Source: a virus. From it: a stretch of 37,398 bases of DNA. Of this stretch, positions 1 to 37,398 are shown in pieces. The notes below the pieces were generated by a model that made no database searches, was not told where the DNA came from, and saw only the letters and a list, made by a program, of their open reading frames with translations. The position numbers were made by a program, and so were the translations under genes. Location of the stretch: IMG/VR virus record IMGVR_UViG_3300034101_001444, positions 1 through 37,398 of that record. One strand, written 5' to 3'. Every line of letters starts with the position of its first letter. The first letter of the stretch is position 1.

Positions 1-119
1 GGGGAAGGCAAAAATGCTGCGGAAAACGATGTGCAATCATGCTCGCAGTTGAAGCGAGGAAGCGAACCCGCATTTCCGGGAATGGATTACGTCAGTCAGT
101 ACGGAAAGAAGAATCCTGA
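1..119 (+). CDS. HNH endonuclease C-terminus (5' partial)
   Basis: In the frame starting at base 3, the sequence encodes the last 38 residues of the same HNH protein found complete at 36452-36946, including the CCGKRC cysteine cluster, and stops at TGA 117-119. It is cut by the window edge. Because it lies wholly inside the 127-bp repeat, it cannot be told whether it is a second HNH gene or the same locus seen twice. Its last residues read the neighbouring PAFP gene out of frame. Confidence 0.6.
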   Translation, partial: GRQKCCGKRCAIMLAVEARKRTRISGNGLRQSVRKEES

Positions 120-127
120 AGGCATGA
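1..127. repeat. 127-bp exact repeat, left copy
   Basis: Bases 1-127 are identical to 36828-36954; the copies diverge at the next base (C at 128, G at 36955). The repeat holds the 3' end of an HNH endonuclease gene and the front of the PAFP/RDYFA gene that overlaps it. A length of exactly 127 at the very edge of the sequence equals a common largest de Bruijn k-mer, so the edge may be an assembly-graph branch rather than a biological end. Confidence 0.9.
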
Positions 128-300
128 CCCTGCGCGACTACTTCGCAGCGGCTGCCACTGAAAAAGACATTCAGGAGTTCATTCCTGCAACCAGAGGGGA
201 AGCCGCTGAGTTTCAACAACGACATGGATTCTCACCAAGTCGTCAGTGGGCGAGATATTGCCATGCCGACGCGATGCTCAAAGCGAGGGGGGACAAATGA
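1..300 (+). CDS. Small PAFP/RDYFA family protein (5' end uncertain)
   Basis: Member of a small phage family of unknown function, recognised by SEPAFPGMDY, then GMTLRDYFAAAA, and a C-terminal YCHADAMLKAR. The frame is open to the window edge. The first candidate start inside the window is GTG 31, giving 89 residues, but a start further left cannot be excluded. Compared with its relative at 36858-37082, the stretch between RDYFA and ADAMLKAR is replaced by an unrelated Gln/Glu-rich segment, so the two are mosaic. TGA 298-300 overlaps the ATG of the next gene (ATGA), the usual coupling in this array. Confidence 0.6.
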   Translation, partial: GEGKNAAENDVQSCSQLKRGSEPAFPGMDYVSQYGKKNPEGMTLRDYFAAAATEKDIQEFIPATRGEAAEFQQRHGFSPSRQWARYCHADAMLKARGDK

Positions 301-551
301 GCGATACACCGAGGACGGAAGCAGAGGTCAACAGACCGCATGGACCATTGGATGGTGTTGTGACTGTCGATGCCGACTTTGCTTGTATGTTAGAACGCGA
401 ACTCAACGCTGCTCAACAGCGCATCAAGCGGCTGGAGGAGGCGGGAAACAATCTGCTTTGGAATTTCTGCCCAGAGTACACATCTGATTTCACTGAATCT
501 CAGTCTGATGCTCTCAAGCAATGGAACAAAGCCAAGGAGGTGAAGCCGTGA
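297..551 (+). CDS. SDTPR coiled-coil cassette protein, copy 1
   Basis: 84 residues, unknown function. Begins MSDTPRTE, followed by a variable stretch (about residues 9-33), a heptad-like helix around LERELNAAQQRIKRLEEAG (about 34-52), an AGN turn and a tail ending QWNKAKEVKP. At least eight genes of this window share this plan. The ATG overlaps the preceding stop (ATGA). The AAGGAGG that would serve the next gene lies inside the codons for the KEVKP tail. I know the SDTPR family only as anonymous small phage proteins. A coiled-coil oligomer is a reasonable inference; no enzymatic motif is visible. Confidence 0.8.
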   Translation: MSDTPRTEAEVNRPHGPLDGVVTVDADFACMLERELNAAQQRIKRLEEAGNNLLWNFCPEYTSDFTESQSDALKQWNKAKEVKP

Positions 552-754
552 GAACCTCAACTGAAACACTAATCGCAGCCATGCACATATTGGCAACAGA
601 AATCCAATCCGAGGACGGAGCCGCTAATGCGGCAGTCGCGGAAGCAGGGGAGCGACTAGCGGAGCAGCATATGCGCATCGCCCAACTAGAGCAGGAGAAC
701 GACGCCATGCGAGCGGATCTGCTGCTGTGGGAGAATGGAGGGCCGTTGCCATGA
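548..754 (+). CDS. Small DGAANA-family helical protein, copy 1
   Basis: 68 residues from GTG 548, which overlaps the previous TGA (GTGA) and follows AAGGAGG at an 8-nt spacing. It contains AMHILATEIQSEDGAANAAVAEAGERL followed by a charged helix (EQHMRIAQLEQENDAMRADL), so it is probably all-helical with a short coiled coil. The gene at 4511-4756 carries the same L.ILSTEI.S.DGAANA..AEA.. block, so the window holds two divergent copies. Function unknown. Confidence 0.75.
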   Translation: MRTSTETLIAAMHILATEIQSEDGAANAAVAEAGERLAEQHMRIAQLEQENDAMRADLLLWENGGPLP

Positions 755-861
755 AGTATCCAAGCTACTGCTGCCAGAAGTGCGGAGAACTGATCGGTTG
801 GATCGGGCGATTCATGTTCCCGTTCTTGCACAAGTGTAGAAAGAAGGAGGCCAAGCTGTGA
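751..861 (+). CDS. 36-residue zinc-ribbon-like peptide
   Basis: Begins at ATG 751, which overlaps the preceding stop (ATGA), and ends at TGA 859-861. The peptide has CCQKCGELIGWIGR and then FLHKCRKKEAKL: a C-x2-C knuckle and a second His/Cys pair about 19 residues later, as in small zinc-binding phage peptides. Its C-terminus KKEAKL is encoded by AAGAAGGAGGCCAAGCTG, which is also the ribosome-binding site for the next gene. Function unknown. Confidence 0.75.
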   Translation: MKYPSYCCQKCGELIGWIGRFMFPFLHKCRKKEAKL

Positions 862-1055
862 GCATCACAATCAAATCGTGGATCGTGCCAGCACTCATCA
901 CCGTAATCCTGCTGTGCATCATGTTCAGGCCATACCGTTCCAGCGGGCAGTATGACTTTGGACAGATCTTCCGGCTGTTTTGGCTGATACCGATCGGAGC
1001 CGTTTGGATAATTTATATGGGAATTCTTTTAATTATTAAGGAGGCAAAGCCGTGA
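858..1055 (+). CDS. Small membrane protein, two predicted helices
   Basis: 65 residues from GTG 858, GTGA-coupled to the gene before it. There are two hydrophobic stretches, about residues 8-23 (IVPALITVILLCIMF) and 40-60 (FWLIPIGAVWIIYMGILLII), joined by a polar loop with RPYRSSGQYDFG. The tail is KEAKP, again the Shine-Dalgarno tail of the array. It could be an inner-membrane peptide. Holin activity is possible from size and topology alone, but the position far from the lysis genes does not favour it. Confidence 0.75.
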   Translation: MSITIKSWIVPALITVILLCIMFRPYRSSGQYDFGQIFRLFWLIPIGAVWIIYMGILLIIKEAKP

Positions 1056-1237
1056 AAGAGTTTTATGAATCAGTAGTCTACGGATTTTTCATTGGGTTTT
1101 TTATTCTTATAGGTTTTCTGTGCGGTGTACATCTTGGCAAGAACAGCATTAAAAAAGAAGCCGTAGAATATAATCATGCCGCATGGGTTGTGTCTGTAGA
1201 TGGGAAAACTACGTTCAAATGGAAGGAGGCGAAATGA
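1052..1237 (+). CDS. One-helix membrane protein with GKTxFKWKE tail, copy 1
   Basis: 61 residues from GTG 1052 (GTGA overlap). A hydrophobic segment at about residues 7-27 (VVYGFFIGFFILIGFLCGVHLG) is followed by KKEAVEYNHAAWVVSVDGKTTFKWKEAK. The gene at 1918-2106 has the same plan (membrane helix, KEEAVKKGHAELAV, GKTQFKWKE), so they are paralogues. The soluble tail with HA.wvv...GkTtFkWk is familiar from many phage small proteins of unknown role. The WKEAK codons carry GGAAGGAGG for the next ATG. Confidence 0.78.
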   Translation: MKEFYESVVYGFFIGFFILIGFLCGVHLGKNSIKKEAVEYNHAAWVVSVDGKTTFKWKEAK

Positions 1238-1503
1238 GCGATACACCGAGGATGGACTCCGCAGCAGGACACGCTCGCGGAATCGTTGATGCTGCGATTC
1301 TTGCCGAAGGCATAAAGCTGGAACGCGAACTCAACCGAGCGTGTGAGATGTACAGGAAACTTGATATTCACACACTCAATCTGGTTGATCGGATCAGTCG
1401 CTTGGAGAAGGCGGGTGATGCGATGGAACGACTCCTACCAGATGGCAGTATCTGCGACAAAGTAGCAAATCTGTGGCGCAAAGCCAAGGAGGCAAAGCTG
1501 TGA
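1234..1503 (+). CDS. SDTPR coiled-coil cassette protein, copy 2
   Basis: 89 residues. Opens MSDTPRMDSAAG; ERELN at about residue 31 is followed by a longer spacer than in its relatives, then the second helix DRISRLEKAGDAMERLL and the ending LWRKAKEAKL. The start sits eight bases after GGAAGGAGG and overlaps the preceding TGA. Its first 20 bases match those of the 297-551 gene almost exactly (ATGAGCGATACACCGAGGA), pointing to short-homology exchange between cassettes. Function unknown. Confidence 0.8.
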   Translation: MSDTPRMDSAAGHARGIVDAAILAEGIKLERELNRACEMYRKLDIHTLNLVDRISRLEKAGDAMERLLPDGSICDKVANLWRKAKEAKL

Positions 1504-1697
1504 AGTATAAACCACCTCAGCCGCAGTCGTATTCCGCCGAGACTGCCGCGTTGATAACTCAACTCAAAGACCGCATCAAAAAACTAGAGGACCGCATCAA
1601 GCGGCTGGAGGAAGCGGGGGATGCGCTAGCCAATACCCAGACCTACGACCTTTTGGAAACCGTAAACTGGCGCAAAGCCAAGGAGGCCAAGCCGTGA
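1500..1697 (+). CDS. Coiled-coil cassette protein without SDTPR head
   Basis: 65 residues from GTG 1500 (GTGA overlap). The head is replaced by a proline/glutamine-rich stretch (YKPPQPQSYSAETAAL), then an internally repeated helix, LKDRIKKLEDRIKRLEEAGDAL, and a tail NWRKAKEAKP. The last 108 bases are identical, bar one base, to the end of the gene at 2103-2366, so head and tail modules have been shuffled. Function unknown. Confidence 0.78.
   Translation: MKYKPPQPQSYSAETAALITQLKDRIKKLEDRIKRLEEAGDALANTQTYDLLETVNWRKAKEAKP
1590..1697 (+). repeat. 108-bp near-identical repeat, copy A
   Basis: Matches 2259-2366 base for base except A1613 versus G2282. It encodes DRIKRLEEAGDALANTQTYD and the rest of the tail to KAKEAKP plus stop. 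The match ends exactly at the stop codon, after which the two sequences are unrelated. Confidence 0.9.
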
Positions 1698-1921
1698 GTG
1701 ATACCCCGAGGATGGACCTTGCGCTTCGTAAGGCACAGGAAGATTGCACTGAATCATATCTATTAACTGAAGGCCTGAAACTAGAACGCGAACTCAACGC
1801 GGCCAATGAGCGCATCAAGCGGTTGGTTCAAGCTGGCGACTGCTTATTGAGCCATAGAAACAGTACCGATTATCACGAAAAAGTTAGAGAGTGGGATAAA
1901 GCGAAGAAGGACAAACCATGA
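1694..1921 (+). CDS. SDTPR coiled-coil cassette protein, copy 3
   Basis: 75 residues from GTG 1694, GTGA-coupled. Starts (M)SDTPRMDLALRKA; the helix runs KLERELNAANERIKRLVQAGD; the tail ends EWDKAKKDKP. The DNA for ERELNAA (GAACGCGAACTCAACGCGGCCAA) recurs in the copy at 37079-37300. Here the tail Shine-Dalgarno is AAGAAGGA, weaker than elsewhere. Unknown function; a coiled-coil oligomerisation role is inferred only. Confidence 0.8.
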   Translation: MSDTPRMDLALRKAQEDCTESYLLTEGLKLERELNAANERIKRLVQAGDCLLSHRNSTDYHEKVREWDKAKKDKP

Positions 1922-2106
1922 GCAGTTTTTTGAAACAGCACTTGTATCGAATAGTCGAATCAACACTTTTCTTCTTGGGCATTCTTTTTGGAGCTTACTT
2001 GGGTGAATCTGGAATGAAAGAAGAAGCCGTGAAGAAGGGCCATGCTGAATTGGCGGTCGATTGCGCTGGCAAAACTCAATTCAAATGGAAGGAGGTCAAG
2101 CCGTGA
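1918..2106 (+). CDS. One-helix membrane protein with GKTxFKWKE tail, copy 2
   Basis: 62 residues from ATG 1918, ATGA-coupled. The membrane segment is at about residues 11-29 (VESTLFFLGILFGAYLG), then KEEAVKKGHAELAVDCAGKTQFKWKEVKP. It is the paralogue of 1052-1237: the soluble tail is well conserved while the helix differs. The next gene starts at a GTG overlapping its stop and uses the GGAAGGAGG that encodes WKEV. Confidence 0.78.
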   Translation: MSSFLKQHLYRIVESTLFFLGILFGAYLGESGMKEEAVKKGHAELAVDCAGKTQFKWKEVKP

Positions 2107-2366
2107 GCGGAGTAAATATATCCATTTGTGATGGCAAGTATACTGTCATTCAAGCACCAACTGGCACAACCCGCGTCCTTCGCTATGGCGAGGAGTGGCG
2201 AGATGTCACTGGAGACAATGTGATTGGAGGTCTTGCGTGGGAGCTTCAAGAGGCGCGTGACCGCATCAAGCGGCTGGAGGAGGCGGGGGATGCGCTAGCC
2301 AATACCCAGACCTACGACCTTTTGGAAACCGTAAACTGGCGCAAAGCCAAGGAGGCCAAGCCGTGA
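2103..2366 (+). CDS. Cassette protein: beta-type head fused to coiled-coil tail
   Basis: 87 residues from GTG 2103. Residues 1-50 look like a small beta domain (VNISICDGKYTVIQAPTG, RVLRYGEEWRDV) unlike any other head in the array. From about residue 52 the protein is the common helix DRIKRLEEAGDAL and tail. Its final 108 bases duplicate those at 1590-1697 with one mismatch, so this is the clearest chimeric member. Function unknown. Confidence 0.78.
   Translation: MSGVNISICDGKYTVIQAPTGTTRVLRYGEEWRDVTGDNVIGGLAWELQEARDRIKRLEEAGDALANTQTYDLLETVNWRKAKEAKP
2259..2366 (+). repeat. 108-bp near-identical repeat, copy B
   Basis: Second copy of the tail module at 1590-1697, one mismatch, ending at the stop codon. 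Confidence 0.9.
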
Positions 2367-2617
2367 ACTGTCCATACTGCCATTCACCAAAGCGAACAGA
2401 GACGACCTATGAGTGCTGGAGACGCACTGATATGGACGAGTTTCAGCGGCCTGAGAAGTGTCTGCGTAACGAGATTGGATTGCTCAACGACCACATCAAG
2501 CTACTCAAGAGTTCTGGTAACGAGCTACTTGAGTGGCTGAAGGACGGTACTGTTTCCGACTCAAACTATCGTTTGCTTGCCAACGCATGGCAGCGAGCAA
2601 AGGAGAACAAGAGATGA
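2363..2617 (+). CDS. Cassette protein: zinc-knuckle head, helical tail
   Basis: 84 residues from GTG 2363 (GTGA). The head NCPYCHSPKRTETTYECW has CPYC and a later cysteine, a likely incomplete zinc knuckle. The rest follows the family plan in diverged form: NEIGLLNDHIKLLKSSGNELLEWL and ending AWQRAKENKR. The Shine-Dalgarno of the following ATG is the AAAGGAG in the KEN codons. Function unknown. Confidence 0.76.
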   Translation: MNCPYCHSPKRTETTYECWRRTDMDEFQRPEKCLRNEIGLLNDHIKLLKSSGNELLEWLKDGTVSDSNYRLLANAWQRAKENKR

Positions 2618-2910
2618 ACCCTCAATACGAAGCGCACGAACGCTTGTGCAAATCAATCGGAGACATGGCGAAGGAGAACGAAGATCTTAAGCAGCACGTC
2701 ACCGAACTCGAAAACCGTCTCCGCGCTTTGTGGGACAAGCTCGAAGGGGAGAGGAAGTTCTACGATCAGCGCATCCGAGAACTCGAAATAGCTGGCAACG
2801 CAATGTACACATTTATCAACCCTCCATCTCCGAGCATGAGGACCATCCGAATGGACAACCTGTTGCAAGGATGGGACGACGCTAAGATTGGGAAGGAGGT
2901 GAGGCCGTGA
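2614..2910 (+). CDS. Long coiled-coil cassette protein
   Basis: 98 residues from ATG 2614. Nearly the whole first two thirds is a heptad-rich helix (MAKENEDLKQHVTELENRL, then DQRIRELEIAGNAM). The AGN turn and a W..AK tail (GWDDAKIGKEVRP) mark it as a distant cassette member. It has no SDTPR head. Stop overlaps the next GTG. Function unknown. Confidence 0.76.
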   Translation: MNPQYEAHERLCKSIGDMAKENEDLKQHVTELENRLRALWDKLEGERKFYDQRIRELEIAGNAMYTFINPPSPSMRTIRMDNLLQGWDDAKIGKEVRP

Positions 2911-3122
2911 GCCATCTTGTTAACGCCAACAAAAAGGTCGTCAGCAAAACACCGCGCACAGACCGTCAGCCATACATCACGGCGGGATTCAATCAGTTCG
3001 TGAAGATCGGTTTCGCAAGACAACTGGAGCGGCAACTGGCTGGTGCGAACGAGAAGATAAAGAGGCTGGAACTACAGATCGACGAGCTTGGTGATCTGGT
3101 GAAATGGTTGGAGGGACGATGA
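2907..3122 (+). CDS. Cassette relative with internal SKTPRTD motif, no tail
   Basis: 71 residues from GTG 2907. Carries SKTPRTDRQ at about residue 13 rather than at the start, then ARQLERQLAGANEKIKRLEL and ends after DLVKWLEGR, so it lacks the AG[D/N] and W..AK tail. The Shine-Dalgarno for the next gene is GGAGGG inside WLEGR. Probably a degenerate or shortened member of the coiled-coil family. Confidence 0.72.
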   Translation: MSHLVNANKKVVSKTPRTDRQPYITAGFNQFVKIGFARQLERQLAGANEKIKRLELQIDELGDLVKWLEGR

Positions 3123-3337
3123 ACATCCCAATCGGACCAGCCGCATTCGTGTTCCGTCACAAGCGAACCGGCCAGATTGTCGTCGTACCCAACGAGCGAT
3201 GGCATGAGTTGTACGACAAGAAGGACGACTGGGAACACACGACCAGCCTGAACGCTTGCGGTGCTTTGCAGTACATGATCGACGCCAAACCGGCTGAGAG
3301 AAACCGATACATCAAGTCACTTACGGAACAGCCATGA
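3119..3337 (+). CDS. Small hypothetical protein
   Basis: 72 residues from ATG 3119, ATGA-coupled. Begins MNIPIGPAAFVFRHKRTGQI with VVVPNERWHELYDKKDDWE and ALQYMIDA. It looks like a compact alpha/beta protein; I do not recognise the family. It does not share the coiled-coil cassette plan. Its stop overlaps the ATG of the next SDTPR gene. Confidence 0.7.
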   Translation: MNIPIGPAAFVFRHKRTGQIVVVPNERWHELYDKKDDWEHTTSLNACGALQYMIDAKPAERNRYIKSLTEQP

Positions 3338-3615
3338 GCGATACCCCACGCACCGATGCCTACGTCGAGTTCTGGCTCAAAGATCGCCTCGCGCTCTGGC
3401 CCGACTTCGCTCGAAACCTGGAGCGTGAAATCAACCAACTGAAAAATGAGTACACTGGCAAGATTCGGATTGACCAAGGAGGCAATGGAGCGGATGGTGG
3501 GCGTCGTCAAGCCGTTCAAAGATCCGAGCCCTCGGATCGAGAGGCGGTGGCTGGCGATCCCGGACGAGATCAAGACCGCCATCCTCAAGGAGCATCACAC
3601 CTACACGCTCCGTGA
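3334..3615 (+). CDS. SDTPR cassette protein, copy 4, 3' end overwritten
   Basis: 93 codons. Residues 1-38 are a normal SDTPR head and helix (MSDTPRTDAYVEFWL, FARNLEREINQLKNE). After about residue 45 the reading is low-complexity (GGNGADGGRRQ, DRHPQGASHLHAP) and overlaps a helix-turn-helix gene in another frame that looks far more protein-like. The usual AG[D/N]..W..AK tail is missing. I infer a deletion joined the front of a cassette to the neighbouring gene. The product may still be made with a nonsense tail. Confidence 0.6.
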   Translation: MSDTPRTDAYVEFWLKDRLALWPDFARNLEREINQLKNEYTGKIRIDQGGNGADGGRRQAVQRSEPSDREAVAGDPGRDQDRHPQGASHLHAP

Positions 3616-3703
3616 ATTGTCGGCCAAATATAAGATCTCGATTTCATGCGTATGGTACATTCGCAAGAACAGCAAAACCAAAACCAAAACAAAGAAACGA
3701 TAG
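3446..3703 (+). CDS. Small helix-turn-helix protein
   Basis: Up to 85 residues. The last 45 residues, IPDEIKTAILKEHHTYTLRE then LSAKYKISISCVWYIRKNSK, resemble a Trp-repressor/resolvase-like HTH: a helix that loads onto DNA, L..KY.IS turn, then recognition helix, with a Lys/Thr-rich end. The start is uncertain: ATG 3446 has no Shine-Dalgarno, while ATG 3494 lies 11 bases after AAGGAGG (3476-3482) and ATG 3485 only two. Overlaps 3334-3615 in another frame. Likely a DNA-binding regulator of the early region. Confidence 0.65.
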   Translation: MSTLARFGLTKEAMERMVGVVKPFKDPSPRIERRWLAIPDEIKTAILKEHHTYTLRELSAKYKISISCVWYIRKNSKTKTKTKKR

Positions 3704-3843
3704 AGGAACTACAACGATGGAAACAGTTATGTCACGAGTTAGCCGCTTGCTTGGGCTGCGGCTGCACAGTTCAGACCGGTCTGTGCGTGCAGTGCCACAA
3801 AGCGAACAAACGCTACCGAGCAACCCAACTCCCGCTCCGGTAG
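3646..3843 (+). CDS. Nested zinc-ribbon protein
   Basis: 65 residues, or 63 from the second ATG at 3652. A Gln/Asn-rich front is followed by ELQRWKQLCHELAACLGCGC and TVQTGLCVQCHKANKRYR, a convincing C-x2-C-x(n)-C-x2-C zinc ribbon. It overlaps the end of the HTH gene at 3446-3703 and the front of the HTH gene at 3717-4250, each in a different frame. The cysteine pattern is too regular to be chance, so I favour a real nested gene. Function unknown. Confidence 0.6.
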   Translation: MRMVHSQEQQNQNQNKETIEELQRWKQLCHELAACLGCGCTVQTGLCVQCHKANKRYRATQLPLR

Positions 3844-4250
3844 TCACAGCACCCACGAAGAAGAAACGTAAACCAAAAGTGAAACTAACAGAATCAATCG
3901 AGAAGGTCACCGAACTCCGTAAGCAAGGTCTCACCTACCAAGTCATCGGTGATACCCTCAAGATGTCCAAGCAACGCGTTCATCAGGTCCTCAAAGCTCA
4001 CAATAGGCAGGAGGAATCCAAGAACCTGTGGACCAACGGACTCAGCGTTCGCAATACCAAGCTGATGACTCAGCTCAAGGTCAACAACCCCGTGACACTC
4101 ATCACAATGATCAAGTCCGGGGACGTTCGACCGTTCAAGTACAAGAACTTCGGTCTGCGAAGTTACCACGATCTCTGTGCGTGGGCTGGGATTCAGCCAA
4201 TCGAATTCCGTAAAATCAAAACCTGTCCGCACTGCAACAAGTTAATATGA
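3717..4250 (+). CDS. HTH protein with C-terminal zinc knuckle
   Basis: 177 residues from ATG 3717, which has GAGGA ten bases upstream. The first 45 residues overlap the zinc-ribbon frame and look unstructured; then comes a Lys-rich linker (KKKRKPKVKL) and an HTH, ELRKQGLTYQVIGDTLKMSK with QRVHQVL, of the sigma-factor region 4/resolvase type. A second helical domain follows, and the end is KTCPHCNKLI, half a zinc knuckle. GTG 3879 is an alternative start that avoids the overlap. Probable DNA-binding regulator. Confidence 0.65.
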   Translation: METVMSRVSRLLGLRLHSSDRSVRAVPQSEQTLPSNPTPAPVVTAPTKKKRKPKVKLTESIEKVTELRKQGLTYQVIGDTLKMSKQRVHQVLKAHNRQEESKNLWTNGLSVRNTKLMTQLKVNNPVTLITMIKSGDVRPFKYKNFGLRSYHDLCAWAGIQPIEFRKIKTCPHCNKLI

Positions 4251-4507
4251 CCAGACATTCGTTTCCATTAGTGGAATCGATCAAGGTGGTCCGTCTCTCC
4301 GAGGGGCGGACCATCCGCGTTTTAAGGGATCGAACCAAAGACAACCTCAAGGTCATCCACGGAGATGGAGACATCCACCTCACCTGCGTAGCACAAGCCC
4401 ATGACCCCATCGAGATGCTGAAGACACTGGCCAAGCTGGAAGACGTTCGGTCAGTGGAACTCACCGATGCAAAGGGAAATGGAATCATCATCCACAAACA
4501 AATCTGA
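4247..4507 (+). CDS. Small hypothetical protein
   Basis: 86 residues, ATGA-coupled to the HTH gene. Beta-rich pattern (IKVVRLSEGRTIRVLRD, LKVIHGDGDIHLTCVA) with a short helix EMLKTLAKLEDVRSVEL. I do not recognise it. Its place between a DNA-binding gene and the DGAANA gene suggests it belongs to the same early operon. Confidence 0.7.
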   Translation: MTRHSFPLVESIKVVRLSEGRTIRVLRDRTKDNLKVIHGDGDIHLTCVAQAHDPIEMLKTLAKLEDVRSVELTDAKGNGIIIHKQI

Positions 4508-4510
4508 TCC

Positions 4511-4756
4511 ATGCACAAGTCCTCAACACACGACATCGTTAACGCACTCAACATCCTTTCCACCGAGATCTGCTCCGTCGATGGAGCAGCCAACGCTCTA
4601 TGCGCCGAGGCGTCAGCTCGCATCCTGGAACTCGTCACCATCACAAAGGATCTGACAGCACACATCGTTTCCAATCCGGTGCATCACCCAAAGTGTAACG
4701 CCGCAACCAAAGGCAACTATTGCAACTGTATGTTGGCCAAACTATCGCACCCATGA
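4511..4756 (+). CDS. Small DGAANA-family protein, copy 2, with Cys/His tail
   Basis: 81 residues. The front, VNALNILSTEICSVDGAANA followed by LCAEASARILEL, is the same block as in 548-754. The back half differs: HHPKCNAATKGNYCNC, a possible metal-binding His/Cys cluster, replaces the coiled coil of the first copy. Starts four bases after the previous stop and overlaps the next ATG (ATGA). Function unknown. Confidence 0.74.
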   Translation: MHKSSTHDIVNALNILSTEICSVDGAANALCAEASARILELVTITKDLTAHIVSNPVHHPKCNAATKGNYCNCMLAKLSHP

Positions 4757-5052
4757 AGACTCCACGACACGAGCAGCCTTGGTACGAAGCACGGTTGGAA
4801 AACAACAAGAAGCCGTCCAAGATCACCGAAGAAGAACGAACCATACTCACCGAGGAGAATCGCAAGCTCATCGAGGATGCGCCACGGATCATCTCGTGGG
4901 GAGTCGCCAACGGATGGATCGCTTATCCAATAAAGGAACAACGTAAATGGAAGATGCAAGAACTTGGTTCGTCAACCGAACCAACCCAGCAATCATCGTC
5001 GAACTCATCGGATGCGCTCAGTACCGTCTGGCCGAACTCCGAACTCCAGTAG
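4753..5052 (+). CDS. Small hypothetical protein
   Basis: 99 residues from ATG 4753 (ATGA). The first two thirds (HEQPWYEARLENNKKPSKIT, then EEERTILTEENRKLIEDAPR) looks like a charged helical protein with a W-containing segment IISWGVANGWIAYP. The Ser/Gln-rich last 30 residues overlap the better-looking gene at 4947-5135 in another frame and may be read-through. Function unknown. Confidence 0.62.
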   Translation: MKTPRHEQPWYEARLENNKKPSKITEEERTILTEENRKLIEDAPRIISWGVANGWIAYPIKEQRKWKMQELGSSTEPTQQSSSNSSDALSTVWPNSELQ

Positions 5053-5135
5053 TCATATATCGCCGGGGCGACAATCTATACGTTCGCCTCGAATCTGAAT
5101 TCCACTCCAAGTTCGTAATAACAAGCAGGCCATAG
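4947..5135 (+). CDS. Small conserved-type phage protein (VELIGCAQ family)
   Basis: 62 residues from ATG 4947, nested in the 3' end of the preceding gene. It reads TWFVNRTNPAIIVELIGCAQ, then YRLAELRTPVVIYRRGDNLY and VRLESEFHSKF: an alpha-beta-beta pattern I recognise as a recurring small phage protein of unknown function. The strong pattern in this frame shows that the neighbour's C-terminus is the less reliable reading. A 34-bp gap separates it from the primase-helicase. Confidence 0.68.
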   Translation: MEDARTWFVNRTNPAIIVELIGCAQYRLAELRTPVVIYRRGDNLYVRLESEFHSKFVITSRP

Positions 5136-5169
5136 CCTCCGCAGTCCAACTCAGCAACGAATCAACGAC

Positions 5170-6948
5170 ATGACAACGCTCGAACGAGCGGCTCTTTGGC
5201 TTGCCAAAGTACCGCCAGCCGTCTCAGGACAGAACGGCCATTCAACCACCTACACCGCCGCCGTGGGCCTTGTACACGGCTTCCAGCTAGGATACGGGGA
5301 CGCAATGACCCTGCTGTCCGAATGGAACCTATCCTGCCAGCCACCATGGTCCGACAAGGATCTGGCCCACAAACTCCGTGAAGCAGCCTCCCGGAGCCAC
5401 GACAAACCCGCTGGCCACTTGATCCAAAGCACCAGCGCGGGCATGGACCTCTCGCGTGTGACCTTCAAGCGGCCTACTCCCACGGTTCCACCAGCCCCCG
5501 GAGCCTCGGAGTTCCAACGCTTCCTCCAGTCCGCCTTCGCACCCACCGAGGTGGTCTGCATTTGCGAACAGGTCGAGGACGGAAAGCCAATGACCTCCGG
5601 GTCTTTCCTGCCCATCGAGGATTGGATCGCCCGCTTCGATGACCCCGAATCCATCCTGTTCCGCAGCGACCGCACCGATGGGGTGTTCGTCCGCATCAAC
5701 CCCTTCCGGCCCAGCCTCTACAGCGGATCGGACAACGATGTCAGCGCGTACCGTCATGTCCTGGTGGAGTTCGATGACAAGCCCAAGGCCGAGCAGGAAC
5801 AGCTCCTCCGCTCCTCTGGCCTACCCATCAGCGTACTCATCGATTCCGGTGGCAAGTCGATCCACGCATGGGTCCGGGTGGATGCCCCCAATCGCAAGGA
5901 GTGGGATGCCCGCAGGGATCTGATCTACAGCAGCATCCCCGGCGTCGATCCCAAGAACAAGAATCCATCGCGCTTCTCCCGGCTCCCCGGAGCATGGCGC
6001 GGAGATCAGAAGCAGAAGTTGTTGGCCAACAACCTGGGTGCGAACTCATGGGAAGAATGGCTCACCAACCGGGAGACCGATGAGGACCAGTCCACCATCG
6101 TCACGGTCAAAGACCTCATGGACTTTGATCCAAAGAAAGATCCCGATAACCTGATCGGTAATCGATGGCTCACTCGCGGCTCCAGCATGATCATCAGCGG
6201 TGGCACCGGCATTGGGAAGTCATCACTGATGATGCAGATCATCATCAGGTGGTGCCTCGGTATCGACTTCTTCGGCATCAAACCGGTGAAGCCATTGAAG
6301 ATCGGAGTCATTCAAGCAGAGAACGACAAGGGCGATCTCGCGGAAGCGTTCCGAGGGGTGACACATACCATGCGCCTCATCGGAGATCAGATGCGCCACC
6401 TCAACACCAACCTAGAGTTCCGCACCGAGACAGTTCGTACCGGTGAACAGTTCCTCGCCTACGCCCGACGCTTCATCCACCGATCCAAGCTGGATCTCAT
6501 AGTGGCAGACCCCCTGTTCTCCTACTTCGGAGGAGATCTCAGTGATCAGTCCGAGGTAAGCGTGTTCCTCCGCAACAAGCTCCAACCCATCCTGCACGAG
6601 ACCAAGGTCGCTTGGATCTGGATGCATCATGTCTCTAAGCCTCAGCGCAAAGAGAACGGAGAACCACTCACCACTATGGAACTCGCCCACGCCGGATTCG
6701 GCTCCTCCGAACTCGCCAACTGGGCGCGGGAGATAGCGGTTCTCCATGAAGTAGGCCAATTCAAGCCTAGAAGGTTTCAGCTCGCCTTCTGCAAGCGGGG
6801 ATCAAGGCTTGGACTCGAATCCCCCATCCTCAACGTACAGCACTCAGCCACCGGGATTCAGTGGGAAGAGTGCAACCCATTCGCGTTCACTGGGGCGGAA
6901 CTGAAGGAGAAGAAGCCGTATCGCCCTCAGCGAGGGCGGAGAGCATAG
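5170..6948 (+). CDS. AEP-type primase fused to RecA-fold helicase
   Basis: 592 residues, the only large replication protein. Residues about 1-75 resemble a primase C-terminal-type helical domain (ALWLAKVPPAVSGQNGHSTT.., WSDKDLAHKLREA). An archaeo-eukaryotic primase core follows: VEFDD at 199-203, SGGKSIH at 226-232 and RFSRLPG at 268-274, matching the metal-binding, SxH and nucleotide-binding motifs. The C-terminal third is a RecA/RepA-like ATPase with Walker A GGTGIGKS (344-351) and Walker B DLIVADP (442-448), ending in MHHVSKP. It would unwind and prime the phage origin; no phage DNA polymerase is seen, so elongation would be by the host. No clear Shine-Dalgarno. Its 3' end overlaps the convergent gene by 62 bp. 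Confidence 0.85.
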   Translation: MTTLERAALWLAKVPPAVSGQNGHSTTYTAAVGLVHGFQLGYGDAMTLLSEWNLSCQPPWSDKDLAHKLREAASRSHDKPAGHLIQSTSAGMDLSRVTFKRPTPTVPPAPGASEFQRFLQSAFAPTEVVCICEQVEDGKPMTSGSFLPIEDWIARFDDPESILFRSDRTDGVFVRINPFRPSLYSGSDNDVSAYRHVLVEFDDKPKAEQEQLLRSSGLPISVLIDSGGKSIHAWVRVDAPNRKEWDARRDLIYSSIPGVDPKNKNPSRFSRLPGAWRGDQKQKLLANNLGANSWEEWLTNRETDEDQSTIVTVKDLMDFDPKKDPDNLIGNRWLTRGSSMIISGGTGIGKSSLMMQIIIRWCLGIDFFGIKPVKPLKIGVIQAENDKGDLAEAFRGVTHTMRLIGDQMRHLNTNLEFRTETVRTGEQFLAYARRFIHRSKLDLIVADPLFSYFGGDLSDQSEVSVFLRNKLQPILHETKVAWIWMHHVSKPQRKENGEPLTTMELAHAGFGSSELANWAREIAVLHEVGQFKPRRFQLAFCKRGSRLGLESPILNVQHSATGIQWEECNPFAFTGAELKEKKPYRPQRGRRA

Positions 6949-7528
6949 AATCCCTCCACTTCTCGTCCTCAATTATAGCACGGGCCTTCTGCATAGCCTT
7001 GCGGGCTTCAGAGGCCCTTTTCTCTGCCTCCACGACCTCGGGATCAATGTCGGGTTCAGGCTCCGGCTCCGGCTCCTCATCCCCACCGCGCTTGCTCGAA
7101 CGCTTCCTTTCGAGTTGGCCAATGAGTCGTTCATGCTTCTTCACCGAGGTCTTCAGATACGCAACATCACGCTTCAGGTCATTGACCATCCTCAAGAGCA
7201 ACGACACCCGATCCTCATCCTCCGGTGGAACCCAGTCACAACCACGCCACTGCCTATGAACCATGTCATAAACTATGACCTGGGACTTCTTGTTCCTCAT
7301 GGAATTGAAAGCCCGGATCGCCCGACCCAACTCACAGGCAAGATTCTTTCGGATGTAGGCCAGTACCTCGGACTTGTCCGGGTCGGCATCGTGGCGTTGC
7401 GGGGGCATCAGTCGGAACATCGACCGAAGCGTGGAACCATTGTCGAGATAACTCATAGCAAGAACAGAATGCATCGTGTAGGCTTCCGCGTCAATGTAAA
7501 GGAATGTTGATTTTGCATCCCACCCCAC
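6887..7528 (-). CDS. Coiled-coil protein with acidic PE-rich linker
   Basis: 213 residues on the - strand from GTG 7528. Residues 1-110 are an unrecognised globular region with DKSEVLAYIRKNLACELGRA. A heptad helix follows (LLLRMVNDLKRDVAYLKTSV, KKHERLIGQLERKR), then the acidic linker EPEPEPEPDIDPEVVEAEKR and a final charged helix. No Shine-Dalgarno precedes the GTG. It runs convergently into the primase gene. It may bind replication proteins or nucleic acid, but nothing in the sequence proves this. Confidence 0.7.
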   Translation of the reverse strand: MGWDAKSTFLYIDAEAYTMHSVLAMSYLDNGSTLRSMFRLMPPQRHDADPDKSEVLAYIRKNLACELGRAIRAFNSMRNKKSQVIVYDMVHRQWRGCDWVPPEDEDRVSLLLRMVNDLKRDVAYLKTSVKKHERLIGQLERKRSSKRGGDEEPEPEPEPDIDPEVVEAEKRASEARKAMQKARAIIEDEKWRDSMLSALAEGDTASSPSVPPQ

Positions 7529-7551
7529 AAAGTTAGCATCCCCCCTGCTAC

Positions 7552-7593
7552 TCTCCCTTAGAGGGAGACTTACACTCCCTCTAATAAGGGAGT
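7552..7593. other. Two adjacent CTCCCT/AGGGAG stem-loops
   Basis: TCTCCCT (7552-7558) pairs with AGGGAGA (7562-7568) over a 3-nt loop, and ACTCCCT (7574-7580) pairs with AGGGAGT (7587-7593) over CTAATA. The two hairpins share their core and lie just upstream of the reverse-strand gene start (7528) and just left of the large terminator-like stem. Confidence 0.6.
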
Positions 7594-7594
7594 T

Positions 7595-7656
7595 AAAAAC
7601 CGCAAACGCCGCGACGCTCTGGGGGACTGACGCCCCCCGCTGCGGCTGCGGTTTTT
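7595..7656. terminator. Bidirectional terminator / structured element
   Basis: AAAAACCGC (7595-7603) pairs with GCGGTTTTT (7648-7656). Inside are GCCGC (7608-7612) with GCGGC (7642-7646) and GGGGG (7621-7625) with CCCCC (7633-7637). The outer stem gives a GC stem followed by a T-run on both strands, so it can end transcription from either side. It lies between the primase operon and the reverse-strand operon. The branched interior is larger than an ordinary terminator and could be a small structured RNA. Confidence 0.65.
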
Positions 7657-8114
7657 CGAAACCCTCCCACTGATTGCGAAGTATCGGGTTGGATGGAGGA
7701 TGGAGGATGTGGATTGCTGGAGCGGGAAGGGGCCTAGGATCGCGTTTGATTGCTGGATGGTGTGTGGGGAGCGGAATGGGGGTATCGTCGCTTAGAACAG
7801 GACTGCTTGGATTGGCCTACTCGACCGCACCATGATTCCGGATTTCCCGATTTCCGATTCTGGATTTCCGAATTCCGAATTCCGTATGGCGTATGGAGAA
7901 TCCCGAATACCGCACCATGATACCGCATGATCCCGAAACAGATTTCGGGATGATACCGGCGGGGTCGCAGGGGATGTAACGGGGTGGGACATGGGATGTC
8001 TTACCTTGGAGTGCTATGTAAATAACCTGGCGAAGGTTAGGGGGGCACGAAGGAAGGGATGGCCTACTAAGGAAGGGGAAAGCGGGCGGGCGGGCGACAC
8101 TATCGGGGCAAAGG
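7657..8114. other. Gene-poor region with short degenerate repeats
   Basis: I see no convincing gene here. It contains GGATGGAGGATGGAGGATG (about 7692-7710), a run of degenerate TTTCCGA/AATTCCG units (about 7837-7885), and CCGCACCATGAT twice (7825-7836 and 7910-7921), each followed by TCCG or ACCG. Two copies of the TGGCCTACT motif fall at 7813 and 8060. It is the longest non-coding stretch in the window and lies beside the primase-helicase, so a replication origin is a fair but unproven guess. Confidence 0.5.
7930..7951. other. Perfect 9-bp stem-loop
   Basis: ATCCCGAAA (7930-7938) and TTTCGGGAT (7943-7951) with a CAGA loop. It has no T-run, so it is not a classic terminator. It follows the CCGCACCATGAT repeat and may belong to the same origin-like region. 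Confidence 0.6.
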
Positions 8115-8142
8115 AAAACCCCGTAGGGGTGAGCCTACGGGG
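8115..8142 (-). terminator. Intrinsic terminator of the reverse-strand operon
   Basis: CCCCGTAGG (8119-8127) pairs with CCTACGGGG (8134-8142) over GGTGAG. On the - strand the stem is followed by TTTTCC, a classic factor-independent terminator, placed 19 bases past the end of the last gene of the operon. Confidence 0.8.
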
Positions 8143-8160
8143 CGTGGCGATTGGCTTGGA

Positions 8161-8250
8161 TTAGTTACCGGCGAGGGCCGATAGAATGAGAAGCAGAGTG
8201 AAAAGGAGGCAAAGCCCAAGGTAACCTAGGACTCGAAGGAGGGGTTTCAA
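8161..8250 (-). CDS. 29-residue membrane micro-protein (TTG start)
   Basis: Start TTG 8250-8248 overlaps the stop of the gene before it (TTGA), with GGGAGG seven bases upstream. The product has a basic end (MKPLLR) and one uninterrupted hydrophobic helix (VLGYLGLCLLFTLLLILSAL), ending AGN. Shine-Dalgarno, coupled overlap, membrane composition and the terminator 19 bases downstream together support a real gene. Function unknown; a membrane regulator, exclusion peptide or toxin-like peptide are all possible. Confidence 0.6.
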   Translation of the reverse strand: MKPLLRVLGYLGLCLLFTLLLILSALAGN

Positions 8251-8492
8251 AGTGCGGCCTCCCAATTCTCCTCCATCCATCGATGGATTGTTTCGACTGT
8301 CTCGTCGCAGTCGCAGTGGACACCGCATCCCCTTGGGTTTTGGACACGCTCAAACCGGAGTTCCACGAACTCATTGAAACGGTATTCTATCATCTCTTCG
8401 AGGTTGTCCAAGATTCGGGACACGTCACGGGCAGTCGCGGAACTTCCCCAATAGGACGGCTCCGTCGGGAGTTGGATTAGGACGGTATTCAT
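8247..8492 (-). CDS. Small hypothetical protein of reverse-strand operon
   Basis: 81 residues from ATG 8492, four bases after the previous stop. Begins MNTVLIQLPTEPSYWGSS, then a helix TARDVSRILDNLEEMIEYRF, NEFVELRFERV, and GCGVHCDCDETVETIHRWME with a Cys/His cluster. It may bind metal through C-x3-C-x-C. A longer reading upstream of 8492 only overlaps the preceding gene and is not supported. Function unknown. Confidence 0.7.
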   Translation of the reverse strand: MNTVLIQLPTEPSYWGSSATARDVSRILDNLEEMIEYRFNEFVELRFERVQNPRGCGVHCDCDETVETIHRWMEENWEAAL

Positions 8493-8496
8493 GTGT

Positions 8497-8823
8497 TCAA
8501 AAGGACTGGATGACCACACCTCCGGTGAATTCGACGACTTGCGTGTGATCGCGGAGCCACTCCAAAGCCTCAGGCTCGCAGTCCGTGTCATCACCGCATA
8601 CTTCCCCGAAACCGTACTCCTTAGCAGCCGCAAGCGCGGAAGGGTATTCGACCCACTCACAGCAAATCCCGACGGGATCAAGTTCCAACTCCACTCCGCA
8701 GTCTTCCTCGTAAGATTCAAGGTAATCGAAGAGAGCGAAAAGAGCGGGGCGGCTGAATTGGGTTTCCCTCCCGCATAGGCGGAAGGATTCGACGAACTGG
8801 TAACTGGTAACTGTGGTTTTCAT
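8497..8823 (-). CDS. Small conserved-type protein (MKTTVT..F family)
   Basis: 108 residues from ATG 8823; GTG 8880 would add 19 residues and neither has a good Shine-Dalgarno. Sequence MKTTVTSYQFVESFRLCGRE, FSRPALFALFDYLESYEEDC, then ELDPVGICCEWVEYPSALAA and an acidic end. I recognise the front (MKT.VT...F...F...GR...FS..AL..LFDYLE) as a recurring phage protein of unknown function. Its place in a separately controlled reverse-strand operon suggests an accessory role. Confidence 0.7.
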   Translation of the reverse strand: MKTTVTSYQFVESFRLCGRETQFSRPALFALFDYLESYEEDCGVELELDPVGICCEWVEYPSALAAAKEYGFGEVCGDDTDCEPEALEWLRDHTQVVEFTGGVVIQSF

Positions 8824-8891
8824 GTTGTTGAATCGGGCATCGATTGCCCGCCAGATGCCACGCGGTTTCCCACATGACACCGGACGGGGAA

Positions 8892-9512
8892 TCAGTGCGC
8901 GTCAATTGCCCTACCCTGACGGGCTAAGTCGAAACAATCGAACCGCTTGAACATGTCCGCGAACCGTTCCCATTGCCATTCGGACGGAGGACGGACCGGC
9001 TCAAGTTCCCCGGACTCGGAAACCACGCACAGAACCGGAGTCACGCGGATAGATGATATGAGGACTTGGGATTCGACGTTAAACGCGAAATCCGGACACC
9101 AGTGGCCGAGTGGCCCGCCAATGGTTCCCATAGTTTGAGTTGTCTCGAATCCCGCACCGATCGAATCGAGAAACTTGAAAGCGGTTTCCCGATCGAAAAG
9201 TCCGGACATTTGAACGTCCGAGATACATGCCCAAAAAGCTTCACGCGGGAACTTTTCCTGTAGCTTGCGGCAGATTTGAAAGCGGGTTTCCCCGCGCACA
9301 TCGTCCAAGCGGTTCAAGATTTCACGAGGGATTGAACCTTCCTTTGCAAGGTAACTGTATTCCGAGTCAAAAGGTTCCGATGGTTCGACCGGAAGTCCCG
9401 GCCAAGCTTTCAGGACATCCGGCAAGGTAGTCTCGCAGGGATGCCACTCGCACAAGTCCGGATGCTCTCCAGAGAAGCTGGCGACGATTGAGAAGCCGAG
9501 GCGGTATTTCAA
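8892..9512 (-). CDS. Hypothetical protein, TTG start
   Basis: 206 residues from TTG 9512-9510, chosen because GGGAGG lies six bases upstream and the TTG overlaps the stop of the 36-residue gene before it (TTGA). It starts (M)KYRLGFSIVASFSGEHPDL and contains WHPCETTLPDVLKAWPGLP, FPREAFWACISDVQMSGLFD and a C-terminal WERFADMFKRFDCFDLARQG. It is a globular alpha/beta protein I cannot assign. As the largest gene of the reverse-strand module it is the best candidate for the module's active component. Confidence 0.7.
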   Translation of the reverse strand: MKYRLGFSIVASFSGEHPDLCEWHPCETTLPDVLKAWPGLPVEPSEPFDSEYSYLAKEGSIPREILNRLDDVRGETRFQICRKLQEKFPREAFWACISDVQMSGLFDRETAFKFLDSIGAGFETTQTMGTIGGPLGHWCPDFAFNVESQVLISSIRVTPVLCVVSESGELEPVRPPSEWQWERFADMFKRFDCFDLARQGRAIDAH

Positions 9513-9619
9513 TTTACACCTCCCATCAAAGCTTCGGCGAGGAGCCAAAGGATCGGGAGGAGGAGAGCGTTCAACGCAAGGAAGGCGAGGAACGCGCGGA
9601 GTTTATGGGATTTTTTCAT
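9509..9619 (-). CDS. 36-residue membrane micro-protein
   Basis: ATG 9619-9617 to TGA 9511-9509. A basic front (MKKSHKLR) and one hydrophobic helix (FLAFLALNALLLPILWLLAE) end in MGGVN. The GGAGGT codons near its end are the Shine-Dalgarno of the next gene, whose TTG overlaps this stop. No Shine-Dalgarno of its own is evident. Positive-inside topology would put the C-terminus outside the membrane. Too short for ordinary gene callers; function unknown. Confidence 0.6.
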   Translation of the reverse strand: MKKSHKLRAFLAFLALNALLLPILWLLAEALMGGVN

Positions 9620-9639
9620 GGTGTTTTGAGGTAGGGAAA

Positions 9640-9870
9640 TTAGGCGGTGACGGATTCGGCAAGATAGAGAACCCAACTTTCTGGCTCGTCAGACTTCGAA
9701 GGTCTGTCTCCGAAAATGGTGATGGTTCCCTCGATGTTGTCCCAATCGACATCCCATTGGTTGCGTTTCAGCCAATGGGCAGCTGCTTCGACGTCGAAGA
9801 CTTCGACGGTCACAGGTCGGCCCAAGGCAATGGATTCGTCGATTGCGGTAAGAAGATTAATGTTTTGCAC
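9640..9870 (-). CDS. Small hypothetical protein, first gene of reverse operon
   Basis: 76 residues from GTG 9870. Sequence (M)QNINLLTAIDESIALGRPVT, then VEVFDVEAAAHWLKRNQWDV and DWDNIEGTITIFGD, with an end ESWVLYLAESVTA: a small alpha/beta protein. It has no Shine-Dalgarno; the GTG lies only six bases past a -10-like CATTTT, so it may be translated from a leaderless transcript. Function unknown. Confidence 0.65.
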   Translation of the reverse strand: MQNINLLTAIDESIALGRPVTVEVFDVEAAAHWLKRNQWDVDWDNIEGTITIFGDRPSKSDEPESWVLYLAESVTA

Positions 9871-9946
9871 GGGGTGAAAATGCAGCAGAAGTCAACAGGA
9901 GTCAACAGAAGAAAACAGAAAAGGGAAAAGAGAGCTATCGGGAGGC
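9871..9946. promoter_or_regulatory. Divergent control region with 10-bp direct repeats
   Basis: AGTCAACAG occurs at 9890-9898 and 9900-9908, exactly one helical turn apart. On the - strand each repeat contains TTGACT; the one at 9905-9900 has a 17-base spacing to CATTTT (9882-9877), a weak -10, ahead of the GTG at 9870. The repeats may be an operator that sits on the -35. The region separates the reverse operon from the rightward packaging genes. Confidence 0.5.
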
Positions 9947-10420
9947 ATGGCGAAGGCGGTTTCAAAAATTCAAAAAATCGAAAACCTGGCGATCAATTCA
10001 GGGGTCGGACATGCAATGTCTGAGGGGGGTGAGAAAGAAAAGCGGAAGGTTGGGAGGCCGCAGAAAGTTGTTCCCGTGGAGCAACTAAAAAAAGCTATCG
10101 AAGCTTGCAAGCTAGGGATTCCATTGGAGCGGGTAGCAATCCTTGCGGGATTCCCAAGCGGGAACGCTGGTGGATGGGCGGACTATTTGAAGCGTAACCC
10201 TGACTTTGCTAATGAGCTTGAGCTTGCAAGGTTGGAGGGAGAACTAGAACTCTCCTCCGTCGTTCGCCAGTGCGGCAACGGTTGGCAAGGTTCCGCTTGG
10301 TTACTTGAAAGAACCCGTGGATATGTTGCTAGGGCTTCACTAGAACATACTGGTAAAGGTGGTAAAGAATTGTCAATTAGCGGTAGTCTGCTTGGTGCAT
10401 TCGGTGGACAGTCTAAATAG
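9947..10420 (+). CDS. terS: Terminase small subunit-like DNA-binding protein
   Basis: 157 residues from ATG 9947, or 134 from ATG 10016. The first start has GGGAGG only one base away, so 10016 (MSEGGEKEKRKVGRP) is a real alternative. The core is KRKVGRPQKVVPVEQLKKAI, an HTH around IPLERVAILAGFP, then YLKRNPDFANELELAR and WQGSAWLLERTRGYV. The VGRP front, NPxFA and SAWLLER motifs are typical of phage small terminases. It would bind the packaging site and load the large subunit encoded 111 bases downstream. Confidence 0.72.
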   Translation: MAKAVSKIQKIENLAINSGVGHAMSEGGEKEKRKVGRPQKVVPVEQLKKAIEACKLGIPLERVAILAGFPSGNAGGWADYLKRNPDFANELELARLEGELELSSVVRQCGNGWQGSAWLLERTRGYVARASLEHTGKGGKELSISGSLLGAFGGQSK

Positions 10421-10531
10421 GATAGCGTATACGAATAGCGAGCTATAGCAATAGGACCACGGGGGAGGGGGACCACCCAGGTGGGGGGTGGATGTCACCT
10501 TATACCCCCTCTCCCTCCCACAACCAATTTT
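10421..10531. other. G-rich terS-terL intergenic region, possible packaging site
   Basis: 111 bases without a gene. Contains the palindrome CGTATACG (10426-10433), G-runs from about 10459 to 10490 (GGGGGAGGGGG, then GGTGGGGGGTGG), and a C-rich stretch CCCCCTCTCCCTCCC (10505-10519) that could pair back on them. A G-quadruplex or large hairpin is possible. Packaging sites often lie near terS, so this is a candidate pac/cos, but no direct evidence is visible. Confidence 0.4.
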
Positions 10532-12073
10532 ATGGCAGTCAAGCAAATTAAGAAAAAGAAATCCTCTTCACTCGGCATGGGTTCGCATATCCCTGCTTGG
10601 AAGCAGCGTAAGCTATTGGAGGAGGCTCAGCAGTTGCAGAACTTCCCTAAGATGATGCTTGGCCTGCGTGATACCTATGCGTGGCAGGAGAAGGTGTTGG
10701 GAGCTTTGAATGAGAAGCACTCGAAGGTAGCTTTGAAAGCGGCGAATGGTTCTGGCAAGACGAGTATGGTAGCCGCGAGTGCGGTGATCTGGCACATGCT
10801 CCGCTGGCCGGGGAGCTTGGTGGTATGTACCGCTGGTGTATATCGACAGGTGGCCGACGCTCTGTGGCCCCATCTGCGAAAGATGATCAATGGGTTGGGG
10901 GGAGAGGAGAATGGTTTCTCGATCAAGGATGGCGAGATCCGCTATGTATATCCGAAGAAAGTGGATGGTCAGGAGTTGGTGAGCCGGTGTATCGGGTTCT
11001 CGGCGAGTAATCCTGAGAAGGCGGAGGGCTGGCATGTACAGGGTCCGAGTGGGGATTTGATGTATATTGTGGACGAGGCGAAGGCGGTGCCGGACGGGAT
11101 CTTCCAGTCGATGGAGCGGTGCCAGCCTACGCGGACGTTGCTAATGAGCAGTCCTGGTGGTAGCTCCGGGTATTTCTACGATGTATTCAGGCGGAATGAT
11201 GGTAAGTGGCAGACCTTTACCGTTACCGCGTTTGATTGCCCGCATATTCGGAAGGAGTGGATCGATGATCAGTTTGCGAGATGGGGCGAGGGCCATCCGC
11301 TGGTTCGGTCGATGATTTACGCGGAGTTCATGGAGGATGACGGGAGCCTCACGGCGGTCAAAACCTCCGACTGGCAGAAGGTTGTTTCTGGCCCACCCAA
11401 GGAGGAGCTGGAAGGGCACCGGCTGACGGCGGGTTGTGATTTCAGCGCGGGCGGGGATGAGAGCGTGATGGTGGTGCGTCAGGGTAACACGGTGAAGGGA
11501 CTGGTCCGCTGGAGGGATAAGGACACGATGGCCAGCGTGGGTAGGTTCATATCGGAGTTCAGGAAGTGGAAGCTGAAGGCTGAGGATATTTATGCGGATG
11601 TGGGTGGAATGGGTGTGGTGATGTGTGATGCGCTGAGGGCGGAGGGTTGGGATGTGCGGCGGGTGAACTTTGGTGAGCGGGCCATCCGGGATGATCAGTT
11701 CGTGAATCGGGCGGCGGAGATGTGGATTGAGTTCGGGCGGATGGTGGAGGAGGGTAAGGTGAATCTGGGACCGGTGGGGACGGATGAGGTGCTGTTGCAG
11801 CAGTTCGTGAGCCGGAAGGTGCGGACGAATGGGAAGGGGAAGCTGACGCTGGAGGGTAAGGATGAGCTGCGGGCGCGTGGTGTGAATAGTCCTGATCGGG
11901 CGGATGCGGTGGTACTGGCTTTCTGTGGTGGTGGTGGGAAGCGGATGGATGAGTATTTGAGGGCGGTGAACGAGGATGGGCGGAGTTTGATGGAGAGGTT
12001 GGAGGATGAGATTGGCCCACTAGAGCATAGCGAAAAAGGGGTTGCGCTTGCTGGATGTGATGTTGGGGGGTAG
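10532..12073 (+). CDS. terL: Terminase large subunit (ATPase-nuclease)
   Basis: 513 residues from ATG 10532; readings further upstream are proline-rich junk. The packaging ATPase has Walker A NGSGKT (72-77) and Walker B YIVDEA (178-183), then SSPGGSSGYFYD as the coupling motif. The nuclease has the expected acidic residues: GCDFSAGGDES (D303), ADVGG (D356) and DRADAVVLAF (D455/D458). It translocates DNA into the procapsid through the portal encoded next. Translation starts after TTTT-ATG without a strong Shine-Dalgarno, as in several late genes here. Confidence 0.9.
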   Translation: MAVKQIKKKKSSSLGMGSHIPAWKQRKLLEEAQQLQNFPKMMLGLRDTYAWQEKVLGALNEKHSKVALKAANGSGKTSMVAASAVIWHMLRWPGSLVVCTAGVYRQVADALWPHLRKMINGLGGEENGFSIKDGEIRYVYPKKVDGQELVSRCIGFSASNPEKAEGWHVQGPSGDLMYIVDEAKAVPDGIFQSMERCQPTRTLLMSSPGGSSGYFYDVFRRNDGKWQTFTVTAFDCPHIRKEWIDDQFARWGEGHPLVRSMIYAEFMEDDGSLTAVKTSDWQKVVSGPPKEELEGHRLTAGCDFSAGGDESVMVVRQGNTVKGLVRWRDKDTMASVGRFISEFRKWKLKAEDIYADVGGMGVVMCDALRAEGWDVRRVNFGERAIRDDQFVNRAAEMWIEFGRMVEEGKVNLGPVGTDEVLLQQFVSRKVRTNGKGKLTLEGKDELRARGVNSPDRADAVVLAFCGGGGKRMDEYLRAVNEDGRSLMERLEDEIGPLEHSEKGVALAGCDVGG

Positions 12074-12090
12074 GAAAGGACAACGATTTT

Positions 12091-13974
12091 ATGATGAGCG
12101 ATAAACAGCGGAACGCGTTGCAGGGCCAGATTGTCGAGGCTGTGAGCCAACGCAGTCCGTGGGAGCTGAGGCAGACGAGGTGGTATGAGTTACGCCACAA
12201 TGGGTTGCGCCGTGTGAATAAGCCCTGGCCGAAGGCGGCGGATTTGCATTGGCCGCTCATTGATACGGCGATTGAGAAGCTCAAACCATTGTTCCTCCAG
12301 CAAGCTTTGGGCATGGATGTTGTGGCCAGCTTTGTGCCGATGCGCCAGCAGTTGAATGCGTATACGAAGGTGGCCGAGGATTGGTTCAATTATAAGATCC
12401 GGGAGAAGACCAACTTCATTGATGAGGTATTGAGCTGGGTGGATTACACGCTGATGAGCGGGCGTGGGGTGATGAAGTGCTTCTGGAATCCGGGTGATAA
12501 GCGGGTGGGATTCGAGGCGATTGATCCGATGTATTTCGTGGTCCCGGCGTACACGGTGGATTTGCAGGATGCGGACTGGGCGGTGCATGTGATGCCGATG
12601 AGTGTTCCGGCTTACAAGCGGGTGGCGGCTCAGCTTGGATGGAAGAGTGATGCGAAGACGATTGAGAAGATCCGTGGGAACCCGCAGCAGGATGATAACA
12701 TTCCGGGGGCGGCGACCGAGGATGATGCGAAGCAGTTGCGCGAGGGTATTACTTACACCACGAACACGGATGGCGTGATTGTTTGGGAGGTTTATAGGAA
12801 GCGGGATGACGGGGTGTGGGAGGTTTATACTTACAGCCCTGCGGCGGTGGATCTTGATCTGCGGGACCCGATGGAGTTGCCGTATGAGCATAACCAGTTG
12901 CCGTTCGTGGACTTCCCGTATGAGATCAAGGACAAGGGCTGGTTCAGTCCAAGAGGCGTGTGCGAGATTCTGGCGGCGTTCGAACTGAGCATGACCGCGA
13001 TGTGGAATCATAAGCATGACGCGATGACGCTGTACAACCGCCCGCTGTTCCGTGCGGAGCGGGAGCTGCCGAATAGTATCAATCTGCGGTTCCAGCCGGG
13101 GCAGATTTTGCCGTATGGCGTGGCACCGGTGCAGATGCCGCAGCCTCCGGTGAGCTTTGATCAGGAGCTGAATCAGACGCGGGCCATTGCGGAGAACCGG
13201 ATCGGTAGCCCGGACTACGCGATGAGCAGCGCGATGAGCAGTGGTGGTGATCGCAGGACGGCGACCGAGATCCAGAGCATCAACGCTCAGTCGATGCAGA
13301 GCGGGGATTTGCGGGCGCGGCTCTTCCGCATGGCTCTGGGCAAGCTGTACCGACAGGCGTGGGGCTTGTATGTGCAGTATGATTCCAAGAGTTTGCGCTA
13401 CCGCTTTGCGGAGGACTCGTTGGATGCGGACCCTGTGGCCCTCCATGATCAGTACGAGCTGGAGCCGAAGGGTGGAATGGACATGGTGAGTAGGCAGATG
13501 ATGGTGCAGCAGGCCATCAGCCGTAAGCAGTTGTTTATGAACTCGCCCTGGGTGGATCAGGTGGCGTTGGACAAGAGCATCATGGAGCTGGATGACCCGA
13601 GTTTGATCAAGAAATTGATCCGTGATCCGGGTCAGAAGGCCCAGGACGAGCTGGAGGACGAGACCAAGACGATCCCGACGCTGTTGGTGGGTATTCCGGT
13701 GCCCGCGAAGCCGGGGCAGAACTACGCTGGGCGCATTGGGGTGCTGATGCAGTACCTGAATGGGGCGATCCAGCAGGGTCAGCAGTTCAGTCCGGCGTCA
13801 CAGAACGCGTTTATGATGCGTTTGGACAGCCTCTTGCAGGCTTACGAGCAGGTGGCTACCAATGAAGCGCGGAAATTGCGGAAGGAAATCCAAACATTCC
13901 TTACGAGTAGCGGTCTCCTTCCTAGTCAGCAGCAGCAACAAGCTCAGGCGATGGCTCAGCAGCCTCAGATGTGA
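12091..13974 (+). CDS. Portal protein
   Basis: 627 residues. Typical podovirus-style portal: front helices (WELRQTRWYELRHNG, VNKPWPKAADLHWPLIDTAI), wing region (DWFNYKIREKTNFIDEVL, GRGVMKCFWNPGDKRVGFEA, IDPMYFVVPAYTVDLQDADW), then FELSMTAMWNHKHDAM, the stem/clip area and a Gln-rich C-terminus (QQQQQAQAMAQQPQM). Forms the ring at the packaging vertex. It follows terL by 17 bases, with AGGAAAGGA upstream. Confidence 0.85.
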   Translation: MMSDKQRNALQGQIVEAVSQRSPWELRQTRWYELRHNGLRRVNKPWPKAADLHWPLIDTAIEKLKPLFLQQALGMDVVASFVPMRQQLNAYTKVAEDWFNYKIREKTNFIDEVLSWVDYTLMSGRGVMKCFWNPGDKRVGFEAIDPMYFVVPAYTVDLQDADWAVHVMPMSVPAYKRVAAQLGWKSDAKTIEKIRGNPQQDDNIPGAATEDDAKQLREGITYTTNTDGVIVWEVYRKRDDGVWEVYTYSPAAVDLDLRDPMELPYEHNQLPFVDFPYEIKDKGWFSPRGVCEILAAFELSMTAMWNHKHDAMTLYNRPLFRAERELPNSINLRFQPGQILPYGVAPVQMPQPPVSFDQELNQTRAIAENRIGSPDYAMSSAMSSGGDRRTATEIQSINAQSMQSGDLRARLFRMALGKLYRQAWGLYVQYDSKSLRYRFAEDSLDADPVALHDQYELEPKGGMDMVSRQMMVQQAISRKQLFMNSPWVDQVALDKSIMELDDPSLIKKLIRDPGQKAQDELEDETKTIPTLLVGIPVPAKPGQNYAGRIGVLMQYLNGAIQQGQQFSPASQNAFMMRLDSLLQAYEQVATNEARKLRKEIQTFLTSSGLLPSQQQQQAQAMAQQPQM

Positions 13975-14288
13975 TGAATTTTTGCAAAGACTGCCAGTTT
14001 TTCAGTGCGGATAAGACCTGCCGCAGGTATCCGCCCAGCAGCAGACCCAGTTGCTGGCCTACTATGAAAGATGAAGACTGGTGCGGTGAATTCAAAGCCA
14101 TGAACAACCCAATCGTGACCACCGTGGTGGTGCAAACCGCACCGAAATTGCCGGATGAACCGCGCCCGATCATCATGGAGGCACTCGAAGAGGGTGTTGC
14201 CCCAAAGATTCGGTTCCAGAAGCCCAAGAAACCGGAAAGCTTGAAGGATATTCAGGCTTCGCCATTGTTCTCGGGAGGACAGGCTTGA
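13974..14288 (+). CDS. Small zinc-binding head-region protein
   Basis: 104 residues from ATG 13974 (TGATG overlap with the portal stop); a GTG one codon earlier is possible. The front, MNFCKDCQFFSADKTCRRYP then SCWPTMKDEDWCGEF, has six cysteines in a C-x2-C..C..C..C pattern, a small zinc domain seen in many phage proteins. The rest is Pro/Lys-rich. Its place after the portal suggests a head-completion or minor head role, unproven. Confidence 0.7.
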   Translation: MNFCKDCQFFSADKTCRRYPPSSRPSCWPTMKDEDWCGEFKAMNNPIVTTVVVQTAPKLPDEPRPIIMEALEEGVAPKIRFQKPKKPESLKDIQASPLFSGGQA

Positions 14289-14289
14289 T

Positions 14290-14535
14290 ATGGCTGAATA
14301 CCAAGGCAAGAAAGTCACTCTGAACAAGCCCTTCTACACTCCGGGTGAGAAGAAGAAGAGTGCGGTTTATGTGAAGAACCCGAAGGGAACGGTCATCAAG
14401 GTGCGATTCGGTGATCCCGACATGAGCATCAAGAAATCAGACCCGGAACGGCGCAAGAGCTTCCGTGCGCGGCATAATTGCGATACGGCGAAAGATCCGA
14501 CCAAGCCAAGAACGTGGTCCTGCAAGGCGTGGTAA
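14290..14535 (+). CDS. Small basic protein (MAEYQGKKV..ARHNC family)
   Basis: 81 residues. MAEYQGKKVTLNKPFYTPGE, KKKSAVYVKNPKGTVIKVRF, GDPDMSIKKSDPERRKSFRA, then RHNCDTAKDP and a WSCKAW ending. I recognise this pattern from small proteins found near head genes of many phages; the role is not known to me. The basic beta-rich front and the end with paired Cys suggest a compact nucleic-acid or capsid-associated fold. Starts two bases after the previous stop. Confidence 0.75.
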   Translation: MAEYQGKKVTLNKPFYTPGEKKKSAVYVKNPKGTVIKVRFGDPDMSIKKSDPERRKSFRARHNCDTAKDPTKPRTWSCKAW

Positions 14536-14547
14536 CCAATTACAAAC

Positions 14548-14706
14548 ATGAAGAAGAAATCCAAGTTCAGTAAACTGGCCAACGAACTCCGTAAGGAAGG
14601 GGCCGATGATCCCCGCGCACTTGCTGCCTATATCGGTCGCAAGAAGCTGGGGGCCGCAGAGTTCATGCGCCGCCAAGCTGCCGGTCGAAAGAAAGCCAGC
14701 AAGTAA
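14548..14706 (+). CDS. 52-residue basic helical protein
   Basis: ATG 14548 to TAA 14704-14706. MKKKSKFSKLANELRKEGAD, DPRALAAYIGRKKLGAAEFM, RRQAAGRKKASK: short helices and about 15 Lys/Arg. The DPRALAAYIGRKKLG block recurs in small phage proteins near structural genes. The next gene's ATG follows the TAA directly. Possibly a DNA-binding or capsid-interior peptide; function unknown. Confidence 0.75.
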   Translation: MKKKSKFSKLANELRKEGADDPRALAAYIGRKKLGAAEFMRRQAAGRKKASK

Positions 14707-15030
14707 ATGATCAGCTTCTTCGCACGAGTCCGTACTGCGTGGACATTTGCGCGGCATCAACGATGGGTAGATCCGCTTCCTTGGCGCAAAGAGGACGCGA
14801 TCACGCTCAATAATTTCTTCAATAGCGATACTGGCAAACGATTCAGGGACGCACTGTTAAACACTGTGCTTATGCAGAATGCTTCTGCGATAACTGATAG
14901 AAACCATTTGCAATATTCGTCAGGCTTTGCAATGGGTCAGGCCAGTCTTGTGAAGGTCATCGAAGTGATGGCCGATCAGGAATCAATTACGGGGCAGGAT
15001 GATGATCCGGATTCTGCCACGAACACATAG
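14707..15030 (+). CDS. Hypothetical head-region protein
   Basis: 107 residues, starting on the base after the previous stop. WVDPLPWRKEDAITLNNFFN, SDTGKRFRDALLNTVLMQNA, then YSSGFAMGQASLVKVIEVMA and an acidic end (DDDPDS). All-helical. Similar short proteins sit between portal and capsid genes in other podovirus-like phages, but I cannot assign a role. Confidence 0.68.
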   Translation: MISFFARVRTAWTFARHQRWVDPLPWRKEDAITLNNFFNSDTGKRFRDALLNTVLMQNASAITDRNHLQYSSGFAMGQASLVKVIEVMADQESITGQDDDPDSATNT

Positions 15031-15085
15031 GATCAAAGTTGCGGTTGCCGGTCTGTGCGGACCAGCAAACGAGTAAAAGCACAAT

Positions 15086-16030
15086 ATGTCAGACGAATCA
15101 ATGAGTGCAGATGGCCTACTCGCGTTGGCCAGAGATCACGATGCCGGTGTCGATATCGACAGCCAGCCAAGGGAGCAGACTCCAACATCAAACGAGTCAG
15201 CTCCGGTTGAGCAGGAATCCTCTAATGAGGTGACCGCCAGCAAAGAGTTCGATGGTGGCGAGAAGGAAGTAAGCACGAAGTCAGAGACGGAACCGAAGGC
15301 GACAAAGACCGAGCCGAAGGTTGATAAGGAGAAGAGCAAATTCGCTCAGGAACAGAACCGAAAGGCGAAGTCCTGGGAACAAATCAACGCTGAGAAGGAG
15401 GCCCTCAAGGCTGAGCGCGAAGCGGTGAGGCGTGAGCGTGAGGAATGGAGCAGGAGCCGGGAGCAATCCAAGGCCACCGAAACCAATTCTCATCGGGACG
15501 AGAAGGGCTATACGGCTGATGACTACGAGGCTGCGGCCAAGGAGTTTGAGGCTGATGGCGATTCTCAGTTGGCCAAGGCAGCGCGAGCCAAGGCTGATAA
15601 TGTCCGCAAAGCGGCTGGTGAAAGACAGCAGAAGGTTCAACAGGAGCAGTTCCAGAAGTCATGGGCTGAAAACTACGGCAAGTTGTCCGAGAAGGAGGCT
15701 TGGCTGAAAGATCAGAACAGCTCTGAGTACAAGCGTACTGTTCAGCTTCTGAATAATTTCCCGCTGCTTACTGCGACTCCTGATGGACTTGTCCACGCTG
15801 TCGAAATTGTGAAGCTCCAGAATGCAGCCGAACGGTCTCAGTCGATGGAAGCCGAGAACAAGTCTCTGAAAGAACAACTCAGTAAGCTCCAGCAGAAGAC
15901 CGCTATTGGTAAAAGCGTACCGGCAGGACAACTCAAGGCTGAAGAGAAGGATTTCTCCAAGCTATCCCTGAAGGAGCAAAGGGACGCGCTCATGCGAGCG
16001 ACGAGAGAGTTCGACCGGGACGAAGGCTAA
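15086..16030 (+). CDS. Scaffolding-type protein
   Basis: 314 residues directly upstream of the major capsid protein. An acidic front (MSDESMSADGLLALARDHDA) leads into a long Lys/Glu-rich coiled coil (KSWEQINAEKEALKAEREAV, RREREEWSRSREQSK; AAERSQSMEAENKSLKEQL) and a short basic C-terminus (FSKLSLKEQRDALMRATREF). High charge, coiled coil and gene position fit an internal scaffold whose C-terminus binds capsid subunits. No protease is visible nearby. Confidence 0.68.
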   Translation: MSDESMSADGLLALARDHDAGVDIDSQPREQTPTSNESAPVEQESSNEVTASKEFDGGEKEVSTKSETEPKATKTEPKVDKEKSKFAQEQNRKAKSWEQINAEKEALKAEREAVRREREEWSRSREQSKATETNSHRDEKGYTADDYEAAAKEFEADGDSQLAKAARAKADNVRKAAGERQQKVQQEQFQKSWAENYGKLSEKEAWLKDQNSSEYKRTVQLLNNFPLLTATPDGLVHAVEIVKLQNAAERSQSMEAENKSLKEQLSKLQQKTAIGKSVPAGQLKAEEKDFSKLSLKEQRDALMRATREFDRDEG

Positions 16031-16051
16031 TAGCACAACCACAACTAAAAT

Positions 16052-17203
16052 ATGCCAGTAACTACTTCAACTACGCTCACGAGCCAGTTCCAGAACTACT
16101 TCAGCAAGGAGCTGCTCTCCATCGTTCAGCAGGAGACCATCCTGGATCAGTTCGCCATGAAGGCTCCGATCCCCCGGAACAATGGTAACAAGGCCATCAC
16201 GATGTTCCGCTTCGGTTCGCCGAGCGTCTCGGGTGTCCAGACCATCAGCTCCGAGGGTACGGCCATCAGCTCCGCGAACTACCGCGCTCTGGCCCTGAAC
16301 AGCCTCAGCAAGTCGCTCGCCCAGTATGGTCAGGTGATCGGTTTGACCGACATCCTCCGCGCCACGGACCTGTTCAACTCGCTCCAGCAGGCCACCAAGA
16401 CCTCTGGTTTGGACATGGCCCTCTGGGTTGACTCCGTGATTCGTAACACCCTGGTTGGCTCCAATCTCACCGCCAGCGGCTCGTCTATCGGTTCCGCCGC
16501 CGAGGGTGGTGGTACGTTTGATAACTCGGACGCCGTGAACACTGTGGCCAGCTCCGGTGGTGTTAAGGTTTACGGTAACCCTGCTACGCTGACCACCCAG
16601 AGCTTCTCTGCGTTGAACAGCGACACGACTGCTGCCAACACCACGATGACCGCCTCGGCTGTCCTCGACTCCATGACCCGCCTGAAGCGTAACCGCGCTC
16701 CGATGATCAACGGTGGCTACGTCCTCGCGACCGATCCTCGCGTTGCTCGCGACCTGATGCGCGATGCCGATTGGTTGAACGCCTCCAACTACGGAAACAA
16801 GGGCCAACCGTTCTACAAGGGCGAGGTTGGTTCCATTTACGGTTGCCGCGTGGTCACCCAGACCAACTCGTTTGTCAGCACCGGTTCCGGCACCGCTGCC
16901 GATGAGTTTGTTTATCAAGCTACCTCCGCTGGTGGCGGTCTCGCTGTCAGCAAGGACATCATCGCCTCGTTCTTCTTTGGTAACGAGTCGTTTGGTATCC
17001 CTGCCTTGACCGGTGATGATCCGTTGTCTCCGAAGATCGTTATCACTGACACCCCCGACAAGAGCGATCCGTTGAACCAGCTCATCACCGTTGGTGTGAA
17101 GCTGTACTTCGCTACGCTCCGTCTGGCTGCTGGTAACACGGGTTCTACTGGTAACCCGACCTGGTACTTGGTCCATCGTACTAAGACCTCTTCCACGCTG
17201 TAA
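16052..17203 (+). CDS. Major capsid protein, N4-gp56 type
   Basis: 383 residues. The front FQNYFSKELLSIVQQETILD then QFAMKAPIPRNNGNKAITMF and RFGSP is the signature of the N4-gp56 capsid family (HK97 fold). Other supported parts are LTDILRATDLFNSL, RLKRNRAPMINGGYVLATDP and KGEVGSIYGCRVVTQTN. Strong C-ending codon preference, unlike its neighbours, fits very high expression; the same bias creates a long false antisense reading. It assembles the icosahedral shell with the scaffold encoded upstream. Confidence 0.88.
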   Translation: MPVTTSTTLTSQFQNYFSKELLSIVQQETILDQFAMKAPIPRNNGNKAITMFRFGSPSVSGVQTISSEGTAISSANYRALALNSLSKSLAQYGQVIGLTDILRATDLFNSLQQATKTSGLDMALWVDSVIRNTLVGSNLTASGSSIGSAAEGGGTFDNSDAVNTVASSGGVKVYGNPATLTTQSFSALNSDTTAANTTMTASAVLDSMTRLKRNRAPMINGGYVLATDPRVARDLMRDADWLNASNYGNKGQPFYKGEVGSIYGCRVVTQTNSFVSTGSGTAADEFVYQATSAGGGLAVSKDIIASFFFGNESFGIPALTGDDPLSPKIVITDTPDKSDPLNQLITVGVKLYFATLRLAAGNTGSTGNPTWYLVHRTKTSSTL

Positions 17204-17204
17204 T

Positions 17205-17600
17205 ATGCGACCCAAGACGGCCACCATCATGGTGATTGCCGTCAGCCCAAAGGGGCATCATCGAGCAATCGGTGGTGCCCCTTCTCATTCCGCTTGCGGA
17301 TGTGAAGAGGCTGACAACAATGCGCCCATGATTTCTATTCCGGTCGAGGCTCTTTCCACTGACATGGAAGATGGCCAACAGGCCATGCCTGAAGTGGGTG
17401 ATGAAGTGGTTCTCGACGATGTTCGCGGTGTTCTCAAGAAGCTCGATAACGGCGAAGCTTATGTCGAGATTCGGAGCGTGAACGGTATGCCCGCTGAGTA
17501 CGAAAACAAGAGCGAGAAGGCCATGGCTTCCAAGGAGCCTATGGACGAAAAGGGTATGCGTAAGATGGTTGAGGAGTACGACAGCGAGATGGAGTCCTAA
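17205..17600 (+). CDS. Capsid-adjacent acidic protein
   Basis: 131 residues. Hydrophobic front (TATIMVIAV), a Cys/His-containing linker (HSACGCEEADNN), then MISIPVEALSTDMEDG, a small beta domain PEVGDEVVLDDVRGVLKKLD and NGEAYVEIRSVNG, and an acidic end. Internal ATG 17329 is an alternative start, which would leave the hairpin at 17252-17281 outside the gene. It may be a decoration or head-accessory protein; not recognised. Confidence 0.65.
   Translation: MRPKTATIMVIAVSPKGHHRAIGGAPSHSACGCEEADNNAPMISIPVEALSTDMEDGQQAMPEVGDEVVLDDVRGVLKKLDNGEAYVEIRSVNGMPAEYENKSEKAMASKEPMDEKGMRKMVEEYDSEMES
17252..17281 (+). other. 12-bp hairpin just after the capsid gene
   Basis: GGGGCATCATCG (17252-17263) pairs with CGGTGGTGCCCC (17270-17281), two of twelve pairs being G-U, over an AGCAAT loop, followed by TTCTCATT. 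It lies 49 bases after the capsid stop, inside the front of the next gene. It could act as a partial terminator or 3' mRNA stabiliser that makes capsid mRNA more abundant. Confidence 0.55.
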
Positions 17601-17601
17601 C

Positions 17602-17856
17602 ATGCCGATCTATACCTTCGAGAACAATGGTCAGTCCATCGAGCATATCGCTCCGATGGGTACTGACTCTGTTGTCCTTGATGGGAAGCGGTGGAACAGG
17701 CAGCCGGTGGCCCGCTTCGGGGTCACCGGCTTTGCCCGAGAAGCCGAACTCAAGGACAAGGTGAAGCAGGGATTCAGCCGGATGGAAGACCGTCAGGGTT
17801 CCCGCTTTGAAAGCACTTTCACAAAGAATCAAATTCGGAAGATCTGGGATATATGA
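17602..17856 (+). CDS. Small head-region protein (MPIYTFENNG)
   Basis: 84 residues from ATG 17602, one base after the previous stop. MPIYTFENNGQSIEHIAPMG, TDSVVLDGKRWNRQPVARFG, then a helix LKDKVKQGFSRMEDRQG and FTKNQIRKIWDI. The MPIY.FEN front recalls FmdB-type zinc ribbons, but the cysteines are absent, so that likeness may be superficial. Probably structural; stop overlaps the next ATG. Confidence 0.68.
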   Translation: MPIYTFENNGQSIEHIAPMGTDSVVLDGKRWNRQPVARFGVTGFAREAELKDKVKQGFSRMEDRQGSRFESTFTKNQIRKIWDI

Positions 17857-18119
17857 GCGACGTAGCAAATCAAGCCATCGAGTATTCGATGGGACAGGGC
17901 GGCTTTCAACTGGTGACCGTCACCACGCTGACCACTGGCCCGTTTGTGGCCATCACCACCATCGCCCCTACCACCTTTAGCTCGATCACCGGTGGCAACA
18001 TCAGCGGATCTTGGTCCACGGCGACCATCCCTGCTGGTATTACCCTGCCGGGACCGATCACGAGCTTCCAGATTTCCAGCGGTCAGGTGATCGCGTTCAA
18101 TGGCGTAATTCAATCGTGA
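17853..18119 (+). CDS. Small beta-rich structural protein
   Basis: 88 residues, ATGA-coupled. Alternating Thr/Ile/Val strands (LVTVTTLTTGPFVAITTIAP, TTFSSITGGNISG, then STATIPAGITLPGPITSFQI) indicate a beta-sandwich typical of decoration or fibre-anchor proteins. No enzyme motif. Location between head and fibre genes supports a virion role. Confidence 0.68.
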   Translation: MSDVANQAIEYSMGQGGFQLVTVTTLTTGPFVAITTIAPTTFSSITGGNISGSWSTATIPAGITLPGPITSFQISSGQVIAFNGVIQS

Positions 18120-18346
18120 CACTCGCTCTTGGCACACGACTGGTATCGAACGGCGGGGGTAATGTTACCCCTGGCGATCTACCTATCCTGCGCCGGGATC
18201 TGCTTCAGGAGGACGACTTCTTCGTTCTGCTGGAGGATGGTGACAAGATCGTCATCACCTTCGGCACCTTCGACTCTTTGGACTTGGAGAACGGGGATTT
18301 CCTGCTCCAAGAGGACAGTGGCAAACTCATCATTCAATCTAACTAA
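18116..18346 (+). CDS. Small acidic protein with repeated L.LE/QEDDG turns
   Basis: 76 residues from GTG 18116, which overlaps the previous TGA (GTGA). Contains ILRRDLLQEDDFFVLLEDGD, KIVITFGTFDSLDLENGDFL and LQEDSGKLIIQSN. The phrase (F/L)LLQED(S/D)(G/F) recurs twice around a LENGD turn, as in short solenoid-like beta repeats. Probably virion-associated; not recognised. Confidence 0.65.
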   Translation: MTLALGTRLVSNGGGNVTPGDLPILRRDLLQEDDFFVLLEDGDKIVITFGTFDSLDLENGDFLLQEDSGKLIIQSN

Positions 18347-18352
18347 CAGTTT

Positions 18353-19357
18353 ATGGCAGATACAAAAATCACAGCACTGACGGCGATCACGACCGTCGAT
18401 CCCGCAGTGGATGTCCTTCCCATTGTCGATATCAGTGATACGACGATGGCTGCATCGGGCACCACCAAGAAAATCACCAGCAACCAGATCCTCGGCTCCG
18501 GCGGCACCGCCACCCTCGCCTCCGCCACCATCACCGGCGATCTGACGGTGGCGACGACTGCGTTGAAAGTTGTTTCAGCCAGCAATCGAGTGCTGATCAA
18601 TATGGGGTCAGCGATTCAGGGAGATTCGCTGGAGATTAGCGCAAAATCAGATGGTGGTGCAATTTCATTATTTGGACGCGCTTCCGACAACGGTGCAATT
18701 CTTTCGTTTCGCGCAAATGGCGCAGCAACCCAAAAGGCTGCAATCGTAGGAAGTGATATCGGATTATCAATCCGAACCGGAACTGTCGAACGCTACAACA
18801 TCGACACCACCGGCGTTAGCACTTGGTCCGTCGGCGGCTCCACCGCCATGACTTTGAATTCTACGGGGCTGAATGTGGCTAACGGCAACGTAATCCTCGG
18901 TACATCCGGCAAAGGCATCGACTTCTCCGCGAATAATCCTGATCCTGCTGGGATGACCTCCGAGCTACTGAGCGATTACGAGGAGGGGACGTTTACTCCG
19001 ACGATTCAAGGTTCGACTACTACTGGAGTTGGCACATACACAGGTCAAAGCGGTAAATACACTAAGGTTGGAAATCTTGTCACATTCCAAGTGTTCCTTG
19101 ATTGGTCAGCGCACACTGGAACAGGAAACATGAGGATCGGTAATCTTCCTTTTGCAAACGGAAACAATTTTTGGGCAGGTTCTCTCGGATACCTCAACGT
19201 CATTGCATTGACCGCTGGAAATATTATGACCGCCTATGTTGAAGCAAGCCAATCGTATGTGACTCTTCAACAAACTCCAACTGGTGGTGGAACTTCATCA
19301 GGCGTTCCAATTGACACTGCTGGTACAATGATATTCTCAGCTTCATACACCGTCTAA
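18353..19357 (+). CDS. Tail fibre/spike-like protein
   Basis: 334 residues. The front MADTKITALTAITTVDPAVD with VLPIVDISDTTMA and KKITSNQIL is the standard start of phage fibre proteins. A beta-helical shaft follows (ATITGDLTVATTALKVVSAS), and from about residue 195 comes SELLSDYEEGTFTPTIQG, the head of a common C-terminal fibre domain (LSDYEEGTxTP), to the end. It would form a trimeric fibre on the tail. Starts after GTTT-ATG without a Shine-Dalgarno. Confidence 0.78.
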   Translation: MADTKITALTAITTVDPAVDVLPIVDISDTTMAASGTTKKITSNQILGSGGTATLASATITGDLTVATTALKVVSASNRVLINMGSAIQGDSLEISAKSDGGAISLFGRASDNGAILSFRANGAATQKAAIVGSDIGLSIRTGTVERYNIDTTGVSTWSVGGSTAMTLNSTGLNVANGNVILGTSGKGIDFSANNPDPAGMTSELLSDYEEGTFTPTIQGSTTTGVGTYTGQSGKYTKVGNLVTFQVFLDWSAHTGTGNMRIGNLPFANGNNFWAGSLGYLNVIALTAGNIMTAYVEASQSYVTLQQTPTGGGTSSGVPIDTAGTMIFSASYTV

Positions 19358-19361
19358 TTTT

Positions 19362-19607
19362 ATGCTCACCGAACGCTCTATCTTCTCGCTCTGCGAGGTT
19401 CTTCCCAACACGACGCTTCAGGTCCGTCTTGCGGACCAGATCGTCGATGGCGAGGTTGTCAAAGCCTCCACCTTCCGCCGCTATTGTCTCGCTCCCGGCT
19501 CAGACCTTACGGGTCAGCCCGAGCAGGTTATCGCGATTGCAAACGCTGTCTGGACTCCTGCTGCGATTACCGCCTACAACGCCAACCTCAAACCCACCAT
19601 CCAATGA
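19362..19607 (+). CDS. Small fibre-linked protein, tandem copy 1
   Basis: 81 residues. The end PGSDLTGQPEQVIAIANAVW then TPAAITAYNANL is clearly paralogous to GDSLDGQPTEVVNIATALWT of the next gene. The front holds LPNTTLQVRLADQIVDGEVV. Such short pairs follow fibre genes in many phages, where some act in fibre assembly or attachment. Starts after TTTT-ATG and ends with an ATGA overlap. Confidence 0.7.
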   Translation: MLTERSIFSLCEVLPNTTLQVRLADQIVDGEVVKASTFRRYCLAPGSDLTGQPEQVIAIANAVWTPAAITAYNANLKPTIQ

Positions 19608-19981
19608 TCGTACCAGTTGATATTGTTGCAGTGCAGGTGAATCAGAACAACTCGCTGTTCGTGACGACCGGAGTCGATTACGACAACAACGGCGCGGTTG
19701 TGGGTTCTGAGATTACCTCGCAGTACACGCTGAACCCCGGTGACTCGCTGGATGGTCAGCCTACCGAGGTTGTGAATATCGCTACTGCGCTGTGGACTCC
19801 GGCGGTTGTCGCGGCCTACAAGCTGGCGAATCCGATCATCGCTCCGCCGCTGCCGTGGGTGCCGCCGGTGATGATCGTTCCTCCGATGTTGCCGCAGGTG
19901 GAGCCGCCGCTCGTCAATGCGGAAACTCCTGTCGCCGCTGTTGACGAACAGCCGGTTGTTTCGGATGCTCCGTCGGCATGA
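19604..19981 (+). CDS. Small fibre-linked protein, tandem copy 2, proline-rich end
   Basis: 125 residues from ATG 19604 (ATGA). Residues 1-75 (VDIVAVQVNQNNSLFVTTGV..., LNPGDSLDGQPTEVVNIATA, LWTPAVVAAYKLANP) repeat the plan of the gene before it. The rest is a Pro/Val-rich tail (IIAPPLPWVPPVMIVPPMLP). Either a diverged duplication or a two-subunit assembly factor; no function proven. Confidence 0.7.
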   Translation: MIVPVDIVAVQVNQNNSLFVTTGVDYDNNGAVVGSEITSQYTLNPGDSLDGQPTEVVNIATALWTPAVVAAYKLANPIIAPPLPWVPPVMIVPPMLPQVEPPLVNAETPVAAVDEQPVVSDAPSA

Positions 19982-20130
19982 TTACAATCGAACTTACCAC
20001 TGAGCAGGCCAATCAACTCCTCCAACTCATCGATATCGCCATCAAAGCTGGCGGTTTCCAGAATGCAAAAGTAGGAGTTCCATTGGCCGACCTCATCATC
20101 GCAGCCGCACAGCCTAAACCAGAGCAATGA
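19978..20130 (+). CDS. 50-residue helical peptide
   Basis: ATG 19978 overlaps the previous stop (ATGA), and TGA 20128-20130 overlaps the next ATG. MITIELTTEQANQLLQLIDI, AIKAGGFQNAKVGVPLADLI, IAAAQPKPEQ: one amphipathic helix pair. The TxEQANxLLxLIDxAxKAxG core is a familiar small phage protein, often next to lysis genes. Function unknown. Confidence 0.7.
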   Translation: MITIELTTEQANQLLQLIDIAIKAGGFQNAKVGVPLADLIIAAAQPKPEQ

Positions 20131-20297
20131 CAAACGATACCAACAGTAGCAGCGGACTTGGACTTTCACTTGCAACCGCCGCTACTGCTGGTGCGGTATC
20201 ACTGCTTCCTCAGTTAACAGAGTGGTTCCGATTCGGGGCCGCTCTGTTGGCGTTTATAGCCGCAACAATCGGACTCTACAAAGCCCTCAAGAAATGA
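20127..20297 (+). CDS. Small membrane protein, holin candidate 1
   Basis: 56 residues from ATG 20127. A Ser/Asn-rich front is followed by two hydrophobic segments, LGLSLATAATAGAVSLLPQL and FGAALLAFIAATIGLYKALK, split by TEWFR. Size, topology and the neighbours (a second membrane protein and a spanin-like lipoprotein) make a holin or antiholin role plausible. ATGA-coupled on both sides. Confidence 0.6.
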   Translation: MTNDTNSSSGLGLSLATAATAGAVSLLPQLTEWFRFGAALLAFIAATIGLYKALKK

Positions 20298-20476
20298 ACT
20301 GGAAAACCACTCTCGCAGGTGTCGGAGCAATCATGGTCGCAATCGGAGGCGCACTCAAAGCACTCTTCGATGGAGACCCCTCCACCAACATGGACCTCGC
20401 AGCCACCATCACCGCCGTGACCATTGGATTCGGACTCATCATGGCCAAGGACGCTGATAAGAAGAAGGCTGAATGA
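20294..20476 (+). CDS. Small membrane protein, holin candidate 2
   Basis: 60 residues from ATG 20294 (ATGA). MNWKTTLAGVGAIMVAIGGA is a first hydrophobic helix, LKALFDGDPSTN a loop, and LAATITAVTIGFGLIMAKDA a second helix, ending with the basic/acidic DKKKAE. This is the layout of a two-helix holin. With the preceding gene it may form a holin/antiholin pair; which is which cannot be told. Confidence 0.62.
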   Translation: MNWKTTLAGVGAIMVAIGGALKALFDGDPSTNMDLAATITAVTIGFGLIMAKDADKKKAE

Positions 20477-20652
20477 ACGTCATCGAGCAGATCGTATCAG
20501 CCATTCTCAAGTGGCTGGTATGGCTTGCGAAAACACCCTACACCGCAGAGGATGCAAAACCCGATCCAGAACTCAAAAAGAAGCTACTGGATCGCATTGC
20601 TGATTCTGAGCGCAAGCTGCTCAACAAGAGTGGTGATGGTGCCCCACGGTGA
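20473..20652 (+). CDS. Inner-membrane-anchored helical peptide, spanin candidate
   Basis: 59 residues from ATG 20473 (ATGA). An amphipathic/hydrophobic N-terminal segment (IEQIVSAILKWLVWLAKTPY) is followed by a charged helix (DPELKKKLLDRIADSERKLL). It is short for an Rz-type inner-membrane spanin, but its gene contains the start of an out-of-frame lipoprotein gene, exactly the nested layout of Rz/Rz1 pairs. Function inferred from that context. Confidence 0.6.
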   Translation: MNVIEQIVSAILKWLVWLAKTPYTAEDAKPDPELKKKLLDRIADSERKLLNKSGDGAPR

Positions 20653-20776
20653 GCCTATACGCCTCGCTGAGGACGTTAAGGCTCGCGTCTGGGTCAAAGA
20701 TGCCCAGGGCAACCCAACCAAGTCTCAAAACCGCGTGACAATCCACGAGGGATGGTACGCACTACCGAAGGAATAG
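20552..20776 (+). CDS. Spanin-like outer-membrane lipoprotein, nested
   Basis: 74 residues from ATG 20552; a TTG at 20525 would add nine. It starts inside the preceding gene in another frame. Signal segment RSYWIALLILSAS is followed by Cys 23, a slightly atypical lipobox (LSAS-C), then a short periplasmic part with VPHGEPIRLAEDVKARVWVK and the ending EGWYALP. The GEPxRLAEDVKAxVWV...GWYxLP pattern recurs in phage lysis lipoproteins. It would reach the outer membrane and help fuse it with the inner one, implying a Gram-negative host. Confidence 0.65.
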   Translation: MQNPIQNSKRSYWIALLILSASCSTRVVMVPHGEPIRLAEDVKARVWVKDAQGNPTKSQNRVTIHEGWYALPKE

Positions 20777-20777
20777 T

Positions 20778-22070
20778 ATGGCAACCCCACTTACAGGCAG
20801 TTCAGTAGCATCAACATACACTGGCCTACTCAAGACCTCCGACAACGCCAGTCTTACCGGAAGTCTCAGGAGCATCAGCGATGGCGGCGGAACCGATTCC
20901 GCGCTCCAGCTCTCCACCACCGCAGCCAACATTGTCGGTACCCTGAATGTCACGGGTGCCACCGGACTGGCTTCGAGCCTCGCAGTCTCTGGGTTGGCCA
21001 CCATCGGTTCTACACTCGGCGTGACCGGTGCCACCAACCTTTCATCCACCCTGACCGTTACCGGTGCTACTACTCTCTCGTCCACTCTGGCAGTCACTGG
21101 TGCCACCAATCTCTCGTCCACCCTCGCGGTCACCAGCAACATCTCCACGAGCGCGGGTAATCTGTCCGTGTTTGGAAACATCGTCCAAACCAACGCCGCC
21201 GCATCAAGTTCGTTTGCCGGAAGCCTTACTGCTTCATCGGTAACATTCAACTCAGCCTTCACATGCAATGGAAATGCATCGTTTTTTGGAAACGTATCAT
21301 TCTCCAATCCATTAACAATCAATAGCACCCTCAATGTTACTGGTGCTACTGTCATATCGAACAACCTTACTGTAACCGGTTCGATTGGATCTAGCTCTTC
21401 TATTAGTGGAACTTCTTTGTCCGCAAGTGGTAACCTGACGGTAAACGGCAATACCACTATTGGTAATGCTGACACAGATCTCCTGACGGTGAACGCGAAT
21501 GTTATTACATTCCCGAACATCACCACTCAGAATGTTGATACAGATACCGATAAGGTTATCATTCTTGATTCGACTGGAAGACTTCGGGCTTCCAACTCCA
21601 GTCAGTTTGTTCAGACTTCATTGAACTCACCTCAATGTAAGCAGACTGCAAACAAAGCCAGAGCAAGCATTGAGGCAAATACCACTGGATCTGGTGCTGA
21701 TGTAATATCGGTTTCTATTACTCCACGAAGCGGCAGTTCAAACATTCTTGTTTCTGCCGTTATCAACTATTCGTTTTTAACCGGTGATTCCAAAAACTGC
21801 GTTTTCAGGCTAACTAGAAACGGAACTGAGATTGGAACAAGCACTGGTACTGGAATAGTTGGAATCGCTTCTGCCAGCTACGAAGACGGTGAGATTGAGT
21901 CGATCAACAATGTTAAGATAGAGTTTCTTGATTCGCCCAATACCGCCTCTGCTGTTACATACAAGATTCACATTTATGGATCTAGTGACCTGTATTTGAA
22001 CTTCAACATAAGTGGTTCCGTCCAGCAAAGCACTACTTCGACGATCACCGCTCAGGAATACTTCGCCTAA
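20778..22070 (+). CDS. Tail fibre with 12-residue repeats
   Basis: 430 residues. A conserved-looking start (MATPLTGSSVASTYTGLLKT) leads to five 12-residue repeats of LxVTGATxLSST (residues about 56-115), a looser beta shaft (SAGNLSVFGN, NGNASFFGNVSF, NGNTTIGNADTDLLTVNANV), and a C-terminal beta domain from about residue 280 (ISVSITPRSGSSNILVSAVI, CVFRLTRNGTEIG). The last part looks like a receptor-binding tip. A second fibre besides 18353-19357. Confidence 0.78.
   Translation: MATPLTGSSVASTYTGLLKTSDNASLTGSLRSISDGGGTDSALQLSTTAANIVGTLNVTGATGLASSLAVSGLATIGSTLGVTGATNLSSTLTVTGATTLSSTLAVTGATNLSSTLAVTSNISTSAGNLSVFGNIVQTNAAASSSFAGSLTASSVTFNSAFTCNGNASFFGNVSFSNPLTINSTLNVTGATVISNNLTVTGSIGSSSSISGTSLSASGNLTVNGNTTIGNADTDLLTVNANVITFPNITTQNVDTDTDKVIILDSTGRLRASNSSQFVQTSLNSPQCKQTANKARASIEANTTGSGADVISVSITPRSGSSNILVSAVINYSFLTGDSKNCVFRLTRNGTEIGTSTGTGIVGIASASYEDGEIESINNVKIEFLDSPNTASAVTYKIHIYGSSDLYLNFNISGSVQQSTTSTITAQEYFA
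20943..21122 (+). repeat. Five 36-bp tandem coding repeats
   Basis: Each 36-bp unit encodes L-x-V-T-G-A-T-x-L-S-S-T or a variant. The last three units are most alike at the DNA level, the second (LAVSGLATIGST) the least. They lie in the shaft of the fibre and could expand or contract by slippage or recombination. Confidence 0.8.
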
Positions 22071-22831
22071 TGAAACCCTCTGAAGTAGCTCAAGCGGCTT
22101 GCGACAAGCTGTCGTTCACGGACTCGGCCACGCTCACGTTGGCCAAGAAGTTCTGTATCCGCCGCTACTCCATGATCTGGGATTCGTGCCTATGGAACGA
22201 TACCCTCGGAGTAACCTCTATTTCTGTCGCTGATGGCGATGAGATCAATACGATCAACACCTTCGTCACCACGGCCTACTCCTCGAACACCGGATACAAT
22301 ATGTACATGGACTTCCCGGTGGCCGCGAAGTTCACGATTGATGGCGATACCGATGGCATCGAAATCCCGTCCGCTGAATGGGTGTCATTCTTCCAGCTCG
22401 ATCCCAACACCTGGAACAACGTCGATAGCCGTAAGTCCACTCCCAACAACTTCGTGAACTGGGTCCGCAACATGGACGTTGCCTACGGACTGGCCGGTGT
22501 CCCGAGGATCAAGCTCATCCCAGTTCCCAACGTCAACGGAACCCTCTTCGTTCTCGGAAAGAAGCAGTCGCAGATGCGCCAGTTCGGTGAGGCTCAGACC
22601 ATCACCAACGACAGCAACTTCGAGCTGCACGGTGTTGAGAATGCACTGATGGCCTACACCGAAGGCGATCTCCTCGAATACTCTCGGCAGTACGGTAAGG
22701 CTCAAGCCAAGTTCCAAGAAGGCGCGGCTCAGGTGTCCATTATGAAGGACATGGAACGCGGTCAGCAGCAGCAGATCAGCCGCATTATTCCTGACAGCCT
22801 CTACGACTACACCTTTCAGGACATCACCTAA
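22070..22831 (+). CDS. Tail stem/adaptor protein (podovirus tubular A-like)
   Basis: 253 residues. MKPSEVAQAACDKLSFTDSA, KKFCIRRYSMIWDSCLWNDT at the front; a beta middle; FELHGVENALMAYTEGDLLE and YSRQYGKAQAKFQEGAAQVS near the end. The helical bundle at both ends around a beta-sandwich and the place just before the nozzle-like gene match adaptor proteins that join the portal to short tails. The family is inferred from layout, not from a diagnostic motif. ATG overlaps the fibre stop. Confidence 0.6.
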   Translation: MKPSEVAQAACDKLSFTDSATLTLAKKFCIRRYSMIWDSCLWNDTLGVTSISVADGDEINTINTFVTTAYSSNTGYNMYMDFPVAAKFTIDGDTDGIEIPSAEWVSFFQLDPNTWNNVDSRKSTPNNFVNWVRNMDVAYGLAGVPRIKLIPVPNVNGTLFVLGKKQSQMRQFGEAQTITNDSNFELHGVENALMAYTEGDLLEYSRQYGKAQAKFQEGAAQVSIMKDMERGQQQQISRIIPDSLYDYTFQDIT

Positions 22832-24792
22832 TGCCATTCCAATCCTCAGACGCACTCGATGACCAGATGCTTCTGGATGGAAGCAATGGGTTCAGCACTG
22901 GTGTCGTTTCAGCTACTCGTCCAGATGCCATTCCGGCCACAAGCTTGGAGTCGGCCATCAACATGGACTATGATGACTTTGGAAACCTTGTCACTCGTCT
23001 CGGGTCCGTTTCACTGGTTGGAAACAGCATCACCACCAACTGGGAAGCTGTTATCACAAACTGGGAGGCAACCACCGGCAACTTCGCCTCCAACCTTCCA
23101 ATCAACTGCCAAGTCTACTCTGGCTTCTACTTTGATACGTCCGCCTCAGAGCGTCTGGTAATCGCGCTGAATGATATCAACGCAAACACCAATCTGCTGT
23201 ACTACGGATCTCCTGGTATTTCGTACAACGTCATCAGCGGATCTACGATCAATCCTCTCGCGAGATACGTCTACTTCGCTCAGCTCAACGAGAAGCTGTT
23301 CTACGCGGATGGCTATAGCGCACTGCGTTATGTCAACAGCTCGAACTCGAACGCATCCATCGCTGCCGGTAAAATCAGCCGCATCGATGTCATCAGGCAG
23401 GGTTCAAGTCACAACTCGATTCCCACGATCACCATATCGGCTCCGCCAAGCGGTGTAACCGCTACGGCCACCGCCATTGTGGCCAATGATGGCAACCTAG
23501 TTGCGATTACCATCACGAACCCCGGAAGCGGATACATCACGCCACCAACGGTTACAATTTCCCCGGCAAACCAATCTCACGCGGTCGCATTTGTATCCCT
23601 CGCCGCTCCTGCCAAGCCTCTCTACCTCACAACGCATACCAATCGTCTCTGGTGCGTTTCGGCAGATACCACGGTTCCTCCAGATACCCTTTACTTCTCG
23701 GATATCCTCGATGGCGAAGTCTGGGACCCGCTTGGTTCCATTCGAGTTGGTGGCGATGGCGATCCGATTCGTGGTCTCTACTCGTGGTTCGGATACCGCT
23801 TGCTCGTGTTCAAGGAGCGGTCCATCTGGACTGTGGATGCCGATCCCACGGCAGATCCCGCTGATTGGTCTATCTCACTCGTCAGCGGAAACATCGGCTG
23901 CTCCTCGCACCGATCCATTGCTGCGGTGGGTGCTGACGTTTTCTTCCTGTCTCGTGACGGCATCCGCTCGATGGCCCAGATCCAAGCGGGCACTCAGACC
24001 AGCGTTGGACTCGCGCTCAGCAGCCCGATCAACGATCTCATCAGCCGCATTGATAAGACGCGCCTCGAACTCTGCGACGGTGTGTTCTGGAATAACCGAT
24101 ACCTGCTCGCAGTTCCGTTCGTTCAGGAAGGACCGTTCGGTGTTGGTCTCGAAAACGAGTATGCGATGCTTCTCGAAAACGGTTACCATCTCGAACTCGA
24201 AGACCTGATCCCTCGGAATAACGCGATCATCGTATACCACTCACTGGCCCGCTCTTGGCTTGGATACTGGGACAACTGGCAGGTGAACGACTTCTTTGCC
24301 ACATCGTTCTCAAGCTTTGGCCCTGTGCTGATGTTCGCTGGTGACATGACCGCAGTGTCTTCGGGAAGCAATCAGGTCTGGTCATTCAACGACTACCTGC
24401 CAAACACTCGCACCGTACCAACACCGGTTTCTTCCTATTTGGATGGTGGCTCGCAATACCAGTCCTCGGTGACCACCAAGGCTTACAACCTTGGGGAACC
24501 CATTCCCGACAAGATCGGGTACAGCATCCAGCTTGCGTTCGATAACCCGTACACCACCCAGAATACCGGTGTTACCGTTTCCTACGCCAAGGACATGACT
24601 GGAACATTCTCTACGATTGATTCTGGCCTGAGCATCACCAGTTCTCAGAAGTTCCTGAAAGCCTACAACCTCATCAGCAAGGGCCGATGGAACTCGATCC
24701 AATTTAAGGTTGAAACCAATGCGGGCGGTCGCCTGTCATTTCAATCCGCCATTCTCTCTGGATTCGTCGATTCCGTGCGTCCTCAGCAATGA
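22831..24792 (+). CDS. Tail stem/nozzle beta-propeller protein
   Basis: 653 residues. SLESAINMDYDDFGNLVTRL near the N-terminus is typical of tail nozzle and P22 gp10-like stabiliser proteins, which open with a 'ATNMDFD..VTTRxG' phrase. Blade-like repeats follow (YYGSPGISYNVISGS, LFYADGYSALRYVNSS, RLWCVSADTTVPPDTLYFSD, LLVFKERSIWTVDADPTADP, VFFLSRDGIRSMAQ), ending in a beta-sandwich. It would form the lower part of the short tail tube. Confidence 0.68.
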   Translation: MPFQSSDALDDQMLLDGSNGFSTGVVSATRPDAIPATSLESAINMDYDDFGNLVTRLGSVSLVGNSITTNWEAVITNWEATTGNFASNLPINCQVYSGFYFDTSASERLVIALNDINANTNLLYYGSPGISYNVISGSTINPLARYVYFAQLNEKLFYADGYSALRYVNSSNSNASIAAGKISRIDVIRQGSSHNSIPTITISAPPSGVTATATAIVANDGNLVAITITNPGSGYITPPTVTISPANQSHAVAFVSLAAPAKPLYLTTHTNRLWCVSADTTVPPDTLYFSDILDGEVWDPLGSIRVGGDGDPIRGLYSWFGYRLLVFKERSIWTVDADPTADPADWSISLVSGNIGCSSHRSIAAVGADVFFLSRDGIRSMAQIQAGTQTSVGLALSSPINDLISRIDKTRLELCDGVFWNNRYLLAVPFVQEGPFGVGLENEYAMLLENGYHLELEDLIPRNNAIIVYHSLARSWLGYWDNWQVNDFFATSFSSFGPVLMFAGDMTAVSSGSNQVWSFNDYLPNTRTVPTPVSSYLDGGSQYQSSVTTKAYNLGEPIPDKIGYSIQLAFDNPYTTQNTGVTVSYAKDMTGTFSTIDSGLSITSSQKFLKAYNLISKGRWNSIQFKVETNAGGRLSFQSAILSGFVDSVRPQQ

Positions 24793-25217
24793 ACGCACAT
24801 CCGTCTATCATCGAAGCAGCTAAGCTGCTCAGGCTTCATTGGCCAACTTGTTCCACATGGAACGATGATCAGCTCCTGAACTGGATCGGCATCTTCAACA
24901 AGATGAAGCAGATCGGAATCATCAAGAATGAAAAGGGCGAGTGCATTGGTGTCGGAGCTGTTCGTTTCCTGAACTCAATCGAGGAAGCGGAAGACATCAA
25001 CAACAACTTCCCTGATGGCCACATCGCTTGGATCGAGATGGTAATTGGGGTGGAACCAGAAGCCGTTCAAACTCTTTGGTTGGCCATGATGACTGTCTGT
25101 TCAGATAAGGTCACCAAGGTGGGCGGATTCAGCAGAGGCGTTTCCCGTTTGTACGATTTCAACAGATACTTCAAACTCCTAATGAACCGAAGGATTTCCT
25201 ATGGGCGGATCATATAA
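24789..25217 (+). CDS. Small virion-region protein, possibly GNAT-like
   Basis: 142 residues, ATGA-coupled to the nozzle gene. IIEAAKLLRLHWPTCSTWND, GECIGVGAVRFLNSIEEAED, GHIAWIEMVIGVEPEAVQTL, then RLYDFNRYFKLLMNR. The strand-helix-strand order with GVGAVRF and IEMVIG recalls a minimal acetyltransferase fold, as seen in some podovirus internal core proteins, but the acetyl-CoA loop is not clear. Its stop overlaps the start region of the next gene by 17 bases. Confidence 0.55.
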   Translation: MNAHPSIIEAAKLLRLHWPTCSTWNDDQLLNWIGIFNKMKQIGIIKNEKGECIGVGAVRFLNSIEEAEDINNNFPDGHIAWIEMVIGVEPEAVQTLWLAMMTVCSDKVTKVGGFSRGVSRLYDFNRYFKLLMNRRISYGRII

Positions 25218-26520
25218 AGCACCGGATATGGCGGCGGCAAACCGCGAGGCTGTCATGGCTTCGATTGAAACCTTTCCGCTTCAACGGCAGATCGAGGCAG
25301 CGTCTCGGATTGGAGGAGAGGTTCGGGTTCCAATCTACAAAAACGGCAAAGAAACCGGTGAGTACCGAACGGTTAATTTCAGCGGCATGTCTGACATCGA
25401 TGCCACACGCGAAACAGCTCGCGCATTAGCATCTCTTGCCCCTGAACAGACCAAGGCTCAGCTCGATCTCGCAAAGGAGTACGGAACTCAGTTTGCCGAG
25501 CAACGCCTTAAAGAGCTTAAGGCCGCTGATCCTAAACGCTATGATCTCTATGAGAACTTCATGGAGAGCATTGGGCAACGCCCCATTGCCGAGACCGCTC
25601 CCGCTGCCCCCACCTACGAGCGTGTCGGCATGCCTACCGGACCGCAGGATACTGGCGAAGCAGCGAACATCCGCAGCAACCTCGAACGCCAGATCAGTGC
25701 CGGTCTCGCTCAAGCCGGAACGCTTGATCCCGCAATGATCCGAGCCGCCGAGCAAGCCGTTCGCGCTCGTGGGACTGCTACCGGAAACATCCTTGGCAAC
25801 CTTTCCGCTTTCCGCGAGGCGCGGGCGGTGGGTGAGGCTATTGCGAATGCCGATGTCCAGCGCCGTCAGCAAGCTCTTGGCCTACTCCAGAGCGGCCAGA
25901 CCACGAGCGATGTCGCCAATCGTCAAGCTCAGGAATCGTTCCAGAATATCCTCGCAGCCACCGGTCAGCGGAACACCGCCCAGCAACAGACCTTTGCGGG
26001 CCAGATGGCTTCGCAGCAACAGCGTCAGGGTGCCCAGCAGCAGAACATTGCGAACATCCAGTCCGCTCTGGGTCTCCAGCCCATCGTCTCGCAAGCCGCT
26101 CAACTTGGTGGACTCCAGCAGGGTGCGTCTCCGTTCGCTTCTCCTCAGTACATTCAAGGCATGCAGCAAGCTAGCCCTGGTCAGTTGCTTCAGACCGGTT
26201 CCAGCTTCGCGCTCCAGAACGCCCAGAACGCGTTCCAAGCTTCACAAGCCAACTCTCCGTTGGCCATCGTCAAGGGTGTCACTAGCGCAATCGGCGCACT
26301 CGGAAGTGTTGCTGGTTGCTATGTCGCTCGCGAGTGCATTCCCGATCAGTGGGAAGCGTTCTACTTCTGGAAGGAACTCGTTGGACCCGCTTGGTTCAAG
26401 AGCTTCTACGACAGCAACGCGGAGAAGTTCGCGAAGTGGCTCAAGGATAAACCGAAGGCGAAGAAGTTGGTGGCCAACTGGATGATCGGTCGCATCAATA
26501 ACTTGGTTCCTAAGGCTTGA
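25201..26520 (+). CDS. Internal virion/tail protein with C-terminal CxxARE domain
   Basis: 439 residues. Front with IETFPLQRQIEAASRIGG and LASLAPEQTKAQLDLAKEYG; a Gln/Ala-rich helical middle (RQQALGLLQSGQ, QQQRQGAQQQNIANIQSALG); then a glycine-rich hydrophobic patch (SAIGALGSVAGC) and a distinct C-terminal unit CYVARECIPDQWEAFYFWKE and WLKDKPKAKKLVANWMIGRI. That unit (CxxARE..., W..F..W, WL...P) is a recurring C-terminal module of phage tail or ejection proteins. Probably an internal virion protein. Confidence 0.6.
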   Translation: MGGSYKAPDMAAANREAVMASIETFPLQRQIEAASRIGGEVRVPIYKNGKETGEYRTVNFSGMSDIDATRETARALASLAPEQTKAQLDLAKEYGTQFAEQRLKELKAADPKRYDLYENFMESIGQRPIAETAPAAPTYERVGMPTGPQDTGEAANIRSNLERQISAGLAQAGTLDPAMIRAAEQAVRARGTATGNILGNLSAFREARAVGEAIANADVQRRQQALGLLQSGQTTSDVANRQAQESFQNILAATGQRNTAQQQTFAGQMASQQQRQGAQQQNIANIQSALGLQPIVSQAAQLGGLQQGASPFASPQYIQGMQQASPGQLLQTGSSFALQNAQNAFQASQANSPLAIVKGVTSAIGALGSVAGCYVARECIPDQWEAFYFWKELVGPAWFKSFYDSNAEKFAKWLKDKPKAKKLVANWMIGRINNLVPKA

Positions 26521-26523
26521 GCT

Positions 26524-27222
26524 ATGGCAAACGATACCACCGATTCAACAGCGGCATCGCCGAGCGATACGGTTGACGAGTTTCCCGGTTATCCGGGGTT
26601 CAAGCTTGGTGATCTGGTCCCAGACATGGGGGGAGTTAGGATTGGTGACGTTTTTTACGGTCTTGATGCGTATGGTCGAGAGGCTCCATACAACTGGAGG
26701 AAGGGTGAATTTGAGTTTCAAGCCCCGCCAAGCAATGAGAGCGTCAAGCCGGGTGATGAAACTCTCACTTCCGATACCTATAATCCTTTATCGCCAATTT
26801 CCGGTGGGGTTACAGGAGCCGGAACACCTCCGACCACAATCAAGCTTGAGGATGGTACGTTATTAACTTCCGGTGGAATAGGGCTTGGTTCGTGGCCCGG
26901 CAGACTTCCAATCGTGCTTCCGGGATCTTCGGTGAAATCGACTCCGATCTTGGATCTGAGTCAGCCTCCGGTCGCTCCGGTCGCTCCGGTTACTGCACCT
27001 AAGCCCCCTAAGCCGATCACCCTTCCGGGATCTTCGGTCACATCAACTCCGTCCATTGTCGAACCAACCACTGTTCCGATTCCCGCTCGACGGATGCAGG
27101 AGGCTTTGAACCCGTACAACGGATATATCAACTACGATCCTGATGAGATCCTCGCTGCCGCAATGCGCGTGATGAACGGTCGCATGGCCGGTCGATCCAT
27201 GCTCAATGATTTGAGAAGGTAA
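26524..27222 (+). CDS. Proline-rich virion-region protein
   Basis: 232 residues. FPGYPGFKLGDLVPDMGGVR and DAYGREAPYNWRKGEFEF at the front; then low-complexity Pro/Thr/Ser with two LPGSSV(K/T)STP units encoded by an exact 17-bp repeat (26917-26933, 27022-27038) and PPVAPVAPVTAPKPPKP. The C-terminus is a short helix (DEILAAAMRVMNGRMAGRSM). No enzyme motif. Placement among internal virion genes suggests a structural linker. Confidence 0.6.
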   Translation: MANDTTDSTAASPSDTVDEFPGYPGFKLGDLVPDMGGVRIGDVFYGLDAYGREAPYNWRKGEFEFQAPPSNESVKPGDETLTSDTYNPLSPISGGVTGAGTPPTTIKLEDGTLLTSGGIGLGSWPGRLPIVLPGSSVKSTPILDLSQPPVAPVAPVTAPKPPKPITLPGSSVTSTPSIVEPTTVPIPARRMQEALNPYNGYINYDPDEILAAAMRVMNGRMAGRSMLNDLRR

Positions 27223-27227
27223 TCATC

Positions 27228-27665
27228 ATGGCTTTCGAGAACTTCCTCCAGAACGCTGCGAACTTTGCCACCGCTGGCCTATACAATAGCCTCAGCGGGC
27301 GCGACAAGGAGCTTGAACAGCAGAAGCTCGCTGAGGCCGAGGCATTCCGCGCTAACCCGGAGCTGGTTCGCGAAGCTGCGAAGTATGATCCGAGCATCAT
27401 GGAACGCCTCGGAAACCTGCTGACCGGAGGTATCTACGGTCAGGCCAGCGGCATGAACGACAAGCTGGAGCAGCGAGATATGGCGAAGCAGCAGATTATT
27501 CAGGATGAACTCCAACGCCGTCTGGAAGAGCGAATGAAAGCCTACGGAAATCCTCCGGTTCCAGAACCCGTTGGCAGCGAACTCAATCCTGATCGCAGCG
27601 CAATGCCCATGCCCGTCGAACCCGGAACACTTCGCAAGAAAAACACTTTCGCTGGAGGCTACTAA
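27228..27665 (+). CDS. Small internal virion-type protein
   Basis: 145 residues. FLQNAANFATAGLYNSLSGR, a helix (ELEQQKLAEAEAFRANPELV), then ERLGNLLTGGIYGQASGMND, a charged helix and a Pro-rich end. The LLTGGIYGQASG phrase with the following helix is echoed in the next gene (VLTGGLAGQITG), so the two share a domain. Likely an ejection-complex component. Confidence 0.6.
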   Translation: MAFENFLQNAANFATAGLYNSLSGRDKELEQQKLAEAEAFRANPELVREAAKYDPSIMERLGNLLTGGIYGQASGMNDKLEQRDMAKQQIIQDELQRRLEERMKAYGNPPVPEPVGSELNPDRSAMPMPVEPGTLRKKNTFAGGY

Positions 27666-27668
27666 CCT

Positions 27669-29201
27669 ATGGCTACGAATTACAATTATCCGAGCGCAGA
27701 AGACATCGAGACTCAGGCGAAATATCGTCCTGGTATCGCTTCCAACATCTTCAACGTCCTGACTGGCGGCTTGGCAGGTCAGATCACAGGAAGCACTCAA
27801 CGCGCTCAGGAGGCCGCTAGGGCGCGTCAGGCGTTGCTACAAGAAGAGTTTGGGAAGCGGGATGAAGAGCGGGCCATTCAACGTCAGTTGATGCTCCTTA
27901 AAATGGGGTACAAAGCGGAGGCAGCTAAAGAAGGTCTTCCGATTACTGAAGGAACTGCTGAAGAAATTCTGGCTGCAAACATGCAGAACAGAAAGCTCAG
28001 GGCCATCGGTAAACAAGCGGCATACGATGCTGCTGCTGGTACGACCCCTCAAGGACTTGGCCTACTGCTTACCGATTCCCGTGAAAACCCGGCGTTCCAA
28101 GCGGGATTGACCGAAGGCAAAACGGATGTTGCCCAAAACAGGGCGCAGCTCAAGTTGAGACAGGACATTGAAGACGCAAATATTGCTGGAGAATATTTTG
28201 GTTTAACCGGAACTCAGCTTCCAGCCGGAATCTCGCCCGCCGAGGCGCGTGGTCGATACAATGCGGCAAGGTATGTTAATGCTTACAAGATACCTGCTCA
28301 GATTAAACAAGAAGACGAGAAAATCGCTGTTATTGATTTGTTTAATCAGTATCCGGGCCTGAAGACTTTCGGAGGCATGTCTGATGCAAACATCCAAGAA
28401 CTTCCGCCTCAGGCAGCAAGAGGATTGCTAACGCGAGCAAACAAGGAGCTTGAAACAAGCAAGACGCTCCAAAACAAAGAAGCCCAAGCCAATGCGTTCA
28501 CTCGTACTATGGGCATTCTCAATCTTCCGTTTGATCAAAGAACAACGCCTGAAAACCTTCAGACTTTGTACGCTGATGCTTCGCTAGTTGGGAAATCGAT
28601 AACTGATAGTCCTAAGTGGCAGGCAACTATGGGGCTTGGCCCTAAGCTTGATAACGATCAGTTGAAAGAGGTCAAGTCATACTCTGACTCGCTTTCCATC
28701 GGTAACAGATTTGCCAAACTTGTTGCAGCGGCTGCATCACAACCAGGAGGGTTGAAGAAGTTCCAAGATAACAACTTTGGTACGATTAGGAATGCTCTTA
28801 ATACTCAGGGTTCTAAGTTCTTCTCAAATGATGCTGAAAGAGAGTTGGCCAGAGCATTGGTTCAGGAGTATGAGGCATTTGTTCAAGGTCCCAGAAAGTT
28901 TCTATTCGGAGCGTCTCTTACTGCTGGAGAACAAGGAAGCGCAAACCTTTCATTTGGTACTGCTTCTGATAAAGACTTCTTTAACAGAGCTATTCAGTTT
29001 ATTGATCGTGTTCACGAAAACGATCCAGTTACATTCTATCTGGATGCAGGCAAATCGATTAACGATCCAGTTGTTTCTGGTGTGATAAATAAGAAGAAGG
29101 AGTATAACAACTATAAGCAGATATTCGCTCCTTCTCCTTTAACTCCACAAGAAGAGGCTAGAAAACAGGAGCTTCTTAGGAAAACCCGCAGAACCCAATA
29201 G
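27669..29201 (+). CDS. Internal virion/ejection-type protein
   Basis: 510 residues. NIFNVLTGGLAGQITGSTQR followed by a long Arg/Glu helix (EEFGKRDEERAIQRQLMLLK), then an extended all-helical protein (TPQGLGLLLTDSRENPAFQA, KELETSKTLQNKEAQANAFT, LVQEYEAFVQGPRKF). No catalytic motif seen. Length, helicity and place before the 1004-residue gene match the internal core proteins that podoviruses eject before DNA. Confidence 0.62.
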   Translation: MATNYNYPSAEDIETQAKYRPGIASNIFNVLTGGLAGQITGSTQRAQEAARARQALLQEEFGKRDEERAIQRQLMLLKMGYKAEAAKEGLPITEGTAEEILAANMQNRKLRAIGKQAAYDAAAGTTPQGLGLLLTDSRENPAFQAGLTEGKTDVAQNRAQLKLRQDIEDANIAGEYFGLTGTQLPAGISPAEARGRYNAARYVNAYKIPAQIKQEDEKIAVIDLFNQYPGLKTFGGMSDANIQELPPQAARGLLTRANKELETSKTLQNKEAQANAFTRTMGILNLPFDQRTTPENLQTLYADASLVGKSITDSPKWQATMGLGPKLDNDQLKEVKSYSDSLSIGNRFAKLVAAAASQPGGLKKFQDNNFGTIRNALNTQGSKFFSNDAERELARALVQEYEAFVQGPRKFLFGASLTAGEQGSANLSFGTASDKDFFNRAIQFIDRVHENDPVTFYLDAGKSINDPVVSGVINKKKEYNNYKQIFAPSPLTPQEEARKQELLRKTRRTQ

Positions 29202-29218
29202 CATTAACTTCAAAAACT

Positions 29219-32200
29219 ATGGATGAGATTACACCTGCTGAGCAGGAAGAACTTGATGCGCTGCTTCGTAAAGAGAGGCAGGGAATGGTCTCTCGCATTG
29301 CGAATCCTGAGGCTACTCGGGAAGAGCGAATGCAGTCGATGAGGGAAATGCGAGGTGGTGGCGGGCCAATGAGTTCGTCTGCTGAGATCGCGGCGGCGAA
29401 GGGAGCGGTTACTGTTTTTCCTTCTATAATCGCAGGTGTTGCCACTGGTGGAGCTGGCCCACTTGTTCAGGCTGGAGTTGGAGCTTTGACGGGTCTTGGT
29501 TCAGCGGGTGTAAGACAGGGAATCGAAAACGTCTACGAAGGAAAGCCGTTTAGATTTCGTGAAATGGGAGGAGAAGCAGTAAGCTCTGCTGTCCCGACTC
29601 TCAAGGGTGTTCCGCTTTCAAAATACATTCCATTTCTTAAATCGGCTCAACCCACTTCAACCGCATATAGAGCCGCAAACCTTGGCCTCAATACAGCCCT
29701 ATCAGGAACCGGTGCTGCTGCCGGAGGTGTTGTTAGTGGAACCGTAACGGATCTTCCAAGCGCAGCTCGTGAGGCCGCTGCTCCAATGTTAATGACTGCT
29801 GCACCTCAAGCTGCTGGAGAGGCTGCTGGAGAGGCTGCTAAACTGTTTTCAAAATGGGCTTCAAAAGCGGAAACGGTTGAAAAGGCTGGAATTAAACCCC
29901 TCTTCACCGATGTGTTTCCAGAAGCGGCTGCATTTGCTCAGCGGGCACAATCAAAGATCAGCTCTGGAACTCTTCGTAAACTCGAAGACGATCAGCTTCG
30001 TCAGATTGAGCAGGTCGCTTTACAGATTGGCGGAGTCCAAGGAGTTGGCCAACCTGGTGACGTAAAGCGCGTCTATCAGGACGCTGTTGCTTTGCTTGGT
30101 TTAGGCAAGGTTGAAGACATCACGAGAAATTCAAAGGATTTCACGAGTGCCACTCAGGCGTTGAACAGTGCTGTTGAAGAGGCGAAAACCTATGCCAAAC
30201 AACTTCAAGTAGCAGAGCAAGAAGCCTACAAAGCAAATTCAGCAACACGCATTGCTGATGCTGAGGCTGCGTACAACACGTTTGTTGAAGGGCTCGGTGT
30301 TAAGACCGAAAGGGAAATCCAATCAAAGCTTGGGCCACGAATTGCATCGGCTGAGACGCGGGCTACCGAGTCTGCTTTCCCGGCTGGTGTTCCTCGTGCG
30401 GCTGATACAGCTCAGAGGGGTTTTCAGATCCAAGATCTAATCACCCAACCGGCTGAAGGTCAGCCTCCCGGCCTGAAACAGCTCACGGACGACTTCTTCA
30501 GGAAGGAATACGCAGGCGTTCCGACTCAGGATGAGGTGTTTCAGATTGGCGACTTGTCCCAGAAGGTGCGCGAGCTTTCTAACAAGCTCCCAGACCTCAA
30601 GATCCCGGTTCTTGGAGAGATCATCGGTCGACTGAACAAGGTATCAAAGGTTCCAGCCGGTACTGCTGGAAACATCTACACCGGCTTCCAGACCCAATAC
30701 AGAGACGTTCCAGGAAAGTTCTCTTTGGATGAGCTTCGTGGAATCAGAAGGGATCTTGAGAACTGGGCTTACTCGAACGAGGCGTATCGAACTCCGGCTC
30801 AAGCTCAAGCCAAGGATTTGGCCAACTCGATCACGGCACTGATGAACGAGCAGGCTCCCCAGGTTTTCAAACCTGAAATTGCCCAGCAGTTGCTCGATAC
30901 AAACAAAAAATACGCTCAGGTTCGTCAGCTTTGGGAAAACCCGTTGGTTGAATCCGCTTTTGCGGGAGTAAAAGCGACTCCCGAAAAGATGCTCGAAAGA
31001 ATCGGGTCTTCGGTTGTAAAATACGGCACTAGCGCAAGCGACTACCGAGGAATTACCGACCTGATGGACAATCTCAAGGCTATCGGGGTTGAAGGCGTTC
31101 CAGATCGCTCGGAAATCAACAATCTGGTGCAGCAGTACATTGCCACTCAATCTCTTGGCAAGAACGGCCAGATTGATAACCAGAAGCTTCTCGGATACCT
31201 CAATGGAATCGAAAGAACTTCTCCAGGTTCAATGAGGAAGCTTGGGTTTGGAGACATCGCTGATCTTGAGAACTTTGATGTGGTTAAAAACCTTGTTAAG
31301 CAAAGCACCAACGCAGCTGGAGATGTCGATTATCGTGGCCTACTCACCAAGCTTTCGGTGATGGGATCTGAAGACCCTTCCAAGCTCAAGGCTCTCGGAC
31401 TAGGAACCATTCAAGACATCGACAGCCTCAACCGCATCGCTTCAAATATGGGTGAAGAGGCCAGCACTGCGGCAAAAGCCAAAGAGTTCGCAAAGTCAGA
31501 CACGCTCGCTGGATACCAGGTGAGCGAACGAATTCTCGGCATTCTGGATGATTCCAAAGACATCCGATCCGTGATGAATGTGCTTCAGGATCAGGTGGTT
31601 TCTGGAGCTACTCCAGAACTCCGCAAACAAGCGGCCAATGCGCTGGTGAACACTCGCGCATCCGCAGTCGAAGACCTTCTTTTCGGAAGAACCTCCGGCG
31701 GTGTCAGCAAGGGTGCGAGATCTTTGGATCTTCAAGGAATCAAAGATGCCCTGAAAAACAAGTCTTCAAGGGAGCGTTATGCGGACATTCTTGGCCCCAA
31801 TCTTCTGAGCAAGATCGAAAACGACTTGATTCCGGGGCTTGAAATCATTTCTGAACGTCAGAAGATGGCTGGTGGAGCTGGCCAAACGACTGGCGGCACC
31901 TTGATTGAACGAGGCGCAATGGCCGGTTTGAAAGGCCCGCTGGCATTGGGCGCAACCGCAGGAGCAGTTGCTTTGGGATCCAATCAGGGATTTGGAAAAA
32001 GCGCATTGGCAGCGGCACTGGTCACGGGATTGGACATTGGCGGAACCGCTCTCGCGTCAAAGGTTTTGGCTCGCACGGTTGGAGCCACCGGACTGAAGAG
32101 CAAAGCCGCTGCCGCAGCGGGGCTTCAGACGCTGATTGACGAGGTAAACAGGGCACCAAATCGAGAGGCTGCACTTGAGCTGATGAACATTTACAGCCAG

Positions 32201-32233
32201 ATGGGAACGCTCCCCGAACAGCCCTCGCAGTAA
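29219..32233 (+). CDS. Very large internal virion (ejection) protein
   Basis: 1004 residues, the longest gene. The front has TPAEQEELDALLRKERQGMV, then Ala/Gly-rich hydrophobic stretches (AGVATGGAGPLVQAGVGALT; GGVVSGTVT; AAAPMLMTAAPQAAGEAAGE). The middle is long helices with coiled-coil character (SAVEEAKTYAKQLQVAEQEA), and the end holds another hydrophobic block (LALGATAGAVALGSNQGFGK). Such membrane-active patches within a long helical protein fit a periplasm-crossing ejection conduit. No lysozyme or transglycosylase motif found. Confidence 0.68.
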   Translation: MDEITPAEQEELDALLRKERQGMVSRIANPEATREERMQSMREMRGGGGPMSSSAEIAAAKGAVTVFPSIIAGVATGGAGPLVQAGVGALTGLGSAGVRQGIENVYEGKPFRFREMGGEAVSSAVPTLKGVPLSKYIPFLKSAQPTSTAYRAANLGLNTALSGTGAAAGGVVSGTVTDLPSAAREAAAPMLMTAAPQAAGEAAGEAAKLFSKWASKAETVEKAGIKPLFTDVFPEAAAFAQRAQSKISSGTLRKLEDDQLRQIEQVALQIGGVQGVGQPGDVKRVYQDAVALLGLGKVEDITRNSKDFTSATQALNSAVEEAKTYAKQLQVAEQEAYKANSATRIADAEAAYNTFVEGLGVKTEREIQSKLGPRIASAETRATESAFPAGVPRAADTAQRGFQIQDLITQPAEGQPPGLKQLTDDFFRKEYAGVPTQDEVFQIGDLSQKVRELSNKLPDLKIPVLGEIIGRLNKVSKVPAGTAGNIYTGFQTQYRDVPGKFSLDELRGIRRDLENWAYSNEAYRTPAQAQAKDLANSITALMNEQAPQVFKPEIAQQLLDTNKKYAQVRQLWENPLVESAFAGVKATPEKMLERIGSSVVKYGTSASDYRGITDLMDNLKAIGVEGVPDRSEINNLVQQYIATQSLGKNGQIDNQKLLGYLNGIERTSPGSMRKLGFGDIADLENFDVVKNLVKQSTNAAGDVDYRGLLTKLSVMGSEDPSKLKALGLGTIQDIDSLNRIASNMGEEASTAAKAKEFAKSDTLAGYQVSERILGILDDSKDIRSVMNVLQDQVVSGATPELRKQAANALVNTRASAVEDLLFGRTSGGVSKGARSLDLQGIKDALKNKSSRERYADILGPNLLSKIENDLIPGLEIISERQKMAGGAGQTTGGTLIERGAMAGLKGPLALGATAGAVALGSNQGFGKSALAAALVTGLDIGGTALASKVLARTVGATGLKSKAAAAAGLQTLIDEVNRAPNREAALELMNIYSQMGTLPEQPSQ

Positions 32234-32251
32234 ATTCCCAAAAGATTTCTC

Positions 32252-32286
32252 TCGACAGTTTGCAACACGCGGCTACATTCGCTTGC
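32252..32286 (+). promoter_or_regulatory. Putative promoter of the recombination operon
   Basis: TCGACA (32252-32257), 16-base spacer, TACATT (32274-32279), then seven bases to the GTG at 32287. It fits a sigma-70-type promoter (TTGACA/TAnnnT) and would give a nearly leaderless transcript. It lies between the late virion genes and an early-type operon, where a separate promoter is expected. Confidence 0.5.
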
Positions 32287-32460
32287 GTGAGCGTAAAACT
32301 TCTAACCGTCCAAGAGATCGCCTCGGCTCTCGGGACTCATCCCGAGACGGTAAGGCGGTGGATTCGGTCAGGAAAACTTCCGGCTATGAAAGCCACGAAG
32401 CGCACTATCCGTGTCCGCTCCGATGTAATCGAGGAACTCCTCCGACAAAACCCACAATGA
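32287..32460 (+). CDS. Excisionase/MerR-type HTH protein
   Basis: 57 residues from GTG 32287; a TTG at 32260 would add nine but falls inside the promoter-like sequence. KLLTVQEIASALGTHPETVR then RWIRSGKLPAMKATKRTIRV and RSDVIEELL is a complete winged-helix of the excisionase/MerR class: T..EIA..L...p.tV..WI..GkLpa. No integrase is present, so a role as transcription or replication regulator is more likely than excision. Stop overlaps the next ATG (ATGA). Confidence 0.8.
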   Translation: MSVKLLTVQEIASALGTHPETVRRWIRSGKLPAMKATKRTIRVRSDVIEELLRQNPQ

Positions 32461-33242
32461 ATGCAATAGCAACGACAACGCAACAGACCGACTCTGGCGA
32501 AATGTACGCCAAGATCGGTGACCCCATCACCGCCATCGAGAAGATGGGCGAGTGGATCGCAGCCAGCGGAATGCTGGGATGCACCAAGGTCGAACAGGGA
32601 AAACTCATCGCGTGGCAATGCGCCGCCGAGAAGAAGACCCCGTTCGATTTCAAGAGAGAGTATCACATCATCAATGGCTCACTCTCCATGAGGAGCGATG
32701 CCATGTTGGCCGGTTACCGCGCCCGTGGCGGCAAGGTTCTATGGAAGCAGTTCGATAGCCGCGCCGCCATCGCACTCTGGACCTATGACGGCAATTCCTG
32801 TGAGATCGGGTTCTCGGTCGAGGATGCGAAACTCGCTCAGCTCCTCCCCGCCAAGCCGGGTTCCGGGTGGGCCAAAGATCCGGGTGCAATGCTCCGCGCT
32901 CGATGCATCTCCAAAGCCATCCGCATGCTGGCACCTGAAGTGGTGGCCGGTATCTACACGCCGGAAGAGACCGAAGACTTCCAGCCCGCAGTCACCGAAG
33001 TGGCTGCGGCTCCCACCAAGAGCTTCGACATCACCGCAAAGCTCGAAGCCCTGTTCGAGGATCGCGAGGAAGATGTGAACGCCCTGCTGCTCAAAGCCGG
33101 TCGAATCAAGGATGGTCAGACTTTCCGTGATCTGGATGACTCCATCGCCTCCAAGTACATCGCCAAGCCTGACCTGATCCTGAGCAAGCTGCCGGTGATC
33201 GTCAGCCCTGAAATCGTTGCCACGGAGGTGTCCAATGGCTGA
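32457..33242 (+). CDS. RecT-like single-strand annealing protein
   Basis: 261 residues from ATG 32457. GCTKVEQGKLIAWQCAAEKK, FDFKREYHIINGSLSMRSDA, MLAGYRARGGKVLWK; FSVEDAKLAQLLPAKPGSGW, then AMLRARCISKAIRMLAPEVV and AGIYTPEETED. The yhii-G--sM-sDAmLA phrase, the FS-eDAk-A segment and the MLRAR-iS-aiR---P----GiYTpeE phrase match the RecT-like annealing proteins I know from phages. The exonuclease overlapping it downstream supports this. It would anneal strands resected by that exonuclease. Confidence 0.7.
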   Translation: MNAIATTTQQTDSGEMYAKIGDPITAIEKMGEWIAASGMLGCTKVEQGKLIAWQCAAEKKTPFDFKREYHIINGSLSMRSDAMLAGYRARGGKVLWKQFDSRAAIALWTYDGNSCEIGFSVEDAKLAQLLPAKPGSGWAKDPGAMLRARCISKAIRMLAPEVVAGIYTPEETEDFQPAVTEVAAAPTKSFDITAKLEALFEDREEDVNALLLKAGRIKDGQTFRDLDDSIASKYIAKPDLILSKLPVIVSPEIVATEVSNG

Positions 33243-34011
33243 TGCCATCTACAACTTAGCGGCGGAGGTTTACCACGCCACGAAGGCACTCTCGAAGTCC
33301 GGTCTCGATCAGTTCCGCAAGTCGCCCGCTCACTTCCGCGCTTGGCAGGATGGAACCACCCGCAACGAATCCAGTCCCGCACTGGAGTTCGGTACCGCCG
33401 CTCATTGCGCCGTGCTGGAGCCTGATCGCTTCGTAGGCCAGTACACGGTGTTCAATGGAGATCGACGCACCAAGGATGGCAAAGCCGCGTGGCAAGCCAT
33501 TCTGGACTCAGGAAAGACCCCTCTGCCTCAAGAGCAGTGGGACAACATCACCGGAGCAGCCGCTGCGGTTCACGCTCATCCAGCAGCTTCTGGCCTACTC
33601 AATGGCATCAAGGCCGAGGTATCGTACTTCGACAACTGGAACGGTGTAGAGGTCAAAGCCCGCATCGATGGTATGGGCAGTGATTACATCATAGACCTCA
33701 AGACCACCCAGGACGCATCGGCCAACGCCTTCGCCAAGTCCGTCGCTCAGTTCCGGTACCACGTTCAAGCCGCTTGGTATCAGCGTATCACCGGTATCAA
33801 CCGGTTCGTGTTCATCGCAGTCGAGAAGGAGGCTCCTTACGGAGTCGCTTGCTACGAACTCGATCAACTGGCCATCGATGTGGGTCACTCCATCATTGAT
33901 GAACAGCTCAAGACATTCATCGAATGCCAAGAACTCAACTCTTGGCCCTGTTACTCATCCCAGATCCAATCCCTTTCGCTGCCCGTGTGGGCGGCTCGTC
34001 AGTCCGAATAA
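33235..34011 (+). CDS. RecE/exonuclease VIII-like PD-(D/E)xK nuclease
   Basis: 258 residues from ATG 33235 with GGAGGTG just upstream, overlapping the previous gene by 8 bases. KALSKSGLDQFRKSPAHFRA and FGTAAHCAVLEP (G53 onward) open the fold. The active site is D145 (ARIDGMG), D154-L-K156 (IIDLKTT), and Q178/Y182 (HVQAAWYQRI). This is the exonuclease VIII C-terminal type of PD-(D/E)xK domain. It should chew 5' ends of double-stranded DNA and work with the annealing protein next to it. Confidence 0.82.
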   Translation: MADAIYNLAAEVYHATKALSKSGLDQFRKSPAHFRAWQDGTTRNESSPALEFGTAAHCAVLEPDRFVGQYTVFNGDRRTKDGKAAWQAILDSGKTPLPQEQWDNITGAAAAVHAHPAASGLLNGIKAEVSYFDNWNGVEVKARIDGMGSDYIIDLKTTQDASANAFAKSVAQFRYHVQAAWYQRITGINRFVFIAVEKEAPYGVACYELDQLAIDVGHSIIDEQLKTFIECQELNSWPCYSSQIQSLSLPVWAARQSE

Positions 34012-34035
34012 ACAAACCAACACATACATACTCAC

Positions 34036-34455
34036 ATGACATTCAAAGTTGATCGTTCCGCCGCAGAAGTTAAGCCGTTCGCTGGTCCCGGCGAATACAC
34101 CGTGGTCATCAATTCCTGCAAGGATGATGGTCTCGACAAGTCCGGCAACAGCGTTGCCACCCTCCGCTACAAGGGCGCAAATGGCGAGGTCATCAGCGAC
34201 CGCTTCCTGCTCAAGGAGACCATGATGTGGCGCATCCAAGCCCTCATCAGCGCGACCGAAGCCAACATCGATGATGGGGCCGAGTTCGATTTTAGCGTCA
34301 ACGGAGCCTTCTTCCGATTCCTCCAAGGCTTCGTAGGACTCTCGCTCATCGTCGTCCTCGAAGAGGAGAAGTACACCGACAAGAACGGTGCTGAGCAGAT
34401 CGCTCTTCGCGTTCGTCGCATGAAGAAGGTGCCGTCCGACATCGACACCATCTAA
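34036..34455 (+). CDS. DUF669-like recombination/replication accessory protein
   Basis: 139 residues. FAGPGEYTVVINSCKDDGLD, KSGNSVATLRYKGANGEVIS, DRFLLKETMMWRIQALISAT, then LIVVLEEEKYTDKNGAEQIA. The PGEY.v.I....k..ksGn..l...y...G..i.d.f.L......++.l..A phrase and the EE.Y....G pattern resemble DUF669 proteins that sit by phage helicases and recombinases and may bind single-stranded DNA. The function is inferred from that context. Confidence 0.6.
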   Translation: MTFKVDRSAAEVKPFAGPGEYTVVINSCKDDGLDKSGNSVATLRYKGANGEVISDRFLLKETMMWRIQALISATEANIDDGAEFDFSVNGAFFRFLQGFVGLSLIVVLEEEKYTDKNGAEQIALRVRRMKKVPSDIDTI

Positions 34456-34469
34456 CCCATAAAACAAAG

Positions 34470-34497
34470 CCCCCCGGAGTGTGCAGCCTCCGGGGGG
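34470..34497 (+). promoter_or_regulatory. Perfect 10-bp hairpin over the helicase ribosome site
   Basis: CCCCCCGGAG (34470-34479) and CTCCGGGGGG (34488-34497), perfect over ten GC-rich pairs with an 8-base loop, no T-run after it. The ATG of the helicase follows at 34502, so the 3' arm lies where its Shine-Dalgarno should be. It could act as a translation block or as a T-less terminator/pausing signal between the recombination genes and the helicase. Confidence 0.65.
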
Positions 34498-34501
34498 TGA
34501 T

Positions 34502-35665
34502 ATGAGTCCAAAACAAACAAACAGAGCGCAACGACACGCTATGCAGACCAAAGATCATCCCGAAACCATTTCGACGCAAGCATTTCTGCTTCGTCCATAC
34601 CAGCAACGAGCGGTCGAGTGGGCCATGCTTGCCAATAGTGGACTCATCATCGCACCAGCAGGATGCGGCAAGACACTGATCGCTTCCTCGATAATCAAAC
34701 ACGCTGCCACCAAATTTCCCAATGTGAGCTTCGGTTGGCTCGCCCCCACCCGCGAGACCTGCAATCAGGCAACCAGTGCGCTTATCGCTGCCGGGGTAGA
34801 CATCTCCCGCGTCGAAGTCCGCTGCCCGCATGAGTCAGTCGATTTCTCCAAGAAGGCCGTCCTGATCGTCGATGAGGCGAAGCATGCGCCAGCCGAGACT
34901 TGGAGAAGAATCATCGAGTCCTGCCCCGGATCGGTCTTCGGTTTCGATGCCACCCCGTGGTGCGATGACCCAGAGCGCAACGCCGCACTTCGTTATCTCT
35001 TTGCCAACAACAGCTTCGAGATCAAGCGCGAGGAACTGGGCAATGTTCTGGCCCACGCTAATGTGTACATGCACCCATCGACAGACCCGATGCTCCAGCA
35101 ACGGATCGATGACCAGATCGAAAGACTCTTCGCTGATCGCAAACGCTACATGCGTATCCGCCACCAGGAACTCCGGGCGATGTGCGCTTGGGAAGCTCTA
35201 GTCGATATCGGAATCTGCCAGAATAAGGCGAGGAACGACATGGCGACCATGATGGCCGCATCCGGTGGACCCAATTACCCCACCCTCGTTCTGGTTCCAC
35301 GGGTAACCCTCGGTGAGCATTACATGCTGGCATTGAGAGGCTCCGTACTCGTCTATTCCAAGATGCCGAAGAAGCTTCGACGCGAAGCAATCGAGGAGTT
35401 CAAAGCTGGGAATATCAGCACCATGATCGCCACTTCATTGGCCGATGAGGGATTGGATCTGCCGAACGTCCACACGCTGGTCATGGTCTCTGGTGGTCGC
35501 AGTGCCCAGAAGACTATCCAGCGGGCCAGCCGTGCATTGCGCCGTGCGCCAGGAAAGGACCACGCGATCATCCACGACTTCAAGGACACCTTCCATCCGC
35601 TGGCTATGGCTCACGCGAAGAAACGTCTCAAATGCTACAAGGAACTTGGATGCTGGATTGCATGA
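34502..35665 (+). CDS. SF2 DNA helicase (DEAD/DEAH-like)
   Basis: 387 residues from ATG 34502. Q-like front (LRPYQQRAVEWAML), Walker A APAGCGKT (51-58), motif Ia-like LAPTRETCNQ, Walker B DEAK (124-127), motif III GFDATPW (147-153), motif IV/V VLVPRVTLGEHY and IATSLADEGLDLPN, and motif VI QRASRALR (340-347). All SF2 motifs are in order. It would unwind or remodel DNA, working with the neighbouring recombination proteins and the resolvase. The length fits a minimal two-domain UvsW-like helicase. Confidence 0.85.
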   Translation: MSPKQTNRAQRHAMQTKDHPETISTQAFLLRPYQQRAVEWAMLANSGLIIAPAGCGKTLIASSIIKHAATKFPNVSFGWLAPTRETCNQATSALIAAGVDISRVEVRCPHESVDFSKKAVLIVDEAKHAPAETWRRIIESCPGSVFGFDATPWCDDPERNAALRYLFANNSFEIKREELGNVLAHANVYMHPSTDPMLQQRIDDQIERLFADRKRYMRIRHQELRAMCAWEALVDIGICQNKARNDMATMMAASGGPNYPTLVLVPRVTLGEHYMLALRGSVLVYSKMPKKLRREAIEEFKAGNISTMIATSLADEGLDLPNVHTLVMVSGGRSAQKTIQRASRALRRAPGKDHAIIHDFKDTFHPLAMAHAKKRLKCYKELGCWIA

Positions 35666-35799
35666 ACACCGTCATCACAATCGTTTGTATGGCCGTGCTG
35701 ATGCCACTGTGCGTTATCGCAGGGATCTATGTAGGCCACTCTCTCACCATCAAATCGCAGAACACCAAAACCAATGAACAAAACAATCGTAGCCTGTGA
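35662..35799 (+). CDS. 45-residue membrane peptide
   Basis: ATG 35662 overlaps the helicase stop (ATGA). One hydrophobic helix (VITIVCMAVLMPLCVIAGIY) follows a three-residue N-terminus, then a polar tail (SQNTKTNEQNNRSL). Its 3' end overlaps the resolvase start in another frame by 26 bases. Function unknown. Confidence 0.6.
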   Translation: MNTVITIVCMAVLMPLCVIAGIYVGHSLTIKSQNTKTNEQNNRSL

Positions 35800-36229
35800 C
35801 CCAGGAGTGAACGGCGGGTTCGCAATCCATACCAAGGACGGCATCCTACTGTTCCCAATGCCAGAATCATTGCCCGATATGGCGCAACTACTAAGCGGAT
35901 TCAACTGGGCAGATAGCCACTTGTGGATTGAGAAGGTTCCCAAGTTCGTGTCCAAGCTGACACCCGCTGCTTCGGTCGCCACCCTGCACGAGAACTACGG
36001 CATCATCCAAGGACTGGCCTACTCTCAGGGCTACGCACTGCACCGAGTCGAACCCAAGATCTGGCAGGAACCCCTCGGACTCGGAGGTAGAAAAGCGTGC
36101 GCCACTGGTCCTGAGTGGAAGCGAAAGCTCAAGAGCAAGGCTCAGGAGTTGTACCCACAACTCGATGTGACCCTAGGTAATTGCGATGCGCTCCTGATCC
36201 TGCACTACGCACTCGGAGGTGGGCGATGA
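35774..36229 (+). CDS. RuvC-like Holliday junction resolvase
   Basis: 151 residues. RNase H fold with ACDPGVNGGFA (D9), LWIEKV (E53), LHENYGIIQG (HE 72-73) and NCDALLILHY (D138) as the acidic catalytic residues in RuvC order; the KRKLKSKAQELYP helix and LGLGGRKACA loop match phage resolvases. It cleaves four-way junctions or branched DNA before packaging. It ends the recombination set of annealing protein, exonuclease, helicase and resolvase. Confidence 0.8.
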   Translation: MNKTIVACDPGVNGGFAIHTKDGILLFPMPESLPDMAQLLSGFNWADSHLWIEKVPKFVSKLTPAASVATLHENYGIIQGLAYSQGYALHRVEPKIWQEPLGLGGRKACATGPEWKRKLKSKAQELYPQLDVTLGNCDALLILHYALGGGR

Positions 36230-36381
36230 ACGATAATGTGAAGAGAATCGTGAACGATGGGAATGGAGTGATGATGATGAGCCGCAAGGAAGCCGGTGAA
36301 GCGTACAAAGCATTCAAGCGAGTGAAAGCTTACGAGGTCAGTTATTGGACAAAGAACCGGAAGAAGAAGGAATCGAAATGA
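36226..36381 (+). CDS. 51-residue hypothetical protein
   Basis: ATG 36226 (ATGA). MNDNVKRIVNDGNGVMMMSR, KEAGEAYKAFKRVKAYEVSY, then WTKNRKKKESK: a short helix pair with a basic end. I do not recognise it. Stop overlaps the next ATG. Confidence 0.65.
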   Translation: MNDNVKRIVNDGNGVMMMSRKEAGEAYKAFKRVKAYEVSYWTKNRKKKESK

Positions 36382-36434
36382 GCGAGCAACCAATCAACGA
36401 CGGAGGACCGTTTTCCGTTGACTCTGCGGTTTAA
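36378..36434 (+). CDS. 18-residue peptide, probable gene fragment
   Basis: ATG 36378 (ATGA) to TAA 36432-36434: MSEQPINDGGPFSVDSAV. The MSEQ.INDGGP start is like the beginning of PAFP/RDYFA proteins, whose remaining part is found 480 bases further on, after the HNH gene. I interpret it as the 5' piece of such a gene cut by HNH insertion. It may still be translated, as its Shine-Dalgarno (AAGAAGGAA) is intact. Confidence 0.5.
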   Translation: MSEQPINDGGPFSVDSAV

Positions 36435-36451
36435 TTTGCCACAGTGAGCGC
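36418..36451 (+). promoter_or_regulatory. Putative promoter of the HNH gene
   Basis: TTGACT (36418-36423), 16-base spacer, CACAGT (36440-36445, a poor -10), then six bases to GTG 36452. The layout copies the one at 32252-32287. Low confidence because the -10 is weak. Confidence 0.35.
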
Positions 36452-36946
36452 GTGAAACAAATCACGCTCATTGCACCGCTTAAATCCTACTCTTTGATTT
36501 CAGATGAAGACTTTGAACTCATTTCAGATTCAAAATGGATATTAGGATCAAATGGATATGCTTACAAATCAGGATACAGAAAGCGTGGCGCACAATGTCT
36601 CATGCACCGAATCATAATAGGTGCAAAACAAGGAGAAGAAGTGCATCACATTAATGGGAACAAACTTGATAATAGGCGTCAGAATCTTGAGTTAACAACA
36701 CCACAACAACACCAGATAAGCCATCATTCTTGGATGCTGGCAGAACGAAACAAGAAAAGGAGAATATATGACACACACGCAAAATGCATCAGATGCGCAG
36801 TGCAGTTCACAAAAGACCCAAACCATAGGGGAAGGCAAAAATGCTGCGGAAAACGATGTGCAATCATGCTCGCAGTTGAAGCGAGGAAGCGAACCCGCAT
36901 TTCCGGGAATGGATTACGTCAGTCAGTACGGAAAGAAGAATCCTGA
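36452..36946 (+). CDS. HNH homing-type endonuclease
   Basis: 164 residues from GTG 36452. The front (LIAPLKSYSLISDEDFELIS, DSKWILGSNGYAYKSG) is the short DNA-binding start seen in phage HNH enzymes; the HNH core is MHRIII (H52), VHHINGNKLDNRRQNLEL (H65, H66, N68, N74, N78). A C-terminal cysteine cluster follows (CIRCAVQF.., CCGKRC), a zinc finger. The last 20 residues read the next gene out of frame, as expected when an invading gene runs into its target. Lower GC than its neighbours. It cuts DNA, usually at empty target alleles. Confidence 0.82.
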   Translation: MKQITLIAPLKSYSLISDEDFELISDSKWILGSNGYAYKSGYRKRGAQCLMHRIIIGAKQGEEVHHINGNKLDNRRQNLELTTPQQHQISHHSWMLAERNKKRRIYDTHAKCIRCAVQFTKDPNHRGRQKCCGKRCAIMLAVEARKRTRISGNGLRQSVRKEES

Positions 36947-36954
36947 AGGCATGA
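36828..36954. repeat. 127-bp exact repeat, right copy
   Basis: Identical to 1-127. Covers the HNH C-terminus and the beginning of the PAFP/RDYFA gene; divergence starts one base after it. Confidence 0.9.
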
Positions 36955-37082
36955 GCATTCGCGACTACTTCGCGGCGAAGGCAATCAATGAAGTGGGATG
37001 GTACAACAACATAAACCAGAGCGCGATTATGGCTTACGAAATAGCCGACGCGATGCTCAAAGCGAGGGGGGAGGCGAAATGA
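36858..37082 (+). CDS. Small PAFP/RDYFA family protein
   Basis: 74 residues from GTG 36858. The frame is open back to ATG 36768, but that part overlaps the zinc cluster of the HNH gene and reads as low-complexity Gln/Ser/Thr. SEPAFPGMDYVSQYGKKNPE, GMSIRDYFAAKAINEVGWYN, then IMAYEIADAMLKARGEAK give the complete family plan. The first half is identical in DNA to the gene at the left end; the middle differs. The GGGGGAGG near its end primes the next ATG. Confidence 0.68.
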   Translation: MQSCSQLKRGSEPAFPGMDYVSQYGKKNPEGMSIRDYFAAKAINEVGWYNNINQSAIMAYEIADAMLKARGEAK

Positions 37083-37300
37083 GCGACACCCCAATATCAG
37101 ACTCAACACCTCACAACGTGGCCGAACTCGGCATGCTGTGCAGGAGGTTGGAACGCGAACTCAACGCGGCCAACGAGCGCATCTCCAAACTCAACGACTA
37201 CGTTGCCGCGCTTGAAACAGCAGGTGACTTGATGGCTAACGAACTCAGCTATGGATATGACGTTGATATGTGGAACAAAGCCAAGGAGGCCAATCCGTGA
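37079..37300 (+). CDS. SDTPR coiled-coil cassette protein, copy 5
   Basis: 73 residues from ATG 37079 (ATGA). MSDTPISDSTP head; RRLERELNAANERISKLNDY and VAALETAGDLMANEL helix; ending MWNKAKEANP. Its ERELNAAN DNA matches the 1694-1921 copy, its tail DNA (AAAGCCAAGGAGGCCAA) the copies at 1500 and 2103. It stands in the same place relative to a PAFP gene as the 297-551 gene does. Confidence 0.8.
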   Translation: MSDTPISDSTPHNVAELGMLCRRLERELNAANERISKLNDYVAALETAGDLMANELSYGYDVDMWNKAKEANP

Positions 37301-37398
37301 GCGACACAAACAACATGAGCAACGCAACACTTATCAAATGGAACGACGCAAAACCAAACGCTGAGCTTCTGAGGATCCGCTCAGACGGATCGTTTGAA
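37297..37398 (+). CDS. Partial small protein at window end
   Basis: 34 codons from GTG 37297 (GTGA overlap), open to the window edge; ATG 37315 is an alternative start. It reads VSDTNNMSNATLIKWNDAKP then NAELLRIRSDGSFE. It does not match any other gene here, so the array continues beyond the window with a different cassette. Confidence 0.55.
   Translation, partial: MSDTNNMSNATLIKWNDAKPNAELLRIRSDGSFE

Follow-up and report, generated by a model that had tools for sequence, protein, structure and literature searches.

The window, the whole stretch of 37,398 nucleotides that was analyzed, is an IMG/VR virus record of an uncultured phage. Positions 1–127 are repeated exactly at 36828–36954 on the same strand, and the two copies part at the next base, with C at 128 and G at 36955, as the first-pass annotation had described. 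The length of the match excludes chance, and imperfect similarity extends to positions 150 and 36977 (97% over 150 nt), which makes the two continuations allelic forms of a single small gene, the PAFP gene. Both copies (plus strand) consist of the final 69 nt of an insertion carrying an HNH gene and the initial 58 nt of the 3′ part of the PAFP gene. The repeat sits within two overlapping coding frames; the right copy, which has its full context, lies 444 bases from the contig end.

In relatives without the HNH insertion, the PAFP gene is intact (MS..INDGGPAFP...). In the window it is cut at GGP^AFP, with the 5′ part at 36378–36410, the 486-nt insert at 36411–36896 (plus strand) and the AFP codons directly afterward. 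The empty PAFP site has the sequence CCAATCAACGACGGAGGACCGGCGTTTCC, and in G022, G026 and G029 the point of insertion reads CCAATCAACGACGGAGGACCG^GC(G/A)TTTCC, the exact edges being ambiguous by a base or two. The 5′ remnant (36378–36434, plus strand) encodes MSEQPINDGGP|FSVDSAV*; in L141 and L142 this part stays open until it overlaps the start of the HNH gene by GTGA, and in the window and most other contigs it stops earlier. The insertion encodes a predicted HNH endonuclease of 164 amino acids (36452–36946, plus strand), which matched Pfam HNH_3 above the cut-off (E = 1.9e-9) and whose stop falls within the 3′ part of the split gene; a search of solved structures with the HNH sequence returned nothing useful. 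The nuclease domain and the empty site in relatives are both marks of an HNH homing gene.

A ribosome site, AAAAGGAG, and an ATG lie within the HNH gene (36755–36770, plus strand), and the 3′ part of the PAFP gene would restart at this ATG, at 36768. Read from the proposed start, allele B encodes 104 amino acids (36768–37082, plus strand; also present in G002 and G004) and is followed by an SDTPR-type gene (37079–37300, plus strand). Allele A occupies 128–300 (plus strand) and, on the ring map presented below, continues from 36954 to give a 119-amino-acid open reading frame (36768–36954 joined to 128–300), followed by an SDTPR gene at 297–551. The earlier statement that a PAFP gene and next an SDTPR gene follow on each branch was thus correct. 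L141 has this insert fused in frame to another PAFP allele. Where the HNH and PAFP frames overlap, L141 differs from the window in four places; read in the HNH frame, three of these changes are silent, and read in the PAFP frame, none is, so HNH is the constrained frame; selection on the N-terminal extension of PAFP is not supported by this comparison.

The HNH-split PAFP cassette stands at the head of an array, in which 14 small genes (297–3337, plus strand) are joined by exact 4-nt overlaps (ATGA or GTGA), with the ribosome site of each in the last codons of the preceding gene. The longest chain of such overlaps was 14 in the array, compared with 1 elsewhere in the window and at most 2 in 300 shuffles. 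The consensus of 653 joints has a G-rich ribosome site (GGAGG) at −12 to −8, followed by (A/G)TGA, and one exact joint form recurs in at least 120 viral contigs. The commonest last residues of array genes are KEAKP and KEAKL; the KEAKP end, AAG GAG GCx AAG CCx TGA, doubles as the ribosome site and start of the next gene. ATGA overlaps in general are established to couple translation by termination-reinitiation (PMC6728339), and translation of the chained genes would be coupled across their overlaps.

Immediately upstream of the array is a gene for a Holliday junction resolvase-like protein (35774–36229, plus strand), and downstream is a primase/helicase gene (5170–6948, plus strand). No Pfam family above cut-off was obtained for ten of the array proteins, and a search of 50,697 phage records with a representative array protein gave no match. 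As they are small, variable and adjoin replication genes, our guess is that they serve in host takeover or counter-defense. One single-gene cassette (MSITIKSW..., 844–1055, plus strand) is 98.6% identical in G001 and about 92–93% identical in other DnaB-type phages.

Several further observations concern the array and the host. Positions 1590–1697 and 2259–2366, which lie in two different array genes, are 99% identical over 108 nt; the proteins share this C-terminal module and have different N-termini, which suggests exchange of gene parts besides whole cassettes. A protein resembling flavin-dependent thymidylate synthase, judged by eye, is encoded upstream of the array in G003 and G007 (L007, L102), upstream of HNH, and also inside the chain of L229. 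The 8.2-kb contig L213 carries the joint pattern in opposite orientation near both ends (124–147 and 8070–8093), reflecting either inverted arrays or an assembly artifact. One bacterial genome contig (L262, 7431–7454; JAIBBQ010000075.1), assigned to a Myxococcaceae metagenome-assembled genome, also contains the exact joint; this is perhaps a binned phage contig and gives a weak hint of the host at best. Minus-strand frames at 7734–7992 of the window read as repetitive peptides (TPYGIRNSEIQNRKSGNPES). They resemble an intergenic repeat of other bacteria and could hint at the host.

The ends of 289 related IMG/VR loci were compared with the interiors of all others. The commonest exact end-match length was 127 (24 distinct ends among 285 with an inner exact match), compared with a mean of 2.3 ends for each of the other lengths between 100 and 160; part of the locus ends were tool-made cuts and not contig ends, which could only dilute the peak at 127. 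JGI assemblies probably use k = 127. The exact 127-mer is present in nine other IMG/VR contigs, all of which carry the same preceding 12 bases, ACCCAAACCATA, as at 36816–36827; none has other sequence to the left of base 1, the outcome that the first-pass annotation had set against its own reading. After the 127-mer, seven of the nine continue into allele A (CCCTGCG or CCATGCG) and two into allele B (GCATTCG). The repeat is a k = 127 assembly-graph node with one predecessor and two successors, and both the modal length and these neighbors bear out the graph branch that had been proposed earlier. An assembler would fork here because diverse arrays are joined to a near-identical HNH cassette. 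Two further viral contigs end within the HNH gene (L143 at its 3′ end and L144 at its 5′ end), as expected if common HNH cassettes break assemblies. End repeats of assembler k-mer length are known from metagenomic contigs (PMC8008677).

The join between the HNH region and allele A is crossed without a break by three independent contigs (L009/G005, L010/G006 and L013/G009), the sequence of close relatives passing directly from 36977 to 150–308. The order in L010 corresponds to window positions 34478–36977 followed by 1–308, 420–730, 3330–7732, 7847–9620 and 10087–11968, with 94–99% identity except in one stretch. Four other relatives have matching contig ends, of 121 nt (G033), 123 nt (G043), 588 nt (G057) and 40 nt (G032), although the 121-nt and 123-nt matches may be assembler k-mer overlaps themselves. 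In the window, the end sequence recurs exactly at the other end, inset from it by the 444 nt. Because relatives cross the join and four others have matching ends, a genome map in the form of a ring of 36,827 bp with allele A is supported, in agreement with the circular genome with alternative cassettes that was one of two options offered previously. The record would then comprise one turn of the ring with allele A and, leading out of the node, 444 bases of allele B as a second continuation. The repeat itself is a technical joint, and its use is in showing that the record amounts essentially to a complete map of a phage genome.

Contigs with different and unrelated backbones share the block between the ribosome site at 36368 and at least 36977 at about 97–99% identity over about 610 nt, a third mark of a homing gene, namely recent horizontal spread together with its flanks. 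The HNH protein is 100% identical in G001, G003, G004, G007 and G008, and in G001, G003, G007 and G008, of which G003 and G007 are partial contigs, the portal, capsid, primase and resolvase proteins of the window have no relatives that could be detected. G001 encodes a lambda-type terminase, a lambda-type portal, a ClpP-type head protease and a DnaB helicase; the portal of the window is SU10-type. Different upstream flanks all meet the cassette at the same ribosome-site/ATGAGC edge. Judged from these alignments, the HNH gene is mobile, and its cassette is common, at about 99% identity, to phages with unrelated virion genes. It probably spreads by homing into intact PAFP genes, with flanking sequence copied along. 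No cultured relatives of the window end were found by DNA, and the capsid has only 22–27% identity with cultured relatives.

Exchange of array genes was assessed by comparing 80 fetched relatives of the G001 helicase with the phage group of the window. Many of the 80 contain chains of such genes, of up to 15 genes; in those long loci that were checked, the chains lie on the upstream side of the helicase gene. Between the groups, 117 blocks of at least 100 nt with at least 90% identity are shared, 111 of them in or near arrays. For a non-redundant set of breakpoints between unrelated phage groups, a breakpoint was scored as at a joint when it fell from −20 to +12 of the joint start codon; 41% of 233 did so, whereas 13% was expected and none of 500 random sets exceeded 19% (0/500 as high as observed). 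The count is inflated by the tendency of alignments to end just past conserved joints. Gene-by-gene exchange appears on these data more firmly established than the position of strand crossing. Cassettes also vary among close relatives of the window (G005, G006 and G017).

A gene end that carries the next ribosome site would let cassettes follow one another with translation kept. The joints are also short repeated sequences, at which the encoded RecT-like annealing protein (32478–33242, plus strand), exonuclease VIII-like nuclease (DUF3799; 33235–34011, plus strand) and Holliday junction resolvase could swap cassettes, and such swaps would happen between co-infecting phages.

Because the repeat belongs to the tail of a mobile HNH insertion, a point missed by the first-pass annotation, allele B may come from a different phage in the same sample. 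The record would then be the ring with a chimeric tail from a phage bearing the same HNH cassette, a reading we consider evenly balanced. It is favored by the occurrence of the exact 127-mer in phages with unrelated backbones, by B-type continuations in G002, whose backbone is about 75–86% identical, and in G004, and by the last 122 nt of B, which are 97% identical in G047 and in the DnaB-type contigs L287 and L290; against it, the variation of cassettes among the close relatives named above makes variation within the same species equally possible. Chimeric contigs can arise from shared cassettes of more than 127 nt, although the pattern is repeated across many samples. The other option previously raised, two HNH-linked arrays in one genome with the contig linear between them, accounts for the presence of both continuations in the contig as recorded. 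It was rejected as most improbable, since a single HNH block was present in each of the nine relatives and two in none, the genomes examined have one array each (between resolvase and primase in the group of the window), and the join is bridged directly in relatives.

A true terminal repeat of packaged phage DNA would fit the matching ends of some relatives, but the repeat has the modal end-match length of the data set, lies in coding sequence and is not terminal on the right, and the homology there is the HNH insertion, which is missing from relatives such as G033 and G043; this explanation was rejected as scarcely credible. The remaining alternative treats the insertion as a self-splicing intron that carries an HNH gene and is spliced out to restore PAFP. 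Group I introns need a T ending the 5′ part and a G ending the insert. Both are absent here, the HNH frame continues across the 3′ junction, and no Rfam match to a conserved group I or group II ribozyme was obtained up to E = 1 in 36200–37398. Although HNH genes are described as often lying within phage introns (PMC3428280), and the 5′ and 3′ parts flanking the 486 nt match intact PAFP genes, splicing was rejected as very unlikely on the missing Rfam match and the wrong splice-site bases.

The node, the ring, the insertion with its empty sites, the horizontal sharing and the chained genes all emerge from comparison of sequences, and we hold it to be very probable that the whole locus is explained by a k = 127 node, a ring with an allele B tail and an HNH-split PAFP cassette that opens an exchangeable array. 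We propose more tentatively, as a possibility that falls a little short of even, that phages with unrelated virions share one cassette pool without an integrase, in which the joint would be both translation signal and recombination joint and HNH genes would ride in the cassettes and help spread them. The wider interest lies in rows of small genes exchanged gene by gene among phages with unrelated capsids, whose joints would preserve the translation of all genes once a swap has occurred. As the joint occurs in so many contigs and no match was found among the phage records searched, cultured-phage databases may lack a source of phage accessory genes that is common in the environment. Metagenomic virus assemblies would also be systematically broken, and possibly chimerized, by such arrays.

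Circular metagenomic phage contigs with k-mer-length end repeats resemble the window in that their end repeat is a technical overlap as long as the assembler's k (PMC8008677); in the present case, sequence extends 444 nt beyond the closing node into an alternative branch, and the contig ends do not match each other. A nuclease gene that splits a phage gene is already known from mobE in nrdA, and the free-standing HNH homing endonucleases of this type (T4 mobA and Aeh1 mobE in nrdA) share with the present case an HNH gene within a coding gene, two coding pieces and empty sites in relatives (PMC2988022). In the window, by contrast, the interrupted gene is one of the small accessory genes of a variable array, the ribosome site and start of its 3′ piece lie within the nuclease gene, and the nuclease gene travels with the whole cassette between unrelated phages. 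HEG islands likewise contain a nuclease gene and flanking DNA more than 90% identical between otherwise dissimilar phages; those islands are 10 kb long and carry essential genes (PMC10448857), whereas the present block is about 0.6 kb, includes one split gene and has its edges at ribosome-site/start joints. No match was found in the literature to a cassette array with joints coded in the gene ends and common to unrelated phages, which is weak evidence that it is new. The array behaves as a row of interchangeable one-gene cassettes, as do integron gene cassettes. In a search of the window for inverted repeats of at least 30 nt, none was seen that could be attC-like, and no integrase is implicated by the window proteins that were scanned; the proposed joint, in contrast to that of integrons, is the translation signal itself.
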